64,000 bases of DNA. Source: Zunongwangia mangrovi. GTDB lineage: Bacteria; Bacteroidota; Bacteroidia; Flavobacteriales; Flavobacteriaceae. This document shows, in pieces, positions 1 to 64,000 of the stretch (the first letter of the stretch is position 1; every line of letters begins with the position of its first letter). The notes below the pieces were generated by a model. The model was given only the letters and a program-made list of their open reading frames with translations, was not told where the DNA came from and ran no database searches. Made by a program: the position numbers and the translations under genes. Location of the stretch: positions 1 to 64,000 of the forward strand of contig NZ_FOKV01000004.1 of NCBI RefSeq assembly GCF_900112105.1. Reading direction: 5' to 3'.

Positions 1-149
1 GTCTAGTCAATTCAATATGTCAATGAACTTATTCAAAAGTCCGGATCTAATTAAAGATCCTTTCGTTGAAATCTAAGGAATCGAACCTTATTATAAACCC
101 CAGTCGGTATTTCTGTTCTTCCAAAATTTTAAGAGCATTTTAGCTTTCT

Positions 150-530
150 CTCAAAGCGGCTGCAAATATACAACTACTTTTAAAACTCACAAGAAAAATT
201 TAAAAATATTTTTTTTACTTTTTCCTTACTCAAAACCTCCAAAGAACCTCGCCGTTAAAGCGGCTGCAAATATACAACTCTTTTTCTTTAACCAGCAAAA
301 CTTTTTTAAAGTTTTTTTTAAAGCTAATTTTCAATAAAAACTCAATGAACTCCCCATTCCAACTCCATCCTTAAGCGGCGTTAGCGGGGCGCAAAGATAC
401 CGGCTTTTTTAATTACAAACCAAATCTTTTTTTTAAGTTTTTTTTCGCTCCTAAATATCCTTAAACATCAATGAACTTCCGCTTTTCTAACACCACCTAA
501 GCGGCTAAGCGGGTGCAAATGTACACCCCT
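150..530. repeat. Four imperfect tandem units with a GCGG..TGCAAATATAC core
   Basis: A core resembling GCGGCTGCAAATATAC occurs near 156, 260, 382 and 508, about 104 to 125 bases apart. Each is followed by a T-rich/A-rich stretch, and several units are preceded by CAATGAACT (also at about 20). Bases 1-667 hold no convincing gene. Similar TGCAAA-type repeats are, as I recall, common beside stable RNA operons in Bacteroidota, so an rRNA or tRNA operon may lie just left of the window; that is inference. Confidence 0.55.
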
Positions 531-667
531 TTTTTAGAACAAAACAAACTTTCAAATCGATTTTTTCATCAATCCGAAAAACTATTTTATAAAAGCCTGA
601 TTTAATTAGAGTTGAGAATAGCTAAATTAAGAAAAAAATCCTTTCAATAAAATAAAAATTGAGAAAA

Positions 668-1360
668 TTATAGCACATCCCACTTATCAGTGAGTTCTAA
701 GAAGTCAAAATCTAGCGCCGAAGGTTGCGGTTCTAAGACTTTATGCTGAAATGACCGCTGTAAAATATCTTCTATTATATAATCTTCTTCATTATTAATT
801 GGATCGTATTCTTCCTTAAGCGATATTTCAAATAAACTAGCCGTTGTATTATACCAAAAGGCTCTCCAACCACTGCGCAATTCCTTTATTAATTCGAAAG
901 CTGTGATTCCCGTTTGGCGATGAATTAGTTTTACTAGAATCTGACCCTCAGTATGTGTCATCTTCTTAAGTTCTTCTGCAAACTGATCTTCAATGTAATT
1001 TTGTACGATTTTCGTATACTTTTTTCTATCTCTCTTGGATTTTATATCGCCTAAACGCTCGTTAAGTGAAGTAAGGCGTTCTGCAGCTAATTTAGCATAA
1101 GGATAGACCTTTCTTGTCTTCCTTCTTAAAATCAAATATCTTCTTCTATCGGTATTATTTTTAAATTGAAGCCGCTTCAGGATTAAAACCTCATCCAAAT
1201 CTATACTTTCACGAACTATAGAATCTCCTGCGATGATCATATATCGTTTATCTTCCTCTTCAGGTTCAGCAATAGTATCTGTTTGCGCCATTATTCCGAA
1301 GAAAGGAAAAAGACAGGTAATAAAAAATAATATTGTTTTCACTCGAGTATTATTCAGCAT
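668..1360 (-). CDS. DUF4294 family protein, exported
   Basis: A 230-residue protein with an N-terminal hydrophobic leader (about residues 8-25, ending FGIMAQ) typical of a Sec signal peptide. The rest is highly charged, with the arginine/lysine-rich block RRKTRKVYPYAKLAAERL in the middle. I recognise the pattern as DUF4294, a Bacteroidota family of unknown function; no catalytic motif is visible. It is divergent from the M42 peptidase gene, sharing a roughly 100-bp upstream region. ATG start at 1360. The family call is from memory of the sequence style, and the function is unknown. Confidence 0.75.
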   Translation of the reverse strand: MLNNTRVKTILFFITCLFPFFGIMAQTDTIAEPEEEDKRYMIIAGDSIVRESIDLDEVLILKRLQFKNNTDRRRYLILRRKTRKVYPYAKLAAERLTSLNERLGDIKSKRDRKKYTKIVQNYIEDQFAEELKKMTHTEGQILVKLIHRQTGITAFELIKELRSGWRAFWYNTTASLFEISLKEEYDPINNEEDYIIEDILQRSFQHKVLEPQPSALDFDFLELTDKWDVL

Positions 1361-1459
1361 AAATTAACCTGAAAATTATCTAAAATCATTCCAAAATTAA
1401 ACATTATACAATTGTCTTCAATTTAATTCTTACTAAATTCGCTACAAATCAAATATAAT

Positions 1460-2548
1460 ATGAATAAAGAAAGTATTTTAGATAAAGAATCGATCGATTT
1501 TCTCAAAAAGTACCTAAATAACGCCTCCCCAACAGGCTATGAATCTGAAGGACAGAAACTTTGGATGGAATATCTTAAACCTTACGTAGATGAGTTTATT
1601 ACCGATACCTACGGAACTGCCGTTGGTGTAATTAATCCTGAAGCTGAATTTAAAGTGGTAATTGAAGGGCATGCTGATGAAATTTCGTGGTATGTAAATT
1701 ACATTACAGACGACGGACTTATATATGTAATAAGAAATGGTGGTAGTGATCACCAAATTGCAGCTTCTAAACGCGTAAACATACATACTAAAAAAGGTAT
1801 CGTAAAAGGTGTTTTTGGTTGGCCGGCAATTCACACTCGTAAAAACGAAAAAGAACAGTCCCCAAAATTATCGAATATCTGTATCGATGTTGGATGCAAC
1901 ACTAAAGAAGAAGTTGAAAAACTTGGTGTACACGTAGGTTGTGTGATTACTTATCCTGATGAATTCTTTATCCTGAATGAAAATAAATTTGTTTGTAGAG
2001 CTTTAGATAATAGAATTGGAGGCTTTATGGTTGCGCAAGTTGCAAAACTACTGAAGGAAAATGGTAAAGAACTTCCTTTTGGACTTTACATTACTAACTC
2101 GGTTCAGGAAGAAATTGGTCTTCGTGGTGCAGAAATGATCACCCAGCGCATTAAGCCAAATGTTGCTATCGTTACCGATGTAACTCATGACACCACTACC
2201 CCAATGATCGATCAAAAATCTAATGGATTGGCGAAAATTGGCGATGGTCCAGTAATCAGTTACGCTCCGGCAGTACAAAACAACTTAAGAGAACTATTAA
2301 TTGACACTGCAGAGGAAAAAGAAATTCCTTTTCAGCGCAATGCTTCTTCCAGGTTCACCGGTACAGACACCGATGCTTTTGCCTATAGCAATGGCGGAGT
2401 AGCTTCAGCATTAATTAGTTTACCATTACGTTATATGCACACAACCGTAGAAATGGTGCATAAAGAAGATGTTGAAAATGTAATTAAATTGATCTACGAA
2501 AGTGTTTTAAAGATCAAAAATGGAGATACGTTTAGTTACTTCGACTAA
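1460..2548 (+). CDS. M42 family metallopeptidase (aminopeptidase/FrvX-like)
   Basis: A 362-residue cytosolic co-catalytic metallo-aminopeptidase of the M42/glutamyl aminopeptidase type. Landmarks of the di-metal site are GHADE near residue 71, RALDNRIGG near 178, VQEEIGLRGA near 215 (catalytic Glu and metal ligand) and VTDVTHDT near 238. A late histidine, RYMHTTVEM, near 326 completes the site. Length fits the family (340-370). ATG start, no signal peptide, monocistronic, with a strong hairpin terminator right after the stop. Probable role is peptide turnover; the substrate cannot be read from sequence. Confidence 0.92.
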   Translation: MNKESILDKESIDFLKKYLNNASPTGYESEGQKLWMEYLKPYVDEFITDTYGTAVGVINPEAEFKVVIEGHADEISWYVNYITDDGLIYVIRNGGSDHQIAASKRVNIHTKKGIVKGVFGWPAIHTRKNEKEQSPKLSNICIDVGCNTKEEVEKLGVHVGCVITYPDEFFILNENKFVCRALDNRIGGFMVAQVAKLLKENGKELPFGLYITNSVQEEIGLRGAEMITQRIKPNVAIVTDVTHDTTTPMIDQKSNGLAKIGDGPVISYAPAVQNNLRELLIDTAEEKEIPFQRNASSRFTGTDTDAFAYSNGGVASALISLPLRYMHTTVEMVHKEDVENVIKLIYESVLKIKNGDTFSYFD

Positions 2549-2570
2549 TAAAATATACGAAATGTACCGA

Positions 2571-2596
2571 AAAGCTCCTTTTTAGGAGCTTTTTTA
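2571..2596 (+). terminator. Rho-independent terminator after the M42 peptidase
   Basis: Inverted repeat AAAGCTCC / GGAGCTTT with a six-base loop, followed directly by a run of T on the + strand. Confidence 0.85.
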
Positions 2597-2678
2597 TTTT
2601 CCTTAAGCTAGGTTTCACAGATTATTATTAATTGTGTATGGACATTCCATGTATCTTTCGAAAAAAAGAAAAAAGCAT

Positions 2679-3755
2679 ATGACACTTTCTTCAGAAGACA
2701 TCAATGTAATTTTAGAAGAACCTTCAGAAGCGGCAAAAATGGCAAATTTAGTCTACGTTTCTGAGCATCATCTTTCAATAAAAAGAAAAAAAGCAGGTCG
2801 TGGTTTTTCATATTTGAATGATGGAGAAAGAATTCAGGATAAAAAAGTTGTAGAGCGCATTAAAAAGTTAGTAATCCCTCCAGCCTGGACTCAGGTTTCA
2901 ATTTCAAAACTTGAAAATGGTCATTTGCAGGTCGTAGGTCGCGACGAAAAAGGTAGAAAACAATACATATACCATCCATTATGGTCTAAAATTAAAAACG
3001 AGACGAAATTCTTTAAAATGACCGCCTTTGGGAAAAAACTTCCTCAAATTAGAAAGAAGGTTGATAAGGATTTAGATCTTCCCGGCATGTGTAAGCAAAA
3101 GGTTCTTGCGCTAATTATTAGATTGATGGAAGAAACTCATATAAGGATTGGAAATGATTATTACGCGCAAAAAAATAAAACTTACGGTCTTTCAACTTTT
3201 AGAACTCGCCATGTAAAAACCTATGATAACGAAGTTAAATTCGAATTTGTAGGTAAAAAAGGAAAAGAACATTCGATTAGTGTCGAAAATAAAGAATTAA
3301 TAAAACTCATCAACCAATGTGAGGAAATTCCTGGTTGGGAACTCTTTAAATTTTATGATGAAAAGGGAGAAAAACACACTATTGATAGCGGAATGATCAA
3401 TGATTATATTCATGACATTGCAGGCGAATTATTTTCTGCCAAAGATTTTAGAACCTGGGCAGCCTCCAAAATATTCTTCGAAACCTTAATGGAACTTGGG
3501 TATATTGAAGATGAAAAGGAAAATAAGAAAACAATTCTCACCTCTTTTGATGCTGCTGCTAGTGGATTAGGAAATACACGTGCCGTTTGCAGAAGTTACT
3601 ATGTACATCCAAAAATAGTAGAATCTTACGAAGATGGTAGCATCGTTTCATATTTTGAAAATGTAAAAAAAGACGACCAAAAAGATTACACAAAACTTTC
3701 TGAAACAGAAAAAGTAATGCTTAGTCTTATTGAAGACTATGAAATAAGTATATAA
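2679..3755 (+). CDS. DNA topoisomerase IB (poxvirus/bacterial type)
   Basis: Relaxes DNA supercoils through a 3'-phosphotyrosyl intermediate. Visible are the N-terminal GRGFSYLNDG block, the core with RHVKTY, KDFRTWAASK (catalytic Arg region) and the C-terminal tyrosine segment RAVCRSYYVHP. The frame is open back to a GTG at 2634 and an ATG at 2649. I prefer the ATG at 2679 because the conserved family sequence begins just after it and the extra 15 residues are only lysine-rich; this choice is uncertain. It ends in a terminator shared with the convergent gene downstream. Confidence 0.9.
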   Translation: MTLSSEDINVILEEPSEAAKMANLVYVSEHHLSIKRKKAGRGFSYLNDGERIQDKKVVERIKKLVIPPAWTQVSISKLENGHLQVVGRDEKGRKQYIYHPLWSKIKNETKFFKMTAFGKKLPQIRKKVDKDLDLPGMCKQKVLALIIRLMEETHIRIGNDYYAQKNKTYGLSTFRTRHVKTYDNEVKFEFVGKKGKEHSISVENKELIKLINQCEEIPGWELFKFYDEKGEKHTIDSGMINDYIHDIAGELFSAKDFRTWAASKIFFETLMELGYIEDEKENKKTILTSFDAAASGLGNTRAVCRSYYVHPKIVESYEDGSIVSYFENVKKDDQKDYTKLSETEKVMLSLIEDYEISI

Positions 3756-3780
3756 AAGCTCCTATATAGGAGCTTTTATA
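3753..3780. terminator. Bidirectional hairpin terminator
   Basis: TAAAAGCTCC and GGAGCTTTTA form a near-perfect palindrome around a short central TATA, between the convergent topoisomerase (+) and secreted-protein (-) genes. It has T-runs on both strands. Confidence 0.75.
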
Positions 3781-3796
3781 TATTTTCTAAGAATGA

Positions 3797-4462
3797 CTAT
3801 TCAGAATAAAATTTAAGCATTTCAATAACATCCTTCTCATCCTTAATTTTATTTTCCTTAAAATAAGCATCCATTTTTCCTTTATCAGAAAATATTGATT
3901 TAAAATCTTTTTCTTTTAACCTTACTTCCTTAAGCCTACCACCATCTTTTTGAATATAATAGGACATATTAACATCTAGATGTGCCGGTCTACTTTCCTC
4001 ATAACCACTCCTAGCCTCTTTTGCAGGTATAACATCAGGCAATGGTCTAGCCAAAAATCTTAAACCACTATCTGAAAAATATTCAAACATATATCCATCA
4101 ATTGTCTCTCCTTCAGTGTTTTTGAAATTATCTATAAAAATCGTATAATCTAATAATCTATATTTTATGGCTTTTAGTTTCGGTAGCACATTAATTTCAT
4201 CAGAATTCTTTTGAACTTTTATTTCCACCACGTCTTCAACTGAGTTATATCGAGCGAAAGCCTCCAAAGATCTTTCACCATCATCAATAATCGTAGGTAA
4301 AAATAAATCATTGATGTACGGACTACCAGTATATTTTTCGGGAGTTTTTGCTTTTGTAAAAATTTTTAAAGGACCACTGTTTGCCATACCGTTCATATAC
4401 GATTGGGCATTTAAATTATTTATTACTATTAATAACAAGAAAATTAAAATATTTTTTTTCAT
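3797..4462 (-). CDS. Secreted protein of unknown function
   Basis: A 221-residue protein with a clear Sec signal peptide (MKKNILIFLLLIVINNLNAQ). I recognise no family. It shares its layout and many positions with the broken gene immediately upstream on the same strand: both have an NGxxxSGxLxI-like start, a RYNSxExxxEVK motif, an L(I)RFLxxP turn near the middle and a Lys/Glu-rich C-terminus. The two are therefore tandem paralogues. Probably periplasmic or surface-exposed. Confidence 0.8.
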   Translation of the reverse strand: MKKNILIFLLLIVINNLNAQSYMNGMANSGPLKIFTKAKTPEKYTGSPYINDLFLPTIIDDGERSLEAFARYNSVEDVVEIKVQKNSDEINVLPKLKAIKYRLLDYTIFIDNFKNTEGETIDGYMFEYFSDSGLRFLARPLPDVIPAKEARSGYEESRPAHLDVNMSYYIQKDGGRLKEVRLKEKDFKSIFSDKGKMDAYFKENKIKDEKDVIEMLKFYSE

Positions 4463-4646
4463 CTCGAGAAGTTTTAAAATAATTAAACAAATTCCATACC
4501 AGAAATTAAATTATTATTACTTCGTACTTAAGTCTTCAAAGTAAATTATGGAATATCTATCGATTAGATTAAGCTTAATAATATAAATAATTGAGTTCAA
4601 TTCAGAAATTTATGATACCTACATTATATTTTCAACAACTATTGTT

Positions 4647-5308
4647 TCATAGCACATTCTGTAATAAATTCAAAAAATCATCTCTGTCCGCTATTCTATT
4701 TGCTTTTAAATATTCATTCACCTCATAACGCTGACCTAGCAAATTTCGAATTTGTTTTTTGTTTAGGTTAAACTCATGAAGTTCTCCAGAGCTTTCCTGC
4801 AAAAAGTATCTCATTTGAACTTCTATTTTCCGGGGTTTACTATCGGTATATGATGAAATAGCTGACACACCGGGTATAACTTCTATAACAGGTTTACCCA
4901 AAATCTAATACTATCTTTTGAATAGAAATCGTAAAAATACCCATTAACTTTTTTCCCTTTCCAATCAGTAAATTCTTCTAAAAAAATTTCATATTCATCA
5001 ATATCATAAAGAATATTTTTGTTTCTTGGCATAATATTAATCGAATTAGAATTTTTTGCTAATTTAACTTCAATGGCATTCTCTAAGCTATTGTAACGGA
5101 CGAAAACATCCTTGGAATTTCCTCCGCCCTTCATTTTCGCAGGAACGAATTCTTCATTATAATATATGCTTCCAACAAATTCATCTGGAATTGGTATTTT
5201 AGTTGAAATATTTAAATCTGCTCTACTTGGCGAACCATTACTAAATGTCTGACTGTTTACCGAGGTAATAACTAAAAAAACAATTATTAAAGAAGACAAT
5301 TTTTTCAT
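4647..5308 (-). pseudogene. Frameshifted paralogue of the secreted protein at 3797-4462
   Basis: The first part reads from an ATG at 5308 (signal peptide MKKLSSLIIVFLVITSVNSQ) to SIRFW, then runs into a stop after VNLL near 4883. The matching C-terminal half continues in the -1 frame as GKPVIEVIPG and ends at 4647. Reading one extra T in the run at about 4900-4903 gives RFLGKP, which aligns with RFLARP of the intact paralogue. This looks like one base lost from a homopolymer. Two start codons lie upstream in frame (5332 and 5308); the later one gives a canonical signal peptide. It is a recent pseudogene or a sequencing slip. Confidence 0.75.
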
Positions 5309-5422
5309 AACTAATAATTTAATAATGAACATTACTAATATAAACTAAATTTTTAAACATAAGCGTTAGTTTTTAATTTAATTAACTTTAGAACCTAAAG
5401 CGTGTATTAATCTTGTTTTACC

Positions 5423-7345
5423 ATGAAAAACTCCATCGCCCATAGGATAGCCGATTTTCTAAAGGACTTCCCTCCTTTTAATTTTCTTAATGCTGAAGAA
5501 CTTTTAAATATCTCCCAGGAATCTGAGGTTTTATACGTAGACAAGGGAAATATCCTATTCAGAGAAGGAGAGCAAATGCACGATTTTTTTTATATCGTGC
5601 ATAAAGGTGCTATACAACTACAAAAATTTAAGAACGAACAATACGAAACTCTAGACACCTGTGACGAAGGTGATATTTTTGGCCTTAGACCATTATTTGC
5701 TGAAGAAAATTACATCATGAATGCGATTGCTGAAGAAGAAAGCATCGTTTATGGTATCCCCATTAATCAATTTAAGCCTTTAACCGAATCTAATAAAAAG
5801 GTTGGTAATTTTCTTATACAGAGTTTTGCTACCAATACCCGTAATCCCTACGCAAGGGAAGATAAAGGAAAATTATTTTTTGGCAATCAGGTCGTAGAAC
5901 CAATTAGTAACAGTCCGTTATTTGAATTACAACCTGCACCGATCATCAAAAAAATCGTTACCACCTCTCCCGAAACCACAATAAAAAGTGCCGCTCAATT
6001 AATGAGTAGAAGAAAAGTTGGGTCGATTTTGGTCACTAAAACAGATATTCCCGTAGGTATTCTAACAGATGAAGATTTTAGAAACAGTATTGCTACGGGA
6101 GACTATTCGATCGACACCACCGTAGATAAGATCATGAGTTCACCTGTGGTTTGCTATCCTAAAAACGTAACTATTGCACAGGCGCAAATCACCATGATGA
6201 AGCATAATATAAATCATATTTGTATTACTGAAGATGGAACGCCAAACACTCGAGTAGTTGGGATTCTTTCTGAACATGATATTATGGTATCACAGGGAAA
6301 CAGTCCTTCGGTTTTAATGAAAGCTATACAGCGATCCAGAAGCACAAAGGAATTAAAAAAGATTCGGAATAAGATCAATTTATTATTAGGAGGATATATT
6401 CAGAATAATATTCCGCTTACCCATATTTCAAAATTAATATTCGAACTTAATGATGCCACCATAAAAAGAGTGATTTCCAGGTGCGTTATTAAATTACAAC
6501 AGGAACCGCCTGTTAGCTTTGCATGGCTTAGCATGGGAAGCCAGGGACGTAAAGAACAACTTTTACAAACAGATCAGGATAACGCGATTATCTTTGCAGA
6601 TCCCCCAGAAGGGAAATTGGAAGAAACAAGAGCCTATTTTTTGCAGCTTGCCACCAAAGTAAATAAAAGATTAATGATCGTAGGCTATGAATATTGCCCT
6701 GCAGATATGATGGCTAAAAATCCGCGTTGGTGTTTAAGTTTAAGCGAATGGAAAGCCCAGGTTTCTAAATGGATCAAAGAACCAGGACCAGACGAGATTT
6801 TACTATCCAACATCTTCTTTGATTACGATATTACTTTTGGTGATTCCAGATTATCTAATATACTTTCAGATTATATTCTGAAATTAATCGATAATCACCC
6901 TAAATTTTTGAGTGTTATGGGATCTAATGCTCTAAGAAATCCGTCTCCCTTAGGGTTTTTTAGGCAATTTTTGGTGGAACAGGATGGTGAGAAAAAAGAC
7001 TTCTTCGATCTTAAAAAACGAGGTTTGCAACCATTAACTGAAAGTGCCCGACTTTTAATTTTATCTTATAAAATAAAGAATCTTAGCAATACAGCTGAGC
7101 GTTTTGACCGCTTGGCGCAATTAGAACCAAAAAATAAAGAACTTTTTGAAGGCTGTTCTTACGCCAGTAAAGCTTTACTTAAATTTCGTACCCGGCAAGG
7201 CCTTCAAAATAGAGATAGTGGCCGATTTATAGATCTTTCTAAATTAAATAAGGAAGATAAAATGAAATTAAAACGTGCTTTTAAATCGATAAAAGCGGTT
7301 CAGGATTTAATTAAAGTGAGATTTGAAACTGTAAATGTGATCTAA
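5423..7345 (+). CDS. cNMP-binding / CBS / DUF294 nucleotidyltransferase-like protein
   Basis: A 640-residue regulatory protein. Residues about 10-130 form a cyclic-nucleotide-binding beta roll (GNILFREGEQ, DEGDIFGLRPL). About 170-300 form a CBS pair (SAAQLMSRRKVGSILV, VGILTDEDFR, GILSEHDIM). About 330-470 are a GlnD-like DUF294 nucleotidyltransferase fold with GSQGRKEQLLQTDQDNA, followed by a DUF294_C helical domain. The family is thought to act in nucleotide-dependent signalling; no substrate is established here. It abuts the exonuclease gene (stop TAA followed at once by ATG), so the two are probably co-transcribed. Confidence 0.9.
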   Translation: MKNSIAHRIADFLKDFPPFNFLNAEELLNISQESEVLYVDKGNILFREGEQMHDFFYIVHKGAIQLQKFKNEQYETLDTCDEGDIFGLRPLFAEENYIMNAIAEEESIVYGIPINQFKPLTESNKKVGNFLIQSFATNTRNPYAREDKGKLFFGNQVVEPISNSPLFELQPAPIIKKIVTTSPETTIKSAAQLMSRRKVGSILVTKTDIPVGILTDEDFRNSIATGDYSIDTTVDKIMSSPVVCYPKNVTIAQAQITMMKHNINHICITEDGTPNTRVVGILSEHDIMVSQGNSPSVLMKAIQRSRSTKELKKIRNKINLLLGGYIQNNIPLTHISKLIFELNDATIKRVISRCVIKLQQEPPVSFAWLSMGSQGRKEQLLQTDQDNAIIFADPPEGKLEETRAYFLQLATKVNKRLMIVGYEYCPADMMAKNPRWCLSLSEWKAQVSKWIKEPGPDEILLSNIFFDYDITFGDSRLSNILSDYILKLIDNHPKFLSVMGSNALRNPSPLGFFRQFLVEQDGEKKDFFDLKKRGLQPLTESARLLILSYKIKNLSNTAERFDRLAQLEPKNKELFEGCSYASKALLKFRTRQGLQNRDSGRFIDLSKLNKEDKMKLKRAFKSIKAVQDLIKVRFETVNVI

Positions 7346-8002
7346 ATGCTAGACTGGTTTAAAAAAGACGAATCTCATTTACCCGAATTTTGGCAAAAAT
7401 ATTCAGCCAAATTTGATAATAATCGAAAAGATCAGCTTATTGCTGAAACTACTTTTGTTGTTTTAGATACTGAAACTACAGGATTTGACCAGGATAAAGA
7501 TCGAATTTTAAGTATTGGCTGCGTAAAAGTGAGTAATAATAAATTGCTGGTTTCAGATAGTTTTGAGATTTACTTAAAACAGGAAAAGTTTAATCCTGAC
7601 ACGGTAGAAATTCACGGACTTATAAAACACGAGCGTTTTGAAACTATTACTGAAGAAAAAGCGCTTCAATTATTCTTAAAATATATAGGCAATTCAGTTT
7701 TGGTTGCTCATCACGCAGGTTTCGATATTAATATGATCAATGCTGCGATGAAGAGAAATCAACTTCCGAAGTTAAAAAACCAGGTTTTAGATACCGGAGT
7801 TTTATACCGAAAAACCAGAATTATCTCCAATTTTATCGATCAGCATAAAAATTACACATTAGATGAAATTGCTTTGGCATATAATATTGATCTAAAAGAT
7901 CGGCATACCGCGATTGGTGATGCCTTTATTACGGCCATTGCATTCTTAAAAATTCTTGGGAGACTAAAACGTAAAAAATTAAAGGAATTGTTTAAAAAAT
8001 AA
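7346..8002 (+). CDS. 3'-5' exonuclease, DnaQ/epsilon-like (DEDDh)
   Basis: A 218-residue RNase-T/DnaQ-fold exonuclease. The DEDDh residues are visible: Exo I in VVLDTETTGFD near residue 37, an IHGL block near 90, Exo II in VAHHAGFDINMI near 120 and Exo III HTAIGDA near 190. It is a stand-alone proofreading-type exonuclease with no polymerase or GIY-YIG domain. The ORF starts immediately after the stop of the cNMP/CBS/DUF294 gene, a pairing that suggests coupled translation. Confidence 0.9.
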   Translation: MLDWFKKDESHLPEFWQKYSAKFDNNRKDQLIAETTFVVLDTETTGFDQDKDRILSIGCVKVSNNKLLVSDSFEIYLKQEKFNPDTVEIHGLIKHERFETITEEKALQLFLKYIGNSVLVAHHAGFDINMINAAMKRNQLPKLKNQVLDTGVLYRKTRIISNFIDQHKNYTLDEIALAYNIDLKDRHTAIGDAFITAIAFLKILGRLKRKKLKELFKK

Positions 8003-8029
8003 AGTCCGAGTAAAATTACCCGGACTTTT
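8001..8029. terminator. Hairpin terminator between convergent genes
   Basis: AAAGTCCG (8001-8008) pairs with CGGACTTT (8021-8028). It lies at the junction of the exonuclease (+) and acs (-), with T-rich sequence on either side. Confidence 0.75.
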
Positions 8030-8053
8030 ATCTATTTTCATTATTTCTGAAAT

Positions 8054-9961
8054 CTACATCGCTTCAGCAATAATCGCTTCAACCACTTCAGGATTCAATA
8101 ATGTTGAAGTATCTCCTAGATCTGAAGTATCATTGGATGCGATCTTACGTAAAATTCTACGCATAATTTTCCCACTTCTTGTTTTAGGCAATCCTTCTAC
8201 AAACTGAATTTTATCTGGCTTGGCAATTGGCCCAACTTTATCTGCAATTTGCTGATTGATCTCTTTTCTTAAGTTATCACGTTTACGGCTTTCACCAGAT
8301 TCTTTAAGAATCACAAAGGCGTAAAGCGCTTTTCCTTTTACTTCGTGAGGGAAACCAACCACCGCACTTTCAGCAACTGCTGGGTGCTCGTTGATTGCAT
8401 CTTCAATTGGTGCTGTACCAAGATTATGACCAGAAACAATAATAACATCATCTGTTCTACCTGTAATTCTATAATAACCAACCTCATCTCTCATCGCGCC
8501 ATCACCGGTAAAATATTTACCTTCGAAAGTAGAGAAATACGTATCCTTGTAACGTTCGTGATTTCCCCAAACAGTTCTTGCAATCGATGGCCATGGAAAT
8601 TTAACGCACAATCTACCATTTACCTGGTTTCCTTTAATCTCTTTACCATCATCGTCCATTAAACTTGGCTGAATTCCCGGCATTGGTAAAGTTGCATAGG
8701 TTGGTTTAGTTGGCGTTACATAAGGCATAGGTGAAATCATAATTCCGCCTGTTTCGGTTTGCCACCATGTATCTACAATCGGACTCTGATTTTTACCAAT
8801 ATTATCATTAAACCAGTGCCATGCTTCCTCGTTTATAGGTTCTCCTACAGATCCTAAAACTTTTAAAGAAGAAAGGTCGTGATTTTCTACAAATTCGATA
8901 TTACGTTTTGCTAATGCTCTAATCGCGGTTGGTGCTGTATAAAATTGTGTGATTTTATGCTTCTCTACAATTTCCCAAAAGCGACCATGATCTGGATACG
9001 ATGGTACACCTTCAAACATTACCGTTGTTGCTCCGTTTGCTAACGGGCCGTATACAATATAGGAATGCCCGGTGATCCAACCAATATCGGCAGTACACCA
9101 ATACACATCACCTTCAGTATAATTAAAAATATTTTTGAAGGTAAATGCGGTATATACCATATAACCTGCGGTAGTATGCAACATTCCTTTTGGTTTGCCG
9201 GTAGATCCAGAAGTATATAAAATGAATAAAGGATCTTCAGCATCTACAATTTCTGGAGCGCACTCGTCTGAAGCTTCTTCCATTAACGGCTCTAACCATT
9301 CGTCGCGGCCCTCTTTCATTTCAATTTCTTCTCCAGTTCGCTTCGCCACTAAAACTGAACTTACATCTGGACAATCTTCTAAAGCTTCGTCCACAATATT
9401 TTTAAGATTCAATGTTTTAGCTCCACGATAAGAACCGTCTGAAGTGATTAACATCTTACAATCGGCATCCAAAGTTCTGGTTGCAAGCGCCTTACTTGAA
9501 AACCCCGCAAAAACAACCGAGTGGATTGCTCCTATTCTCGCGCAGGCTAAAACAGCATACGCCAATTCAGGAATCATTGGTAAATAAATACAAACACGGT
9601 CTCCTTTCTGGATTCCTTTACTTTTTAAAACGTTTGCGAACTTATTTACTTTTTTATGAAGTTGGTTGTAAGTGATATGCTGAGCCTCATCATTACTATC
9701 ATTTGGCTCCCAAATAATCGCAGTTTTATCACCCCTGGTTAAAAGATGACGATCTATGCAATTTTCGGTAATATTAAGTTTGGCATTTTCAAACCATTTT
9801 ACTTCTGGTTTTGTAAAATCCCAGCTTAAAACATTATCCCATTTTTTTCTCCATGTAAAATGTTCTTCAGCGATTTCTGCCCAAAAGTTTTCTGGCTCAC
9901 GCACAGATTTTCTGTAAACCTGAAAATACTCTTCCAGATTCTTAATATGATAATTACTCAT
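8054..9961 (-). CDS. acs: Acetate--CoA ligase (AMP-forming acetyl-CoA synthetase)
   Basis: A 635-residue ANL-superfamily enzyme making acetyl-CoA from acetate, ATP and CoA in the cytosol. The P-loop-like A3 motif YTSGSTGKPKGMLH, the DTWWQTETGG motif, the YFTGDGA / RTDDVI hinge region and the C-terminal catalytic lysine motif PKTRSGKIMRR are all present. Length is normal (about 630-650). The lysine in SGK is the usual regulatory acetylation site. ATG at 9961; monocistronic. Confidence 0.97.
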   Translation of the reverse strand: MSNYHIKNLEEYFQVYRKSVREPENFWAEIAEEHFTWRKKWDNVLSWDFTKPEVKWFENAKLNITENCIDRHLLTRGDKTAIIWEPNDSNDEAQHITYNQLHKKVNKFANVLKSKGIQKGDRVCIYLPMIPELAYAVLACARIGAIHSVVFAGFSSKALATRTLDADCKMLITSDGSYRGAKTLNLKNIVDEALEDCPDVSSVLVAKRTGEEIEMKEGRDEWLEPLMEEASDECAPEIVDAEDPLFILYTSGSTGKPKGMLHTTAGYMVYTAFTFKNIFNYTEGDVYWCTADIGWITGHSYIVYGPLANGATTVMFEGVPSYPDHGRFWEIVEKHKITQFYTAPTAIRALAKRNIEFVENHDLSSLKVLGSVGEPINEEAWHWFNDNIGKNQSPIVDTWWQTETGGIMISPMPYVTPTKPTYATLPMPGIQPSLMDDDGKEIKGNQVNGRLCVKFPWPSIARTVWGNHERYKDTYFSTFEGKYFTGDGAMRDEVGYYRITGRTDDVIIVSGHNLGTAPIEDAINEHPAVAESAVVGFPHEVKGKALYAFVILKESGESRKRDNLRKEINQQIADKVGPIAKPDKIQFVEGLPKTRSGKIMRRILRKIASNDTSDLGDTSTLLNPEVVEAIIAEAM

Positions 9962-10068
9962 AATTATTAGTTGGTTGTATGGATTCTTTAATTTTCCCTT
10001 AAAACTATTGATTTTTTGCTGATTTTACTTGAACTATTCTATGTTTTTGCAAAATTTTAAGCATAAAA

Positions 10069-10100
10069 AAAGCGATATGTGTATTATAACATATCGCTTT
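10069..10100 (-). terminator. Rho-independent terminator after purC
   Basis: A 12-bp perfect stem AAAGCGATATGT / ACATATCGCTTT with an eight-base loop. On the minus strand it is followed by a T-run, just downstream of purC. Confidence 0.85.
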
Positions 10101-10122
10101 TAATTACTATTAGACAGAATAC

Positions 10123-11070
10123 CTACTTTAAATAGGCTATTACATTTTCTTGCACACGTTTTTCGATATTAGAAACATCTGCTTTCTCAAAAGTTTCTCC
10201 TGTAATATTTTCGTATAATTCTATATATCGCTCGCTAACTGTTTCGATATAATCATCGCTCATAAATGGCACTTCCTGACCTTCTTTTCCCTGAAATCCA
10301 TTCTGAATTAACCACTGGCGAACAAATTCTTTAGAAAGTTGTTTTTGTGGTTCTCCTTTTTCCTGAAGTTCTTCATAAGTATTTGCATAAAAATATCTTG
10401 AAGAATCTGGTGTATGAATTTCGTCGATCAAAACGATCTTACCATCTTTAGTTTTCCCAAATTCATATTTGGTATCCACTAAAATAAGGCCTCGTTTTTT
10501 AGCAATTTCGGTACCACGCTGAAAAAGTTTTTTCGTATAATCCTCTAAAACAGCATAATCTTCCGAAGAAACAATTCCGCGTTTTAAAATATCTTCTTTA
10601 GAAATATCTTCATCATGATCTCCCATTTCAGCTTTGGTGGCCGGAGTAATAATTGGTTCAGGAAAACGATCATTTTCTTTCATTCCTTCTGGCATCGCTA
10701 CACCACAAAGCATTCTTTTACCCGCTTTATATTCTCGTGCCGCATGCCCAGAAAGATAACCTCTAATTACCATTTCTACCTTAAATGGTTCACAAGCTTC
10801 GCCAACGGCCACATTAGGATCTGGAGTTGCCTGAAGCCAGTTTGGAACTAAATCCTCAGTATCCTTCATCATCTTGGTAGCGATCTGGTTAAGGATTTGT
10901 CCTTTATAAGGAATTCCTTTTGGCATCACTACATCGAAAGCTGAAAGACGATCTGAAGCGATCATTACCAGTTTATCATCTTCAAAAGCATAAACATCTC
11001 TTACCTTTCCTTTATAAACTGATTTTTGTCCCGGAAAATTATAATCTGTCTTAATTAGAGTATTACTCAT
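10123..11070 (-). CDS. purC: Phosphoribosylaminoimidazole-succinocarboxamide synthase
   Basis: SAICAR synthetase of de novo purine synthesis: CAIR plus Asp plus ATP to SAICAR. The N-terminal [10 protein letters not shown] and [13 protein letters not shown], the [14 protein letters not shown]-like segment and the [12 protein letters not shown] motif (here [13 protein letters not shown]) identify it. Its 315 residues match the longer Bacteroidota form rather than the 237-residue E. coli type. ATG at 11070. It lies 27 bp after phoH on the same strand and could be co-transcribed with it. Confidence 0.97.
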
Positions 11071-11097
11071 CTTTGTAAATCGGTTGACTTATTTTAC

Positions 11098-12051
11098 TTA
11101 ATCGTTGTGTTCTATTGTTTTATAAGCTGCGATGATCTTTTTCACCAATCGGTGACGAATCACATCTTTATCGTCCAAATATACCATTCCTACTCCTTTT
11201 ACGTCTTTTAAAACTAAAAGAGCTTCTTTTAATCCAGAAACAGTTCTTCTTGGTAGATCGATCTGACCTGGATCACCGGTGATAATAAATTTTGCACTTT
11301 TCCCCATTCTGGTTAAAAACATTTTCATTTGCGCATGGGTGGTATTTTGTGCTTCGTCTAAAATCACAAAAGCATTATCTAAAGTTCTACCACGCATAAA
11401 AGCTAAAGGAGCAATTTGTATCACACCTTTCTCGATAAAAGACTCTAATCTTTCCGCTGGGATCATATCTCGCAAACCATCATAAAGTGGCTGCATGTAT
11501 GGATCTAATTTTTCCTTTAGATCACCAGGCAAAAATCCAAGGTTCTCCCCTGCTTCTACTGCAGGACGAGTAAGAATAATTCTTTTAACCTGTTTTTCTT
11601 TTAAAGCTTTAACCGCAAGGGCCACACCTGTATATGTTTTCCCGGTTCCGGCAGGGCCAATCGCAAATAAAAGATCGTTCTTTTTGCTAAGATCTACCAT
11701 TTTTCGCTGGTTCGCGGTTTGCGCTTTAATTAGCCTACCGCTTACACCATGCACCAAAACTTCTCCACTTTCTTTAGAAGATTGATAATCTTCTTTACTT
11801 TCACTGGTTAAGACTCGCTCGATCACATTTTCATCCAGTTTATTAAACTTTCCAAAATGATCGATAAGCATTGTAAATCGCTTATCGAATTCTTCCAGCA
11901 TTTCTTCATCTCCAAAAACTTTTATTTTACTTCCTCGCGCTACGATTTTTAGCTTCGGAAAATATTTTTTTAAAAGTTCTATATGTTCATTACCCTGCCC
12001 GAAAAATTCTCTTGGGCTAATCTCTGAAAGTTCGATAACAAGTTCGTTCAA
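11098..12051 (-). CDS. PhoH family ATPase
   Basis: A 317-residue P-loop ATPase of the PhoH family. Walker A is AIGPAGTGKTYTGVALAV near residue 135, Walker B is AFVILDEAQNTTHAQMK near 238, and an arginine-rich C-terminus follows. An N-terminal KH-like segment (about residues 1-100) is typical of PhoH2/YbeZ-like proteins that partner RNA-processing factors. The reading frame starts with TTG at 12051 (M-NELVIEL); no ATG fits better. Cellular role in Bacteroidota is not settled; RNA metabolism is likely by family. Confidence 0.9.
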   Translation of the reverse strand: MNELVIELSEISPREFFGQGNEHIELLKKYFPKLKIVARGSKIKVFGDEEMLEEFDKRFTMLIDHFGKFNKLDENVIERVLTSESKEDYQSSKESGEVLVHGVSGRLIKAQTANQRKMVDLSKKNDLLFAIGPAGTGKTYTGVALAVKALKEKQVKRIILTRPAVEAGENLGFLPGDLKEKLDPYMQPLYDGLRDMIPAERLESFIEKGVIQIAPLAFMRGRTLDNAFVILDEAQNTTHAQMKMFLTRMGKSAKFIITGDPGQIDLPRRTVSGLKEALLVLKDVKGVGMVYLDDKDVIRHRLVKKIIAAYKTIEHND

Positions 12052-12200
12052 AAGCGTTTGGTTTTAGTTAAAAGTTGGTAGTTACAAGCATAAAAAGGCT
12101 AAGGAAATTCCGTAAGCTATTTATTAAAAAAATTATTTTTTTCAGGATAAATCCTGAAGCATTCAATCTCGATTATCGAGAAAAATTCTTATTACTTAAA

Positions 12201-12231
12201 TTTGTGTTCCTAATATCAGGATGTATTTTTG
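12201..12231 (+). promoter_or_regulatory. Bacteroidota-type promoter for the SAM hydrolase operon
   Basis: TTTG at 12201-12204, exactly 19 bases, then TATTTTTG at 12224-12231. This matches the TTTG-N19-TAnnTTTG consensus of the primary sigma of Bacteroidota. The 311-bp gap between phoH and this operon also holds two perfect palindromes, TTCAGGAT-AA-ATCCTGAA (12141-12158) and TCTCGA-TTA-TCGAGA (12167-12181), just upstream of the -33 box. Confidence 0.7.
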
Positions 12232-12362
12232 CAACCTGATTTGTCGCCATATTTTTAGCGCAATTTTAAGGCTCGAAGCACAAAATAAAAGTATCTTCGC
12301 TCCTTATACAAACTTAAGGAAATTTAGCCTTTAGAACTTAAAAAAAATATTAACAATCACTT

Positions 12363-13229
12363 ATGGCAATCATTACCTTAACAACCGATTTTGGGCAGAA
12401 AGATTACTTTGCAGCAGCGGTTAAAGGAGCTATTTACAACGAGCTGGATGATGTTAGAATTGTTGATATTTCGCATTGCATCTCTCCTTTTCATATTAGT
12501 GAAGCGAGTTATATCATTAAAAATGCATACAAAAGCTTTCCAAAAGGAAGTATTCATATTATCGGGATCGATTCAGAATTAACTCCAGAAAATAAACATC
12601 TGGCCGTGTTACTGGACGATCATTATTTCTTGTGTGCCAACAATGGCATTTTATCTTTATTAGCTTCAGAAATAAAACCTGAAAAAATTGTAGAGATCAA
12701 TATCCACGATAAGATCGAAACCAATTTTCCTGTTCTAGATGTTTTTGTAAAAGTAGCCTGCCATATCGCTCGTGGCGGGACTTTAGATGTTATTGGGAAA
12801 AATATTCAGGAAATAAGATATCTAAAACAAATCGAGCCATTAATTAATAGCGATAAAAACCAGATTATTGGGCATGTAATTTATATCGATAATTATGGGA
12901 ATGTAATCACCAACATTTCCAGAAAGTTATTCGAAAATATTGGTAAAGGCCGCCAATTTACTATTAGTGCAAGAATGGTCACTTTTAATAAGGTTTATGA
13001 AACCTATAGTGATTGCATTAATTTTAAGATCGAAAAAGATAAACGTGGTGAAGAAGATGGTAAGAAATTAGCCGTTTTTAATTCGGCCGGATATATCGAG
13101 CTGGCCATTTATAAAAGTAATCCATTAACAGTAGGAAGTGCTGCTAGTTTATTTGGATTACAAAATAGAGATACCGTAACTATAAAATTTGAAGCTTATG
13201 CTAGTAAGGATCGTAAAGCTGAGCTTTAG
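12363..13229 (+). CDS. SAM hydroxide adenosyltransferase (DUF62 family)
   Basis: A 288-residue protein of the S-adenosyl-L-methionine hydrolase/fluorinase-like family, which converts SAM and water to adenosine and methionine. The signature start ITLTTDFGQKDYFAAAVKGA (the Asp-Phe-Gly binds SAM) is present, as are IDSELTP and the central GHVIYIDNYGNVITNIS motif characteristic of the family. No halogenase-specific feature stands out. First gene of an apparent run with the monooxygenase-like gene, gldF and gldG. Confidence 0.92.
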   Translation: MAIITLTTDFGQKDYFAAAVKGAIYNELDDVRIVDISHCISPFHISEASYIIKNAYKSFPKGSIHIIGIDSELTPENKHLAVLLDDHYFLCANNGILSLLASEIKPEKIVEINIHDKIETNFPVLDVFVKVACHIARGGTLDVIGKNIQEIRYLKQIEPLINSDKNQIIGHVIYIDNYGNVITNISRKLFENIGKGRQFTISARMVTFNKVYETYSDCINFKIEKDKRGEEDGKKLAVFNSAGYIELAIYKSNPLTVGSAASLFGLQNRDTVTIKFEAYASKDRKAEL

Positions 13230-13500
13230 TCCAGAAAATATTGATGCATTTCTGGACATTTTTGAAAATACCAAAGAACAAATTCGCAATTTTAAAGGTT
13301 GCCAACATTTAGAATTGCACCGCGATAAGCACAATACTAATCAGTTTTTTACGTATAGTTACTGGGACAATGAAAATGCGCTCGAAAATTATCGAAATTC
13401 AGCATTTTTTAAGGTAGTTTGGAGTAACACCAAAATTTTGTTCAATGCAAAACCAGAAGCCTGGAGTATGGATAGACTTTGGGTTTCAGATCAAAATTAG
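13198..13500 (+). CDS. Antibiotic biosynthesis monooxygenase (ABM) domain protein
   Basis: A roughly 100-residue single-domain ferredoxin-like protein: MLVRIVKLSFSPENIDAFL, GCQHLELHRDKHNTNQFFTYSYWDNENAL, FKVVWSNTKILFNAKPEAW. ABM domains act as small oxygenases or as quinol/heme-binding proteins; the activity here is not predictable. I chose the ATG at 13198 over the upstream TTG at 13189 because it matches the usual family start. It overlaps the SAM hydrolase by 32 bp in another frame, suggesting translational coupling. Confidence 0.85.
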   Translation: MLVRIVKLSFSPENIDAFLDIFENTKEQIRNFKGCQHLELHRDKHNTNQFFTYSYWDNENALENYRNSAFFKVVWSNTKILFNAKPEAWSMDRLWVSDQN

Positions 13501-13506
13501 ACATTT

Positions 13507-14241
13507 TTGTTAGCAATTTTAAATAAAGAAATACAATCATTTTTTGCTACGCCAATCGGATATCTTGTAATTGGGATATTTTTGGTGGTAAGCGGTTTGT
13601 TTTTATTCGTTTTTACGGGCGAATACAATATTTTAGATAGTGGTTTTGCGAACATAAAGCCGTTTTTTAATATGGCGCCGTGGATTTTTATCTTTTTGAT
13701 TCCTGCCATAACCATGAAAAGCTTTTCTGAAGAAAAGAAATTAGGCACTATGGAACTTTTGCTCACCAAACCTTTATCGATCACCAATCTGATATTGGGC
13801 AAATATCTTGGGGCTTTAATTTTGGTGATATTAGCGATTATTCCGTCCATAATTTACGTAATTACAATTTCAGAATTAGGACGAATTCCGGGGAATTTCG
13901 ACTTGGGAGCAACTTTAGGAAGTTATTTGGGGCTTCTATTTTTAAGTGGTTGTTATACCGCGATCGGTGTATTTTCTTCAAGCCTAACCAACAACCAAAT
14001 CGTTGCGTTTATATTGGCCGTTTTTCTATGTTTTATAAGCTTCTTTTTATTTGAAGGAATTTCTGGATTTCAGCTTTTTGGAAATTCAGATTACGGAATA
14101 GATTACTTCGGAATTAGCTATCACTACCGCAGTATTAGTCGCGGCGTTGTTGATACACGCGATCTTATTTACTTTTTAAGTTTTATTGCATTATTCCTGA
14201 AGCTTACGCACTTCAGAATAAAAAATCTAAGAAATAACTAA
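13507..14241 (+). CDS. gldF: Gliding-motility ABC transporter permease GldF
   Basis: A 244-residue polytopic membrane protein, the permease of the GldAFG ABC system needed for flavobacterial gliding. It starts MLAILNKEIQSFFATPIGY, the usual GldF opening, followed by about six hydrophobic segments (around 20-40, 55-75, 95-120, 135-165, 170-195, 220-240) and the FSEEKKLGTMELLLTKP cytoplasmic loop. The start must be TTG at 13507: the codons upstream run straight into the stop of the preceding gene. gldG follows three bases after the stop. Confidence 0.93.
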   Translation: MLAILNKEIQSFFATPIGYLVIGIFLVVSGLFLFVFTGEYNILDSGFANIKPFFNMAPWIFIFLIPAITMKSFSEEKKLGTMELLLTKPLSITNLILGKYLGALILVILAIIPSIIYVITISELGRIPGNFDLGATLGSYLGLLFLSGCYTAIGVFSSSLTNNQIVAFILAVFLCFISFFLFEGISGFQLFGNSDYGIDYFGISYHYRSISRGVVDTRDLIYFLSFIALFLKLTHFRIKNLRNN

Positions 14242-14243
14242 TC

Positions 14244-15920
14244 TTGAAGCAGTTTTCTAAATACAAATCGGTTGTTTTATTTATCGTGATCTTAGTTGCG
14301 GTAAACTTTGCTGCTTCACAATATTTTGAACGTTTAGATCTTACCCAGGATAAACGTTATACCCTTTCTAAAGCTTCAGAAGAAATTATAGAGGATATCG
14401 AAGAACCGATTATTATCGATGTCTTTTTAAAAGGAGATTTTCCTTCAGAATTTAAGCGCCTGCAAAACGAAACCCGCCAAATCCTTGAAGAATACGCTGC
14501 GAAAAACAGCAATATCGTCTTCAATTTTATAGATCCTTTAGCTGAAGGTGCCAACGCACAACAAGTCGCGCAACAGTTTTACCAAATGGGAATGTCGCCG
14601 GCGCGAGTAAATGTGATGGAAAATGGGCAAAATAGCGAAACAATTATTTTCCCATGGGCAATGGCCAATCTTGGACAAAAATCGGTTAAAATTGGTTTGC
14701 TTAAAAATCAGTTAGGCAGCAGTGATGAAGACCGGGTAACAAATTCGGTTCAGCAATTAGAATATGCGTTTACTGATGCGATTAGCAAATTAATTTACCC
14801 TCGAAAAAAGAAGATCGCGGTAATGCGTGGTAATGGGGAATTACCAAATCCTAATATTGCAGATTTTGTTAAGACGCTTCAGCAATATTATTTTATGGCG
14901 CCGTTTACTTTAGATTCTGCCGCGGTAGATCCACAAAAAACACTTCAGGAATTAAAGGAATATGACCTTATTATTGAAGCAAAACCAACCGAAGCTTATA
15001 CCGAAAACGAAAAATATATACTGGATCAATACACCATGAATGGCGGAAAGTCGCTTTGGCTTATCGAAAGTGTGGCGATGGAAAAAGACAGTCTTTTAAA
15101 TCCGAGCGGGACAGCTTTCGCTTTACCGCAAGATCTCAACCTGGGTGATTTCTTTTTTAGTTATGGGATAAGAATTAATCCCAGTTTGGTAAACGATATG
15201 TATTCGGCGCCAATTATTTTGGCTACGGGAAATGGCAACGATACCAGGTTTAATCCTTATCCGTGGTTTTATAGTCCGCTTACGTCCTCGCCTAACGATC
15301 ATCCGATTATCAATAATATCGAGGCAGTAAAATTCGATTTTGCAAATCCTATCGATACTTTAAAAAATAGCCTGCAAAAAACAGTATTATTAAGTAGCTC
15401 TCCAAGATCTAAAATAGAAGGTACTCCTCGCGAAATTAGTTTAGACATAGTTGGCGAGGAACCAGATATCGCTTCGTATACTAATGGTGAACAGGCACTG
15501 GCTGTTTTATTGGAAGGTGAATTTACTTCAGTTTATAACAATCGCTTAAAACCTTTTGAAATTCAGGATAATTTAAACAAAAGTAAACCTACAGAAATGT
15601 TGGTGATTTCAGATGGAGACGTGATAAAAAATGATCTTCAGCAGGGAGCACCGCTAGAGCTTGGATTTCAGAAATACACTGGCACTACTTACGGGAATAA
15701 AGAATTTTTACTGAATGCCGTAAATTATATGCTGGATGATCGCGGACTAATGGATATTCGTACCAAAAAAGTGACGATCGCATTTTTGGATCCGCAGAAA
15801 ACAGCAGCCGAACGTACTACATGGCAATTGATAAATATTGCTCTTCCATTATTCATATTAGGCATTTTCGCACTGCTTTATAATTGGTCTCGCCGCAGAA
15901 AATACACCAGGAAGAAATAA
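14244..15920 (+). CDS. gldG: Gliding-motility ABC transporter auxiliary protein GldG
   Basis: A 558-residue protein with an N-terminal membrane anchor (about 10-28), a large extracytoplasmic domain and a C-terminal membrane segment (about 527-547) ending in a basic tail RRRKYTRKK. The early motif RYTLSKASEEIIEDIEEPI is typical of GldG/ABC_transp_aux proteins. It works with GldF (adjacent) and the ATPase GldA (elsewhere). Like gldF it uses TTG as the start codon, three bases after the gldF stop. Confidence 0.93.
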   Translation: MKQFSKYKSVVLFIVILVAVNFAASQYFERLDLTQDKRYTLSKASEEIIEDIEEPIIIDVFLKGDFPSEFKRLQNETRQILEEYAAKNSNIVFNFIDPLAEGANAQQVAQQFYQMGMSPARVNVMENGQNSETIIFPWAMANLGQKSVKIGLLKNQLGSSDEDRVTNSVQQLEYAFTDAISKLIYPRKKKIAVMRGNGELPNPNIADFVKTLQQYYFMAPFTLDSAAVDPQKTLQELKEYDLIIEAKPTEAYTENEKYILDQYTMNGGKSLWLIESVAMEKDSLLNPSGTAFALPQDLNLGDFFFSYGIRINPSLVNDMYSAPIILATGNGNDTRFNPYPWFYSPLTSSPNDHPIINNIEAVKFDFANPIDTLKNSLQKTVLLSSSPRSKIEGTPREISLDIVGEEPDIASYTNGEQALAVLLEGEFTSVYNNRLKPFEIQDNLNKSKPTEMLVISDGDVIKNDLQQGAPLELGFQKYTGTTYGNKEFLLNAVNYMLDDRGLMDIRTKKVTIAFLDPQKTAAERTTWQLINIALPLFILGIFALLYNWSRRRKYTRKK

Positions 15921-16073
15921 TTACATCCAAAAAATTCGAATTTCGACATATTAACAATTTAATAGTGGGGTTTTTTGAAAAAACCCTGTACAAGAGCAGG
16001 TTACTTATCAACAACTTCAATTTAATGTTAATAAAAACTCTTTCGAGCAGCTTCAATTTTTATAGGATTCAAA

Positions 16074-16081
16074 TATCTTTG
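16074..16081 (+). promoter_or_regulatory. -7 promoter box of dnaN
   Basis: TATCTTTG matches TAnnTTTG, 31 bases before the dnaN ATG. No convincing TTTG -33 box is seen at the right distance. Confidence 0.45.
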
Positions 16082-16112
16082 TAAGTGATTCTAATAAATC
16101 AATAAAAAGCCA

Positions 16113-17231
16113 ATGAAATTTATTGTATCCAGCAGTTATTTGCTGAAACAGCTTCAGATACTTGGTGGGGTTATTAATAATAACAACACTTTGCCGATAT
16201 TGGATAATTTCCTTTTTGATTTGAACAATGACGAGTTAACAGTTTCTGCATCAGATTTAGAGACCACGATGTCTGCTAAATTGAATGTAGAATCTGATTC
16301 TGAAGGAAAGATCGCTGTACCGGCCAAACTTCTTTTAGATACGCTAAAAACTTTCCCAGAGCAGCCATTAACTTTTGTTGCCGAGGATAATCATACGATA
16401 GAGCTTAGCTCTAATCACGGTAAATATGCGCTTGCGTATGCCGATGGTGAAGAATTCCCTAATCCTGTAAGTTTGGAAGATCCAAGTAATACAGTGATCG
16501 AAGGTGATATTCTTTCTTCTGCAATTAGCAAGACGATTTTTGCATCTGGTAACGATGATCTTCGCCCGGTAATGAGCGGAGTTTTCTTTCAGTTCTCTAC
16601 AGAAGGTTTAACTTTTGTAGCTACAGATGCTCACAAATTGGTAAAGTATTCTCGCGAAGATGTAACGGCTTCACAAACGGCAGAATTTATTATGCCTAAA
16701 AAACCGCTTAACCTTTTAAAAGGAATTTTAGCAGGTAGCGAAAGTGAAGTGCTTATCGAATATAACGAGAGTAATGCGAAATTTACTTTTGATGATACTA
16801 CATTAATTTGTCGTTTAATCGATGGTAAATATCCAAATTACGAAGCGGTAATTCCAAAAGAGAATCCAAATAAATTGACTATAGAGCGTAACCAGTTTTT
16901 AAGTTCTGTAAGAAGGGTTTCTATTTTCTCTAATAAAACGACGCACCAGGTACGTTTAAAGATCGCCGGGGCCGAATTAAATATTTCTGCGGAAGATGTA
17001 GATTATAGCAACAAAGCAGAAGAGCGTTTAACTTGTGGTTACCAGGGTGACGATATGCAAATTGGATTCAACTCGCGTTTCCTTACTGAAATGCTGAATA
17101 ATTTAAATTCAGATGAAGTACAATTAGAAATGAGCTTGCCTAACCGCGCGGGAATTTTAACTCCGATTGATGGATTAGATCCAGGAGAAAAGATTACCAT
17201 GTTGGTAATGCCGGTAATGTTGAATAGTTAA
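16113..17231 (+). CDS. dnaN: DNA polymerase III sliding clamp, beta subunit
   Basis: A 372-residue beta clamp with three repeats of the clamp fold: MKFIVSSSYLLKQLQILGGV at the start, NTLPILDNFLF, the middle FVATDAHKLVKYSR block and the terminal MLVMPVMLNS (hydrophobic pocket and the family M-P-M-x(L/R) end). It encircles DNA and tethers polymerase III and other clamp-binding proteins. Length and all landmarks are normal. No neighbour of the classical dnaA-dnaN-recF cluster is present, as is usual in Bacteroidota. Confidence 0.97.
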   Translation: MKFIVSSSYLLKQLQILGGVINNNNTLPILDNFLFDLNNDELTVSASDLETTMSAKLNVESDSEGKIAVPAKLLLDTLKTFPEQPLTFVAEDNHTIELSSNHGKYALAYADGEEFPNPVSLEDPSNTVIEGDILSSAISKTIFASGNDDLRPVMSGVFFQFSTEGLTFVATDAHKLVKYSREDVTASQTAEFIMPKKPLNLLKGILAGSESEVLIEYNESNAKFTFDDTTLICRLIDGKYPNYEAVIPKENPNKLTIERNQFLSSVRRVSIFSNKTTHQVRLKIAGAELNISAEDVDYSNKAEERLTCGYQGDDMQIGFNSRFLTEMLNNLNSDEVQLEMSLPNRAGILTPIDGLDPGEKITMLVMPVMLNS

Positions 17232-17239
17232 TTTTTTTA

Positions 17240-17330
17240 TTGTCATTCTGAGCTCGACTCAGAATCTCATTATTCTGTGAATAAAGAAAGATAAATTAGA
17301 TGAGACCCTGAATCAAGTTCAGGGTGACCA
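17240..17330. repeat. Palindromic dispersed intergenic repeat (REP/MITE-like)
   Basis: It begins TGTCATTCTGAG and ends CAGGGTGACCA, so GTCA and TGAC sit at the outer ends. Two internal hairpins are visible: ATTCTGAG-CTCGA-CTCAGAAT and ACCCTGAA-TCAAG-TTCAGGGT. Elements of this style are widely scattered in Bacteroidota intergenic regions. It lies between dnaN and its terminator. Confidence 0.65.
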
Positions 17331-17355
17331 AATTCTAAGATTTTTATATAAAATC

Positions 17356-17387
17356 AAAACCCATTCAGTTACCTGAATGGGTTTTTG
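17356..17387. terminator. Strong hairpin terminator between dnaN and the DUF4870 gene
   Basis: A 13-bp stem AAAACCCATTCAG / CTGAATGGGTTTT around a TTAC loop, with T-run on the + strand and A-run on the left. It can serve both convergent genes. Confidence 0.85.
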
Positions 17388-17440
17388 TTTTTCGATTGAT
17401 GCCTGAAACTAAAGTTGATCTTTAGTTTGATATTGTATAA

Positions 17441-17794
17441 TTATTTGATAATATTTATGGTTAATGGATAATTAGTTGGTTCTCCATTAGATGCTTTAAT
17501 CGCGTTGATGATAGGAAAAACAAATCCTAAAATTCCTATCAGAATCAATAATATTACTCCAATTCCAATAAAAACCAGTGGGATACAAACTACAGAATAA
17601 ATAAATAAGCTAATCTGGAAATTCATAATATCCTTTCCCTGATCGTCCATATCCTGAATTTTATCTTTCTGTGTCGCCCATAAAATAAGTGGTACGATAA
17701 AACCTCCTATTCCGGTTATAAAATCTAGTAGCTGACTCAAATGCATAAGCATTAACATTTGTCTGTCTTCTCGCAAAGCTGTGTAGGTTTCCAT
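17441..17794 (-). CDS. DUF4870 domain membrane protein
   Basis: A 117-residue protein with about three hydrophobic segments: SQLLDFITGIGGFIVPLILW, the FIYSVVCIPLVFIGIGVILL pair and the IGILGFVFPIINAIKA end. This layout and the DMDDQGKDIMNFQ linker mark the DUF4870 (Tic20-like) family of small inner-membrane proteins of unknown function. ATG at 17794. Monocistronic, converging on dnaN. Confidence 0.8.
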   Translation of the reverse strand: METYTALREDRQMLMLMHLSQLLDFITGIGGFIVPLILWATQKDKIQDMDDQGKDIMNFQISLFIYSVVCIPLVFIGIGVILLILIGILGFVFPIINAIKASNGEPTNYPLTINIIK

Positions 17795-17899
17795 AATTTT
17801 TTGATGGTATTTTGATGGTTAATAAAAGTTCTCTTTAAAAAGGAACTACACTTAAAAGACGAGTATAAAAGAGCTTTGTTACACTTTTCTTCAAAATTC

Positions 17900-17928
17900 T
17901 TGCATACACGCTTTCTTTGTTATCTTTG
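17900..17928 (+). promoter_or_regulatory. Promoter of mnmE, probably very short or no leader
   Basis: TTG at 17900-17902, an 18-base spacer, then TATCTTTG (TAnnTTTG) at 17921-17928. The mnmE ATG is at 17934, only five bases beyond the box, so transcription should begin at or next to the start codon. Confidence 0.6.
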
Positions 17929-17933
17929 CAGGC

Positions 17934-19376
17934 ATGAAATTAAACGATACCATTGTTGCGCTTGCCACCCCTTCTGGATCGGGAGCCATTGCTGTTATTA
18001 GAGTTTCGGGTCCCGAAGCTATTTCGATTGTCGCTCCGCTTTTTAAAGCCAAAAGCCGAAAAAAATTAGAAGAACAGCCTACCCATACCCTGCATTTAGG
18101 GAATATTATGGATGGACAGCGTAATTTAGATGAAGTTCTAGTTTCAGTTTTTAGAGCACCAAAATCTTATACGGGCGAAGAAACTATCGAAGTTAGTTGC
18201 CATGGTTCGCCTTATATTCAACAGGAAATCATTCAACTTTTAGTAAGAAGTGGTTGTAGATCTGCGGAAGCCGGGGAATTTACACTAAGAGCATTCCTGA
18301 ATGCCAAAATGGATTTGAGCCAGGCAGAAGCAGTAGCCGATCTTATCTCTTCTGAAAATGCAGCTTCTCACCAAATGGCAATGCAACAAATGCGTGGAGG
18401 CTTCTCAAATGAAATTCAACGTTTACGAGAAGAATTATTGAATTTTGCTTCGCTTATCGAATTAGAACTCGATTTTGCTGAAGAAGATGTGGAGTTTGCC
18501 AACCGTGATCAATTTAGAGATCTGGTGGCCAGAATTCAGAAAGTACTTAAACGACTGATCGATTCATTTGCGACCGGAAACGTATTAAAAAATGGAATTC
18601 CGGTAGCTATCGTGGGTGAGCCAAATGTCGGAAAATCGACCTTATTGAATGCGTTATTAAATGAGGAAAGAGCAATTGTTTCTGAAATTGCAGGAACTAC
18701 TCGAGATGTTATAGAGGATGAATTAGCAATTGGTGGTGTTGGTTTTAGATTTATTGATACGGCGGGAATCCGGGAAACCAAAGATGTAGTAGAAAGCATT
18801 GGAATCAAAAAAACCTTCGAAAAAATTGGTCAGGCGCAAGTGGTAATTTATCTATTTGATACTTCAAGATTAAGTAAGATCGAATTTACCGAAGGAAGTG
18901 TCGCTAAAGATCAGCTACAAGCCAATGAAACTTCCCTGAGTATGATTCAGGTTGAAATTGAGAAAATTAAAAATAAATATCCGCAAAAGCCCTTGGTGAT
19001 TATCGCTAATAAGATCGATCAATTAACTGAAAAACAGATAGAAATTTTAACTTCCAGAATTTCAGACCTTCATTTACTTTCAGCAAAAACAGGTTTGGGC
19101 GTTGAAGAATTGAAAGAAAAACTATTGAATTTTGTAAATACCGGTGCGTTAAGAAATAATAACACGATTGTAACCAATAGCCGACATTACAATGCCCTTT
19201 TAAAAGCCTTAGAAGAAATCAATAAAGTTGAAGATGGTTTAAATATGGATCTATCTGGAGATCTTTTAGCCATCGATATCCGCCAGGCTTTACATCATTT
19301 TGGTGAGATTACCGGCGAAATCACAAATGATGATTTGCTTGGTAATATATTTGCTAACTTCTGTATCGGGAAGTAA
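17934..19376 (+). CDS. mnmE: tRNA modification GTPase MnmE
   Basis: A 480-residue GTPase that with MnmG installs 5-carboxymethylaminomethyl groups at wobble U34 of tRNA. An N-terminal folate-binding domain (about 1-120, DTIVALATPSGSGAIAVIRVSG) is followed by a helical domain interrupted by the G domain: GEPNVGKSTLLN near 226, DTAGIRE near 280, NKID near 362. The canonical C-terminus is FCIGK with the redox-active Cys. Its last 17 bases are the left attachment site of the island, and the reading frame is preserved by the insertion. Confidence 0.97.
   Translation: MKLNDTIVALATPSGSGAIAVIRVSGPEAISIVAPLFKAKSRKKLEEQPTHTLHLGNIMDGQRNLDEVLVSVFRAPKSYTGEETIEVSCHGSPYIQQEIIQLLVRSGCRSAEAGEFTLRAFLNAKMDLSQAEAVADLISSENAASHQMAMQQMRGGFSNEIQRLREELLNFASLIELELDFAEEDVEFANRDQFRDLVARIQKVLKRLIDSFATGNVLKNGIPVAIVGEPNVGKSTLLNALLNEERAIVSEIAGTTRDVIEDELAIGGVGFRFIDTAGIRETKDVVESIGIKKTFEKIGQAQVVIYLFDTSRLSKIEFTEGSVAKDQLQANETSLSMIQVEIEKIKNKYPQKPLVIIANKIDQLTEKQIEILTSRISDLHLLSAKTGLGVEELKEKLLNFVNTGALRNNNTIVTNSRHYNALLKALEEINKVEDGLNMDLSGDLLAIDIRQALHHFGEITGEITNDDLLGNIFANFCIGK
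19359..19376 (+). other. attL: attL (left attachment site, last codons of mnmE)
   Basis: TTCTGTATCGGGAAGTAA encodes FCIGK-stop of mnmE. Bases 19360-19376 recur exactly at 62438-62454. Because the repeat restores the stop codon, integration leaves MnmE intact. Confidence 0.85.
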
Positions 19377-19430
19377 TCCAGTGTTTTTAAGGGTTAATAA
19401 AATCCAAGAAAAAGAATATAAGGTTCTTAT

Positions 19431-19775
19431 TTACAGTATATTAAAACCTATTTTACATTTTAACATTTTCCTTTAATAAGATGTATCTGGGTGTAATTTA
19501 CACCCTATTTTACACCTCATCGCGTCTGACTACACCTTGAGGTGTAAAAATTAGGATTTCGAGCAATAATCTCGCCCTTTTGTGCTTAAATTTAAAATTA
19601 TCGCATTTCATTTGTTTACAATTAAAGTACTGTATTACAGTATTTTAATTCATTTTTAAAATTTAGAACATTACTTAAACTTGGCGAAATTATGGCGACT
19701 ATTTACACTTAATGACACTTATATATATTTAAATATTCTTATTTCTACTTAATTTTACCTATTTACACTAAAAAT
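19431..19775. repeat. Integrase-proximal repeats: arm-type motif and TTTACACC iterons
   Basis: TTACAGTATATTA at 19431 recurs in the same orientation beside attR (62413), with a variant TTACAGTATTTTA at 19635 that forms the palindrome TACTGTA-T-TACAGTA (19628-19642). Between them are GGGTGTAA-T-TTACACCC (19489-19505), a 12-bp inverted repeat TTTTACACCTCA / TGAGGTGTAAAA (19508-19549) and further TTTACAC copies near 19702 and 19764. No gene is seen in 19377-19813. This layout fits integrase/excisionase binding sites or a stem-loop RNA. Confidence 0.55.
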
Positions 19776-19813
19776 TTTTATCTTTATATCAGGAGCTAAA
19801 TATTTTATCAATT

Positions 19814-20176
19814 ATGAGCAGTAATATTCGTATCAGTAAAAATTGTGAATTCTGTGGAACAGAATACATCGCGAAGACCACTAAAACCAGATATTGTTCT
19901 CACACCTGTAATAGTAGAGCCTATAAAGCAAACCTGAAAAAAAAGAAAGTTGAAGGGACTATGAAAGAGGTTAAAATCAATAGAAATTCTAAAGAACTGG
20001 AAGTCTTAACTTATAAAGATTTTCTGAACGTCAGAGAAACTGCATTGCTTCTTGGTTGTTCTACCCGAACCGTTTACAGATTAATTCAAGATGGATCTAT
20101 AAAAGCTGTTAACCTGTCTCAGCGCCTGATTCGAATCAATAAAAAATCATTGAATTCACTCATTCCTCAAGCCTAG
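19814..20176 (+). CDS. Excisionase-type HTH protein with N-terminal zinc-ribbon-like motif
   Basis: A 120-residue protein. Residues 10-32 have four cysteines in two CxxC-like pairs (CEFCGTEY, RYCSHTCNSR), a short zinc finger. Residues 58-110 are a MerR/excisionase-family winged HTH (FLNVRETALLLGCSTRTVYR, then a strand ending INKKSLNSL). It sits between attL and the integrase, the usual place for a recombination directionality factor or element regulator. Confidence 0.8.
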   Translation: MSSNIRISKNCEFCGTEYIAKTTKTRYCSHTCNSRAYKANLKKKKVEGTMKEVKINRNSKELEVLTYKDFLNVRETALLLGCSTRTVYRLIQDGSIKAVNLSQRLIRINKKSLNSLIPQA

Positions 20177-20423
20177 ATTGATTATACTCTACTAATTTAT
20201 TTTAGTTCCAACCGTTTTTATGATTTAGAGTTATATTTTTGCTCTTATCCTTGCTTCTTGACTTGTATAAAATGCAATTTCAGCTATTGTTTTTTGCGTT
20301 ATTTACGATTACAACATACTGTATTTTAAATATTTAAAAACTAATGCTTTATAATGTTAATTAGCAATTCTAAGCTTAGCACTTCTTAGGTTTTTGTTTA
20401 CCTTATAAGGAAATCCACACCTT

Positions 20424-21566
20424 ATGAAAATCAGTTTACGCAAAAAGAAACTAAGCACTGGAAAGTTTAGTCTCTACCTCGAGTATTATAAAGGTTCTGA
20501 AACCTTGAAAAACGGAAAAACAAAACACTATCGTGATTTTGAATACCTACGGGAATATTTATTTATAGAACCGAAAGATCGCCACGAGAAGAAACAAAAT
20601 GAAGAGACTATAATTAGGGCGGAACAGATCTTATCAATTCGTAGAGCGGAATACGCCCAGGGAAAGTATGGCATTAAAGATCGATCTAAAGGAAAAATTA
20701 ATTTTCTGGCCTACTTCGATCATTTAAAAGATGAACGCTACGAAAGCCACTCGAATTATCACAACTGGCACGCAGCCCAAAAACAATTAGAAGCTTACTG
20801 TAATCATAGTTCCATCACCTTTGATGAAGTAGATGAATCCTTTGTTTATGGCTTTAAAAAATATCTCGATGATCAGGCCAGAACAGTCTATGGAGATAAA
20901 CTTTCTCAAAATACAAAATACACCTATTTCAATAAACTAAAAGCTGCACTTCGCGCGGCCTTCAACGAAGGCTATACGAATAGAAATTATGCAACCAGTG
21001 TTAAAGGCTATGCTCAAACCGAGTCGAAAAGAGAATATCTAACTCATCAGGAATTGCAAAAACTGATGAATAAAGAATGTCGGTTTAAAGTTTTAAAAAG
21101 TGCCTTTCTATTTAGTTGCCTAACAGGCTTGAGATGGAGTGATGTTCATAAATTAACCTGGTCAGAAATTCGTGATGAAGGGCAAAACACCAAAATCGTT
21201 TTCCATCAGCAAAAAACTAAAGATCTGGAATACCAATATATCTCTAATCAGGCTAGAACTATTATGGGAGATCGAAAGGATAGCGAAGATCCTGTGTTTA
21301 AAGGGTTGAAATATGGGGTTGTCTATAATAAAGCTTTGTTGGACTGGTGTAAAAAGGCAGGCATAAAAAAACATATTACCTTTCATAGTGCTCGTCATAC
21401 CCATGCTGTTCTTTTACTGGAATATGGTGCTGATATCTATACGGTATCTAAAGTACTAGGACATAAGGAAATTAAAACTACGCAGATCTATGCGAAAATG
21501 GTAGATAAAAAGAAAAAAGAGGCGGCAAGGCTTATTCCTGAAATTCAAACGACCAATGTTATATGA
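20424..21566 (+). CDS. int: Tyrosine recombinase / integrase of the island
   Basis: A 380-residue site-specific integrase of the Bacteroidota phage-integrase type. It has an N-terminal arm-binding domain (about 1-95), a SAM-like core-binding domain (about 100-205) and a C-terminal catalytic domain. Catalytic residues are visible: Arg in LTGLRWSDV near 238, HxxR in HSARHTHA near 320-323, His in LGHKEIKTT near 345 and nucleophile Tyr in TQIYAKM near 356. It is 1 kb inside attL, which fits it being the enzyme that integrates at mnmE. The next gene overlaps its end by 11 bp. Confidence 0.95.
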   Translation: MKISLRKKKLSTGKFSLYLEYYKGSETLKNGKTKHYRDFEYLREYLFIEPKDRHEKKQNEETIIRAEQILSIRRAEYAQGKYGIKDRSKGKINFLAYFDHLKDERYESHSNYHNWHAAQKQLEAYCNHSSITFDEVDESFVYGFKKYLDDQARTVYGDKLSQNTKYTYFNKLKAALRAAFNEGYTNRNYATSVKGYAQTESKREYLTHQELQKLMNKECRFKVLKSAFLFSCLTGLRWSDVHKLTWSEIRDEGQNTKIVFHQQKTKDLEYQYISNQARTIMGDRKDSEDPVFKGLKYGVVYNKALLDWCKKAGIKKHITFHSARHTHAVLLLEYGADIYTVSKVLGHKEIKTTQIYAKMVDKKKKEAARLIPEIQTTNVI

Positions 21567-22266
21567 GTTAGGTACCTTCTTTTATATAATCGGGTTTATA
21601 TATGTGTATGCCTTGCTCCTCGCCCATTATGGTAAAATAGTACTACGCTATTTTATGAATGAAAACCTGAATTGGAATGCGGATATCGAAAAGCCGAGAA
21701 TCTTAGTGCATCTTATCGGTCTTAGTATCATGCACCTGCTATTCTACCAATTTCACCGAACAGGATCAACACTAATCTTGATTATTGAAACTTCTGCTTT
21801 TATAGTGGCAGTATTATTTTGTCAAATTTCATGGAGATCAGTATTTATTCAGCAATTTAGGTCGGAAAAACAGAAACCGTCACCATCAAAATTAACTTCT
21901 TTTGAACTTCAAATCAGAACAGCAGAAATTCGTCTGCTATATAACGGCCTGGTTCGATACCATTTAATTAATATGGATAAAACCAGCTTAACAGATATGA
22001 AAAATGTCCTGACCAAAGCCTGGAATGAACACCAATCAAGTATTTATTTTGAATTGGATGCGCCCTCCTGTAGGGAATTCTACGATTTTCTAAATAAACG
22101 CTTTCCAGAAAACAGGCTTAGCTTAAAAGCATTTTTCAGGTATTCCAAGTGTATTAAACGACCGGATGGAGAATTGTATAACTACAATACTATCAAAACC
22201 GCAAGCTTACGAACTCCGATCTCAAAAAAGCATGAAGAAATTGCTGAAATTTTTAAAGAATTATAG
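21556..22266 (+). CDS. Membrane protein of unknown function, coupled to the integrase
   Basis: A 236-residue protein with hydrophobic segments at about 4-26, 50-68 and 75-95, followed by a soluble C-terminal half (about 110-236) rich in charged residues. I recognise no family. The ATG overlaps the integrase stop by 11 bases, so translation is probably coupled and the protein likely belongs to the element's own backbone. It ends 10 bp from the convergent sigma-factor gene. Confidence 0.65.
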   Translation: MLYELGTFFYIIGFIYVYALLLAHYGKIVLRYFMNENLNWNADIEKPRILVHLIGLSIMHLLFYQFHRTGSTLILIIETSAFIVAVLFCQISWRSVFIQQFRSEKQKPSPSKLTSFELQIRTAEIRLLYNGLVRYHLINMDKTSLTDMKNVLTKAWNEHQSSIYFELDAPSCREFYDFLNKRFPENRLSLKAFFRYSKCIKRPDGELYNYNTIKTASLRTPISKKHEEIAEIFKEL

Positions 22267-22276
22267 GAGATACTGA

Positions 22277-22852
22277 TTAATTCTTACCTAAAAAATTTCC
22301 GAATAAACACCATAATATGACTTCTTCATTTTTAAAAGATTCTCTAACTTTTTGAAATGCTATTCGCATCTGAGACTCCACCGTTTTTACTGAAATATCA
22401 AGCTTTTCAGCAATTTCTCGATATTTCAAACCATCGATCTTATTCATCAAAAGAATTTTTCTACATTTATCTGGAAGTGTATCGATTACGGTCTGTAGCC
22501 TTTCTAATTTTTGTTCTAATTTCTCTTTATCGCTTGCCTCCTCCTCTATTGCAGAACGATGTAATTGGTCCATATAATTTCGCTCTTTTTGTTCTTTTCT
22601 TTTAGAATCTAAGAAAGTATTATAAGCTATAGTATATAAGTAGCTTTTCGGAGAATTTTCTAAGTCGATCTTATTTCTATTTTCCCAAAATTTAATATAG
22701 CTCTGTTGTGTTATATCTTCGGCAAGCACCCTGTTTCTTGCGTGAGAATTCACATATCCAAACAATGCCGGATATGTTTCTTTGAAAAATAGTTTAAAGG
22801 AATTTTGATCTCCATCCTTTATATTCCTTAGCAACAACAAATCTTTCTTCAT
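22277..22852 (-). CDS. ECF RNA polymerase sigma factor, FecI-like
   Basis: A 191-residue sigma-70 ECF protein. Region 2 includes the RNGDQNSFKLFFKE-type start (here KDGDQNSFKLF) and VLAEDITQQSYIKFWENR near 45. Region 4 includes LPDKCRKILLMNKIDGLKYREIAEKLDISVKTVESQM near 125-165. The Bacteroidota FecI-like proteins pair with a FecR anti-sigma encoded alongside; here fecR lies divergently 115 bp away and SusCD follows. Expected to switch on SusCD when FecR receives a signal from the transporter. Confidence 0.93.
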   Translation of the reverse strand: MKKDLLLLRNIKDGDQNSFKLFFKETYPALFGYVNSHARNRVLAEDITQQSYIKFWENRNKIDLENSPKSYLYTIAYNTFLDSKRKEQKERNYMDQLHRSAIEEEASDKEKLEQKLERLQTVIDTLPDKCRKILLMNKIDGLKYREIAEKLDISVKTVESQMRIAFQKVRESFKNEEVILWCLFGNFLGKN

Positions 22853-22967
22853 TAAGAAAACTTTTAGAAATATGGCAAAATTTACATAAATATAAATTTT
22901 TAAAAAAATTAAATTTCTTTTAAGGGTTTTTATTAAAACTACGTATTATAAATAAAAAACATAGAGT

Positions 22968-24107
22968 TTGGAAGATTTAATAATAAAATATTTAACGAAT
23001 TCGATCACAGATAAAGAATTACATATTCTATACAACTGGATTCAAGAAGGAAATAATAAACAATTATTTAAGAATTACGTAAAGTCTAATTATCAAATTG
23101 ATTTATTACATCTTCCAGATGCAGAAAAAACCTATGGTAAAATTGATCGTGAAATTAACAATTCTAAAGCTTCAAATGTAATCAATATATACCGTAAAAA
23201 TAAATGGTTCTTGTATGCTGCAGCTTCAGTCTTAATTATAATGCTGACAACCACATTGTTTATTACTAGCCAAGATAAATCTAAAAATACTATTATCCCC
23301 ACAGAATCGGCTCCTATAACTATTCAATTAAATAATGGCGAGGAGATAAATATTAGTTCTAATGCTAATTCTATTAACGTAGGATCTCAAAAAGTAGCTA
23401 GTCAGGATCCAACTAAAAATAAACTTAGTTATCTGAGTAATTCTGAGCAAGTTGGGAAAGAACCTGAATATAACACGATCAAAATTCCCTACGGAAAAAA
23501 ATATGAGCTTATTCTTTCAGATAGTACAGTAGTTCACCTTAACGCTGGTGCGAGTCTAAAATTTCCGGTTTCATTTCAAGGAAATAAAAGAAAAGTTATA
23601 CTAACAGGGGAAGCTTTCTTTGATGTAAGCAAAGACGCGACAAAACCCTTTATTGTAGAATCTAATAAAATTCAAATTGAAGTATTAGGAACTAAATTCA
23701 ATGTGTCTGAATATTCTTCCAGAAATACTTCAGAAGTTGTACTAGTAGAAGGTTCAGTTAAAATGAACGGAAAAGAAGCTCAAAAAGGCCAAATCTTGAG
23801 TCCAGGTGAAATGGGAACATTTGATCAAAAATCTAATACTCTTAAAAAAGAAAAAGTAGATACCGAATTATATACTTCCTGGCTTTACGGAAAATTAATT
23901 TTCAGAAATAAATCTTTTGATGAAATCTTAAATTCTTTAGAACGAAAGTTTAACGTAGAATTTATAGTTAAAAACGAAGCTCTGGAGAAAAGTGAGTTCA
24001 ATGCTACTTTCGATAAAGATGTTAGCTTGGATAAAATGCTGTTCTATTTTGAACAGGCTTACAATATAAAATACACCGTTAAAAACAATAAAATAATCAT
24101 TAAATAA
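22968..24107 (+). CDS. FecR-type anti-sigma factor
   Basis: A 379-residue inner-membrane anti-sigma protein. A cytoplasmic N-terminus (about 1-75) is followed by one membrane helix (WFLYAAASVLIIMLTTTLFI, about 79-98) and a periplasmic FecR domain with YGKKYELILSDSTVVHLNAG and VEVLGTKFNV-like motifs, then a DUF4974 C-terminal domain (LERKFNVEFIVKNE..). TTG start at 22968; no ATG is suitable. It should transmit a signal from the STN domain of the SusC-like protein encoded next to the sigma factor. Confidence 0.93.
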   Translation: MEDLIIKYLTNSITDKELHILYNWIQEGNNKQLFKNYVKSNYQIDLLHLPDAEKTYGKIDREINNSKASNVINIYRKNKWFLYAAASVLIIMLTTTLFITSQDKSKNTIIPTESAPITIQLNNGEEINISSNANSINVGSQKVASQDPTKNKLSYLSNSEQVGKEPEYNTIKIPYGKKYELILSDSTVVHLNAGASLKFPVSFQGNKRKVILTGEAFFDVSKDATKPFIVESNKIQIEVLGTKFNVSEYSSRNTSEVVLVEGSVKMNGKEAQKGQILSPGEMGTFDQKSNTLKKEKVDTELYTSWLYGKLIFRNKSFDEILNSLERKFNVEFIVKNEALEKSEFNATFDKDVSLDKMLFYFEQAYNIKYTVKNNKIIIK

Positions 24108-24158
24108 ACTGCGTATGCGAAAAACCTGAATTTTCTAAAAACGCATTAAAATAAAAAA

Positions 24159-24186
24159 ACCGAAAGATGCTGCAACACCTCTCGGT
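24159..24186. promoter_or_regulatory. Imperfect hairpin in the SusC leader
   Basis: ACCGA (24159-24163) pairs with TCGGT (24182-24186), with inner AG/CT and TG/CA pairs around a small loop. A run of seven A lies on its left, so it would act as a rho-independent terminator only for minus-strand transcription. On the + strand it is a leader hairpin about 50 bases before the SusC ATG. Confidence 0.4.
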
Positions 24187-24236
24187 TGATATAATGCGAT
24201 TAAAATTATTAATCACTTTAAACACACTTCAAAAAT

Positions 24237-27200
24237 ATGAAAAAACTTCTGAAGCATGAAAGATATTTTCAGCTACTAACCAGCAACTTAAAAATGAAAC
24301 TGAGTCTTCTTTTTCTTTTTACCTCTCTCTTTACTATGCAAGCCGGCATTTCTTACTCTCAGGGCGACAAAATTTCAATAAAGGTAGAAAATCAACAATT
24401 AGAAAAAGTATTGAGTTTTATTGAAAAAACTTCAGATTACAACTTTGTTTACAAAGTCAATGAAATCGATCTTTTAAGACCTGTTTCCTTAAATGTAACC
24501 AAGGAAAAAATTGAGAATGTTCTTCAGATCATTTTTAAAGATGATAGCATATACTATCAAATATTTGATAATCAAATCATATTAAAGAAAAAATCATCTG
24601 TTAAAAAAATTCCCAGAAGAAATACTAAAACTGAAAAACTTCAGCAAATGGTAAATGGGACCATAAAAGATGACCAGGGAATGCCACTTCCAGGAATCAA
24701 TGTAATGGAAAAAGGAACTAGTAATGGTAGTTCTACAGATTTTGATGGAAATTACGAAATTGAAGTCGGTGAAGATGCCATATTAACCTTTTCTGGTATT
24801 GGTTTTAAAAAACAGGAAATTCCGGTGAATGGGCAATCAACAATTAATGTTACCCTACAAAATGATACTGAACAACTGGATAATGTAGTTGTTACTGCAT
24901 TAGGTATCAAAAAAGAAGAAAGAGCTCTTACCTATGCCGTAACCGAAGTTGATGGAGACGGATTTACACAAGCTAAAGAAGTAAATTTAGCTGATGCACT
25001 TTCAGGTAAAATTGCCGGTGTAAGCGTATCAAATTTGACTACTGGAGCAGGCGGCTCTTCTAGAGTAACGATTCGAGGTAATACTTCTTTATCTGGAGAC
25101 AACCAGCCACTTTATGTGATCAATGGTATGCCGATGGATAATACTACTTTAGGTGGTAGTGCATCTACAAGTGCAGGAGGTTTTAATATAGATCATGGTG
25201 ATGGTACCGGAGGAATTAATCCAGATGATATAGAAACTATAAGTGTTTTAAAAGGAGCTACTGCTGCTGCGCTTTATGGTTCCAGAGCATCTAATGGTGC
25301 TATTATCATTACGACAAAGAAAGGAGCTTTCAATAGCGGAATTGGGATCGAATTTAACTCGAGTTTCACTATAGATGCTCCTATGGATTTTACAGACTGG
25401 CAATACGAATACGGCCAGGGTAATGCTGGACAAAGACCTTTAAATCAATCTGATGCTGTAACCTGGGGGCGTAGAAACTGGGGTGAGCGAATAGACGGTG
25501 AAACTTTTGTTGCCTTTGATGGCATTGAAAGACCTTATGTAGCGCAACAAAACAATATCGACAATTTTTATAAGAACGGTACTACCTTTATCAATACTGT
25601 TGCTTTAAGCGGTGGAAGTGAAAAAACCAGTTATAGATTTTCAATTTCAGATACAGATAATAAAGGTGTTGTTCCTAACAACAGTTTTAACAGACGTATC
25701 TTCAGTTTGAACCTTAATTCTACTGTTGGAGAAAAATTAGATATAGAAGGATTGGTTCAATTCAATAGATCTAAATCCTATAATAGATCTAGTGCCGGGG
25801 ATGCCACTGGTAACCCAAACTGGGTAAATATGTTAGCTAATACTGTAAATGTAGATTGGCTCGATCCTGGATACGACGAAAATGGATACGAGGTAGAATG
25901 GAATGAAACTCCGTATGCATCTAACCCTTATTTTGTTGCTAATAGATTTCAGAATCAAGGTTTAAGAGATCGTTACTTAGGTCAGGTTTCCTTAAATTAT
26001 AGGTTATTGGATAACCTTTCTATAAGAGGTTCTGTGAGTAAAGACTATACTAGTTTCGATTTTACTGCAATTCTCCCTACAGGTACATTATATACAAATA
26101 ATGCAGCAGGAGAATATCACGGTTTCGATCTAACGGTTAGCGAAACCAACAGTATGCTGAACATTAACTATAATGAAGATATTACTGAAGATATAAATCT
26201 TGGCTTAATGGCCGGTGGAAATATTAGAAAGTATCAAAACCAGCAAACTAACTATGATGGTAGACAATTCATCATTCCTTTCTTTTATAGTTTCACCAAT
26301 CTGCAAACAAGTACTACAATACCAAGTAACCAAAGACTTACAACAAACTCCATATTTGGTTCTTTAGATCTTAGTTATAAAAACTTTTTATACTTAAATG
26401 CTACAGCAAGAGAAGACTGGTTCTCTACCTTAACTGCAGCAAATGGTGCAGATAGTGACAATAGTATTTTCTACCCCTCTGTAGGTGCAGGTTTTGTTTT
26501 TTCTGAAGTAATTAATAAACCAGAATGGTTTAGTTACGGTAAGATTAGATCGTCATGGGCACAAGTTGGTGGAGGATTACCAGATCCTTATACACTTAAC
26601 GAAAGTTACACCATGATTCCTAGTAGCGGTGAACCATTACAACAGGTAACCCAGGTTGGTGGGCAACGCTTATTAGCTAACGCAAACCTTAGACCTTATA
26701 CTTCTACCACTTTTGAAATTGGATTAGAGGCGAGATTATTCAATAATCGATTAGGTTTTGATGTAGCTGTTTATGAAAAAACAACTACAGATGATATTGT
26801 AAACGCTCAAATTCCTGTAACTACTGGTTACGAATACACTTATTTTAACGTAGGTGAAGTACAAAATCAGGGAATCGAATTGGCTATAAATGGTACACCG
26901 ATAGAAAATGACAATTTTAGTTGGGATGTTAACTATAATATGGCCTACAATAAAAATGAAGTAAAGCAATTAGCTGAAGGTCTAAATACGATCTCTGTTG
27001 CAAATTCGGTTGGTAATTGGGCAGAAATTCATCATGAAGTAGGCGAGCCTTTTGGTGTTATCAAAGGTTATTCTATGCTAAGGGATGATGATGGGAATAT
27101 CGTATACGATTCTAACTCGGGTTTCCCAATGCGAAGTGAATTAAAGAAAATAGGGAACTCTGTTGCTCCTTTATCAATGGGATTAAGCAATAGATTCAAA

Positions 27201-27686
27201 TATAAAAACTTTGCTTTAGATGTGCTTTTAGATGGTAGATTTGGTAATGATATCTTTTCTGTTCTAAACGTTTATGCTACAAGATTTGGTCTATCAAAAC
27301 GTACTTTGGAAGGTAGAGAAAACGGTCTTGTTCTAGAAGGAGTAGACGAGAATGGAGCTCCATATTCTAATACCATCCCTTCAACAGATATTAGATCATA
27401 CTATCAAAACCTTAGAAACTACTCAGATCAATTTATTTACGATGGTAGTTTTGTAAAATTAAGACAGGTCGTTTTAAGTTATAATATCCCTGTAGAAAAA
27501 ATTAGTCTTTTCAAATTACAGTCTGCTTCACTTTCCTTCATCGCAAGAAACCTACTCATCCTTTATAGTGAGACAGATAACTTCGATCCAGAATCTGCAT
27601 TTACGAACAGTAACGCACAGGGATTCGAATCATTCGCGCTTCCTAGGACTAGAAGTTACGGATTGAACCTTAAGTTTAAATTTTAA
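24237..27686 (+). CDS. SusC/RagA-type TonB-dependent outer membrane transporter with STN domain
   Basis: A 1149-residue protein. A signal segment is followed by an STN domain (about 45-120) that signals to FecR, a carboxypeptidase-like regulatory domain (VNGTIKDDQGMPLPGINVMEKG, about 136-210), a plug (about 220-365, ending in GATAAALYGSRASNGAIIITTKKG) and a 22-strand barrel to the terminal aromatic (NLKFKF). It imports oligomeric substrate with SusD using TonB energy. The N-terminal STN plus FecI/FecR upstream shows it is a transducer as well as a transporter. Confidence 0.95.
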   Translation: MKKLLKHERYFQLLTSNLKMKLSLLFLFTSLFTMQAGISYSQGDKISIKVENQQLEKVLSFIEKTSDYNFVYKVNEIDLLRPVSLNVTKEKIENVLQIIFKDDSIYYQIFDNQIILKKKSSVKKIPRRNTKTEKLQQMVNGTIKDDQGMPLPGINVMEKGTSNGSSTDFDGNYEIEVGEDAILTFSGIGFKKQEIPVNGQSTINVTLQNDTEQLDNVVVTALGIKKEERALTYAVTEVDGDGFTQAKEVNLADALSGKIAGVSVSNLTTGAGGSSRVTIRGNTSLSGDNQPLYVINGMPMDNTTLGGSASTSAGGFNIDHGDGTGGINPDDIETISVLKGATAAALYGSRASNGAIIITTKKGAFNSGIGIEFNSSFTIDAPMDFTDWQYEYGQGNAGQRPLNQSDAVTWGRRNWGERIDGETFVAFDGIERPYVAQQNNIDNFYKNGTTFINTVALSGGSEKTSYRFSISDTDNKGVVPNNSFNRRIFSLNLNSTVGEKLDIEGLVQFNRSKSYNRSSAGDATGNPNWVNMLANTVNVDWLDPGYDENGYEVEWNETPYASNPYFVANRFQNQGLRDRYLGQVSLNYRLLDNLSIRGSVSKDYTSFDFTAILPTGTLYTNNAAGEYHGFDLTVSETNSMLNINYNEDITEDINLGLMAGGNIRKYQNQQTNYDGRQFIIPFFYSFTNLQTSTTIPSNQRLTTNSIFGSLDLSYKNFLYLNATAREDWFSTLTAANGADSDNSIFYPSVGAGFVFSEVINKPEWFSYGKIRSSWAQVGGGLPDPYTLNESYTMIPSSGEPLQQVTQVGGQRLLANANLRPYTSTTFEIGLEARLFNNRLGFDVAVYEKTTTDDIVNAQIPVTTGYEYTYFNVGEVQNQGIELAINGTPIENDNFSWDVNYNMAYNKNEVKQLAEGLNTISVANSVGNWAEIHHEVGEPFGVIKGYSMLRDDDGNIVYDSNSGFPMRSELKKIGNSVAPLSMGLSNRFKYKNFALDVLLDGRFGNDIFSVLNVYATRFGLSKRTLEGRENGLVLEGVDENGAPYSNTIPSTDIRSYYQNLRNYSDQFIYDGSFVKLRQVVLSYNIPVEKISLFKLQSASLSFIARNLLILYSETDNFDPESAFTNSNAQGFESFALPRTRSYGLNLKFKF

Positions 27687-27697
27687 TCGAAAACATT

Positions 27698-29233
27698 ATG
27701 AAGACTATATATACAAAATTTACATACCTGTTCATTGTTGTTTTTGCATTATTCACAAGTTGTGATGACGGCTTTGAAGAAGAAAATACAAATCCAGATG
27801 CCTCTACAGAAGTAGATCCTGAGTATATGTTCACAAAGGCTATCTATGATGCCTTAAATAACAGTACCGGAACTGTTTACGAATTTGGCGCAGGAGGATT
27901 TGTACAGCATTTCGCTACTTATCTTGAAGTACCAGGATTGGGAGATAAATATGTTTACATATCAGGAAGTTATCCTTATGCTTTCTTTAATGGTGCTTAT
28001 TTAGATGCTATTAATGAAATAGATAAAATAATTTATGCAACTGAAGGTGTAGAAGAACTTTCCAATCAAAACGCGATCGCCAATATTTGGAAAGTATACA
28101 CTTACCATCGTCTTACCGATCTGTATGGTATGATTCCTTACACCGAAGCTACTACGGCCTTTAGTGATGCAAATTACAGCCCGGTTTACGATACTCAGGA
28201 AGCAATATACATGAACATGTTAAATACATTGCAAACTGCCTCTAACTCTTTGGATCCAAATCAGCCTAGTTTTGGTAGCGGTGATCTTATTTACAATGGA
28301 AATTTAGATCAATGGGGCAGATTCGCAAATTCTTTAATGCTAAGATTAGCTATGAGATTAACCAAAGTTAATCCTTCTCTTGCTGAAGAATGGGCTCAAA
28401 CAGCTATTGCGGCAGGAATCATCGAAGAATCATCCAATAATGCAGTTGTTGATTATCCTGGCGGGCAAGTTATTAATTCAAATCCTATAGCATTTCAATT
28501 AAGAAACAACAACTATAGTGAATCTAACCAGGGAACAAGCAATACTGAAGGTGGTAAATTTTCTGATACATTTATAAGCTATCTTTCAGAAAATAATGAT
28601 CCAAGACTTACTTCTTTCGCAGCAGTATGGGTAAATGGAACACAATCTACAGATCCGGCTATACAACAGGGAATGCCAAATGGTTTAGTGAATAGACCAT
28701 CAAATTTTCCAAATCTTTCAGAACCTAATCTTAATACGCTTTTATCGCTTAATTCCTCTTTATTAGTATTAGGAAGCGCAGAAATGAACCTCCTTCTTGC
28801 TGAAGCTTCAGCTAGAGGCTGGACTTCAGGTGATGCAGAAAATTATTATCACCAGGGGATTAGAGATGCAATGAATAGCCTTGAAGATCTTTATGGGACT
28901 GAAGCTGCCGTTTCAGAAGAAGAAATAAACAACTATATCGCTTCACAGACTTTGACTGGAAGCTTAGAGGAACAAATGGAAACTATACATACACAATTCT
29001 GGGTTTCTGTTTTTCCAGATGAAATTGAAGTATACTCCAACTGGAGAAGAACTGGTTACCCAGAACTTACACCGGTAAATGTAACCGGTAACCTTACCGG
29101 AGGAACTATTCCGAGAAGACTCACCTACCCGCCAAGTGAAATTAGTGTAAATACTGAAAACTATGAGGCGGCTCTTAGTCAGCAAGGTTTAGATACGTTT
29201 ACTACCAGAGTATGGTGGGATGTGGAAGAATAA
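27698..29233 (+). CDS. SusD/RagB-like outer membrane lipoprotein
   Basis: A 511-residue surface lipoprotein partnering the SusC transporter. The lipobox LFTSC places the lipidated Cys near residue 22. The sequence has features of the SusD-like-2 subfamily (NPDASTEVDPEYMFTKAI, AEMNLLLAEASARGW, NWRRTGYPELTPVN). It caps the SusC barrel and captures ligand. Twelve bases separate it from susC; the downstream catabolic genes follow at short distances, making one operon. Confidence 0.93.
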   Translation: MKTIYTKFTYLFIVVFALFTSCDDGFEEENTNPDASTEVDPEYMFTKAIYDALNNSTGTVYEFGAGGFVQHFATYLEVPGLGDKYVYISGSYPYAFFNGAYLDAINEIDKIIYATEGVEELSNQNAIANIWKVYTYHRLTDLYGMIPYTEATTAFSDANYSPVYDTQEAIYMNMLNTLQTASNSLDPNQPSFGSGDLIYNGNLDQWGRFANSLMLRLAMRLTKVNPSLAEEWAQTAIAAGIIEESSNNAVVDYPGGQVINSNPIAFQLRNNNYSESNQGTSNTEGGKFSDTFISYLSENNDPRLTSFAAVWVNGTQSTDPAIQQGMPNGLVNRPSNFPNLSEPNLNTLLSLNSSLLVLGSAEMNLLLAEASARGWTSGDAENYYHQGIRDAMNSLEDLYGTEAAVSEEEINNYIASQTLTGSLEEQMETIHTQFWVSVFPDEIEVYSNWRRTGYPELTPVNVTGNLTGGTIPRRLTYPPSEISVNTENYEAALSQQGLDTFTTRVWWDVEE

Positions 29234-29253
29234 ACACTAAATAAATAATAATT

Positions 29254-29739
29254 ATGAAAAATCAACGTAGAAGCGCAATCAGAAAAATAGCTGCATCAGT
29301 TTTTGGATTAACAGGATTAGCCGCTTTTGGTAAAAATTTAAATACCAAAAATATATCTCAGGAGACATCTTCAAACGAAATTATTAGAAATACTGCAGAA
29401 GATTCTGATCAGGAGGTGCCACTATTTTCAAGTTCAGTAGTTCATAATGGTCTTGTGTATATCGCAGGTAAAGGAGCTCATTTTGAAGGAGATATTAAAG
29501 ATCATACTAAACATGTTTTAAATGAGCTTAAGAAAGAGCTAGAAAAAGCAGGTTCTTCAATGGAAAAAGTACTTAAGGTTAATGTATATCTAAACGACCT
29601 TAATGACTATAAAGCTATGAATGAGGTATATCTTGGAAAATTTGGTAAAAACCCTCCTGTGCGTACTACGGTAGCTGTATACGGTGGTGTACCAGGAAGT
29701 TCCCTGGTAGAAATCGATTGTATCGCAGCCTTAAAATAA
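29254..29739 (+). CDS. RidA-family (imine/enamine deaminase-like) protein, exported
   Basis: A 161-residue YjgF/YER057c/RidA protein. Family residues are visible: the FSSSVVHNGLVYIAGKGA strand, the key Arg in PPVRTTVAVYG near 141 and Glu in LVEIDCIAA near 152. RidA hydrolyses reactive imines left by PLP enzymes. Unlike cytosolic RidA it has an N-terminal extension QRRSAIRKIAASVFGLTGLA, a twin-arginine-like signal. It lies directly before a PLP enzyme, which suggests it clears that enzyme's product. Confidence 0.88.
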   Translation: MKNQRRSAIRKIAASVFGLTGLAAFGKNLNTKNISQETSSNEIIRNTAEDSDQEVPLFSSSVVHNGLVYIAGKGAHFEGDIKDHTKHVLNELKKELEKAGSSMEKVLKVNVYLNDLNDYKAMNEVYLGKFGKNPPVRTTVAVYGGVPGSSLVEIDCIAALK

Positions 29740-29743
29740 AAAT

Positions 29744-30970
29744 ATGACATCTAGAAGAAACTTAATAAAATCCCTTTCTCTGCTGCCACTTGCAGGAGTT
29801 TTAAAACCTGCTTTTTTTATTAAAAAGAATTCGGCCTCAGAACTTCCAAAATCAGCAGAGCGGGATTATTTTAAAGAGCTTGGAATAAGAACTTTCATTA
29901 ATGCTGCCGGAACCTACACGTTTATGACGGGTTCTCTGATGCGAGAAGAAGTTAAGAAGGCTTACATAGCTACATCCTATGATTTTGTGAACTATCATGA
30001 ATTACAGGATAAAGTAGGCGCCCGCCTTGCTGAATTATTAGATTGCGAAGCTGCAACAGTTACCTCTGGTGCAGCTGCCGCTATAACATTGGGAACGGCC
30101 GGTACTTTAACCGGCTTGGACCCAGAAAAAGCAGGAATGTTACCTCATCTCGATGGTACCGGCATGAAAACCGAAGTAATCATGCAACGCAAACATGCTA
30201 TTGAGTATGCCCAGGCAATCGAAAACTGTGGCGTTAAAGTAATTTATGTAGACACTGCAAAAGAGCTAGAAAAAGCGATCAATAAAAATACAGCCATGTA
30301 TTACTTCGTTAATTTCCTTAATTACGAAGGGGAAATTCAATGGAAGGAAGTACTGGAAATTTGCCAAAAACATAACGTGCCCACTATGATCGATTGTGCT
30401 GCAGATGTTCCTCCAGTAGAAAATCTTTTTAGATTCCAAAGAATGGGATTCGATATGGTTTGCTTCTCTGGTGGTAAAGGTCTCCGAGGACCACAAAGTG
30501 CTGGTATATTAATGGGTAAAAAGAAATATATCGATGCCGCCCTCCTTAATGCGCCCCCATTTGGTGATACTATTGGCCGCGGAATGAAGGTTAATAAAGA
30601 AGAAATTGTAGGAATGCTTGCTGCGGTTGAAGACTTTTTATCCAGAGATCACGAAGCAGATTGGAAACTGTGGGAAGGCCAGATAAATCTTGTTCAGAAT
30701 GCAGTAAAAGATTTTGAAGGCATGAATACTGAAATAAAAGTTCCAGAACTTGCCAATGTTGTACCAACACTCCATTTAAATTGGGATACTTCAAAAATTC
30801 CAATTTCAGGAGATGAACTAAAAGAAGAGATGAGAAATAGCCATCCTTCTATAGAAATTGCCGGTGGTGGAAAAAATTCTGTTAGTATAACCACCTGGAT
30901 GTTAAAACCTGGACAGGAAAGAGTCGTTGCCTCAAGACTAAATGAAATCCTAACGCAAAAAACCACATAA
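29744..30970 (+). CDS. SelA/DgaE-like PLP-dependent enzyme, Tat-type leader
   Basis: A 408-residue fold-type I PLP enzyme related to selenocysteine synthase and D-glucosaminate-6-phosphate ammonia-lyase. It is not a true SelA (no such context). The PLP lysine is K245 in FSGGKGLRGPQSAG; the PLP-pyridine Asp is D217 in MIDCAADVPP; a phosphate-binding TSGAAAA loop is near 108. The N-terminus TSRRNLIKSLSLLPLAG is a twin-arginine signal, implying export of the folded holoenzyme. It is about 40-50 percent alike by eye to the second copy at 33299. Confidence 0.88.
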   Translation: MTSRRNLIKSLSLLPLAGVLKPAFFIKKNSASELPKSAERDYFKELGIRTFINAAGTYTFMTGSLMREEVKKAYIATSYDFVNYHELQDKVGARLAELLDCEAATVTSGAAAAITLGTAGTLTGLDPEKAGMLPHLDGTGMKTEVIMQRKHAIEYAQAIENCGVKVIYVDTAKELEKAINKNTAMYYFVNFLNYEGEIQWKEVLEICQKHNVPTMIDCAADVPPVENLFRFQRMGFDMVCFSGGKGLRGPQSAGILMGKKKYIDAALLNAPPFGDTIGRGMKVNKEEIVGMLAAVEDFLSRDHEADWKLWEGQINLVQNAVKDFEGMNTEIKVPELANVVPTLHLNWDTSKIPISGDELKEEMRNSHPSIEIAGGGKNSVSITTWMLKPGQERVVASRLNEILTQKTT

Positions 30971-32235
30971 TGTTTAAAACATATTTTTTTAAGTACACCG
31001 TAGTGTTCCTAACATTACTGTGCAGCTCCTCTCATGTCTTTTCTCAGGAATACGACCTGCTTTTAAAGGGCGGAACCGTTATCGATCCTAAGAATAAAAT
31101 TGAGAGCAAAAAACTAGATATCGCTATCAAAAATGATACTATCGTTGCTGTTAAGCCTAATATCAATGCTAATTCAGCTAAAAAAACAGTAGACCTAAAA
31201 GGCTATTATGTAAGCCCGGGAATTATCGATCTTCATACTCATAATTTCTACGGAACAAAAGAAAATCATTATCTCTCTGATGGATTTCTTGCCCTTCCGC
31301 CAGATGGATTTACTTTTAGAAATGGTGTTACCACCGTTGTAGATGCAGGAAGCCCAGGTTGGAAGAATTTCGAAACCTATAAGAATAATGTAATAGATCA
31401 TTCTGAAACCCGAGTTTTATCTTTTCTGAATATTGTTGGAGAAGGTATGCGTGGTGGAGTATGGGAACAGGACTTGCAGGACATGAATGCAAAAATGACG
31501 GGCTTAACCATCCAACAACACCCAGAATTGGTTGGGATAAAAGTTGCTCACTATTCTGGTGCTGAATGGACACCAATTAAAAGAGCTGTGGAAGCAGGAG
31601 AAATTGCAGGCGTACCCGTTATGATAGATTTTGGAGGTCACCAACCTCCTCTTTCTTTAACTCGTTTGTTTATGGAAGAACTGCGTCCTGGTGATATTTT
31701 CACTCATATGTATGCTAATTTATCTAGTGTTAGAATGACGATTTTAGATCCTTCAACGGGTAAATTATACGATTATGCTACTAATGGTCGTGAAAAAGGA
31801 ATCATCTTCGATGTTGGTCATGGTGGCGGAAGTTTTGCTTTTGCTCAGGCTGTACCAGCTATAGACGAAGACTTTTTCCCAGATACCATTAGTACAGATC
31901 TACATGCTGAAAGTATGAATGGAGGGATGAAAGACATGCTTAATGTAATGTCTAAATTCTTAAATCTTAATATGTCTTTAGAACAAGTAATTAACGCATC
32001 TACATGGAAACCAGCTCAGGTAATCCATCGTGAAGAGCTTGGAAACCTATCTGAAGGTAGCGTTGCAGATATTGCAATATTATCGGTTTTAGATGGTGAT
32101 TTTGGATTCATCGATAGTAGTGGTAAAAAAATGATGGGCGATAAAAAGCTGCAATGTGAAATGACCCTTCGTGCTGGTAAAATCGTTTATGATCTAAACG
32201 GACTGGCAAGTCCAGAATGGGATAATAATCTATAA
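30970..32235 (+). CDS. Amidohydrolase/deacetylase-type metallohydrolase, exported
   Basis: A 421-residue amidohydrolase-superfamily enzyme with a Sec signal peptide (about 1-25, ending HVFSQ). Metal ligands can be followed: DLHTHNFYG (HxH) near 90, a lysine in GIKVAHYSG near 195 that is probably carbamylated, THMYAN near 245, DVGHGGG near 277 and ISTDLHAE near 309. Related proteins deacylate N-acyl amino acids or sugar acids. The ATG overlaps the preceding stop by one base, so it is translationally coupled to the PLP enzyme. Confidence 0.88.
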   Translation: MFKTYFFKYTVVFLTLLCSSSHVFSQEYDLLLKGGTVIDPKNKIESKKLDIAIKNDTIVAVKPNINANSAKKTVDLKGYYVSPGIIDLHTHNFYGTKENHYLSDGFLALPPDGFTFRNGVTTVVDAGSPGWKNFETYKNNVIDHSETRVLSFLNIVGEGMRGGVWEQDLQDMNAKMTGLTIQQHPELVGIKVAHYSGAEWTPIKRAVEAGEIAGVPVMIDFGGHQPPLSLTRLFMEELRPGDIFTHMYANLSSVRMTILDPSTGKLYDYATNGREKGIIFDVGHGGGSFAFAQAVPAIDEDFFPDTISTDLHAESMNGGMKDMLNVMSKFLNLNMSLEQVINASTWKPAQVIHREELGNLSEGSVADIAILSVLDGDFGFIDSSGKKMMGDKKLQCEMTLRAGKIVYDLNGLASPEWDNNL

Positions 32236-32245
32236 AGAACGCTTT

Positions 32246-33175
32246 ATGAGTATCAGAAAAGCTAAATATTATATTTCTTTCTTTGTTTGCTTTATAGCTT
32301 TACAATTTGCAAATGCCCAGCAAATTGCAAAAGAAGAACTTATATATCTTACCAATGCATGGGAAGGTGAACGTTTTGAAAATGGTCGTCCTAAAATCCC
32401 TTCAAATCTTATGAAAAGGGCTAAAGACATTTCTATAGATGTTGCCTGGCAAATTTTGGATAACGAGGGCTATCCTTCACAATTCGAAGGAGAATGGAAA
32501 ACTATAAATAATAACCCGGTGGTAGGAAGAGCGGTAACGGCTATGTTCTTACCAAGTCGTCCAGATGTAGAAGAACAAATTAAAACCAGGGGACATAAAG
32601 AAGGTTTTAAAGGAAATACCAACTCCTGGCCTATTGCCAAGTTAACCGAAGGTGATATTTATGTTGCCGATGCTTTTGGAAAGACCTTACAAGGAACTTT
32701 AATAGGTGATAATCTAGGTAATGCCATTTACTCTAAAACAAAAAACGGAGTTGTATTTTATGGGTCTTCAAGAGATTTAGAAGGTTTGTCGAAAATCGAA
32801 GGTTTTAATGCCTTTGTTAAAAACTGGAATCCTACTTACTTAAAAAATGTAATGCTTGCAGGACTAAATACACCAATAAAAATTGGGCAGGCTATTGTGA
32901 TGCCTGGCGATTTGGTTTTAGCTAAAGAAGAAGGTGTAATTTTTATTCCCGCACATTTAGTTGAAAAAGTGGTTTTAACAGCCGAATTTATTGATTTAAG
33001 GGATGAATTTGGTCACGAAATGTTATCCAAAGGAATTTATGAATCTGGTGAAATCGATAACGAATGGACACCAGCTATTAAAGATCGATTCCTTAAATGG
33101 ATTAAAAATAATGATGATCGAGTTCCCATGACACAGGAAGAATTGAATCAGTTTTTAAACAAACGTACCTGGTAA
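32246..33175 (+). CDS. RraA-family protein (aldolase/decarboxylase-like), exported
   Basis: A 309-residue protein with a Sec signal (IRKAKYYISFFVCFIALQFANA) and the RraA/HMG-aldolase fold: GDNLGNAIYSKTKNGVVFYGSSRDLEG holds the Arg-Asp pair that binds the keto acid and metal, and IVMPGDLVLAKEEGVIFIP resembles the family's PGDxxxxDxDGVxxxP, with Asp replaced by Lys-Glu. Family members cleave 4-hydroxy-2-oxo acids. Length (309) is larger than RraA (about 160-230), with an extra N-terminal part. Confidence 0.85.
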   Translation: MSIRKAKYYISFFVCFIALQFANAQQIAKEELIYLTNAWEGERFENGRPKIPSNLMKRAKDISIDVAWQILDNEGYPSQFEGEWKTINNNPVVGRAVTAMFLPSRPDVEEQIKTRGHKEGFKGNTNSWPIAKLTEGDIYVADAFGKTLQGTLIGDNLGNAIYSKTKNGVVFYGSSRDLEGLSKIEGFNAFVKNWNPTYLKNVMLAGLNTPIKIGQAIVMPGDLVLAKEEGVIFIPAHLVEKVVLTAEFIDLRDEFGHEMLSKGIYESGEIDNEWTPAIKDRFLKWIKNNDDRVPMTQEELNQFLNKRTW

Positions 33176-33298
33176 AATACCTCAGCACAAAATGATGAGG
33201 CATTGATGAGAATCTAATATTGATTTTGAAACATCCCGATAACGATCAGGATCAGAGTAAATAATATAGATTATTCAGTAAACTAATTATCTGCAATT

Positions 33299-34537
33299 AT
33301 GAAAAGAAGAGATATTTTAAAAAGTATTCCATTGGTTACCCTGGCAGGAAGCATTCCGGGTTCTATTTATAAATTCAGTGCAATCAATAAAAGCGGAAAG
33401 GCAAAAAAAAGCATTGATTATTTTAACGAATTAGGGGTCGATAAAGTAATAAATGCATCGGCAACAATGACCTGGCTTTCAGGATCACTTATGCTACCAG
33501 AAGTATTGGAAGCTATCAATTCTACCGCTCATGATTTTGCAGATATGTACCAGTTACAGGATAAAGCAGGAATTAAGATTGCTGAAATGCTCAACTGTGA
33601 AGCTGCAATGGTAACCTCGGGTGCTGCCTGCGCACTTGTTTTGGGTACTGCTGCAGCCATCACAGGTTTCGATGAAGAAAAGCGAAAACTTATTCCTAAT
33701 CTTCCCGGCGAACGTCCAGAAGTGATTATGCAAACTAATCATCGTTATGTATTCGATCAGGCCATTACCACAACAGGTGCTAAAATTATCGAAGTTAATA
33801 ACGAAGCAGAAATGCGTAAGGCCTTCAATAAAAATACGGTGATGGCGCTTTTTTTTAATGCTGCAGAATCCTGGTACGGAGTAAAAAATATTATTTCTCA
33901 CGAAAAATTCGTAGCCATTTGTAAAAAGCATAACGTGCCTTCATTTATTGATGCAGCTGCAGATGTTCCACCGGTTGAGAACCTTTTTAAATATCAAAAA
34001 ATGGGCTTTGATCTGGTTACTTTTTCAGGAGGAAAAATGATTAGAGGGCCACAAAGTGCTGGTTTACTGTTTGGAAAAGAATCCCTAATTGAAGCTGCAA
34101 AATTAAATTACAGTCCGAATGAAGCTCCAATTGGCCGCCCAATGAAGGTGAATAAAGAAGAGATTTTTGGGATGTATGCCGCTCTAAAAATCTATCTGGA
34201 AAAGGACCATGATAAAGAATGGCAGGATTGGATGGATCGTACTTCTGCAATTAGTGCTATTCTGAATAACCTTGAAGGAGTAAAAACTGAAGTAATAATT
34301 CCTGAAGGCCCTGCAAATGTATTCCCAACTCTAGATGTTACCTGGGATACCAATAAAATTAAAATTACCGGAAATCAATTATATGAAAAATTGAGAGCCG
34401 GCACTCCAAGTATTGTAACGAGCAAGACCACTAGAAATAACAAAGAGTTTATAAATGTTGGTGTTGTTTTACTAAAACCAGAACAGGTTTCTATAGTTGC
34501 AAATCAAATTAAAAAAGAAATACAGTCTAAAATTTAA
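33299..34537 (+). CDS. Second SelA/DgaE-like PLP enzyme, Tat-type leader
   Basis: A 412-residue paralogue of the PLP enzyme encoded 3.5 kb upstream. The PLP lysine is K246 in FSGGKMIRGPQSAG and the Asp is D218 in IDAAADVPPVENLFKYQKMGF. The N-terminal KRRDILKSIPLVTLAGS is twin-arginine-like. The two copies share the same fold but differ in the active-site loop (GLRG versus MIRG, TWLSG versus TFMTG), so their substrates or reaction steps may differ. A 123-bp gap precedes it. Confidence 0.88.
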   Translation: MKRRDILKSIPLVTLAGSIPGSIYKFSAINKSGKAKKSIDYFNELGVDKVINASATMTWLSGSLMLPEVLEAINSTAHDFADMYQLQDKAGIKIAEMLNCEAAMVTSGAACALVLGTAAAITGFDEEKRKLIPNLPGERPEVIMQTNHRYVFDQAITTTGAKIIEVNNEAEMRKAFNKNTVMALFFNAAESWYGVKNIISHEKFVAICKKHNVPSFIDAAADVPPVENLFKYQKMGFDLVTFSGGKMIRGPQSAGLLFGKESLIEAAKLNYSPNEAPIGRPMKVNKEEIFGMYAALKIYLEKDHDKEWQDWMDRTSAISAILNNLEGVKTEVIIPEGPANVFPTLDVTWDTNKIKITGNQLYEKLRAGTPSIVTSKTTRNNKEFINVGVVLLKPEQVSIVANQIKKEIQSKI

Positions 34538-34540
34538 AAA

Positions 34541-34924
34541 ATGAAATTACCCACAAATTCATACAAAATCGTCTTTATACTCCTTATGTTTTTAGCCTTT
34601 GCAGGGCAAAGCAAGGCAGCTTCAGGAGATCCAATAATTCCTGAAGTTCATATTGGAGACGAATTAATTATAAATGCACCTGAAAATTTAAACTTTCAGG
34701 GAATTCAACTTCCGAAGAGAAATTTTTTATTGAAACAAGGGCAAATTCCTAATTATAAAAATCTTTACGGTAAGAAAGTAAAAGTTATTGAAATAGTAGA
34801 AAAAGAAGGATATACTGAAATTACCTTATCTGCTGCAGATGGGAAAAACTTCTTTAAACATCACAAAACATTGAAAGCTAATTTGCAATCGTCGTTCACC
34901 GCCAATGAACTTCGGCAATTTTAA
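34541..34924 (+). CDS. Secreted small protein of unknown function
   Basis: A 127-residue protein with a Sec signal peptide (YKIVFILLMFLAFAGQSKA, about 7-26). The mature part is a small, mostly beta-looking domain (YGKKVKVIEIVEKEGYTEIT). I recognise no family. It is four bases after the second PLP gene and ends the operon before a strong terminator. Periplasmic by inference. Confidence 0.7.
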   Translation: MKLPTNSYKIVFILLMFLAFAGQSKAASGDPIIPEVHIGDELIINAPENLNFQGIQLPKRNFLLKQGQIPNYKNLYGKKVKVIEIVEKEGYTEITLSAADGKNFFKHHKTLKANLQSSFTANELRQF

Positions 34925-34942
34925 GTGAGTTTTAGTTAGTGC

Positions 34943-34979
34943 AAAAGGCTCTTTAATGTAATATTAAGGAGCCTTTTTT
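34943..34979 (+). terminator. Terminator of the SusCD catabolic operon
   Basis: AAAAGGCTCTTTAAT pairs with ATTAAGGAGCCTTTT (one G-T wobble), followed by a run of T. Confidence 0.88.
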
Positions 34980-35020
34980 GTATACCTGGTATACAAAGTA
35001 GACAGGACTGGTATAGTCTA
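34980..35020. promoter_or_regulatory. Inverted repeats upstream of the VapE-module HTH gene
   Basis: GTATACC-T-GGTATAC (34980-34994) is a perfect 7-bp inverted repeat, followed by TAGAC...GTCTA (about 34999-35020). They lie 80-115 bases upstream of the HTH protein and may be its operator. Confidence 0.4.
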
Positions 35021-35096
35021 TTTCTAAGTTTGGGATAAGAATCGAATAGCAAATGAAAAGGCTATTTGTCATTATTAACCCTTAAAACTTAATACC

Positions 35097-35387
35097 ATGA
35101 GTGCTATACAAATTCTTGAAAAATTAGAGCGTATCGAACGAATGATACGCGCCAACAAACCGGTATTGTCCTTTGAAGAGGCTGCTGAATATACCGGACT
35201 TTCCAAAAGTTATCTCTACAAATTAACTGCACGTGGAGAAATTCCGTATTCCAAACCTAGAGGAAAAATGATCTATTTCTCCCGGGAAAAACTGGATGAA
35301 TGGTTACTACAGAATTCCTTTAAATCTTTGAGTGATCTGGAACAGGAAGCGATTTCATATACCGCGAAAAACAAAAAATTCCAATAA
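35097..35387 (+). CDS. Excisionase-family HTH protein (MerR-like)
   Basis: A 96-residue winged HTH protein: LSFEEAAEYTGLSKSYLYKL (residues about 24-43), then IPYSKPRGKMIYFSREKLDEWL. This is the helix_turn_helix_17 pattern common at the start of Bacteroidota element replication modules. It is the first gene of the HTH-VapE-primase-Mob run, immediately before vapE (3-base gap). Likely regulates the module or assists excision. Confidence 0.82.
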   Translation: MSAIQILEKLERIERMIRANKPVLSFEEAAEYTGLSKSYLYKLTARGEIPYSKPRGKMIYFSREKLDEWLLQNSFKSLSDLEQEAISYTAKNKKFQ

Positions 35388-35390
35388 GTC

Positions 35391-36575
35391 ATGGAATCGT
35401 CGAACAGAAAATTATATCTGGCCGAAGAACAAAAGAAGAAAACCATTTATGATTACCTGGAAGATTATCTCATTGAAAAATATGATATCCGTTTTAATGA
35501 GATTGCCCAGGAATTCCAAATTCGACTGAAAGGCCAGGGCAAATGGGAAGAGTTTGAAATGAACTCCCTACTCATTGAACTTGCCAGGTCGAATATTGAA
35601 GTGACTCTTACCAAATTAGAAATCTTCTTAAAATCTTATATGATACCTAGATATAATCCTATACAAAGTTATTTTGAAGAGCTGCCAAAATGGAATGGTA
35701 ATGATCATATTAGTGATCTTGCAAGTTACCTGCCTCTTCGTGAACCTAAAGCCTTTCTTTACCATTTTAGAAAATGGCTCGTAAGAAGTGTAAAGTGCGC
35801 CATGGAAGATGCATATTTCAATAAGCAGTGCCTGGTACTTGTCCATGCTGCACAAAATTCCGGGAAATCTACCTGGTGCCGCTTTCTTTGTCCTCCGAAA
35901 TTATCAAATTACATTGCGGAAGATCTGAGCAATGACAAAGATGCCCGGATTCAACTAACACGAAACTTTCTGATCAACCTCGATGAATTGTCGGTATTGG
36001 CTAGGAAAGAAACCAATGCATTGAAGGCTTATTTTTCAAAGACGATTATCAATGAGCGCCTTCCCTATGATCGCAAGAATACCAGCCTGCATCGTTGCTG
36101 TTCTTTTATTGGTTCGACCAACCGTACCACCTTTTTAAATGATGAAACGGGTTCGGTACGCTGGCTATGCTTTGAACTCCTGGGAAAAATCGATTTTAAT
36201 TATAGCCGTAAAATTGATATTAACCAGGTATGGGCTCAGGCCTTTATGCTCGCCTATATGGATATTGACTTTAGTCCCGAATTGACGCCGAAAGATATTG
36301 CTGAGAATGAACAGCGCAATAACAGCTACCGACAGGCGACGATGGAAGAGGAACTGTTGAATAAATTCTATACGCCCAGCCAAAAGGAAGAAGACTTTTA
36401 TACGACAACCGACATCCTCTCAAAATTACAGCATGTAAATAACAGACTGAATGTCGTAAACATGGGTAGGGCGTTAGCTGCACAGGGATATGAGCGGGTT
36501 AAAGATAAAAAGAGAAGAATCTATGGCTACCTGGCTAAACCTTCATTTAAATACTCCCCGCTAGAGAATATCTAG
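35391..36575 (+). CDS. VapE/VirE-family ATPase (primase-helicase partner)
   Basis: A 394-residue protein with a DUF-type N-terminus and a P-loop ATPase core: Walker A AAQNSGKSTWCRF near 155-165 and Walker B-like FLINLDELSVLARKE near 188-200. The order HTH, VapE, Toprim primase and Mob is typical of flavobacterial mobilizable elements. VapE-type proteins are thought to be superfamily 3-like helicases for element replication. It starts four bases past the HTH stop. Confidence 0.82.
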   Translation: MESSNRKLYLAEEQKKKTIYDYLEDYLIEKYDIRFNEIAQEFQIRLKGQGKWEEFEMNSLLIELARSNIEVTLTKLEIFLKSYMIPRYNPIQSYFEELPKWNGNDHISDLASYLPLREPKAFLYHFRKWLVRSVKCAMEDAYFNKQCLVLVHAAQNSGKSTWCRFLCPPKLSNYIAEDLSNDKDARIQLTRNFLINLDELSVLARKETNALKAYFSKTIINERLPYDRKNTSLHRCCSFIGSTNRTTFLNDETGSVRWLCFELLGKIDFNYSRKIDINQVWAQAFMLAYMDIDFSPELTPKDIAENEQRNNSYRQATMEEELLNKFYTPSQKEEDFYTTTDILSKLQHVNNRLNVVNMGRALAAQGYERVKDKKRRIYGYLAKPSFKYSPLENI

Positions 36576-36590
36576 AAAACTTAATTAAAA

Positions 36591-36780
36591 AAACTTACCC
36601 ATCTTACCCCATTTAGGTTTAACGCAGTATTCATAAAGCTTGAGCTTGTGGTAAGATTTGCTGCCAATCATCTTACCCAACTTACCCAAACAAGACCTTG
36701 GGTAAGATGGGTAAGATCGAAAATCAAGGTATTACTCACCCTACCCTTAGTATTTACGGGGCTTGGGTAAGATGGTAACT
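36591..36780. repeat. CTTACCC / GGGTAAG iterons, possible replication origin
   Basis: CTTACCC-type 7-mers occur at 36594, 36604, 36672 and 36681 and in reverse (GGGTAAG) at 36700, 36709 and 36765, plus a GGTAAGAT at 36650. Bases 36672-36689 and 36699-36716 form an 18-bp inverted repeat with one mismatch. The region lies between vapE and the primase gene and contains no gene, so it is a good oriV or autoregulatory site candidate. Confidence 0.65.
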
Positions 36781-36793
36781 TAAATTCAGAAAA

Positions 36794-37657
36794 ATGAAAA
36801 AAAATAATGAATTGTGGAGTAGCGCCCGAAATACAGATATTATTCAATTATTGAAGTCTTTAGGGCACTACCCCACCAAAACAAAGGAAAAAGAAGCTTG
36901 GTTTCTGAGTCCCCTGCGGTCAGAAACGCAAGCCTCTTTTATCGTATCTAAAACAAAAAACCTTTGGTACGACTTCGGTCTTAGTAAAGGTGGGAATAGT
37001 ATCGACCTTATCATGAATTTGAAATCCTGCAATTTCCAGGAGGCGTTGAACTTTCTAAAAAATCCACAGTTTAGCTTTTCTTTTAACCCGCCTGCTCAAA
37101 TTTCACATGAACCAAAAATTAAATTACTGAAAACATCACATTTTATCTCAAACGCCTTACAGGATTATATCATGCAACGTGGAATTCCCATACGATTAGC
37201 TTCACGCTTTCTGGAGGAAGTGACCTATAAGGTTCGCAGTGGAATCTATTTTAGTCTGGGACTTAAAAATCATAAAAATGGTTGGGAACTTCGAAATGCT
37301 TATTTCAAAACGGTGATCCCTCCGAAATCCTATACCCACATTTGCTGGAATCATACTAGTCTTTGTATCACCGAAGGTATGTTTGATTTTTTGTCTCTGG
37401 GAGTTTTAGAGAAAGAGTCTTTTGAAAAAATGGACCATGTGATACTAAATTCTCTGGCTTGTGTTCCGCAACTAATGGGATTGCTTCCCTCCTATTCCAA
37501 GATATATCTCTACCTGGATAATGACCCTGCGGGAGATCGTATGACTTCGTATTTACTAGAACATTTTGCTCAGGCCATCGACCTGAGATATCGCTTTTAT
37601 CCACATAAAGATCTTAACGAAAAACTTTGCCATGTTCGACGAGAAAATACCCTTTGA
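36794..37657 (+). CDS. CHC2-like/Toprim DNA primase
   Basis: A 287-residue primase-like protein. The N-terminus has a degenerate CHC2 zinc-finger region (SPLRSETQASF, WYDFGLSKGGNSIDL) without the canonical cysteine set. The C-terminal Toprim domain has CITEGMFDFLSLG (Toprim Glu) near 195 and YLYLDNDPAGDRM (DxDxxG) near 240. With VapE it should prime element replication. The downstream MobC frame overlaps its end by 26 bp. Confidence 0.85.
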   Translation: MKKNNELWSSARNTDIIQLLKSLGHYPTKTKEKEAWFLSPLRSETQASFIVSKTKNLWYDFGLSKGGNSIDLIMNLKSCNFQEALNFLKNPQFSFSFNPPAQISHEPKIKLLKTSHFISNALQDYIMQRGIPIRLASRFLEEVTYKVRSGIYFSLGLKNHKNGWELRNAYFKTVIPPKSYTHICWNHTSLCITEGMFDFLSLGVLEKESFEKMDHVILNSLACVPQLMGLLPSYSKIYLYLDNDPAGDRMTSYLLEHFAQAIDLRYRFYPHKDLNEKLCHVRRENTL

Positions 37658-38153
37658 AAATGAAAAAAAATCCTCCTATTCCTTAAGCTTTGAAAAGCTA
37701 AAAAAAAGGGAAGGCAAAACGAGGATTTCCAATGATGGGGACACGGGTTCCCATCAAACGGAAAATTCTAATATAGATCCTAATTCAAGATGTGTGTCTG
37801 TGGACACAATCTTGATTGCTCCCCATGGTCGCAATGAAAAAAAAGAGATGTTTAAGGGGAAGACCTCCTTAATCAAATTCAGGTGTACGCTGTACCAGAA
37901 AAAACTACTGAACATCAAGGCGAAACGATCGGGATTAAGTCTGAGTGAATTTTGTCGAAAATCTGCGATGGATCTGCCCATCAATGAGCGGATGAGCGAT
38001 GATCATATTGCCATCTACAAAGATCTGGTGAAATTTCATAACAACTTTAAGTCCATCGGGAATATTTTCCGAAAACGGGATCCCAGGTTATCTACTGAAG
38101 TTTATAAGCTGGCCGAGGCGATGAAGCAACATCTTAAAAAACTGGATCTATGA
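37632..38153 (+). CDS. Plasmid mobilization relaxosome protein MobC-like
   Basis: A 173-residue protein whose conserved part is the C-terminal 100 residues: IKFRCTLYQKKLLNIKAKRSGLSLSEFCRKSAM, then a helical EVYKLAEAMKQHLKKL end. This is the MobC/bMobC (ribbon-helix-helix-like) class that melts oriT for the relaxase. The first 70 residues look unstructured; a start at residue 72 (MFKGKTS) is possible. It overlaps the relaxase ORF by 4 bp (ATGA). Confidence 0.78.
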   Translation: MFDEKIPFENEKKSSYSLSFEKLKKREGKTRISNDGDTGSHQTENSNIDPNSRCVSVDTILIAPHGRNEKKEMFKGKTSLIKFRCTLYQKKLLNIKAKRSGLSLSEFCRKSAMDLPINERMSDDHIAIYKDLVKFHNNFKSIGNIFRKRDPRLSTEVYKLAEAMKQHLKKLDL

Positions 38154-39019
38154 TTGGTAAAGGAAAATCCATTAGTCATACCCAAGCTTCCATGAAGTAT
38201 GGATGGAACCAGGAGAAGGAGGCAGAGATTGTCTACTCTCAAAATATCGTGGGAGATTCTCCGCAGGAAATTAGCCGGGAGTTTGAACAGATCCAAAAGC
38301 TGAATGAGCATTGTGAGCGAAATACGCTTTCATTCGTCCTGAGTCCTACCATTGAAGATGGCCGAACACTGGATCAGCGAAAACTTGGAGAACTGACCAA
38401 AGACTTTATGCGGGAAATGAAACTGGGCGAGCGACAGGCGATTGCCTTTGTACATCAGGATAAAGAGCATAAGCATGTACATCTTTATGTGAACCGAATT
38501 GATTTTGATGGTCGTGCCTATAAGGATAATTTTATTGGTAAACGTAGTCAGCATGCTGCCGAGCGGGTAGCTCACGAACATCAACTGACCACCGTTCGTG
38601 AGGTACAGCTCATACGGGAGATTAATCTTACCGATATCCGTTTGGAAATCAAACGTCGGCATGAGCTGACCATGAAACAATTTAAACCGGAAACTTATAA
38701 AGAATACATGCGCGGAATGGAAACCAATGGTGTAAAAGCCATTCCCTTTATCAATAAGCAACAAAAATTGCAGGGCTTTCGATTTGAATTTGATGGACAT
38801 AGCCTTAAAGGCAGCTCGGTTCATCGCTCCATGAGTATGTCCAATATCGGAAAGCAAATGGCCAGAGAACATGGTATCGAGAAATTTAAAGAACTCAACA
38901 AAGCGATTAACCTTGCGAAAAGCCCGGAACCGGTGCAAATCAGCTTGAAACTATTAAAAGAAATCACACAAAAAGTTATTAAAAAGTCCATATCCAAAGG
39001 CATGGATATCGGATATTAA
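38150..39019 (+). CDS. Relaxase/mobilization nuclease (MobB-type)
   Basis: A 289-residue MOBP-like relaxase. The metal-binding HUH motif HKHVHLYVNRID near residue 107-118 follows a QAIAFVHQDKEH strand. An N-terminal catalytic residue must nick oriT; the early Tyr/His are in SMKYGWNQEKE and ENIV-like segments, and I cannot assign it with certainty. It begins in ATGA overlap with MobC. Presence of relaxase without tra genes makes the island mobilizable, not self-transmissible. Confidence 0.87.
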   Translation: MIGKGKSISHTQASMKYGWNQEKEAEIVYSQNIVGDSPQEISREFEQIQKLNEHCERNTLSFVLSPTIEDGRTLDQRKLGELTKDFMREMKLGERQAIAFVHQDKEHKHVHLYVNRIDFDGRAYKDNFIGKRSQHAAERVAHEHQLTTVREVQLIREINLTDIRLEIKRRHELTMKQFKPETYKEYMRGMETNGVKAIPFINKQQKLQGFRFEFDGHSLKGSSVHRSMSMSNIGKQMAREHGIEKFKELNKAINLAKSPEPVQISLKLLKEITQKVIKKSISKGMDIGY

Positions 39020-39031
39020 ACCTCTGTAATT

Positions 39032-39334
39032 ATGGCAAAAATTGATGAACTATCGGAATTGTTATGCGCTGAACTGGCAAGCTTCGAGCAGCATATGAAA
39101 CGACTGGAAGAAATTCACTCGCAGGGGATTCACCTGGATACCGAAGACCTGATACGACGACTTTCAAGCCTGGAAGACACACTGGATTTTGAAAAGAACG
39201 AATATGAACGGATTTCTACGGAATTATCCAACACGATTAAAGAGGCAAAGATCTACCCGAAATGGGCGCTTATTGTGTTTTTTGTGTCTTTGAGTTTGAA
39301 TATTATTGGTATAGCCTTTTTGGTATTTAGCTAA
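39032..39334 (+). CDS. Coiled-coil protein with C-terminal membrane anchor (mob operon)
   Basis: A 100-residue protein with a long helical, coiled-coil-like N-terminal region (about 1-72) and a single C-terminal transmembrane helix (ALIVFFVSLSLNIIGIAFLV, about 80-98). Third gene of the Mob run, 12 bp after the relaxase. Small tail-anchored proteins like this accompany relaxases in Bacteroidota; function unknown. Confidence 0.72.
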   Translation: MAKIDELSELLCAELASFEQHMKRLEEIHSQGIHLDTEDLIRRLSSLEDTLDFEKNEYERISTELSNTIKEAKIYPKWALIVFFVSLSLNIIGIAFLVFS

Positions 39335-39472
39335 GTATCTTATTTAATAATGGATACTAAAAATCCATACAGCTTTAGGACTAAATATAGGCAAGTTGGC
39401 TATAAATCACTGACAATGAATAATTAGTTATCTTTATAGCAGCACCCCTCCGTTAATAATACTTTATTAGGT

Positions 39473-40231
39473 ATGGAACTCGCATTCCTTCTTATTATTT
39501 TCATGGTCTTTTTCGTAGGCTCTGACTTTGTCATGAATGTGGTAATTCCTAGAATGAAAGGGAATTTTGGGGAACGCAGAGTTGCCACCAAACTACGAAA
39601 GCTTCGTAAAAGAGATTATATTGTCTTAAACAATATCCTTATACCATCTGGCCAGGGCAGTTCCCAAATTGACCATATCGTAATTTGTTCTTCGGGTGTT
39701 TTTGTAATCGAAACGAAACATTATAAAGGTTGGATTCATGGACATCAAAAATCTGAAAATTGGAGCCAGACCATTTTCAAGCATCATACAAGGTTTAAAA
39801 ATCCAATTCGACAAAATTGGACTCATATATTTGCTTTAAGAAAGCTTCATCCGAACTTCCAGAAACTAAAATACTATCCTATTGTAGTTTTTTCAGGACG
39901 TGCACGGTTAAAGAATGTGACTTCAGAACTGCCTGTATTGTATCTGTGGCAACTCGTACGATACATTAGAACAGAAAATCACCGGAACCGATTATCACCA
40001 AACCAAATGCTATGGATCGCAGAAACCATTAAATCTAAAAATTTAAAAAGAAGAAAGGATCGAAAAAACCATAACCGCTACGTTAAATGGCGGACTAAAG
40101 ACCAAAAAATCATGGTGCATTTAAAGATCTGTCCGAGGTGTCAAGGCGATTTATTACTAAAAAATGGTCGTTATGGTAATTTCTACGGATGTTCTAATTA
40201 TCCAAAGTGTACTTATACCAAAAATTATTAG
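39473..40231 (+). CDS. NERD nuclease-related protein with topoisomerase-type zinc finger
   Basis: A 252-residue protein: a membrane anchor at about 1-23, a NERD domain with SQIDHIVI and VIETKHYKGWIHG (the D and ExK nuclease-like signature) and a C-terminal C4 finger CPRCQGDLLL..CSNYPKCTY resembling those of topoisomerase IA. NERD domains are nuclease-like and often lie in defence or mobile contexts. Role is inferred, not known. The first gene of the right-hand cargo. Confidence 0.82.
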   Translation: MELAFLLIIFMVFFVGSDFVMNVVIPRMKGNFGERRVATKLRKLRKRDYIVLNNILIPSGQGSSQIDHIVICSSGVFVIETKHYKGWIHGHQKSENWSQTIFKHHTRFKNPIRQNWTHIFALRKLHPNFQKLKYYPIVVFSGRARLKNVTSELPVLYLWQLVRYIRTENHRNRLSPNQMLWIAETIKSKNLKRRKDRKNHNRYVKWRTKDQKIMVHLKICPRCQGDLLLKNGRYGNFYGCSNYPKCTYTKNY

Positions 40232-40463
40232 TGATAGATTCAGAATAAGCTTTTCATCATTAATTTGCGAATAATACCAACAGAGAGTTGTAAATTTTAA
40301 TAGTGATTGGATCATCTCTAGGATTTGAAACTTCTATGAGATAAAGCTATCCCCCCTATTTTGTCCGTACCTTAAAAGGTATTGATTTGCAAAACATATA
40401 AAGTTTATTTTCTCCAGTCTCATCATTGGAGATTTGTTTTTTGGGTTAGCTGCGATTCCCTGT

Positions 40464-40536
40464 ATATGCACTGAATGCACTTAGTGAGTGTCTTCATTTC
40501 ACCTCACCTTACGGGTGTACAGACACCCTCAAAAAT
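40464..40536 (-). ncRNA. Predicted single guide RNA for the dCas12f-like protein
   Basis: Minus-strand RNA just after the dcas12f stop. The stem GGGTGTCTGTACACCC (40513-40528) is a hairpin. Then GTGAGGTGAAATGAAG...CTCAC closes a second stem (GTGAG with CTCAC at about 40484-40488), which mirrors the Cas12f repeat end GAATGAAG..(N)TGCAAC. The next 20 nt, TAAGTGCATTCAGTGCATAT (40464-40483), would be the guide. There is no second repeat, so no array. The 5' end is unknown and may extend into the TCAA repeat or the gene's 3' end. The base before the guide is C, not G. Confidence 0.62.
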
Positions 40537-40560
40537 TCAATCAATCAATCAATCAATCAA
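40537..40560. repeat. (TCAA)6 microsatellite at the 3' end of the dcas12f-like gene
   Basis: Six exact TCAA copies straddle the stop codon (40553-40555) of the Cas12f-like gene and precede the predicted guide-RNA scaffold. Its phase is such that copy-number change would not alter the coding sequence, but it would change the distance between gene and RNA. Confidence 0.8.
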
Positions 40561-41650
40561 TAATAATCTCAATACCCGCCATCTCGGCTTTGTATTTTAT
40601 TTTTTCTATCAATCCATAATAACTCCAATTTCGGAGCACAAATTCTTCTTCTTTAGCAACCGCCATTTTCTTTTCCTGATTTATAAGCACAAGTGTTCCC
40701 GCTTGTTGTTTGATACAAAAATTAATTAATTGCCTACTGTATACGTGCAGACGGTTATCGATATAATTTCTTTCTCGCTCCCGAAATCTATCAACTGCCT
40801 TCGTTTTTCGTTTGTATCCTTTTCCTGATTTTGCGTAACTAATTCCTTGTTGTGTTCTTTTTCGGGCAGCCTGGATTGCTAATCTTCTATAGAGAAATTC
40901 TTCCTTACTGCCTATTTGTAGTTTTGACATAGCTGTTTTTACTGTTACAGGAAATTCTATAGATAAAGCAGCTTCTGCAATTCTTTCAGGCTTCAAAAGG
41001 TTTTCTGTCTTTTCGATCTCGAACACCCCCAGCATAAATATCTTACCTTTTTTCAACTGAATTTGCGAAGTACAAAGTTTAGTTTTGCCATTCATTACTT
41101 TTTTTAAAAGACTACGTTTATCGCTAAAATCTCGTCCTAAATATGTGACCATAGGAATTGAGAAAAGCCGAAAACTAAATATATTTTTTTCTTCATTATA
41201 CGATAAACCTCGCATACCTTCATAACTAAAAGGAAATGGCATATTACGTTTAAAATTCATTAGTGAACGCTCACCGCTCCAATATTCCGATTGATATCTG
41301 GTATATTCCTTTATTGTAGATTGATTAATGCTACTCAAGATATTAGTAGGGATTTCTCCTTTAAACCGATCTGATATCAAACGATAAGTGGTATTCATTC
41401 TAGAACGGTTTAATATTCCCAATTCATCCTTTTGTTCATCAACTAATTTGTATTTAACCTCTTCAGAGAGGTATAGAAATTCTTTTATCATTCCTTGTAC
41501 AAACAAATGGGAAGCTATAAGATTTGCAGCCCGGTAACACCGATTTTGCCATCTATATAAAGTTTTAAAAGCTTCACTACGTTCCTCCTTCGATGGCAGA
41601 TCGATGAGCAATTGAATTTTTCGCGTAAGTGTCATTGTTGATGTATTCAT
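40553..41650 (-). CDS. Nuclease-dead Cas12f/TnpB-like RNA-guided protein (dCas12f)
   Basis: A 365-residue protein. Its C-terminal third carries a TnpB/Cas12 pattern: RKRTQQG (about 268), KAVDRFRERERNYIDNRLH (about 285-303), a GTLVLINQE strand (about 317) and NWSYYGLIEKIKYKAEMAG (about 342-360). The RuvC-I Asp position reads SIEFPV (about 229), the RuvC-II Glu position is LVLINQ with no Glu, and the protein stops at IEIIID, before the zinc finger and RuvC-III Asp. So it should bind RNA and DNA without cutting. ATG start two bases after the sigma gene's stop: an operon. Family call is by pattern, not by search. Confidence 0.82.
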   Translation of the reverse strand: MNTSTMTLTRKIQLLIDLPSKEERSEAFKTLYRWQNRCYRAANLIASHLFVQGMIKEFLYLSEEVKYKLVDEQKDELGILNRSRMNTTYRLISDRFKGEIPTNILSSINQSTIKEYTRYQSEYWSGERSLMNFKRNMPFPFSYEGMRGLSYNEEKNIFSFRLFSIPMVTYLGRDFSDKRSLLKKVMNGKTKLCTSQIQLKKGKIFMLGVFEIEKTENLLKPERIAEAALSIEFPVTVKTAMSKLQIGSKEEFLYRRLAIQAARKRTQQGISYAKSGKGYKRKTKAVDRFRERERNYIDNRLHVYSRQLINFCIKQQAGTLVLINQEKKMAVAKEEEFVLRNWSYYGLIEKIKYKAEMAGIEIIID

Positions 41651-41652
41651 AG

Positions 41653-42438
41653 CTAAGCAGATTGTAAATGTTCTTTACTTTTCTGATTCATCGCTTTGTA
41701 AGCAATCATAAACTGACGATGCACCTCTTTATGTGAGCGCTGAAGCTTTTCAGCAATTTTTTGAAAAGAAAGGTGCATTTCACATCGTAATTGGAATATT
41801 TCAGCCTGTTCTTTAGTTAATTCCAATTTTAAATTTTCAAAGTTTGAATGCGTGTGGTCTACCTGCTCTAATGTATGTCCACTTTGAACAATCATTTTAA
41901 TACGCTCTATGGCCAAATGAACCTGATTACTTGTCTCTCTAACGCTTACCCCCATAAGTTTGGAAATGATCGCGTATTTGAAGTTGTTTTTTAAACAAAG
42001 TTCAATCAATTGTCTTTGCTTACTTTCTAAAAACGGAAGTACACATAGTATCTGATCAAGGCATTCCTGTTTAACATTCTGATCCAACAGATGCACATCT
42101 TCAGCCTCAGGATTGAATCCATGCATATACTCCTGATAGTTATCGAAAAGTTCTAAACGACTGATAGATCTCTGAAACTTATTTCTAGGCCTGCAATAAT
42201 AGTAGATACATTCTGTCTTCATTACATAAAACAGAAAAGAATGAATATGTTGAGGGTCATTTATCTTATCTCTTTTCTGCCATAGTTTTAAGAAGGTATC
42301 CTGAAGAATGTTTTCAATAATAAAATCATCTTTTATTACCTTTTTCCCTACCCAAAAAAGTTTATTATGATACTTGGTATAGATAAACTCAATAGCATCG
42401 GGGTGTCCTTGTTTTAATAATTTAAAATTACGTTCCAT
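41653..42438 (-). CDS. ECF-like sigma factor paired with the dCas12f-like protein
   Basis: From the ATG at 42438 (MERNFKLLKQG; the TTG at 42444 is a weaker start) the protein has a region 2 like FecI sigmas (AIEFIYTKYHNKLFWVGKK, NILQDTFLKLWQKRDKIND, YYCRPRNKFQRS), then region 4 (LESKQRQLIELCLKNNFKY, KLMGVSVRETSNQVHLAIER). A second HTH follows (LTKEQAEIFQLRC, QKIAEKLQRSHKEVHRQ), an unusual duplicate region 4. No FecR or SusCD is adjacent. The dcas12f gene begins two bases after its stop. Confidence 0.85.
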   Translation of the reverse strand: MERNFKLLKQGHPDAIEFIYTKYHNKLFWVGKKVIKDDFIIENILQDTFLKLWQKRDKINDPQHIHSFLFYVMKTECIYYYCRPRNKFQRSISRLELFDNYQEYMHGFNPEAEDVHLLDQNVKQECLDQILCVLPFLESKQRQLIELCLKNNFKYAIISKLMGVSVRETSNQVHLAIERIKMIVQSGHTLEQVDHTHSNFENLKLELTKEQAEIFQLRCEMHLSFQKIAEKLQRSHKEVHRQFMIAYKAMNQKSKEHLQSA

Positions 42439-42869
42439 TGGCAACAGTTTATGATGTTGGATCGGATCTTAGAATAAGTACTGTACTAATAAATAATATA
42501 AGACTTTCGGTATGGTCTATAGCTTTCATAATTTTGCTATGGTTTTTTGATTGTCTCTATTTAGTTCATCAAGCCATAAGCCTTCCCCAACAGCTGTCAA
42601 ACTCGAGGGAAGGCTTTCTAGCTTCTAGCCTAGCCTAAATGGCTAATTCATTAAACTGTGGTTTGTTACTTTATTGTAGGGTTGGTATTATTAATGATTT
42701 AATCAACCCTCTTCCTCTGAAAAATAATATTGCTATAGCATTTCCTAATGCAATAGATTCCATTTAAATGCTTATATAAGTACTTTGTGATAACCAAATA
42801 TAGTAAAAATAATTAGCATTCGTTCGGTCGAACGAGATTAATTTATAAGTATGCGATTCCTTTGCTAAT
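42439..42869. promoter_or_regulatory. Divergent intergenic region between the sigma and the XRE-like gene
   Basis: No gene seen. It contains a hairpin AAGCCTTCCC..GGGAAGGCTT (42578-42616) and a perfect inverted repeat TCGTTCG-GT-CGAACGA (42820-42835), 35 bases before the XRE-like ATG and a likely operator. The remaining bases hold the sigma promoter, but no consensus box is clear. Confidence 0.45.
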
Positions 42870-43130
42870 ATGGCAAGAGATATTAATAGGGCTATTTGCT
42901 TATTTATAACTGAAGAATGGATAGATCCCTTCTTAGCTAATGGCGGCACACAGGTTGGTTTTGCAGACAATCACAACATCTTGGAAAGTACCGTTAGAAA
43001 AATAAAAAATAACCCTAATTACCGAATTCCTGTTGAAACACTTTTCAAGATTTGTCACGAAAGAGAAATAAGCATGTCTAATTTTTTTAAAAAGTTTGCA
43101 GAGAAATTCCCTGAATTTGAAAATCGATAA
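42870..43130 (+). CDS. Small HTH (XRE-like) DNA-binding protein
   Basis: An 86-residue protein. The segment from HNILESTVRKIKN through YRIPVETLFKICHEREIS looks like a cI/Cro helix-turn-helix with a recognition helix and the stabilising L-x-x-I-C helix. No other domain. Divergent from the sigma-dcas12f operon across a 431-bp region with a palindrome, so it may regulate that operon or itself. Could be a fragment of a larger immunity or regulatory family, but has its own ATG and stop. Confidence 0.7.
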   Translation: MARDINRAICLFITEEWIDPFLANGGTQVGFADNHNILESTVRKIKNNPNYRIPVETLFKICHEREISMSNFFKKFAEKFPEFENR

Positions 43131-43251
43131 CTTTTAAAAAAAATTGATTCAAAAGTAGAACCTATTTTTATAACTATAATTTCCTCTATCGACAAGATAG
43201 TAATTCTGCAAGGAACTAATTATTTAATGATTAAGCTTAAAAAATATTCTT

Positions 43252-43965
43252 TTAATTTAGTATTTTATAACATGAATAACATACCGGTTTAACCATCGTG
43301 GAAGTATTTTCCTTACCGCATGAATGGCACACTTTTTCTTCAAAATCTAAATTCTCATAAAAAGACCACGATTTATAGCATTTTTTACAGTATGGGCTAT
43401 CCATATTTAGTGGAATAATTTCGCTGCATCTAATGCAAGTTCCATCTTTTTTATTTCCACTAGTATTTGACTTGAATTTAGTTTTATTTTTATTGCTTAA
43501 GAGACTAAATTTCTTTTTTGGTGTCTTTTTATTCAGAACTACAACTTCAGATGATCGAATAATCGATTCCGTTTCCTCAACGGCATTTTCATATAAATCC
43601 TGATCTCCTTTCGCTTCAATATAAACCCCCATTTCCCTATTATTCTTTTCTGAGTATTCATACATATTCATCGAAGTTATTACCATCGAAGATTCATTGA
43701 AGTAACACTTTGCATGTAAATTTTCAGAAAAATAAAGTTCTAAATTTGTTAGTTCTTTAAGTAAATTAGTTTCTTTAGAATTTAATTTACTCTTGCCGTA
43801 TATAATTACTATTTGAACATTATGATTTTGTGCGTCCTGAAGCCTTTCATAAAAGGACTTTGAAAACTGCAAATATGGTGAAACCAATACGACTTTTTTA
43901 TTAGCATCTTTGATAATTTTTTCAATATACGATGATATCCAAGAGGTTGTTAAAAATTCTGCCAT
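43252..43965 (-). CDS. Phospholipase D-like domain protein with zinc ribbons
   Basis: A 237-residue protein. An N-terminal PLD-like half has one HxK motif (NLHAKCYFNESSMVITSMN, about 82-100), of the single-domain type that works as a dimer; nearby residues (KVVLVSPYLQFSKSFYERL) match the PLD fold. The C-terminal part (about 170-237) carries two CxxC pairs of zinc ribbons (CIRCSE..YCKKCY and CHSCGKENT..CYSCY). It is the last gene of the McrBC run. Likely a nuclease-like effector; unclear. Confidence 0.78.
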   Translation of the reverse strand: MAEFLTTSWISSYIEKIIKDANKKVVLVSPYLQFSKSFYERLQDAQNHNVQIVIIYGKSKLNSKETNLLKELTNLELYFSENLHAKCYFNESSMVITSMNMYEYSEKNNREMGVYIEAKGDQDLYENAVEETESIIRSSEVVVLNKKTPKKKFSLLSNKNKTKFKSNTSGNKKDGTCIRCSEIIPLNMDSPYCKKCYKSWSFYENLDFEEKVCHSCGKENTSTMVKPVCYSCYKILN

Positions 43966-43981
43966 TTAAATTCTTTGTATT

Positions 43982-45223
43982 TTAACTATTTTTAATCCAA
44001 TTATCTATTTCTTGGGCAATATCAAATTGCCATTTTTTTATATTTCGATTGACCTGAATTGAAATCACTCCACATTCTTTATTACTCAGTTTTTCTCCAT
44101 ATTTTTCGTAGTAAAAACCGGAGCTTAAAAATGAAGAATTTCCAGGATAAATTAAGGCAACTTTTTGCGCTGAATAATAATCGTGGTAAACGTATAGTTG
44201 TCTGAGATCATTAGGTACAGGATTAGATTTGGAAATATTCTTCCATTTCGTATCACAAACTATGCAATCCTGCATACCTTTATTAATTACTATATCTGGA
44301 CGCATATTTGAATTATAACCGTCATTTGGCTTCCAGAATTTCTTAGTATTCTGCGCATGGATAGTATACTTTTCCGGAAGATGCCTTTTTAAACTGATAT
44401 AAATAAATTCTTCCCAAAGCGAATTCATATCAAATAATAAGGCAATCATATTTTCTTGGCCGTGCTTTATATTAGGCGCATACTGGAGAATTATAAATCG
44501 GGCTATTTCTAAAGCTGTTTTATAAGGCGCCGATTTTCTATTTAGCTTGATGCGAGTAAAACTTCTGCTGTCAATATTGATTTTACTAACTTCAGGAAAA
44601 TTAAGCTGAATAGACTTACATCTTGAATAAACATAAGTTCCTTTAGAAAACTTCTCTATTACCGAAAGAGCGTAGGCTAAAACCTGATGAATAAGATGAT
44701 CTTTTTCATACACCTGATGCGTAGTATAAAATCTTTCTTTATGAACTAAGTTTTTACGTAAATGACCGGCAAATTCAAGCTTTCCTTTTAAAGCTTTTAC
44801 ATTTCCTGTCTTTCGATAATATTGCTTAATTAGCCCTTGATGAATTAAAACTTCCACTTCATCTAAAAACCATTGAAAATAAATATCTAAAAGATGTAAA
44901 TTCTGTTTAGAGACATTTGCTTTTCCTACCTTACTTATATTTAGCTTCTTGGTTGTCTTAAGCATATCAATTAACACCCCCTGCCATAATGCTGTATTAT
45001 CTTCTTGGGTATCAACTTTTGGTAAAATTTCTATAGTTAAATTTTCTACCTGAAGAACTCCTACAAAATTTTTAAACTTTACACCATTATATCTAAGATC
45101 GAAATAACAATCATTGTTTAATGCGTTCAGTTTAGATAGTGCTGCTAAATGCTTTCTTTTAAAAACATCTCCACATTGCAATAATTGATATTCAAAAACC
45201 TGTATGTGATTCTTAGCAATCAT
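43982..45223 (-). CDS. mcrC: McrC-like component of a McrBC restriction system
   Basis: A 413-residue protein with an N-terminal DNA/partner domain and a C-terminal PD-(D/E)XK-type nuclease: NMRPDIVINKGMQDCIVCDTKWKN (about 305-328; Asp, Asp and Lys at the usual spacing). McrC supplies the endonuclease to the McrB motor. It starts one base after the McrB stop. The partner McrB below has the GTPase NRGNV hallmark, so the pair should be active. Confidence 0.88.
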   Translation of the reverse strand: MIAKNHIQVFEYQLLQCGDVFKRKHLAALSKLNALNNDCYFDLRYNGVKFKNFVGVLQVENLTIEILPKVDTQEDNTALWQGVLIDMLKTTKKLNISKVGKANVSKQNLHLLDIYFQWFLDEVEVLIHQGLIKQYYRKTGNVKALKGKLEFAGHLRKNLVHKERFYTTHQVYEKDHLIHQVLAYALSVIEKFSKGTYVYSRCKSIQLNFPEVSKINIDSRSFTRIKLNRKSAPYKTALEIARFIILQYAPNIKHGQENMIALLFDMNSLWEEFIYISLKRHLPEKYTIHAQNTKKFWKPNDGYNSNMRPDIVINKGMQDCIVCDTKWKNISKSNPVPNDLRQLYVYHDYYSAQKVALIYPGNSSFLSSGFYYEKYGEKLSNKECGVISIQVNRNIKKWQFDIAQEIDNWIKNS

Positions 45224-47548
45224 CTATTTATTTAAGAGTGCTTTTATCGCTTCACTTATATCTTCAATAGATTTTAATTCATAACTAACTGTCTCCTCTG
45301 GTACGTCTATAGCATCAAATTCTGCAAATTTGACTTTAGCTTCATTTCGCTTCACAAAGCCCTCACCTAAAATTAATGCAATTTTTTCGTAGTCATTATA
45401 AAAGTATTCTTGAAGTAAAGGGATTATTTTATTTTCAAATACTTCTTTAAGATCTTCTAAAGAGGTGATCTTTAAAAAATAAGAGTGCCCAATGGTATGA
45501 TCTCTATCTAATAAAACCTCAATACGATCATTTATAGTCTTTAAAACTTCAGATAGATTAATGTCAGAAAAATCTAATTCAGCAAGTAAGTCTGGATTTG
45601 GCATGACTTCTTCAAACGCAAAACGCCTTCTTAACGCCGTGTCTAAAGCTTCTACACTACGATCTGCGGTATTCATTGTACCTATAATGTAAACGTTTGA
45701 AGGTACTGTAAACTTTTCTTTTGAATATGGTAAGTCTAATATAATCTCTTCTTCCTTTCCTAAACGTTTATCGGATTCCAGTAAGGTTATTAACTCGCCA
45801 AAAATAGCACTAACGTTACCTCGATTTATTTCATCAATAATAATTACATAATTCTGAAGATTAGGAGATTCCATCCTTTTATGAGATTCTATCTCCGATG
45901 TATTATTCTTATAAGACTTTAACCTTTTTAAAATACCAGGATAATAAATTCCAAGTCCAGTAGAACGTATCTCTCTTTTCCCATAGTAAGCATCTCTTAA
46001 TGTTGAAATACTTAAGGTGTGTCCTGTACCTCCACTTGACTTTTTAAACTGAATTGAAGTTTCCGTAAAACCGATGATTTTATATTCTTTTCCTTCTGTT
46101 CTCAGCGAGAATTCTATATCCTCATTCTCTTCCCATTCTTCTTGTAATCTTTGAAACGCATCATCAAAATTAAGCTCTGAATTATTGCCTTTTATATGTT
46201 CTAACCAATTGGTTTTAGCTTTATCACAAATTCTTCTAAATATCCCCGGTAAGTAATCATAAATTACACGTTTATCTTCGGTAGTTTTAGGTTTGATTCC
46301 TTCTACAAAATCTTCATAGCTATATGACTGATGAAAGGTTGTAAAAACAATTTGACCATTTTCAAATAACCGATCGTATTCTACTACCAAAGATTTTCGC
46401 TGTTCTAAATTATCAGAATCAGATAATTTAAAATTAGGATTAGTAATTTGTACGGCTAACTCTTTTGTTTTATAAGTTTTTCCCGTTCCAGGTGGGCCGT
46501 ATAAGATGGTATTTAAATTTTTCTGAAGCTTTTTTTCTCTGTCAGGATTTAGATTGTAATCAGAAATAATCTTTTTTCCCATAATCTTTTTTCGATAGTC
46601 TAAATCGAAAACCGCTTTTTCAAAATAATCATTATTGCTGTCATAACTAGATTTAACAGAACCAACATATTCTTTTCTAGTAGCCTCCAAAATATCATTC
46701 TGATTGGAAATCACTTTTTCAAAATCTAATAACTTATTGAAAAATGGTTGTGGAGGATTCCCTTTATAGTTTTTACTGTTATCTGAAATTTTTTGTACTG
46801 AAATTGCTGCATATCTACAATCATGACTATTGTATAAATTCCAACAATAACGCTGCCCGACTATAAAATTTAGGCGGTTTTCAGCAATACTATAATTAAT
46901 CTTTAAGTCATTTGGCTTTAGATCTAAGTGATCTACTATTTTATCAAGAAATGAAAAGAAATATATTTTTTCTTCATCTTTAAATTGATTCAAAACTTTT
47001 AAAAAATTAATTTCATTTTTATCCATTTTATTCTCTAATTTTAAAGCAATATAATTTTCTAGTGTAGGCAGAAAATCACGATACAATGCCTTTAGCTGAA
47101 GTTTTAACGCATCCTTGGTTTTATAATAATCTTGAGCTTTAAAACTATAATTGAATTTCTTTTTAGGTACTATTTTCTTATTCTGTAATTTAGATTTATC
47201 AACTTTTCCCCCTACAGACCAGTTAATTAAAGAGTATTCTGAAAAATCTTTCACAAAACTTTGAGCTAACTTAGAGAATCTCTGTTTTTCAATAAAATTT
47301 CCTTCTGGATGGATTTCAAAACAGATATCATTAGCATAGCGACAAAGCTCAAAATGAAGTTCTAAAAGTTGTATTTCGGAGTCTTTTGGAATTATACTTA
47401 TTAATCTATAAGACTCCGTATTTTTGTCTAACCAATTATGATTAATCAATGGGTGATTTTCATCAATCAAATCACTTTTGATATCTTGAAACAAAATGGA
47501 AAGAAACTCTTTATTACTAGAAAAATCATTTATAGTTTTATCTGGCAT
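45224..47548 (-). CDS. mcrB: McrB-like AAA+ GTPase of a McrBC restriction system
   Basis: A 774-residue protein: an N-terminal region (about 1-330, no known DNA-binding motif recognised) followed by an AAA+ domain with Walker A LYGPPGTGKTYKTKELA (about 349), Walker B ENYVIIIDEINRGNVSAIFGE (NRGNV, the GTP-binding signature; about 565) and the arginine finger-type TADRSVEALDTALRRRF. This class cleaves DNA carrying modified cytosine with McrC. The N-terminal domain decides target recognition and is not a match I can name. Confidence 0.9.
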   Translation of the reverse strand: MPDKTINDFSSNKEFLSILFQDIKSDLIDENHPLINHNWLDKNTESYRLISIIPKDSEIQLLELHFELCRYANDICFEIHPEGNFIEKQRFSKLAQSFVKDFSEYSLINWSVGGKVDKSKLQNKKIVPKKKFNYSFKAQDYYKTKDALKLQLKALYRDFLPTLENYIALKLENKMDKNEINFLKVLNQFKDEEKIYFFSFLDKIVDHLDLKPNDLKINYSIAENRLNFIVGQRYCWNLYNSHDCRYAAISVQKISDNSKNYKGNPPQPFFNKLLDFEKVISNQNDILEATRKEYVGSVKSSYDSNNDYFEKAVFDLDYRKKIMGKKIISDYNLNPDREKKLQKNLNTILYGPPGTGKTYKTKELAVQITNPNFKLSDSDNLEQRKSLVVEYDRLFENGQIVFTTFHQSYSYEDFVEGIKPKTTEDKRVIYDYLPGIFRRICDKAKTNWLEHIKGNNSELNFDDAFQRLQEEWEENEDIEFSLRTEGKEYKIIGFTETSIQFKKSSGGTGHTLSISTLRDAYYGKREIRSTGLGIYYPGILKRLKSYKNNTSEIESHKRMESPNLQNYVIIIDEINRGNVSAIFGELITLLESDKRLGKEEEIILDLPYSKEKFTVPSNVYIIGTMNTADRSVEALDTALRRRFAFEEVMPNPDLLAELDFSDINLSEVLKTINDRIEVLLDRDHTIGHSYFLKITSLEDLKEVFENKIIPLLQEYFYNDYEKIALILGEGFVKRNEAKVKFAEFDAIDVPEETVSYELKSIEDISEAIKALLNK

Positions 47549-47737
47549 ACTATAAATTTATTAGATTTGTTTATACTTTATCAACTACTTTTTCAAAGTA
47601 GCTAGAAGGATATCTCTCATATCTTGTATTCGAAAATAGCCTTATTAAAAAAATTATATTTTTTAGAAAATAGAATAGAAAATTCTCTTCGGAATTAGTC
47701 ATTTGAGTAATTACGATTAAATAAAAACTGGCTATAA

Positions 47738-48682
47738 CTATAAATTTTCATTCCAATGACCTTTAATATATTGATCAATTTCATCTCCTCGTAACTCTCT
47801 TGCACTACTTGACCTTCTAATATAGAATGCATTATATGCTTTTTGATTTATAGTTTTTTTCTTTACAAATATTGGTTCCTGATAACGCCCTTCGACATTA
47901 ATTCTACAAATTGTTTTATTATCAATTGTAACTAATGATACATTTAAAACTCTGTGTACGGCATTTCCAAAATAAGTTTCTATTAAATTATCAATGTGAA
48001 GCTTCAGAGCGTCTTGTTTATTATCGCGATTAAATGTAGTAAAGTCTGAATTCTCAAGACCTAGGATTTTTTTGTCATCATCGATACCGATTAATAAATC
48101 TCCTCCATCCGAATTTAGAAATGCTGCTATATTTTTAAAACTTTCAAATTCTAAACTTTTATCTAAAGCATTGTCGTTTATAGAAAATCTTAAAGATGAC
48201 TTAAACTCTATTTTTTTTCCTTCTTCCTGCTTTATAAATTCAAGAATACATTTTTGCTCACCTTTAAGCAATCTGGTTTGGAAATTAGATTGATGAAATT
48301 CGATTTTTTTAAAAAGCAAATCTAAATCTTTCGGCGATTTTGTATAAACATCTTCTGTATCGGCATTAAAAAACATTCTAATCCCATCAATAGCTTTTTC
48401 ATCTCCGGTTAAAATTAATCTAGGAACATCTGGATAATTTTGATTCAGATAATTAATAGCCATACCTATAAAATCTGGTTTTTCTATTTCTTGATTATCT
48501 GAAATCAAGCATTTTACATCCAAAATTACGGCTGTAATTTTTGTAACTATTGAAGGTAACTTTTCCCTCATAGTATCAAAACTTTTAGCCCAGGCCAACT
48601 GATAACCCTTTGACTGAGCTTTTATTTTAAAAGCATCCTTAAAAGTCTTTTCATCATCGATAAGTAGAATTTTTTTACTCAT
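47738..48682 (-). CDS. Response-regulator receiver fused to a Schlafen AlbA_2 domain
   Basis: A 314-residue protein. Residues 1-130 are a receiver domain with acidic D9/D10 (LLIDDEKT), probable phospho-acceptor D55 (VILDVKC), the LILTGDE strand and a YTKSPKDL lysine. Residues about 160-310 are an AlbA_2/Schlafen-like domain (EEGKKIEFKSSLR, AFLNSDGGDLLIGID, VEGRYQEPIFVKK, AFYIRRSSSARELRGDEI). It overlaps the stop-adjacent end of the MTase-kinase gene by 8 bp, so the two are a two-component pair by layout. Also a candidate effector. Confidence 0.88.
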   Translation of the reverse strand: MSKKILLIDDEKTFKDAFKIKAQSKGYQLAWAKSFDTMREKLPSIVTKITAVILDVKCLISDNQEIEKPDFIGMAINYLNQNYPDVPRLILTGDEKAIDGIRMFFNADTEDVYTKSPKDLDLLFKKIEFHQSNFQTRLLKGEQKCILEFIKQEEGKKIEFKSSLRFSINDNALDKSLEFESFKNIAAFLNSDGGDLLIGIDDDKKILGLENSDFTTFNRDNKQDALKLHIDNLIETYFGNAVHRVLNVSLVTIDNKTICRINVEGRYQEPIFVKKKTINQKAYNAFYIRRSSSARELRGDEIDQYIKGHWNENL

Positions 48683-51449
48683 TTAATTCTTTGTTTTGCT
48701 TTATAGGAATTTCGATTTTCATTTTTATTCCGGCACTCAAATTTTCCGAGATATTCAATAATCCCCCATGAGCTTTAATTATTTTATTAATATAATAACC
48801 TCCTATACCAGAACCATTACTTGATTTTGATTTAGTCAATATAGAAATATACTCCTTTTGTGAAATTTCTAAAGGTGCTCCATTATTTAAATATTCTATA
48901 ACTACAAGTTTCCTTTTTAAATCGGGTTTAACTTTGAAAGTTATTTTTTGCTTTTTTCCTTCTCTCTTAAAACTATGCTGTTTAGCATTCTGAATAAGAG
49001 TATCAATCAAATCTTTCAAATGCCTTTCAGAAAACTCCACTTCAACATTCTCTCCTACAACTTCAATTTGAATAGTATAGGATTTATATTCGGAAGAAAT
49101 ACGCTTTATAGAAGATAGTAATTCAATTTTTTTAAATTTAAGATCAAGATTAATTGCTTTTTCTACATCAGTTAATAAAGCGGATAGAAATAGTGATTTT
49201 TCTTCAGATTTTTTCAAAATAGTTTCCAAATTTTCATTTTCAGGAACTTCAAATCCTTCTTCGAAAATCAGTATCGGATCAGCTGGATCATATTGCTTGA
49301 GATCTCCTATACCCTTAATATCAATAATACTTCTAGCTTTTTCAATAAAAGTGTTAAGATCAACTAGTTTGTGTCTTAATTGATGGGTTATAGTTCTAAC
49401 AACATCTAATTCTCTTTCCTCTGCCTCTTCGACAATACCTAATCTTTTTAATTTTTCATCAATTCTAGATCTTTCTGCAGAAATAATATTCGCCTTTTGA
49501 ACTCCTATAAATTTCTCCTGAGATTCCAAGTTTGGTAATGGAATTAGCACCTCTTTAATTGATGAGATTGTTAAAAATGGTACTACGGAATGCGGTTTTA
49601 AATTCTCAATTTGATTTTTGACAATATCGCTATTCAGTTGATAGTACAAAAATTGTAGAGAAACCTTATCCTTAGTTATTGGTAGAAGAGCTAATACATT
49701 TTGGTGTATTACGATTTCATTAAAATCATTTGTTGGTTTAAAATATGTAGGTTTAAGATTTTCACCTATTTTAGCAATCAAAATACTCTCTTTATTAATA
49801 ACAAGTGATTTTCGGTATGCATAATCTCTTTCCAAGTAACCAGATACATTACTTTTTGATAGAAACATATCTACTGTTTCTTTTTCTAAGTTTTCTATCT
49901 TTATAACAGGTATTCCTTTCTCTAAATAAAAAAAATCTTTTTCTAAAATTCTTTTACCAGATTCTATATTTACAATTTCTCCTAAATATTTACCATCACC
50001 CGATAGTAATAAATCTCTTAATAAAGATAAATCTTGTGTAAAAAATCTCGGATTCAGAGTCTTTAATTCTATTATTTCTCTTAATGAAACTATCTGAGAA
50101 TATTTGTTATCAGCATGAGTTTCATACATGCTAATAATTTCCTGTAAACCTAAATTATCATATATATTTTGATTGGAAACGTCAATAAATTTTACGCGAC
50201 CTAAAAGTTGCTCATGCTTGTTATTATTTAAAACAATTATAGAAGCTTTACCTTTAGTATAGGGTTTCAAAGCTCCGCCTGGCAAACTTATTATTGTTTC
50301 CAAAACATCATTTTCTAATAATAAATTTCTGATCTTCTGGTCTGAACCTTTACGATATAGAAAACTATCAGAAATAGTAAAAATTGCTTTTCCATTAAAA
50401 CTTAACTTCGATAATGAAAATAAAAGAAATGCTCCAAAACTTTTAGATTTTTTCGGCAAATCTATACCCCAGTAATTGAAAAGATGATAATGAAAGTCTC
50501 CTAAATTCCCTCCTTCTATAGGTAAGTCTCCTATGATATAGTCATATCCCGTATCTTCATGTAATAAACTAAAACAGTTACCATGCTTAATGTTATTATC
50601 TACTCCCCCATTTACAATTAAATTCATCTTGGCAATTCTAGAAACTTCATAGCTAATTTCTACTCCAAGTAAATCCAAATCACTTGAAAGCCTATTCGCT
50701 TCAGTTAGAAATCCTCCCGTACCGCAAACTGGATCAAGTAGCTTACCACTTATTGGATTAAGAATTTTTGTCATCAATTCAATAATTCCTCTTGGGGTTC
50801 TTACAAGATTAGACCTAGTATTATTTAAATCTCCAACTTCTAGAATATATTCAAATGCTTTTCCGAATTCTTGCTTCGAAAAAAAATTTGAATTAAAATC
50901 ACGCAAAGTCTCAATTATATCGAGCAATATTTTTATGTCCAATCTTTTTATCAAATTGACTAAATCATCTACAAATTGAACTTCAAAAAAATTAGAATTA
51001 TTTAACCGAAATAACTCTTCGAACCAATCATTAACGTAATTAGTTCTAAATGAAATGAAATGCTGACCCTTGTAGGCTTCAGTATTATAATGAAATAAGT
51101 GTGAATCAATTGATTTAGAATCAATTATTCTTTTGTAAAAAAATAAAGAGCTAATTATAAATTCAATATCCGAACCTGTGAAGTGCTCTCGAAGATATGA
51201 GTTTAAAGTTGAATAAGTCGATAGTAAATAGCCCCATTTTTGATCTCCAGAATCAATCACATAACCATTGATAGTAATAAATTTATCCGGATACCTATTA
51301 ACCCTTGCCTGTATTTGATTTGTTTTGACAGACTTTCTATCCTTGCGCTCGTACAATTCAGATTGATTAATTTCAAAGGCCAATTCTGCAAAGGACAACG
51401 GCTCCCCTTTTCTTTGAAGAATTTGAATAATCGCATCATGTAAATTCAT
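48675..51449 (-). CDS. N-6 DNA methylase-like / TRD / histidine-kinase-like ATPase fusion
   Basis: A 924-residue protein with an unusual domain chain: an N-terminal HARE-HTH-like wing (about 1-75), an HsdM-like methyltransferase (DPVCGTGGFL near 238; motif IV is GDLP near 301 instead of NPPF), an HsdS-like target-recognition domain (about 490-660), a phospho-acceptor-type helix (RTITHQLRHKL near 685) and a HATPase (LIQNAKQHS near 815, GSGIGG near 877). It looks like a DNA- or methylation-sensing kinase. Overlaps the receiver-AlbA gene, its likely partner, by 8 bp. Confidence 0.85.
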   Translation of the reverse strand: MNLHDAIIQILQRKGEPLSFAELAFEINQSELYERKDRKSVKTNQIQARVNRYPDKFITINGYVIDSGDQKWGYLLSTYSTLNSYLREHFTGSDIEFIISSLFFYKRIIDSKSIDSHLFHYNTEAYKGQHFISFRTNYVNDWFEELFRLNNSNFFEVQFVDDLVNLIKRLDIKILLDIIETLRDFNSNFFSKQEFGKAFEYILEVGDLNNTRSNLVRTPRGIIELMTKILNPISGKLLDPVCGTGGFLTEANRLSSDLDLLGVEISYEVSRIAKMNLIVNGGVDNNIKHGNCFSLLHEDTGYDYIIGDLPIEGGNLGDFHYHLFNYWGIDLPKKSKSFGAFLLFSLSKLSFNGKAIFTISDSFLYRKGSDQKIRNLLLENDVLETIISLPGGALKPYTKGKASIIVLNNNKHEQLLGRVKFIDVSNQNIYDNLGLQEIISMYETHADNKYSQIVSLREIIELKTLNPRFFTQDLSLLRDLLLSGDGKYLGEIVNIESGKRILEKDFFYLEKGIPVIKIENLEKETVDMFLSKSNVSGYLERDYAYRKSLVINKESILIAKIGENLKPTYFKPTNDFNEIVIHQNVLALLPITKDKVSLQFLYYQLNSDIVKNQIENLKPHSVVPFLTISSIKEVLIPLPNLESQEKFIGVQKANIISAERSRIDEKLKRLGIVEEAEERELDVVRTITHQLRHKLVDLNTFIEKARSIIDIKGIGDLKQYDPADPILIFEEGFEVPENENLETILKKSEEKSLFLSALLTDVEKAINLDLKFKKIELLSSIKRISSEYKSYTIQIEVVGENVEVEFSERHLKDLIDTLIQNAKQHSFKREGKKQKITFKVKPDLKRKLVVIEYLNNGAPLEISQKEYISILTKSKSSNGSGIGGYYINKIIKAHGGLLNISENLSAGIKMKIEIPIKQNKELNE

Positions 51450-51565
51450 TTGCTATATCTTAACTATTTTAATCACCTGTTTAGACCGCAATGCTTATGT
51501 AAAAATCTTAGGCGATTAATAATTCATAAACGCTATTACAATATATCTAATTTCTCCAAACTCAT

Positions 51566-52987
51566 TTACTTATATTTCCCCTCAACCTCAGCAGCTTTAC
51601 TAAGTTTAGTTGTAGAGTTTTTATATTTTTTGATTTTGGTGGTTTTAGAAGGCTTTTTTGTTTTGGTGGCCTGTTTCTTTAACTCTTCTATCTCCCTCAA
51701 CAAATCCCTGGCATCGCCATCACTTGCCAATTGCGGCACCAATTCACCTTTAAAAGCTTTATGTAAAATTGCTTGTGGTAATTGCGCAATTTTAGCTTTT
51801 AAAACTTCATAATTTTGTTGGATAGCATCGGCTCTAAGAAATAAATTATCAATTTTATCTACTAATTCCTTTTTTTCTAAATATGGGGGATAAAAAACGT
51901 CTATATCTCTAAATTTTTTTTGAGAAAGATTTCTCATTGACATCTGATTCCCTGATGATCTTGATTCAATTTCAAATCTTCCTTTTTTCGATTTCAAATA
52001 ATAGTTCAAGTATTTTTTATCCAATTCCTCTTGAAAGAAAACTCTCCATACCTTGTCGCTAATCATAATATCGTATTCTAGATCTCCAACGATAACTGAA
52101 TTCCCCACTAATTCAATTGTATTAGCTCTAGAAATCAAAAAATCTCCTGACTTAATGAAATAATCTGAATTTATTTTATCCTTATCTATAACTGTTTTTG
52201 TTTCTTTAGAATCAAAGATGTTCCAAGTAACTGCACTAATTTTCACTAGACCAACTTGTCCTTTGGTAACAGGAATTTCTGGGCATCGAAAGTTTTTTCC
52301 AGCTTGAATTTTGGTGATTAAAGAATCTACCTTTTTTTCTTCCCACGCTCCCAAATCCCTTCCTTCTCTCCACTCCTCCGTCAATTTCCCAGTGACGGCT
52401 TGGGTTAAAACTTGCTGTCGGAAATTCTTTAAAAGCACCGGAATTTTATCTAAACTGGCTTTAATATTATCTAATCTTGCAAATAAATCATCTAATTTGG
52501 CGACAATTCGCTCCTGCTCGGCTAGTGGGGTAAGTGGAAATTTTAAACCTTCAATTTTAGATGAAGAAATATTAGGTTGTGCTCCTCCATAAGCTAAATC
52601 CTCTATTTTTCCTTTTAGTTCCCAAAGTAAATAATAGAGAAACCTGTAATTGAACAATTTTTTTGAATGTAACTTAAAATTACCAACCCGTTGATTTTGT
52701 AATACTTTTTTATCTAAATTATAAATACCAAATTTACCAGTGGTAGCACCAGACATGGCAATTAAAATGTCTCCTTTATTTATAAAAAAATTAGAATTAG
52801 CTAATTCTAATTTTATTTTATAATCTTCATTAACTTCAATTCCGTAATTCTTTATATTGCCAATTTTGATGACGGGAATATCTCCTTCCGCAGAGAGATC
52901 TTTACTTTTAAAAGCAAATCCATTCTTTAAAATAAGAACATTTCTTAATTCTGTTTCAACCCAATTCTTTGGTAATTCTTTCGGCAT
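51566..52987 (-). CDS. hsdS: Type I restriction-modification specificity subunit
   Basis: A 473-residue HsdS with two target-recognition domains (about 1-150 and 210-390), each followed by a coiled-coil spacer (LTPLAEQERIVAKLDDLFARLD near 155; VDKIDNLFLRADAIQQNYEVL near 377). A lysine-rich tail ends the protein. The hsdM and hsdS frames overlap by one base. The two TRDs define the asymmetric target, which cannot be read here. Confidence 0.93.
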   Translation of the reverse strand: MPKELPKNWVETELRNVLILKNGFAFKSKDLSAEGDIPVIKIGNIKNYGIEVNEDYKIKLELANSNFFINKGDILIAMSGATTGKFGIYNLDKKVLQNQRVGNFKLHSKKLFNYRFLYYLLWELKGKIEDLAYGGAQPNISSSKIEGLKFPLTPLAEQERIVAKLDDLFARLDNIKASLDKIPVLLKNFRQQVLTQAVTGKLTEEWREGRDLGAWEEKKVDSLITKIQAGKNFRCPEIPVTKGQVGLVKISAVTWNIFDSKETKTVIDKDKINSDYFIKSGDFLISRANTIELVGNSVIVGDLEYDIMISDKVWRVFFQEELDKKYLNYYLKSKKGRFEIESRSSGNQMSMRNLSQKKFRDIDVFYPPYLEKKELVDKIDNLFLRADAIQQNYEVLKAKIAQLPQAILHKAFKGELVPQLASDGDARDLLREIEELKKQATKTKKPSKTTKIKKYKNSTTKLSKAAEVEGKYK

Positions 52988-54447
52988 TACTTTAATTCTT
53001 TAATCATCGCATTTAACTCGGCAGTAATGCTGTTAATTTCCGCCAAAGCTTCTTCAGCAATAGCAATTGGTTCCCCTAAATCTTCGGCCTGGCTAATGCT
53101 TTCATCTGCAATTAAGCCTAAATCTAAACTATCGTTCTTTTTAGCAATTTCATCTCTGGTTATATATTGCCAACGCTCGTATTTTATTTTTTGTCTTTTT
53201 TTATGATCTACAATTCCATTAAAATCATCTTCTATTTTATCGAAAGTGATCCCACCGGTATAAGCTTTTATAAAATCTTCAAAAGCTTTTTCGGTAAAAG
53301 GAGTCCGCTTTCCGTAGCTAGGCACATTGGTTCGCATATCGTAAAACCAAACTCCGGGTGTATTTTGGGTTTCGGTGGTAGCACGAGTAAAAAATAACAC
53401 ATTCGTTTTAACACCGGCCGCATAGAAAATTCCGGTAGGCAATCGCAAAATGGTATGTAGATGGCATTTATCCATTAAGTCTCGCCTAATTTTTTGTCCG
53501 TCGCCATCTTCAAATAAAACATTATCGGGTAACACTACCGCAGCACGAGCTTTACCGTCTTTCTTTAAACTTCTATAAATATGTTGTAAAAAGTTGAGCT
53601 GCTTGTTACTGGTTGGAAAGGTAAAATCGTCTCTGGTTGGGCGTTCGCCTCCTTTTTTAGTTCCAAAAGGCGGGTTAGCCAAAACACCATCAAAATTTTT
53701 AATGCTTTTACCAAATTCGGTTAAGGTATCATTTAAGTAAATGGTGCTTTCCATCCCATGCAGGCGTGCATTCATTAATGCCAAACGGTGTGCATCGCCA
53801 ACAAGCTCTACCCCGCTAAAGGCTTTTTCTTCCTGAAATTTGCGCTCTTTTTCATCTAGCGCATAGTAATCATCTGTTTTGTCACGCAAATATTTATCTG
53901 CCGAAATCATAAAGCCAAAAGTGCCGGCTGCAGGATCGTTCCAACGCTCCCCAATTTTAGGAACTAGTAGATCCACCATTACGTTAATTAGTGGTCTTGG
54001 GGTAAAGTATTGCCCGGCACCACTCTTCTTTTCTCCGGCATTTTTTTCTAATAGACTTTCGTAAATATCTCCCATCGTATCACGATCGTCTTCTTCGTAC
54101 CAGTCGATTTTATCAATCGCCTGTACCAGCGTATTAAAATTTACCGGTTTACGAAGGCTGGTAGAAGCATTGGTATAAATTTCCTGTATAGAGGCACTGC
54201 TAGACTGATTGCTAATTTCAGCCAAAAACTTACGGTATCTTACAAAAGCTTCGTTATTATCTTCTTCTTCAACAAAACCTCGCCAACGATATTCTTCAGG
54301 GATATGTTCTTCAAAACCTTTAACCTCAGAAAGTTTAAGGAAAAGAATATAAGTCAATTCATTCAAATATTGGTGATAGGTAACCCCGTCGTCACGTAAA
54401 ACGTTACAAAGGTTCCATAACTTTTGTGCGATTTGATCTGCGCTCAT
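52987..54447 (-). CDS. hsdM: Type I restriction-modification methyltransferase subunit
   Basis: A 486-residue N6-adenine methyltransferase. It has the HsdM N-terminal helical domain (about 1-140) and the SAM motif DPAAGTFGFMISADKYL near 170. The catalytic NPPF motif (LANPPFGTKKGGERPT) is near 258. All key residues are present, so this is the active methylase, unlike the fusion protein downstream. Part of hsdR-hsdM-hsdS in that order on the minus strand, 47 bp after hsdR. Confidence 0.95.
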   Translation of the reverse strand: MSADQIAQKLWNLCNVLRDDGVTYHQYLNELTYILFLKLSEVKGFEEHIPEEYRWRGFVEEEDNNEAFVRYRKFLAEISNQSSSASIQEIYTNASTSLRKPVNFNTLVQAIDKIDWYEEDDRDTMGDIYESLLEKNAGEKKSGAGQYFTPRPLINVMVDLLVPKIGERWNDPAAGTFGFMISADKYLRDKTDDYYALDEKERKFQEEKAFSGVELVGDAHRLALMNARLHGMESTIYLNDTLTEFGKSIKNFDGVLANPPFGTKKGGERPTRDDFTFPTSNKQLNFLQHIYRSLKKDGKARAAVVLPDNVLFEDGDGQKIRRDLMDKCHLHTILRLPTGIFYAAGVKTNVLFFTRATTETQNTPGVWFYDMRTNVPSYGKRTPFTEKAFEDFIKAYTGGITFDKIEDDFNGIVDHKKRQKIKYERWQYITRDEIAKKNDSLDLGLIADESISQAEDLGEPIAIAEEALAEINSITAELNAMIKELK

Positions 54448-54494
54448 CTTGATATATTTCTTCGACAGTTGCTCTTATTTGCAACTGTTATTTT

Positions 54495-57400
54495 TTAGGA
54501 AGCCGAATATAGATTATCATTTAACTTATCCAGTACTTCATCCAGGTTATTTTCAAAAATTTTATTCAGTCTTTTATAACCGCCATCTTTTCTAAAAGGT
54601 TCTTTATCCAGATCGTCTTTAGTGATAATCGTTTCTTTTATTAATTGTGCTTCAAAACGATCTAACCAACGTAACTGAATTTTATTCCAATCTCGACTTT
54701 CTTTAATTTTTGAAACTGCTTTTTTGATGCGTTCTTCGTGATTTAGTAAAGACGTATTTAAAGCCATAGTGCGGATATATGAAATAATATCTGCGGCAAT
54801 TTCTACATTTTTAGTTTGCTTCCAGGCGGTGTTAAGATTAACTGCGCTATAGCCTTGCTCATCTAATAAAAGTTTAAGCTCCTTTAATGATTCGCGACTT
54901 AAAGACTCAGGCTTTGTGCAAACAATATTTAATGCTGAAATTTTATTTCTATTTTCTTCTATAAATTTTCTAAAACCTTCGATATAATCTTCTGGTTTTT
55001 CTGCCTTACCATAACCCCTTTCAATCCCTACAAATTCATCTTTATGATCTGAAACATATTGAAGTTTTGGTTGATAAACTTTAGTATCCAGAAAATTCCA
55101 TAAGCCTTTATATTCTGAAATGATTTTCTTTACTTCATCTTGCTTTACCTGTTTAAAGGCAGAAATTAATTCGTCTGGAGATTGCCCACCAGATAAATAC
55201 GCAAAATGCTCTAATTGATCGTCGTTAAGTTTTCGTTTTTTACGCTGCATTTTCGCAACGATCTCTTCTAACTGCTGCTTTGCTCGCTCTGGAGTATCGA
55301 TAATCTCTAATTCTTCAGCTAATTTTTTAAATGACGTAGAAGGTTTAGAGACCGTTTTCATTTGGGTGTAATCTTCTAAAGCCTCATAAACTCTAACCGC
55401 ATCATAAATTTTAAAGAATTCTTTACCAATATCATCACAAAGCCGTGTTGCTCTACCAATCATTTGTTCAAAAAGAATTCTGGATTTAACGCGGCGCAAG
55501 AAAACTAGATTGGTGATTTGTGGTACGTCTATCCCGGTAGTTAACAAATCTACTGTTACCGCTATTGTTGGAAATTTTTCATTTTTAAATCGCTTAGTAA
55601 GATCTGAAGGATCATAGCGATTTCCTGTAATTTTTTCGATGGTTCCATCTTGAAGATCTGAACCTAATTCAGCATATTCCTCATAAAGCATTTTTACGAT
55701 CATGTCTGCATGTGAATCTCGAACGGCAAAAATCAAGGTTTTCTCATCACCTTCAGGATCAATTTCTTTAACCAGTTGTTTTATGATTTCACGATTAAAG
55801 GCTTCTGTAATTACCATTTTATTGAAATGTTCAATTTCAATATGCATTTCGTCTTCTAATTCACTTAGCTCTTCAATAGTATTCGATTCAGAAATATAAA
55901 CTTTAGGTTTATCCCCTTTTTTCCAAAGCATTCCTTCTTCAGAAAGTTTAGTTTTAATTAAATAAGGAGGTTCATGATCTACCAAAAAACCGTCGATCAC
56001 TGCCTGGCGATATGAGTAACTAAACACCGGTTTTCCAAATATTTCTTTGGTATGTAATGCAGGTGTCGCCGTAAGTCCAATCAAATAGGCGTCAAAATAT
56101 TCAATCACTCTTTTATACTGACTAACGTAATCATTCTCGTCCTTAAAATTTAAATCGTCTTCGTCTAGCTCTCGATCTAAATTATAACCACGATGGGCTT
56201 CATCGATAATAATACAATCGTAAGTATCTATAGGAATAGGGTTTTCTTCATTATAGAAAAGACGCTTTACCATACTTTGCACTGTAGCAAAATGCAAACG
56301 AGTTTCAGTATCGGGAAACCGCTCTTTCATCTCCTCTATCTGATAGATCGCAGAAAATGTATTAATATCTTCAACTTTATTATCCTGAAAACTTCCTAAA
56401 GCCTGTTGGGCAAGTAAGGTTCTATCTGTTAAAAATAATATTCGTTTGAAGCGATTGGACTTTATAAGTCGATAAGTTAAACCAATAGTAGTTCTGGTTT
56501 TCCCTGTACCCGTCGCCATGACCAGCAAAGACCTGGGATCTTTTGGCTGATTTGCTATTTTTTGTTCAATAGAAGAAATTGCTTCAATTTGATAGTCACG
56601 CAAACTTAAACCTGTTCTACTCTGTAAATAGCCAATATCGCTATCTTCTAATTTTTTGTCAGCTTCCTCAACATCTCGTTTATAAATTTCCTGAAGCCCT
56701 TCAGGAGAATACCAACCTCTTAAAGCTTTAGATTGATTTCGCTTATTACGAATATCCAAAAACCAGATTCCGCTTTTCGTTTTGAGTTGCTCCAGGTAAG
56801 AGCGCCCATTGGTAGAAAATAGAAATGGAACTTTAAAATTTCCCCAGGATTTCAAAAACTCAATATCACTTAAGTTTTTAATGCATTCTGCATACACTTT
56901 CGGCTGCCCTAAATTGGTGCTTATATCCTTCGCATATTTTTTTGCTTCAACTAAACCATATAAGGTTTTGCCTATAAAAAGGGCGTAATCAGCATATTTC
57001 GAATCACAAGGCCATTCTGCAATAGCCATAAATTTTCCTTTTTCTGGTAAGGTTTTATGCTTTTTATAATTTAGAACTTCAGTATCACATTGCCAACCGG
57101 CATTTCTTAATTGCTCATCAATAAGCTCCCTAGTTTCAGACTCACTTTTATGAATATTATTAGCATTAACAACGGCTCGCTTTTTACGATCTTCCCTAAC
57201 CTGATCATTAGCATTAAATGATGCAATCTTTTCCTGGTAATTCTTAACTTCTACACTTAATCTTTCTAATTCTCCCTGAAGTTTTTCTACAGACTTGTCT
57301 TCTTTTTTCTGCGGAAGTTGATAATCGGTTACCTCTATATATTCATTCTCATAGGTTTCATAAAACCAACGAGCAAGCTGAAAACATTTCTTTAAAATAA

Positions 57401-57710
57401 ATAGCGCTTCAGCTTTACTTGAATTTCCTACATGGGTAGCTTTATTTCCTGAAAGACGCACCTGATGAAGAAGATCTTTCACCACATCTGGAATTATATT
57501 TCTATAATACAGTTGTTGAATACGCTCTGCTTGCGTTCCCTGAAATTCATTTAAATCTTCGAATTCCCAAATTAAACTAGCCAGCTTTTCTGAGAACAAA
57601 CGCGATTTCCCCAAACAGGAACTAGGATCTATTTCGATTAATTTCTCAGATAATTCGCAAATTTTAAAAAGCTCTGGATACGATTCTTCAAGAAACGAAA
57701 ACTTGGTCAT
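54495..57710 (-). CDS. hsdR: Type I restriction endonuclease subunit R (DEAD-like helicase)
   Basis: A 1071-residue HsdR. An N-terminal DUF4145-like domain (about 1-110) and a coiled coil (about 130-165) precede a PD-(D/E)XK nuclease core with YGLVEAKKYAKD near 255. The motor domain has MATGTGKTRTTIGL (Walker A, near 398), DEAHRGYN (near 501), the GLTATP motif and a helicase C-terminal half (TTGIDVPQITNLVFLR, MIGRATR), and an EcoEI_R_C-like tail. Complete and intact. Confidence 0.95.
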   Translation of the reverse strand: MTKFSFLEESYPELFKICELSEKLIEIDPSSCLGKSRLFSEKLASLIWEFEDLNEFQGTQAERIQQLYYRNIIPDVVKDLLHQVRLSGNKATHVGNSSKAEALFILKKCFQLARWFYETYENEYIEVTDYQLPQKKEDKSVEKLQGELERLSVEVKNYQEKIASFNANDQVREDRKKRAVVNANNIHKSESETRELIDEQLRNAGWQCDTEVLNYKKHKTLPEKGKFMAIAEWPCDSKYADYALFIGKTLYGLVEAKKYAKDISTNLGQPKVYAECIKNLSDIEFLKSWGNFKVPFLFSTNGRSYLEQLKTKSGIWFLDIRNKRNQSKALRGWYSPEGLQEIYKRDVEEADKKLEDSDIGYLQSRTGLSLRDYQIEAISSIEQKIANQPKDPRSLLVMATGTGKTRTTIGLTYRLIKSNRFKRILFLTDRTLLAQQALGSFQDNKVEDINTFSAIYQIEEMKERFPDTETRLHFATVQSMVKRLFYNEENPIPIDTYDCIIIDEAHRGYNLDRELDEDDLNFKDENDYVSQYKRVIEYFDAYLIGLTATPALHTKEIFGKPVFSYSYRQAVIDGFLVDHEPPYLIKTKLSEEGMLWKKGDKPKVYISESNTIEELSELEDEMHIEIEHFNKMVITEAFNREIIKQLVKEIDPEGDEKTLIFAVRDSHADMIVKMLYEEYAELGSDLQDGTIEKITGNRYDPSDLTKRFKNEKFPTIAVTVDLLTTGIDVPQITNLVFLRRVKSRILFEQMIGRATRLCDDIGKEFFKIYDAVRVYEALEDYTQMKTVSKPSTSFKKLAEELEIIDTPERAKQQLEEIVAKMQRKKRKLNDDQLEHFAYLSGGQSPDELISAFKQVKQDEVKKIISEYKGLWNFLDTKVYQPKLQYVSDHKDEFVGIERGYGKAEKPEDYIEGFRKFIEENRNKISALNIVCTKPESLSRESLKELKLLLDEQGYSAVNLNTAWKQTKNVEIAADIISYIRTMALNTSLLNHEERIKKAVSKIKESRDWNKIQLRWLDRFEAQLIKETIITKDDLDKEPFRKDGGYKRLNKIFENNLDEVLDKLNDNLYSAS

Positions 57711-57753
57711 AAGTGGTTGGTCATCTCGATGTGCAGTAAATATAGGAAAAATG

Positions 57754-57855
57754 TTAGATTACTGAACCCCATTCATAATTACAATCTGGGCATTCATAAG
57801 CTACTCCATTAAAATAAGCTTGATCTGATCCACATTTTGGACATTCTATTTCCAT
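57754..57855 (-). CDS. 33-residue zinc-ribbon protein (PhnA N-terminal-like)
   Basis: A 33-codon reading frame from ATG at 57855 to TAA at 57754, just upstream of hsdR. It contains ECPKCGSD and CPDCNYEW, the paired CPxC zinc ribbon and WG/EW end seen in the N-terminal part of PhnA (YjdM). No phosphonoacetate-hydrolase domain follows. Small zinc-ribbon proteins of this sort are common in Bacteroidota. Co-orientation with the hsd genes and the gene at 57858 is close (two-base gap), suggesting one transcript. Confidence 0.6.
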   Translation of the reverse strand: MEIECPKCGSDQAYFNGVAYECPDCNYEWGSVI

Positions 57856-57857
57856 AA

Positions 57858-58463
57858 CTATTTATTTAATCTATGATTTGTAATATTTAAAGGCAATTTA
57901 TACTGGTTCGCATACTTAGAAAAGTCATCTAGAGCTTTTAAAGTAGATTCTTCTGAAAGAAATTTCTCTAACGAATAACTTTTGAAAATAAGATTCTTAT
58001 CATCAGCTTTGCCTTCATCTTCCGATGTAAATTTAGGATCCTGCCAGTCTTTCCAAGGCTCGTCCCAATCTTCTAAAAAACTGCAAACAAATATTAACTT
58101 AGTCTCACTTGATTCAACAGATGCAAAATCCTTCAAATCATTCTTGATAGCATTTTTACCCTCTTTAATATTACGATAGTAACCGTCGTCGTTTAGTAAA
58201 AATACTGAAAACATTAAATCCCTATCAACTATTTTTTTTTTAAAGTTAAATTCATAATAATACATTCCTAACCAATCCCAAGCCCACAAATCAAGTCTTC
58301 CTTGTCCACTTCTCGGAGCACCTCGCGTAAATTTTTGCCATCCTCCAGCATAAGGCATTTCATAGGTTTTACCGATGAAATTCAATAAATTTAAAATTCT
58401 ATCCTGATAGTCGAAAAGAAGCCTATATGCTTTTCTAACTTCTAGAGATAATCCTTTGTCCAT
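57858..58463 (-). CDS. Protein of unknown function, partner of the PD-(D/E)XK-like protein
   Basis: A 201-residue soluble protein with no signal peptide or membrane segment and no family I recognise. It contains aromatic-rich GGWQKFTRGAPRSGQGRLDLWAWDWLG-like sequence and a KADDKNLIFKSYSLEKFL tail. Its ATG at 58463 lies 22 bases inside the upstream gene, so translation is probably coupled. The two genes form a pair and likely one defence or DNA-processing unit; inference only. Confidence 0.6.
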   Translation of the reverse strand: MDKGLSLEVRKAYRLLFDYQDRILNLLNFIGKTYEMPYAGGWQKFTRGAPRSGQGRLDLWAWDWLGMYYYEFNFKKKIVDRDLMFSVFLLNDDGYYRNIKEGKNAIKNDLKDFASVESSETKLIFVCSFLEDWDEPWKDWQDPKFTSEDEGKADDKNLIFKSYSLEKFLSEESTLKALDDFSKYANQYKLPLNITNHRLNK

Positions 58464-59107
58464 TCTAAAATTTTATTTTCTGATTTATAATTAATAAAAG
58501 ATGTTTTCAAGTCTTTTAACCATGGTTGAATAAAAAAGCCATGTAGTTCCATAGCAGTAATAGCATCTTCAAAGATTAATTGCTGATGCTTAAATCCTGA
58601 GATGTTTAGTTCCCCAAGTTTATCCCTGCACTTATGAATTTCGAGAAGTAAATCCATCCATCGTATTTTTGAGATTATATTCTCAGAATTGATTTGATCT
58701 AGATCAAACTCATTCAAACCTCCTAACTGAATAAGATAAACTGTTTTATTTTCGTCTCCATATTCGTTTTTGTAAGACTGAATTTCAGCTTCTATTTGAT
58801 AATTTCTTTGCATATCAGCATCATAACGTTTAGCTTCAATAATTAAATCAAAATCCTGAAAACGAATAAAAACATCTGGTTCTACGTAATTTGAATTATT
58901 AGTTTCCGTAGCATCCCATTTAGGCCAATATTCTATAGATAGCATCTCTCCAGCAACATTTGGCAAAGAGTTTCTAACACTTGCTTTTTTAAGAATATCC
59001 CAAAAGATTTCAGAAGGCAAATATTTTAATATATCAAAAACGGCGGCAGTTAAGCTATCTTCACAAGCCAATAGATTGCCGTTACCATATTTATAATAGG
59101 AAATCAT
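58442..59107 (-). CDS. PD-(D/E)XK nuclease-like protein
   Basis: A 221-residue protein. The block EPDVFIRFQDFDLIIEAKRYD (the Asp followed by ExK at 15 residues) is the PD-(D/E)XK nuclease signature, and an EDSLTAAVFDILKYLPSE start precedes it. No other named domain. It resembles stand-alone restriction-like nucleases found in defence islands. Pairs with the overlapping unknown gene downstream. Confidence 0.7.
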   Translation of the reverse strand: MISYYKYGNGNLLACEDSLTAAVFDILKYLPSEIFWDILKKASVRNSLPNVAGEMLSIEYWPKWDATETNNSNYVEPDVFIRFQDFDLIIEAKRYDADMQRNYQIEAEIQSYKNEYGDENKTVYLIQLGGLNEFDLDQINSENIISKIRWMDLLLEIHKCRDKLGELNISGFKHQQLIFEDAITAMELHGFFIQPWLKDLKTSFINYKSENKILEWTKDYL

Positions 59108-59134
59108 AAAAATTATTTTAATTAAAAGAATATT

Positions 59135-60022
59135 TTACAGCCAACTCATTAAAATACTCATAACGATTACATTTGCTATAAAGCTTATCGTCATAAATGA
59201 GGTAAACTTCTTTTGTGGTTCAATATTTCTAACGAAAGAATTTAGTCGAGATATTGTTTTCTTTTCTAAACTTTTTTGAGATTTATCTTTCGCATTTTCT
59301 TTAATTTCCATTATTATGGTTGCTAATGGAATAAATTCGATTAGGAAGGAAATAGATTGCCTTAAAATCCAGGGAACTTTAATTTTATAATTTTCAATTA
59401 TTTTGTTGCTATCCATCTTAAGAATCGAATAAATGTTGTTCTTCTTTAATCTCTCTGTCCCTAAGTTTTCAATATTGCTTAAACTTTCACTTATGAGCTC
59501 TTTAAAAAAACTCTCAAGTATGAAAAATACACTCATCCCTATCTTAAAACGAGTATATTTGTAGCTTCTGATACCAACTTTAATACTAAATACTATGGCC
59601 ACGCCTAATGCTAAAAGGAATACAAGTATGTCTGTGGCCTGAAAATCTGAAAATATATTCGAAAGTGCATATAGAATATAAATTAGATTCAGAGCGAAAA
59701 ATGCAGCCGCAACCAGTGCTATATTTGAGGCAATGTCATAAGCTACTTTTTTACTTTCTACGAAAGCTTGTTTTGAAAGATTTCCAACATTTTGAACACC
59801 CCTTTTTAATTGATCTGACTCTATAACCTTTTTACTCGTACTTATCACATTACTGGACGTGTTTTTGGTTAAGGTTGTAAGTTGACTTGAAGAGGTTTTA
59901 ACATCTCTAACTACTTTTTTAAAGTTGTTGGACTCTTTCACTTTTTTAGTTGTGTCCTTAATTTTATTATTTAAACCATTACTTACAGTTGATAGCTTTT
60001 TAGAGAGAGATTCCTTGTTCAT
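59135..60022 (-). CDS. Membrane protein of unknown function
   Basis: A 295-residue protein. A Ser/Lys/Thr-rich N-terminal region (about 1-90) with amphipathic repeats of the KVxxSxxxKxxVxxV type is followed by two hydrophobic helices (IALVAAAFFALNLIYILYAL, about 95-115; DILVFLLALGVAIVFSIKVG, about 130-150) and possibly two more later (about 225-245, 275-293). I recognise no family. The repeated SxxxxxxVxxTKK pattern in the N-terminus might form a coiled coil. Confidence 0.65.
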   Translation of the reverse strand: MNKESLSKKLSTVSNGLNNKIKDTTKKVKESNNFKKVVRDVKTSSSQLTTLTKNTSSNVISTSKKVIESDQLKRGVQNVGNLSKQAFVESKKVAYDIASNIALVAAAFFALNLIYILYALSNIFSDFQATDILVFLLALGVAIVFSIKVGIRSYKYTRFKIGMSVFFILESFFKELISESLSNIENLGTERLKKNNIYSILKMDSNKIIENYKIKVPWILRQSISFLIEFIPLATIIMEIKENAKDKSQKSLEKKTISRLNSFVRNIEPQKKFTSFMTISFIANVIVMSILMSWL

Positions 60023-60254
60023 TATAAGTGGCGTTATTAAATGTATATTTAGTGTAAAAAGATAGATTAAATATTTGAAAACTTTTATGGATAACCGTAA
60101 GTTGATTTTTAAATTCCAAAGGAGTAAAAAATGTCATTCGAACTAAATCTTTTATTAATAAAATTTCGTTCATTCAAATTTTCAAAGGTTTGTAAAGTAT
60201 TTAGGTAGGGATTCAGTAAATCTACATTAAAAATTTTTAAGCGTTTAAAAACAC

Positions 60255-60707
60255 CTATTCTTTATTCGAAATATACTTGACACAATACCAAAATATATCA
60301 TCGCTCTGAAAACCTTGATCCACCAAATCGTCCTCTATTTTTTGGTAATCCAATTTTATACAGTTTAAGCCTTCTATATTCCAGGCTCCGTCCAAAATCA
60401 CAAAATTTACATTACCATAGTACCCGTTTTCTTTACCGCTCTTAATTTTTTCAATAAACTCAGGTTTAGGTTTTTCATAGGAGAGGATATAATAATCAAA
60501 TATATTTCCTATCATCACATAACTATGATCTATAAAATAAATGTTAGAAAAATCATGATCTGCCTTTGGATCAAGAAACTTTACTATTGCTTTCTTGATA
60601 TAATCGTGATTTAAAAGTTTATAAAAGCTATCAATACGAAGTGCTACATCATCGAATACAACTCCAACAATTAAATCTCCTATACTAGCGCCGTTAAGTT
60701 TTTCCAT
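60255..60707 (-). CDS. Protein of unknown function
   Basis: About 150 residues from the preferred ATG at 60707 (MEKLNGASIGDLIVGVVFDD). The longer frame (ATG at 60770) runs through the end of the upstream gene and is less likely. No motif recognised. Both this protein and the one at 60715 contain a FYKxLxxDxxxxA-like helix and a following FLD/SLG turn, so they may be distant paralogues. Seven bases separate them. Confidence 0.6.
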   Translation of the reverse strand: MEKLNGASIGDLIVGVVFDDVALRIDSFYKLLNHDYIKKAIVKFLDPKADHDFSNIYFIDHSYVMIGNIFDYYILSYEKPKPEFIEKIKSGKENGYYGNVNFVILDGAWNIEGLNCIKLDYQKIEDDLVDQGFQSDDIFWYCVKYISNKE

Positions 60708-60714
60708 TGCATTA

Positions 60715-61347
60715 CTATTGAAAAAGAATTTGAATATATTGAAGAAAAAGGTTGTTTTCGGGAACTTCATTCTGTATACATCTTTCAGATATTTTATGGG
60801 AGCTTAATGTGATATGTTCAATATATCCCACTTTAAAATTACGATCGATAAGGATTAATTTTGTTTTGAAATGATCGATTAGATAAAAGGATTCACATAT
60901 CTCCCTAGTTACTGCATCATTTGGCTCTTCTAGCAATACAAATAGAATTGTGAGAGCATCATTACAAGTAATACATCGTTTACCGTATAAATTAATTTCG
61001 AAATCTTTATAATTCTTATAGCCTAGCGATTCCAAGAATGCTTGTTTTACAAAATCTACTTCAAGCATTTTATAAAATGCTTCTGTTTTATTTAAACCTC
61101 TAAAACATTCTAGCTCCTGGAATTTTTCAGCAATTGGTGTTAGTTGATAGTCCACCCATCCGCAATTAATTTTTTTATCACGCTTAATTAGTAGTCTAGC
61201 TCTATGTATATTTAGAGAATCTATACTTAGGATAATATCCAAATTACCTGATACAACTGCATCGTCATTTTTGGGAACTGAACTGTTAATTGCTTTGCAT
61301 ATTTGACCAAACTGATGATCGTTGATCTGAACTTCTAGTTTTTTCAT
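60715..61347 (-). CDS. Protein of unknown function
   Basis: A 210-residue soluble protein with no recognised family. Landmarks: RGLNKTEAFYKMLEVDFVKQAFL, RCITCNDALTILFVLLEE, and YIQILFQ at the end. First gene of a two-gene minus-strand unit, divergent from the WYL regulator across 84 bases. The pair may be an accessory or toxin-like unit whose expression the WYL protein controls, but this is inference. Confidence 0.62.
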   Translation of the reverse strand: MKKLEVQINDHQFGQICKAINSSVPKNDDAVVSGNLDIILSIDSLNIHRARLLIKRDKKINCGWVDYQLTPIAEKFQELECFRGLNKTEAFYKMLEVDFVKQAFLESLGYKNYKDFEINLYGKRCITCNDALTILFVLLEEPNDAVTREICESFYLIDHFKTKLILIDRNFKVGYIEHITLSSHKISERCIQNEVPENNLFLQYIQILFQ

Positions 61348-61431
61348 ATTATTTATTTATAGCACAATTATATGTTTACATCACGTCAAAAAATGTCGCT
61401 ATAAATTAATATTTTTGAAAAAATTAAAATT

Positions 61432-62322
61432 ATGTCCTTTAGTAAAACTTTAAGTCGCCACTACAAAATCATTTCTCTGCTTCAAAATAAGCCCAGAAGC
61501 TTTAAAGAGATAAATGATGAACTAGCTAACCAACAAGATGCTACAGAAGATCTTCGAGTTTCTCAAAGAACTTTTCAGCGAGACATTCAGGAAATAGCAC
61601 AAACCCATCAAATAGAAATAGCTTCAGATAAAAGTAAAAATGTTTATTATATTAAAGAAAGTGCTGAAGATGAATATAAAAAAAGACTAAGGGAAAACTA
61701 TGATATTATAAATGCCATCCGTATGTCTAAAGGAATGGGTGAAAGCTTGTTTTTTGAACAAAGAAAAGCTTTGGGTACCCAACACATGGCAGATCTTTTA
61801 AATGCTATTCAGAATAGAAAAGAAGTAAAATTTAAATATCAAAAGTTTTGGGATGCCTCTTTAACTAATAGAATTGTAAAGCCAATTGCTCTTAAAGAAT
61901 CAAAAAATAGATGGTATCTAATTGCCAAGGATACGAAAGATAATATCATCAAAAATTTCTCCTTAGATAGAATGAGTGAACTTCAGCTTACTAAGCTAAG
62001 ATTTACTTCAGTCGAATACAATATACATGAAGCATTTGAAAATAGTTTTGGTATTATAAATGGCACAAATGACAAAGTATCTCGTATCATACTAGCTTTT
62101 AAAATTGATCAGGGTAGATATATTAAATCTTTACCTCTTCACCATAGCCAGAAACTCATTAGCCAGAATGATAATGAAATAAGATTCGAATATCAATTAA
62201 AACCAACTTTCGACTTTATTCAGGAGATCTTATCACACGGAAGTGATGTTGAAGTGATTGCTCCATTAAATCTTAGGAAAATGGTCATTGAGAAATTGAA
62301 AGAAAATTTAAAAAAATATTGA
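61432..62322 (+). CDS. HTH-WYL transcriptional regulator
   Basis: A 296-residue regulator. The N-terminal winged HTH (about 1-75) includes LQNKPRSFKEINDEL and SQRTFQRDIQEIAQTHQIEI. The WYL domain (about 115-220) has IQNRKEVKFKYQKF and KESKNRWYLIAKD, the WYL core W-Y-L. A C-terminal WCX domain follows. WYL proteins bind ligands such as nucleotides and control defence genes; it is the last gene of the island before attR. A TATTTTTG box lies 15 bases before the ATG. Confidence 0.88.
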   Translation: MSFSKTLSRHYKIISLLQNKPRSFKEINDELANQQDATEDLRVSQRTFQRDIQEIAQTHQIEIASDKSKNVYYIKESAEDEYKKRLRENYDIINAIRMSKGMGESLFFEQRKALGTQHMADLLNAIQNRKEVKFKYQKFWDASLTNRIVKPIALKESKNRWYLIAKDTKDNIIKNFSLDRMSELQLTKLRFTSVEYNIHEAFENSFGIINGTNDKVSRIILAFKIDQGRYIKSLPLHHSQKLISQNDNEIRFEYQLKPTFDFIQEILSHGSDVEVIAPLNLRKMVIEKLKENLKKY

Positions 62323-62436
62323 AATTTAATCTGATATTTTCCTTACTTTAGATTTTGTTTTCGGGAAGTAAACAAACGTTTACAGCTACTTTTCATCTTT
62401 TAAATCACTGTTTTACAGTATATTAGAAACCACCTT

Positions 62437-62454
62437 CTCTGTATCGGGAAGTAA
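62437..62454 (+). other. attR: attR (right attachment site)
   Basis: CTCTGTATCGGGAAGTAA; bases 62438-62454 repeat the last 17 bases of mnmE (19360-19376). TTACAGTATATTA at 62413, inside the island, matches the motif at 19431 near attL in the same orientation. A weaker CGGGAAGTAA copy lies at 62362. Bases 62323-62620 hold no gene. Confidence 0.82.
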
Positions 62455-62536
62455 TAAAAACTCCATAATTCTACGAAGCTATTTTTGAAGTTTAATTTAG
62501 TCATCTTCGCTAGTTTAAAGCGTATTATATCTGACT

Positions 62537-62567
62537 CAAAAAAAGCCACTAAACTTTATTTAGCGGC
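62537..62567 (-). terminator. Rho-independent terminator after the proline dehydrogenase gene
   Basis: On the minus strand AGCCGCTAAA and TTTAGTGGCT pair (one mismatch), followed by a run of seven T. Confidence 0.82.
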
Positions 62568-62620
62568 TGATCAATATTATAGAAAAGTAGAGAAAATAAA
62601 ACTTACTAAAGTTTAACGAA

Positions 62621-63814
62621 TTAAGCTTGAGCAAGATTTTCTGCTTTTTTACGTCTCTCTTTTTCTCTGGTGAGCAAATTAAGCTCTCTACTTGTTTGCC
62701 CTTTTACTGAAGAGTTTTCTTCCGCTCTTCTTAATAGATAAGGGACAACATCCTTAACAGGCCCAAACGGAACTAATTTTGCCGTATTATATCCTCTGGC
62801 TGCCAAATTATAACTTATTTGATCACTCATTCCGTATAGCTGACTAAACCAAACTCGTTGATCATCCTTCGCTATTTTTTTATCTTCCATGATCTGTAGA
62901 GCCAAATAATTGCTAATTTCATTATGCGTTCCGATAAAAAGTGAAAAATCTTCTAAATGGTCTAAACAATATCCCATCACGCTATTAAAATTAACATCTG
63001 TCGCTTCTTTAGATTCACAAATTGGTGATCTTTTACCTCTTTTTCTAGCTCGTTTATTTTCCTTTTCCATATAGGCACCTCTCACGATCTTTGCCCCAAT
63101 TTTAAAGCCCTGCTCTTTGGCCTTTGTATGTAGTTCCTTTATATATTCCAGACGATCCCAACGATAACATTGAAAAGTATTAAAAATTAGAGCTTCATTT
63201 TGGTTAAATTTGGCCATCATTTTTTCCATTAGATTATCTGCAGCTTCCTGCATCCAAGATTCTTCAGCATCTGCATATAATCTTACTTTCAATTCATTCG
63301 CCTTTTCACATAGCCCTTCTACCCTTTTCTGGACACGCTCCCATTCCTCTTTTTCCTTATCATTAAGACTTACATGGGAACTTACTTTATGCCAAATTTT
63401 GAATCTACCTAGAGCAGTTGGCTTAAAAATTGCGAAAGGAACTTCATTTTCTTCCTTGGCCAATTCAATAAGTTCTAACTTTACTTTGTAAGCAGAATCA
63501 AATTCTTCTTCTGTCTTTTTTCCTTCTACGGAATAATCTAAAATACTGGAAAGATTTACCTCATCCATTTGATCCATGGTTGGTTTACAATCCTCTATGG
63601 TCACACCCCCACAGAATTGATCGAAAATGGTATTTTTAATGATTGGTGTAATAGGCAATTTTGCTTTTAGAGCAAATTTTGTAAGTCCGATTCCTGGTTT
63701 TATTAATGAAGGTTTTCCCATCACACTAAAAAGAAGTACGGCTCTATTTATTTCCATATCAGATTTTAACTTGAAAGCCGTTTCTGTATCGTTGAATATT
63801 TTCTCTTTTATCAT
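62621..63814 (-). CDS. Proline dehydrogenase family protein
   Basis: A 397-residue FAD enzyme oxidising proline to pyrroline-5-carboxylate. Typical motifs: LRLYADAEESWMQ (here KVRLYADAEESWM), KIVRGAYMEKE, IGTHNE near the middle, and the C-terminal YGMSDQISYNLAARGYNTAKL / VPFGPVKDVVPYLLRRAEEN block for the FAD and proline carboxylate. Monofunctional PRODH of the Bacteroidota type. It lies just outside attR and belongs to the host chromosome. Bases 63815-64000 are its upstream region, with no other gene seen. Confidence 0.93.
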   Translation of the reverse strand: MIKEKIFNDTETAFKLKSDMEINRAVLLFSVMGKPSLIKPGIGLTKFALKAKLPITPIIKNTIFDQFCGGVTIEDCKPTMDQMDEVNLSSILDYSVEGKKTEEEFDSAYKVKLELIELAKEENEVPFAIFKPTALGRFKIWHKVSSHVSLNDKEKEEWERVQKRVEGLCEKANELKVRLYADAEESWMQEAADNLMEKMMAKFNQNEALIFNTFQCYRWDRLEYIKELHTKAKEQGFKIGAKIVRGAYMEKENKRARKRGKRSPICESKEATDVNFNSVMGYCLDHLEDFSLFIGTHNEISNYLALQIMEDKKIAKDDQRVWFSQLYGMSDQISYNLAARGYNTAKLVPFGPVKDVVPYLLRRAEENSSVKGQTSRELNLLTREKERRKKAENLAQA

Positions 63815-64000
63815 ATTTTAAAAATACTCAAGATCTTTGGCTTATCTCATATGATTAATAAACCTTAACTTCTGTATAAGCTTCATAAATTAAAAGTGTT
63901 CGTTTTTTAAGCTTTCGTGGTATAATAAATTAACACTTTTCAAATTTCCTTTAAGCAAATTTTAAATATCAAATAGAGCCATAATCTGGAAATACTAATT

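What the first reader, a model, noticed from the sequence alone, without database searches (positions are those of the whole stretch)
40464..42438. Sigma factor - nuclease-dead Cas12f - guide RNA: a probable RNA-guided transcription-activation system
One minus-strand unit holds, in order, an ECF-like sigma (41653-42438), a Cas12f/TnpB-like protein with a dead, truncated RuvC domain (40553-41650; two-base gap) and a structured RNA with one guide-like 20-mer. There is no CRISPR array, no transposase, no adaptation gene, no FecR and no SusCD next to it. I know from recent work that Bacteroidota dCas12f proteins linked to sigma-E factors recruit RNA polymerase through an RNA guide, so a programmable activator is the most economical reading. 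The sigma here has two region-4-like segments, which differs from ordinary ECF sigmas. It is carried on a mobile island with a defence cluster.
Basis: partly seen in the sequence, partly recalled or inferred. Interest (0 to 1): 0.97.

Follow-up and report, generated by a model that had tools for sequence, protein, structure and literature searches.

The report
RNA-guided gene activator with found target

Summary
Mostly confirmed. 40553-41650(-) is a full-length homologue of PDB 9n9c 'Nuclease-deactivated Cas12f' (E 1.7e-156); 41653-42438(-) matches 9n9q chain 'RpoE' end to end (E 1.5e-70). This is a new member of the known dCas12f-sigmaE RNA-guided transcription family. All three RuvC acids are gone. 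A covarying guide-RNA scaffold follows at 40461-40530(-).

The real guide lies just outside its interval: GAATCGCAGCTAACCC, 40443-40458(-). It matches one credible site in the genome (14/16, 5'-G flank), upstream of a SusC-SusD-M16 peptidase operon on another contig. In Zunongwangia atlantica guide and site differ slightly but still pair 14/16.

Beyond the known: that operon is preceded by the genome's only copy of a ~190-nt leader RNA, absent from Rfam, with two covarying, mutually exclusive folds, one a terminator. In most related genomes the guide equals the 5' arm of this terminator, before SusC genes and before the sigmaE operon itself. This suggests attenuator bypass plus autoregulation. 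Binding, transcription and start sites are untested.

The parts
41653..42438 (-). sigmaE (RpoE-like ECF sigma, 261 aa) with a second region-4-like segment
   Evidence: phmmer E 1.5e-70 to PDB 9n9q_C 'RpoE', residues 4-261; Pfam Sigma70_r2, r4_2, r4
40553..41650 (-). nuclease-dead Cas12f (365 aa)
   Evidence: phmmer E 1.7e-156 to PDB 9n9c 'Nuclease-deactivated Cas12f', residues 1-364; RuvC-I Asp replaced by Ala in A-E-A-A-L-S (motif starts at residue 225), RuvC-II Glu segment deleted, chain ends before RuvC-III
   Evidence: conserved in 28 gRNAs; 99% of cells paired, covariation above all 500 shuffles; covariance model hit, 76.5 bits; own fold z = -2.5
40443..40458 (-). guide GAATCGCAGCTAACCC (40459-40460 = GG linker)
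   Evidence: variable segment after the conserved ..ATACA end in 28 gRNAs; 14/16 match at G000:C6:1873-1890 upstream of SusC
42578..42616 (-). class II leader hairpin (AAGCCTTCCC...GGGGAAGGCTT) in the 5' region of the sigmaE operon, shared with the 5' region of the target SusC
   Evidence: same element at L034:1671, L060:8078, L094
42795..42802 (-). TATATTTG, matches the TAnnTTTG -7 box of flavobacterial housekeeping promoters; candidate promoter of the operon
   Evidence: sequence; consensus from PMC9723704; not tested
42870..43130 (+). small divergent HTH protein; a similar HTH ORF stands divergently at most leaders of this kind
   Evidence: relatives; Pfam only weak (HTH_26 E 0.04)
37632..39019 (+). 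NikA-like and MobA/VirD2 relaxase genes of the island; a 93% identical module sits beside the genome's second sigmaE-dCas12f locus
   Evidence: Pfam NikA-like, Relaxase; blastn 37513-39329 vs L060:11570-13386, 92.8%
20424..21566 (+). tyrosine recombinase of the island, beside mnmE (17934-19376)
   Evidence: Pfam Phage_integrase

Best explanation
This is a dCas12f-sigmaE RNA-guided transcription system. SigmaE, dCas12f and the gRNA are made from one operon. dCas12f loads the gRNA, whose guide is GAATCGCAGCTAACCC, and opens DNA at a matching site flanked by a 5' G, without cutting. The sigma factor then brings RNA polymerase, which starts downstream of the R-loop without a normal promoter. In this genome the site (contig C6:1873-1890) lies just downstream of an attenuator-type leader and about 250 nt before a SusC-SusD-M16 peptidase operon, so the new start would produce the operon mRNA without passing the leader's terminator. 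Shown here: homology, loss of nuclease residues, gRNA covariation, guide-target match and its near-conservation in a sister species, leader covariation. Inferred from the known family: RNA loading, DNA binding, polymerase recruitment, start position.
For: Full-length homology of both proteins to the solved complex components. Loss of all RuvC acids. Same sigma-dCas12f-gRNA order in the Flavobacteriaceae relatives examined; homologues in 19 of 397 genomes. gRNA covariation. The own genome has only three gRNAs, one of them here. Guide vs the 557-bp SusC upstream region: 14/16, reached by 0 of 1000 shuffled guides; Z. atlantica guide 14/16, p 0.001. Of the sites with up to 2 mismatches only this one is intergenic and before a TonB receptor gene. 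The target operon is SusC-SusD-M16 by Pfam. The only leader of its kind in the genome lies directly before this site. G100 guides hit the homologous SusC upstream region at another place, 15 contiguous bases.
Against: The guide has two mismatches to its site (guide positions 9 and 11) in the own genome. G100 keeps the site without having this guide, so the site is conserved for some other reason too. Guides of the second system of this genome have no convincing target. No expression data. The primary papers are not in the library, so the transcription-start rule rests on memory.
Confidence: 0.85

Rival explanations
1. RNA-guided repressor (TldR-like): dCas12f with its guide blocks transcription through the SusC leader region, and the sigma factor is only a neighbour.
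For: Nuclease-dead TnpB repressors exist (TldR, PMC13418256, and Nature 2024 doi 10.1038/s41586-024-07598-4 cited). The class I sites lie inside a transcribed leader downstream of a TAnnTTTG-like promoter, where an R-loop would be a roadblock.
Against: In the Flavobacteriaceae loci examined the sigma gene lies directly upstream of dCas12f, usually with a 1-3 nt gap; the sigma is homologous end to end to the RpoE solved together with dCas12f. In the window's own case the site lies downstream of the leader terminator, a poor place for a roadblock of the leader but a good place for a new start.
Confidence: 0.08
2. Known activator, but the SusC site is a chance or ancestral match; the real target is another locus or a mobile-element or phage sequence.
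For: Two mismatches in 16; the site is also present in G100, which lacks this guide; the second system's guides have no target.
Against: 0 of 1000 shuffled guides reach 14/16 in that region; guide and site both vary slightly in Z. atlantica yet still pair 14/16; other Zunongwangia guides hit the same SusC region at another place; guides of most other dCas12f genomes hit homologous SusC or sigmaE leaders.
Confidence: 0.15
3. Decayed remnant: an inactive sigma-dCas12f pair carried along on a mobile island.
For: Island context; the second copy's guides have no target.
Against: Intact ORFs with 94% identity of the 2.9-kb module to Z. atlantica, intact covarying gRNA with a guide that still fits its site.
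Confidence: 0.05

Closest known systems
dCas12f-sigmaE RNA-guided transcription systems of Bacteroidota (PDB 9n9c, 9n9m, 9n9o, 9n9q)
   Same: Both proteins full length, same architecture, nuclease dead, sigma gene linked, gRNA beside it, 5'-G flanked target, SusC-type target
   Different: New species, new guide; target unlinked on another contig; class II leader instead of the class I leader before its own operon; carried beside a relaxase module
TldR (TnpB-derived RNA-guided repressors)
   Same: Nuclease-dead TnpB/Cas12f-superfamily protein with a guide RNA regulating a host surface-protein gene
   Different: Repressors without a sigma partner; linked to flagellin or ABC transporter genes; different clade
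Active Cas12f (PDB 9nzo, 8hr5) and TnpB
   Same: Homologous C-terminal region, E 2.9e-41 to 9nzo
   Different: All RuvC acids and the C-terminal RuvC-III part are missing here; no CRISPR array
ECF sigma-FecR-SusCD signalling units (as at 22277-29233 of this window)
   Same: ECF sigma that serves SusCD genes
   Different: No FecR anti-sigma; promoter choice by guide RNA instead of receptor signalling

Membership tests
dCas12f-sigmaE RNA-guided transcription system | Cas12f/TnpB homologue of the sigma-linked clade | tested here: met
   E 1.7e-156 over residues 1-364 to 9n9c; next best active Cas12f only 2.9e-41
dCas12f-sigmaE RNA-guided transcription system | RuvC catalytic residues lost | tested here: met
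   RuvC-I D to A, RuvC-II E deleted, RuvC-III absent
dCas12f-sigmaE RNA-guided transcription system | adjacent sigmaE gene homologous to the complexed RpoE | tested here: met
   E 1.5e-70, residues 4-261, to 9n9q_C
dCas12f-sigmaE RNA-guided transcription system | adjacent gRNA with conserved scaffold | tested here: met
   alignment A2 and pair counts
dCas12f-sigmaE RNA-guided transcription system | guide match with 5'-G flank upstream of a gene | tested here: met
   ttccgG|GAATCGCAACAAACCC, 14/16, about 250 nt before SusC
dCas12f-sigmaE RNA-guided transcription system | gRNA binding, sigma and polymerase recruitment, promoter-free start | not testable with these tools
   needs RIP, ChIP and RNA-seq
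TldR repressor | no sigma partner; closest to TnpB of IS605 elements | tested here: not met
   sigma partner in the loci examined; closest relative is dCas12f
Type V-F CRISPR-Cas12f nuclease | intact RuvC and CRISPR array | tested here: not met
ECF-FecR-SusCD unit | FecR anti-sigma beside the sigma | tested here: not met
   ORFs around 40-43.2 kb, no FecR

The most novel reading that the evidence does not exclude
dCas12f-sigmaE systems are dedicated to a previously undescribed attenuator RNA: guides copy the 5' arm of its terminator (or a nearby leader site), so RNA-guided initiation starts past that arm and bypasses the terminator, switching on SusC receptor operons and, through the same leader, the sigmaE-dCas12f operon itself (positive feedback).
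Probability: 0.5. Interest if true: 0.82.

Novelty: new member of a known kind. Interest (0 to 1): 0.62.

Why it matters
It gives a native, unlinked target for an RNA-guided activator and shows how to read guides in this family (the variable segment starts after ..ATACA plus two bases). It also ties these systems to a conserved two-state leader RNA in front of SusC receptors and in front of their own operon. That makes the open question of what these activators do in their hosts directly testable in a few culturable flavobacteria.

Tried and rejected
The window SusCD at 24237-29233 as target: rejected, no guide match there, own ECF/FecR. Other own-genome guide hits with 2-3 mismatches: most fall inside genes, and none of the intergenic ones lies before a receptor gene. 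Targets for the two guides of the second system (C25): none convincing. Rfam for the operon and leader regions: nothing near a gathering score. Leader restricted to dCas12f genomes: rejected, the pattern occurs in 39 of 397 genomes, about two thirds of them without a dCas12f hit, so the leader has a wider role. Papers on dCas12f-sigmaE or on this leader: not held. Structure prediction was skipped because the full-length match to a solved homologue is decisive.

Full report
What is there. On the minus strand, sigmaE (41653-42438) is followed after two bases by a 365-aa protein (40553-41650) and, 22 nt after its stop codon, by a structured RNA. phmmer against the PDB gives, for the 365-aa protein, 9n9c/9n9m/9n9o/9n9q 'Nuclease-deactivated Cas12f', E 1.7e-156 over residues 1-364; the best active Cas12f is at 2.9e-41. 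The sigma matches 9n9q chain C 'RpoE' over residues 4-261, E 1.5e-70. The alignment to active Cas12f shows RuvC-I Asp replaced by Ala (in AEAALS, motif at residue 225), the RuvC-II segment with its Glu deleted (LVL.....INQ, motif at 320), and the chain ending before RuvC-III. By my own knowledge these structures belong to the dCas12f-sigmaE RNA-guided transcription work of 2025; the papers are not in the library.

Relatives. Within Flavobacteriaceae 19 of 397 genomes have a homologue at E 1e-20 or better. Relatives also occur in Sphingobacterium and Olivibacter. In nearly all Flavobacteriaceae loci examined the order sigma-dCas12f-gRNA is kept, usually with a gap of a few bases. The two region-4-like segments of the sigma are therefore likely a family trait, since the solved RpoE aligns over the same length. 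The window genome has a second, 65% identical system on contig C25. The nearest relative, 97%, is in Zunongwangia atlantica (L003; G301 has a contig of the same length, 28,884 bases, and is probably the same assembly).

The guide was misplaced. Aligning 28 gRNAs shows a common scaffold GAGGGTGCTTGTACACCCGTAAGGTGAGG-N-CACTCACTAAATGCnnnnaGCATATACA with three hairpins; 99.0% of cells pair and the covariation score exceeds all 500 shuffles. What varies is what follows ..ATACA plus two bases. In the window this is GAATCGCAGCTAACCC (40443-40458). Comparison of guides with their sites (gRNA ..AC|GCGTGGG.., genome ..GG|GCGTGGG..) fixes the boundary and gives a 5'-G flank.

The target. In the own genome the guide region has one credible site, G000:C6:1873-1890, GG|GAATCGCAACAAACCC, intergenic and about 250 nt before an ORF. 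That ORF and the next two are SusC-type TonB receptor (1001 aa), SusD and an M16 peptidase. The match of 14/16 in the 557-bp upstream region is reached by 0 of 1000 shuffled guides. In Z. atlantica guide and site each differ slightly (GAGTCGCAGCTAACCC against GAATCGCAGCAAACCC) but still pair 14/16, p 0.001. In a third Zunongwangia (G100) the site is kept although the guide is missing, but that species' own guides hit another place in the same upstream region, 15 contiguous bases, p < 0.001. Its flank is A, not G, an unexplained departure. Upstream of SusC the three species are mostly 77-94% identical, whereas the SusC coding parts fall to about 45-70%; the SusC proteins are 51-58% identical to the window genome's.

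A leader RNA ties it together. Upstream of the site lies a ~190-nt element that also precedes most sigmaE-dCas12f operons and many SusC genes of Flavobacteriaceae. In 40 copies it shows an antiterminator-like fold (93.6% of cells paired, 136 double-change cells against 43 in shuffles, score 0.236 against 0.098) and a mutually exclusive terminator fold followed by a T run in most copies (97.9%, 6 pairs with double changes, 0 of 500). Both folds are far more stable than shuffles for the G322 copy (z -5.3 and -4.9). It starts at a TATATTTG-like box in most copies; TAnnTTTG is the sigma-A -7 box in flavobacteria (PMC9723704). Rfam has no such family. All 14 dCas12f genomes scanned carry it, and the window genome has exactly one copy, before the target operon. 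By sequence pattern it also occurs in genomes without dCas12f (39 of 397 genomes in all, about 26 of them without a dCas12f hit), so it is a wider regulatory element, usually with a small divergent HTH gene about 170-200 nt upstream.

How guides relate to the leader. In other genera the commonest guide, GCGTGGGCTCTCTTATTT, is the 5' arm of the terminator. It matches leaders before SusC-like genes and before the system's own sigmaE. Matches with p < 0.02 by shuffling were found at 18 of the 26 leader copies that could be scored, in 10 of 14 genomes; Z. atlantica, whose copy could not be scored there, adds an eleventh. From memory, RNA-guided starts lie some tens of nt (about 46) downstream of the flank. 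Measured on the G322 copy this falls at the beginning of the terminator's 3' arm, so the transcript could not form the terminator. In the window genome the site lies downstream of the terminator, with the same consequence. This bypass model and the feedback loop are inferences.

Context. The window's island lies between mnmE (to 19376) and proline dehydrogenase (62621 on; both names from sequence reading). It has a tyrosine recombinase, VapE-like and primase-like genes, NikA/MobA mobilization genes and Type I restriction-modification genes. G100 has about 23 kb of other DNA between the same two genes, and in Z. atlantica the block 22310-34943 stands inverted beside proline dehydrogenase, so this is an insertion hotspot. 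The 2.9-kb dCas12f module is 94% identical in Z. atlantica but in another context, and homology ends within the first codons of sigmaE, where Z. atlantica has a class I leader and the window a different (class II) hairpin. The second dCas12f of this genome lies beside a 93% identical relaxase module.

Verdict. New member of a known kind, with a supported native target and a new lead: a conserved attenuator RNA that these systems seem to be aimed at.

Noticed in passing
L034:1203-1399 (G000:C6), L171, L102 and others; alignment A1: ~190-nt leader RNA of Flavobacteriaceae with two mutually exclusive covarying folds, not in Rfam, before SusC, ECF-FecR and sigmaE-dCas12f genes, usually with a divergent small HTH gene; also in genomes without dCas12f. 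Candidate new RNA switch or attenuator.
   Followed up: partly
G000:C25:499044-500369 (L060): Second sigmaE-dCas12f system of the same genome with two gRNAs; guides GCGTGTGCATTTTTTATT and GGCGGAGCTACTTATTTT have no convincing target in the genome.
   Followed up: partly
L059:1560-5130, L165, L166: The 560-bp regulatory region before SusC is mostly 77-94% conserved in three Zunongwangia species while the SusC behind it diverges sharply, as if receptor genes were exchanged behind a fixed expression site.
   Followed up: partly
window 42427-42450: Between the window and Z. atlantica the 94% identity ends within the first codons of sigmaE; the leaders are of different classes, so the control region has been swapped.
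   Followed up: no
window 40536-40557: GATT tetranucleotide repeat between the dCas12f stop codon and the gRNA: about six units here, about three in Z. atlantica (L003); slippage would change the spacing.
   Followed up: no
L062:5869-6298, L008:9911-10488, L004, L005, L007: Several systems carry two to four gRNAs in a row with different guides; in Sphingobacterium-type loci they lie upstream of dCas12f.
   Followed up: partly
L005: Contig of a MAG called Neobacillus (a Bacillota genus) with a Sphingobacterium-type dCas12f; probably mis-binned.
   Followed up: no
window 43252-59107: Defence-type cluster: McrBC-type genes, PLD-like protein, a methyltransferase fused to an ATPase-like domain, Type I R-M genes, PDC-M15A/B homologues.
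   Followed up: partly
window 22277-34924: ECF sigma, FecR, SusC, SusD followed by RidA-like, aminotransferase-like, amidohydrolase-like and RraA-like genes (names from sequence reading): a nutrient-uptake cluster, 91% identical in Z. atlantica but inverted there.
   Followed up: no

What the first reader, a model, noticed from the sequence alone, without database searches (positions are those of the whole stretch)
40464..40536. Cas12f-style guide RNA scaffold with one 20-nt guide and no array
On the minus strand the hairpin GGGTGTCTGTACACCC is followed by GTGAGGTGAAATGAAG and a closing CTCAC. The end mirrors Cas12f repeats, which finish AATGAAG + stem-closing bases. The 20 bases after CTCAC (40464-40483) read TAAGTGCATTCAGTGCATAT. 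No second copy of the repeat follows, so it would be a natural single guide. The base immediately before the guide is C, whereas a target motif with G is expected, so the locus would not target itself.
Basis: partly seen in the sequence, partly recalled or inferred. Interest (0 to 1): 0.9.

Follow-up and report, generated by a model that had tools for sequence, protein, structure and literature searches.

The report
Guide RNA of RNA-guided sigma factor
The window carries a small guide RNA next to a dead Cas12f and a sigma factor, a kind of natural RNA-guided gene switch already known from related bacteria; its real guide is not the stretch first proposed but the next 16 bases, and these point to a nutrient-import (susC) gene elsewhere in the same genome.

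Summary
The RNA is real, but the proposed guide is wrong. It lies directly downstream of a nuclease-dead Cas12f (40553-41650, minus) and an ECF sigma factor (41653-42444). Both match solved chains named "Nuclease-deactivated Cas12f" and "RpoE". This is the dCas12f-sigma kind of RNA-guided transcription system, known to me from recall and those PDB entries. Across 31 homologous RNA units, the "20-nt guide" TAAGTGCATTCAGTGCATAT is a conserved third hairpin followed by a pseudoknot strand. The true guide is the next ~16 nt, GAATCGCAGCTAACCC (40443-40458). It matches 14 of 16 bases, with a G before it, a site about 250 nt upstream of a susC-susD operon in the same genome; a sister genome has the same site before its susC. 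In relatives the usual guide, GCGTGGGCTCTCTTAT, equals the 5' arm of a conserved terminator-like hairpin in the leaders of both susC operons and the sigma-dCas12f operon itself. This suggests self-activation and transcription starting past a terminator. Nothing was tested at the bench.

The parts
40459..40530 (-). guide-RNA scaffold (three hairpins plus pseudoknot), ends ...GCATATACAGG
   Evidence: CM R1 hit C17:40459-40530, E=9.9e-17 (this unit is in the model); alignment A3 of 31 units; pair counts
40513..40528 (-). hairpin 1 GGGTG-TCTGTA-CACCC; its loop CTGTA (40518-40522) is the pseudoknot partner
   Evidence: 98.1% of cells paired
40484..40507 (-). hairpin 2 GTGAG...CTCAC with variable loop
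   Evidence: 98.7% of cells paired, hardly any variation
   Evidence: 98.4% of cells paired, 3 of 4 pairs with changes on both sides
40460..40464 (-). TACAG, pseudoknot strand pairing with CTGTA at 40518-40522
   Evidence: helix 2, 98.7% paired, pair 9-76 UA:27 CG:4
40443..40458 (-). true guide GAATCGCAGCTAACCC (first base certain to +/-1)
   Evidence: position fixed by relatives whose guide starts after TACAAC; target match
40553..41650 (-). nuclease-dead, C-terminally truncated Cas12f, 365 aa
   Evidence: PDB 9n9c_A E=1.7e-156; RuvC-I Asp position is Ala228, no RuvC-III or zinc ribbon
41653..42444 (-). ECF sigma factor, start TTG 42444 (or ATG 42438)
   Evidence: Sigma70_r2 and r4; PDB 9n9q_C RpoE E=2.5e-70
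42578..42616 (-). A hairpin AAAGCCTTCCC...GGGAAGGC in the leader of the sigma-dCas12f operon, also found before susC in G000, G003, G004
42795..42802 (-). TATATTTG, possible promoter box of the operon (motif recalled, not tested)
   Evidence: sequence only

Best explanation
It is the natural single guide RNA of a dCas12f-ECF sigma RNA-guided transcription system. The RNA folds into three hairpins, and its TACAG strand pairs back with the loop of hairpin 1 (shown by covariation). The ~16 nt after it, GAATCGCAGCTAACCC, are the guide. dCas12f with this RNA would bind the leader of a susC-susD-M16 peptidase operon (G000:C6) at a G-preceded 14/16 match and hold the sigma factor there, so that RNA polymerase starts downstream of the site and past a conserved terminator-like hairpin in that leader (inferred). 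In most relatives the guide instead matches the 5' arm of that hairpin, which also sits in the leader of the sigma-dCas12f operon, so the same guide should drive susC and its own operon together (inferred).
For: Protein identity: dCas12f and RpoE match chains of solved dCas12f entries; the two genes lie side by side. RNA scaffold: 31 units, 19 pairs, 98.5% of cells paired, 10 cells with changes on both sides against 1.4 in shuffles. Guide variable, scaffold constant. Window target: 14/16 with G before it, 0 of 200 shuffled guides as good in that leader; it is ~220 nt downstream of the start of the only B element of the genome and ahead of SusC and SusD genes. Sister genome G004: guide differs by one base, 14/16 in its susC leader, 0 of 200. 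Other genomes: 9 of 11 genomes with both a unit and a trans leader gave at least one match with 0 of 200 shuffles as good (in six of the nine the leader also fitted the guide pattern by which I had sought it, so there the match is circular and only the gene behind it informs). Own sigma leader: 8 of 24 loci with 0 of 200 shuffles as good, 7 of these 8 with G before the site. Bases before the guide: of 37 matches with up to 2 mismatches, the 8 beside dCas12f all have C and the other 29 all have G.
Against: Genome-wide the window guide's match count is at chance level: 3 other places with up to 3 mismatches against 2 for the reversed pattern; only the location makes it telling. The 18-mer was chosen by me after the scaffold end had been inferred. 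The window guide does not match its own sigma leader (96 of 200 shuffles as good). Several other units have no match found: both units of the second copy in G000, all three G002 units, L036 and L041. A-type guides match susC A sites preceded by A, not G (G003). The G in the pattern favours G hits, and in B sites that G is also paired in the hairpin. No expression data.
Confidence: 0.8

Rival explanations
1. One reading: guide = 40464-40483 (TAAGTGCATTCAGTGCATAT).
For: Position after a stem-closing CTCAC looks like a repeat end (reader); no array.
Against: That stretch is a conserved hairpin with compensatory changes; no second place in the genome with up to 3 mismatches.
Confidence: 0.03
2. 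The guide pairs with leader RNA, not DNA: the common guide equals the 5' arm of the B terminator, so it could invade the hairpin by pairing with the 3' arm and cause antitermination; or dCas12f bound in the leader could be a roadblock that represses.
For: The common guide is the 5' arm of a hairpin that ends in a T-run.
Against: The window guide targets a stretch between the B hairpin and the A hairpin, not a terminator arm; the linked sigma factor and the G-before-target, C-before-guide contrast fit DNA recognition; the known relatives bind DNA (recalled).
Confidence: 0.12
3. A decayed or orphan unit: the guide diverged after capture on a mobile element and has no current target; the susC match is coincidence.
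For: Two mismatches in 16; genome-wide count at chance level; most relatives carry another guide.
Against: Same site hit by the sister genome's version; the one hit lies in the genome's only B-type leader.
Confidence: 0.1

Closest known systems
dCas12f-sigmaE RNA-guided transcription (recalled: preprint 'Exapted CRISPR-Cas12f homologs drive RNA-guided transcription', 2025; not held in the library; PDB 9n9c, 9n9m, 9n9o, 9n9q seen as molecule names only)
   Same: dead Cas12f of the same length, adjacent ECF sigma, single guide RNA without array, G before targets, susC-type targets (the last two recalled for the known system)
   Different: Here: guide and target assigned for this genome; tandem units in relatives; common guide equals a terminator arm shared by susC and the system's own operon. 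I cannot say whether these points are already in print.
TldR, TnpB-like nuclease-dead repressors (Wiegand et al. 2024, seen only as a citation and in passages of PMC13418256)
   Same: RuvC-dead, RNA-guided, regulates host genes
   Different: TldR represses and comes from TnpB; here the protein is Cas12f-like and linked to a sigma factor
CRISPR-Cas12f (type V-F) nucleases, e.g. PDB 9nzo, 8hr5, 7c7l
   Same: related by sequence, hairpin scaffold with guide at the 3' end (recalled for these)
   Different: no array, no catalytic residues, no C-terminal zinc/RuvC-III part

Membership tests
dCas12f-sigmaE RNA-guided transcription | nuclease-dead Cas12f homologue | tested here: met
   full-length match to 9n9c; Ala228 at the RuvC-I Asp position, no counterpart of the RuvC-II Glu stretch, protein ends before RuvC-III
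dCas12f-sigmaE RNA-guided transcription | genetically linked ECF sigma factor | tested here: met
   start-to-stop neighbours; RpoE of 9n9q
dCas12f-sigmaE RNA-guided transcription | adjacent single guide RNA, scaffold conserved, guide variable | tested here: met
dCas12f-sigmaE RNA-guided transcription | target with 5'-G motif upstream of a gene (motif recalled) | tested here: met
   for the window guide, sequence only; A-type guides of G003 have A instead
dCas12f-sigmaE RNA-guided transcription | guide RNA bound by dCas12f, sigma and RNA polymerase recruited, new start site | not testable with these tools
   needs RIP, ChIP and start-site mapping
CRISPR-Cas12f (type V-F) | CRISPR array | tested here: not met
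   one unit in the window, three in the genome
CRISPR-Cas12f (type V-F) | active RuvC nuclease | tested here: not met
   alignment
TnpB/omegaRNA of IS605/IS607 | guide RNA overlapping a transposon right end, with TnpA or serine recombinase | not tested
   transposon ends and transposases were not searched for

The most novel reading that the evidence does not exclude
A Flavobacteriaceae-wide regulon in which the guide equals the 5' arm of a conserved leader terminator. RNA-guided initiation just inside the hairpin yields transcripts that lack the 5' arm and so escape termination, switching on susC operons and, by the same guide, the sigma-dCas12f operon itself. This is RNA-guided terminator bypass with positive feedback; the Zunongwangia window is a branch whose guide moved to a site between the two leader hairpins.
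Probability: 0.35. Interest if true: 0.78.

Novelty: new member of a known kind. Interest (0 to 1): 0.58.

Why it matters
It corrects where the guide of this RNA lies, and so what it targets, and links one concrete guide to one concrete susCD operon in the same genome. If the leader model holds, these bacteria use an RNA-programmed sigma factor to open nutrient-uptake operons by starting transcription past a built-in terminator, and keep the switch on by targeting its own operon. That can be tested with one guide deletion and start-site mapping.

Tried and rejected
Own-leader targeting for the window guide: not better than shuffles. Other places for the 18-mer: C15:178755 lies inside a sulfatase-like ORF (L023), C25:198331 lies about 570 nt upstream of an ORF on the same strand, inside an opposite-strand ORF (L024); neither is near the genome's only B element, so both were put aside. 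Rfam: nothing in the window at gathering scores and no family for the B or A leader (five loci). Single-strand folding of scaffold plus guide gave a different fold (z -1.98); it cannot show the pseudoknot and was not used. The 18 of 18 co-occurrence of B leader and dCas12f genomes is partly by construction: 11 of the 16 model sequences were leaders of sigma-dCas12f operons. Paper searches did not return the dCas12f-sigma paper itself; it is recalled. One search used 'flavobacteri' with whole-word matching and so was poorly posed. Rows dropped: from 34 distinct units listed, three were left out of A3 (L007_2, without a proper 5' part; L016_1 and L018_1, Sphingobacteriales units lying upstream of their operon). 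The regular expression missed units in L033, L038 and L039, though one search shows one beside L033. An earlier count said 13 of the B model sequences were sigma leaders; the right count is 11.

Full report
What is there. On the minus strand the window holds, in this order, an ECF sigma gene (41653-42444), a 365-aa Cas12f-like gene (40553-41650) and then the RNA in question. The Cas12f-like protein matches PDB chain 9n9c_A, 'Nuclease-deactivated Cas12f', over residues 1-364 at E=1.7e-156; the sigma factor matches 9n9q_C, 'RpoE', at E=2.5e-70. In the alignment with a Cas12f effector (9nzo) the Asp of the RuvC-I motif (motif recalled) falls on Ala228, the stretch with the RuvC-II Glu is missing, and the protein stops where RuvC-III and the zinc ribbon would follow. 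So it is a dead, truncated Cas12f paired with a sigma factor. I recall this as the RNA-guided transcription system made public by the Sternberg group in 2025; that paper is not in the library.

The RNA. Downstream of dCas12f genes in the own genome, in relatives and in 18 of 397 Flavobacteriaceae genomes, the same element recurs, usually 13-35 nt after the stop codon and in several loci in two or three tandem units. I aligned 31 distinct units of 34 listed (A3). Three hairpins and one pseudoknot account for 98.5% of 589 cells; five pairs have changes on both sides, 10 such cells against a shuffled mean of 1.4. The pseudoknot joins the loop of hairpin 1 (CTGTA or TTGTA) with the strand TACAG or TACAA just before the guide: UA in 27 units, CG in 4. 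The 20 bases named in the finding are hairpin 3 and the first base of that strand. Per column, the two arms are 83-100% identical over 24 loci while the next 16 bases are 42-71% identical. The guide therefore starts after TACAAC (TACAGG here) and reads GAATCGCAGCTAACCC, 40458 down to 40443.

The target of the window guide. In the own genome the 18-mer GGAATCGCAGCTAACCCA has, besides itself, three places with up to three mismatches, no more than chance (control 2). One of them, G000:C6:1874, is not an ordinary place. It lies in the leader of an operon that codes for a SusC-type TonB-dependent receptor, a SusD protein and an M16 peptidase, about 250 nt before the susC start, on the coding strand, with G before the match: 14 of 16 bases, 0 of 200 shuffled guides as good in that leader. 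The sister genome G004 (dCas12f 97% identical, guide one base different) has its own 14/16 match at the same place before its susC. The site is conserved in a third genome of the genus, G003, too (L131). The genus name Zunongwangia comes from the record title of L014, which is the G004 contig by length and match.

The leader. These susC leaders carry two further elements: a B element of about 105 nt, and an A hairpin (AAAGCCTTCCC...GGGAAGGC) not far before the start codon. The same two elements occur in the leaders of sigma-dCas12f operons, one or the other per locus. B folds, by consensus over 16 sequences, into a long hairpin GGGCGTGGGCTCnCTTAT...ATAAGTTGAGTTCCACGCC followed by a T-run, the shape of an intrinsic terminator; 7 of 28 pairs have changes on both sides. 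It has no match in Rfam (five loci searched). A model of B finds it in 65 of 397 family genomes, among them all 18 with dCas12f and 47 of the other 379; the first figure is partly built in, since 11 of the 16 model sequences came from leaders of sigma-dCas12f operons. Of the 30 B loci fetched, 18 precede a SusC-like protein, 7 a sigma-dCas12f operon, 3 another gene and 2 no ORF found in reach, by my reading of the N-termini (Pfam confirmed SusC-type domains in the three that I scanned, from G000, G152 and G281).

Common guide. In most relatives the guide is GCGTGGGCTCTCTTAT or close to it: the 5' arm of B. It matches the leader of its own sigma-dCas12f operon (8 of 24 loci with 0 of 200 shuffles as good; 16/16 in L031, 15/16 in L025, L030, L032, L040) and leaders elsewhere in the genome: of 13 such places fetched, 7 lie 305-652 nt before a SusC-like ORF. 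At up to two mismatches 37 places were listed in 17 genomes; the 8 beside dCas12f have C before the match and the other 29 have G. The pattern itself began with G, and in B that G is paired, so this contrast is suggestive rather than proof of a G motif. The G003 third unit has an A-type guide, matching the A hairpin of its susC leader over 15 bases, but with A before it.

How it probably works. Shown: scaffold structure, guide position by comparison, sequence matches and the gene behind them. Inferred: dCas12f-gRNA opens the leader DNA at the match and sigma recruits RNA polymerase, which starts downstream. With the recalled distance of about 46 bp from the G, the start in B sites falls at the beginning of the terminator's 3' arm (in L031 the T-run is 65 nt after the guide's first base, counted by eye), so the transcript would lack the 5' arm and escape termination. 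The window guide, placed after B, would do the same. Because B also heads the sigma-dCas12f operon in many relatives, the common guide would sustain its own system. In the window the guide does not match the own leader, so this feedback is not claimed here.

Self-targeting.

Verdict. Ordinary as to kind (a new member of a known system), corrected as to guide, and with a regulon structure that may be new; I could not check that against the primary paper.

Noticed in passing
40534-40557: Tandem TGAT repeat between the dCas12f stop and the guide RNA; the sister locus L003 has fewer copies, so its length varies.
   Followed up: no
L010 (G000:C25:499044-500138): A second sigma-dCas12f copy in the same genome with two guide-RNA units; their guides look like decayed B-type guides and have no clear match in the G000 susC leader.
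   Followed up: partly
35097-40231: Helix-turn-helix, VapE-like, primase-like, NikA-like and relaxase genes, then a NERD-domain protein convergent with the guide RNA: the system seems to sit on a mobilizable element.
   Followed up: no
G275, G024, G324 and others: 47 of 379 family genomes without a detected dCas12f still carry the B terminator leader, up to seven copies; something else may act on it or the system was lost.
   Followed up: no
L015, L016, L018: Sphingobacterium-type loci carry guide-RNA-like units over 2 kb before the dCas12f stop, upstream of the operon, instead of after it; L016 is filed as a Neobacillus MAG, probably mis-binned.
   Followed up: no
L081:9720-9757: Rfam DUF805b RNA downstream of the target susC operon.
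   Followed up: no
43982-47548: Two genes that look like McrC and McrB restriction proteins (by eye, not searched) near the operon.
   Followed up: no
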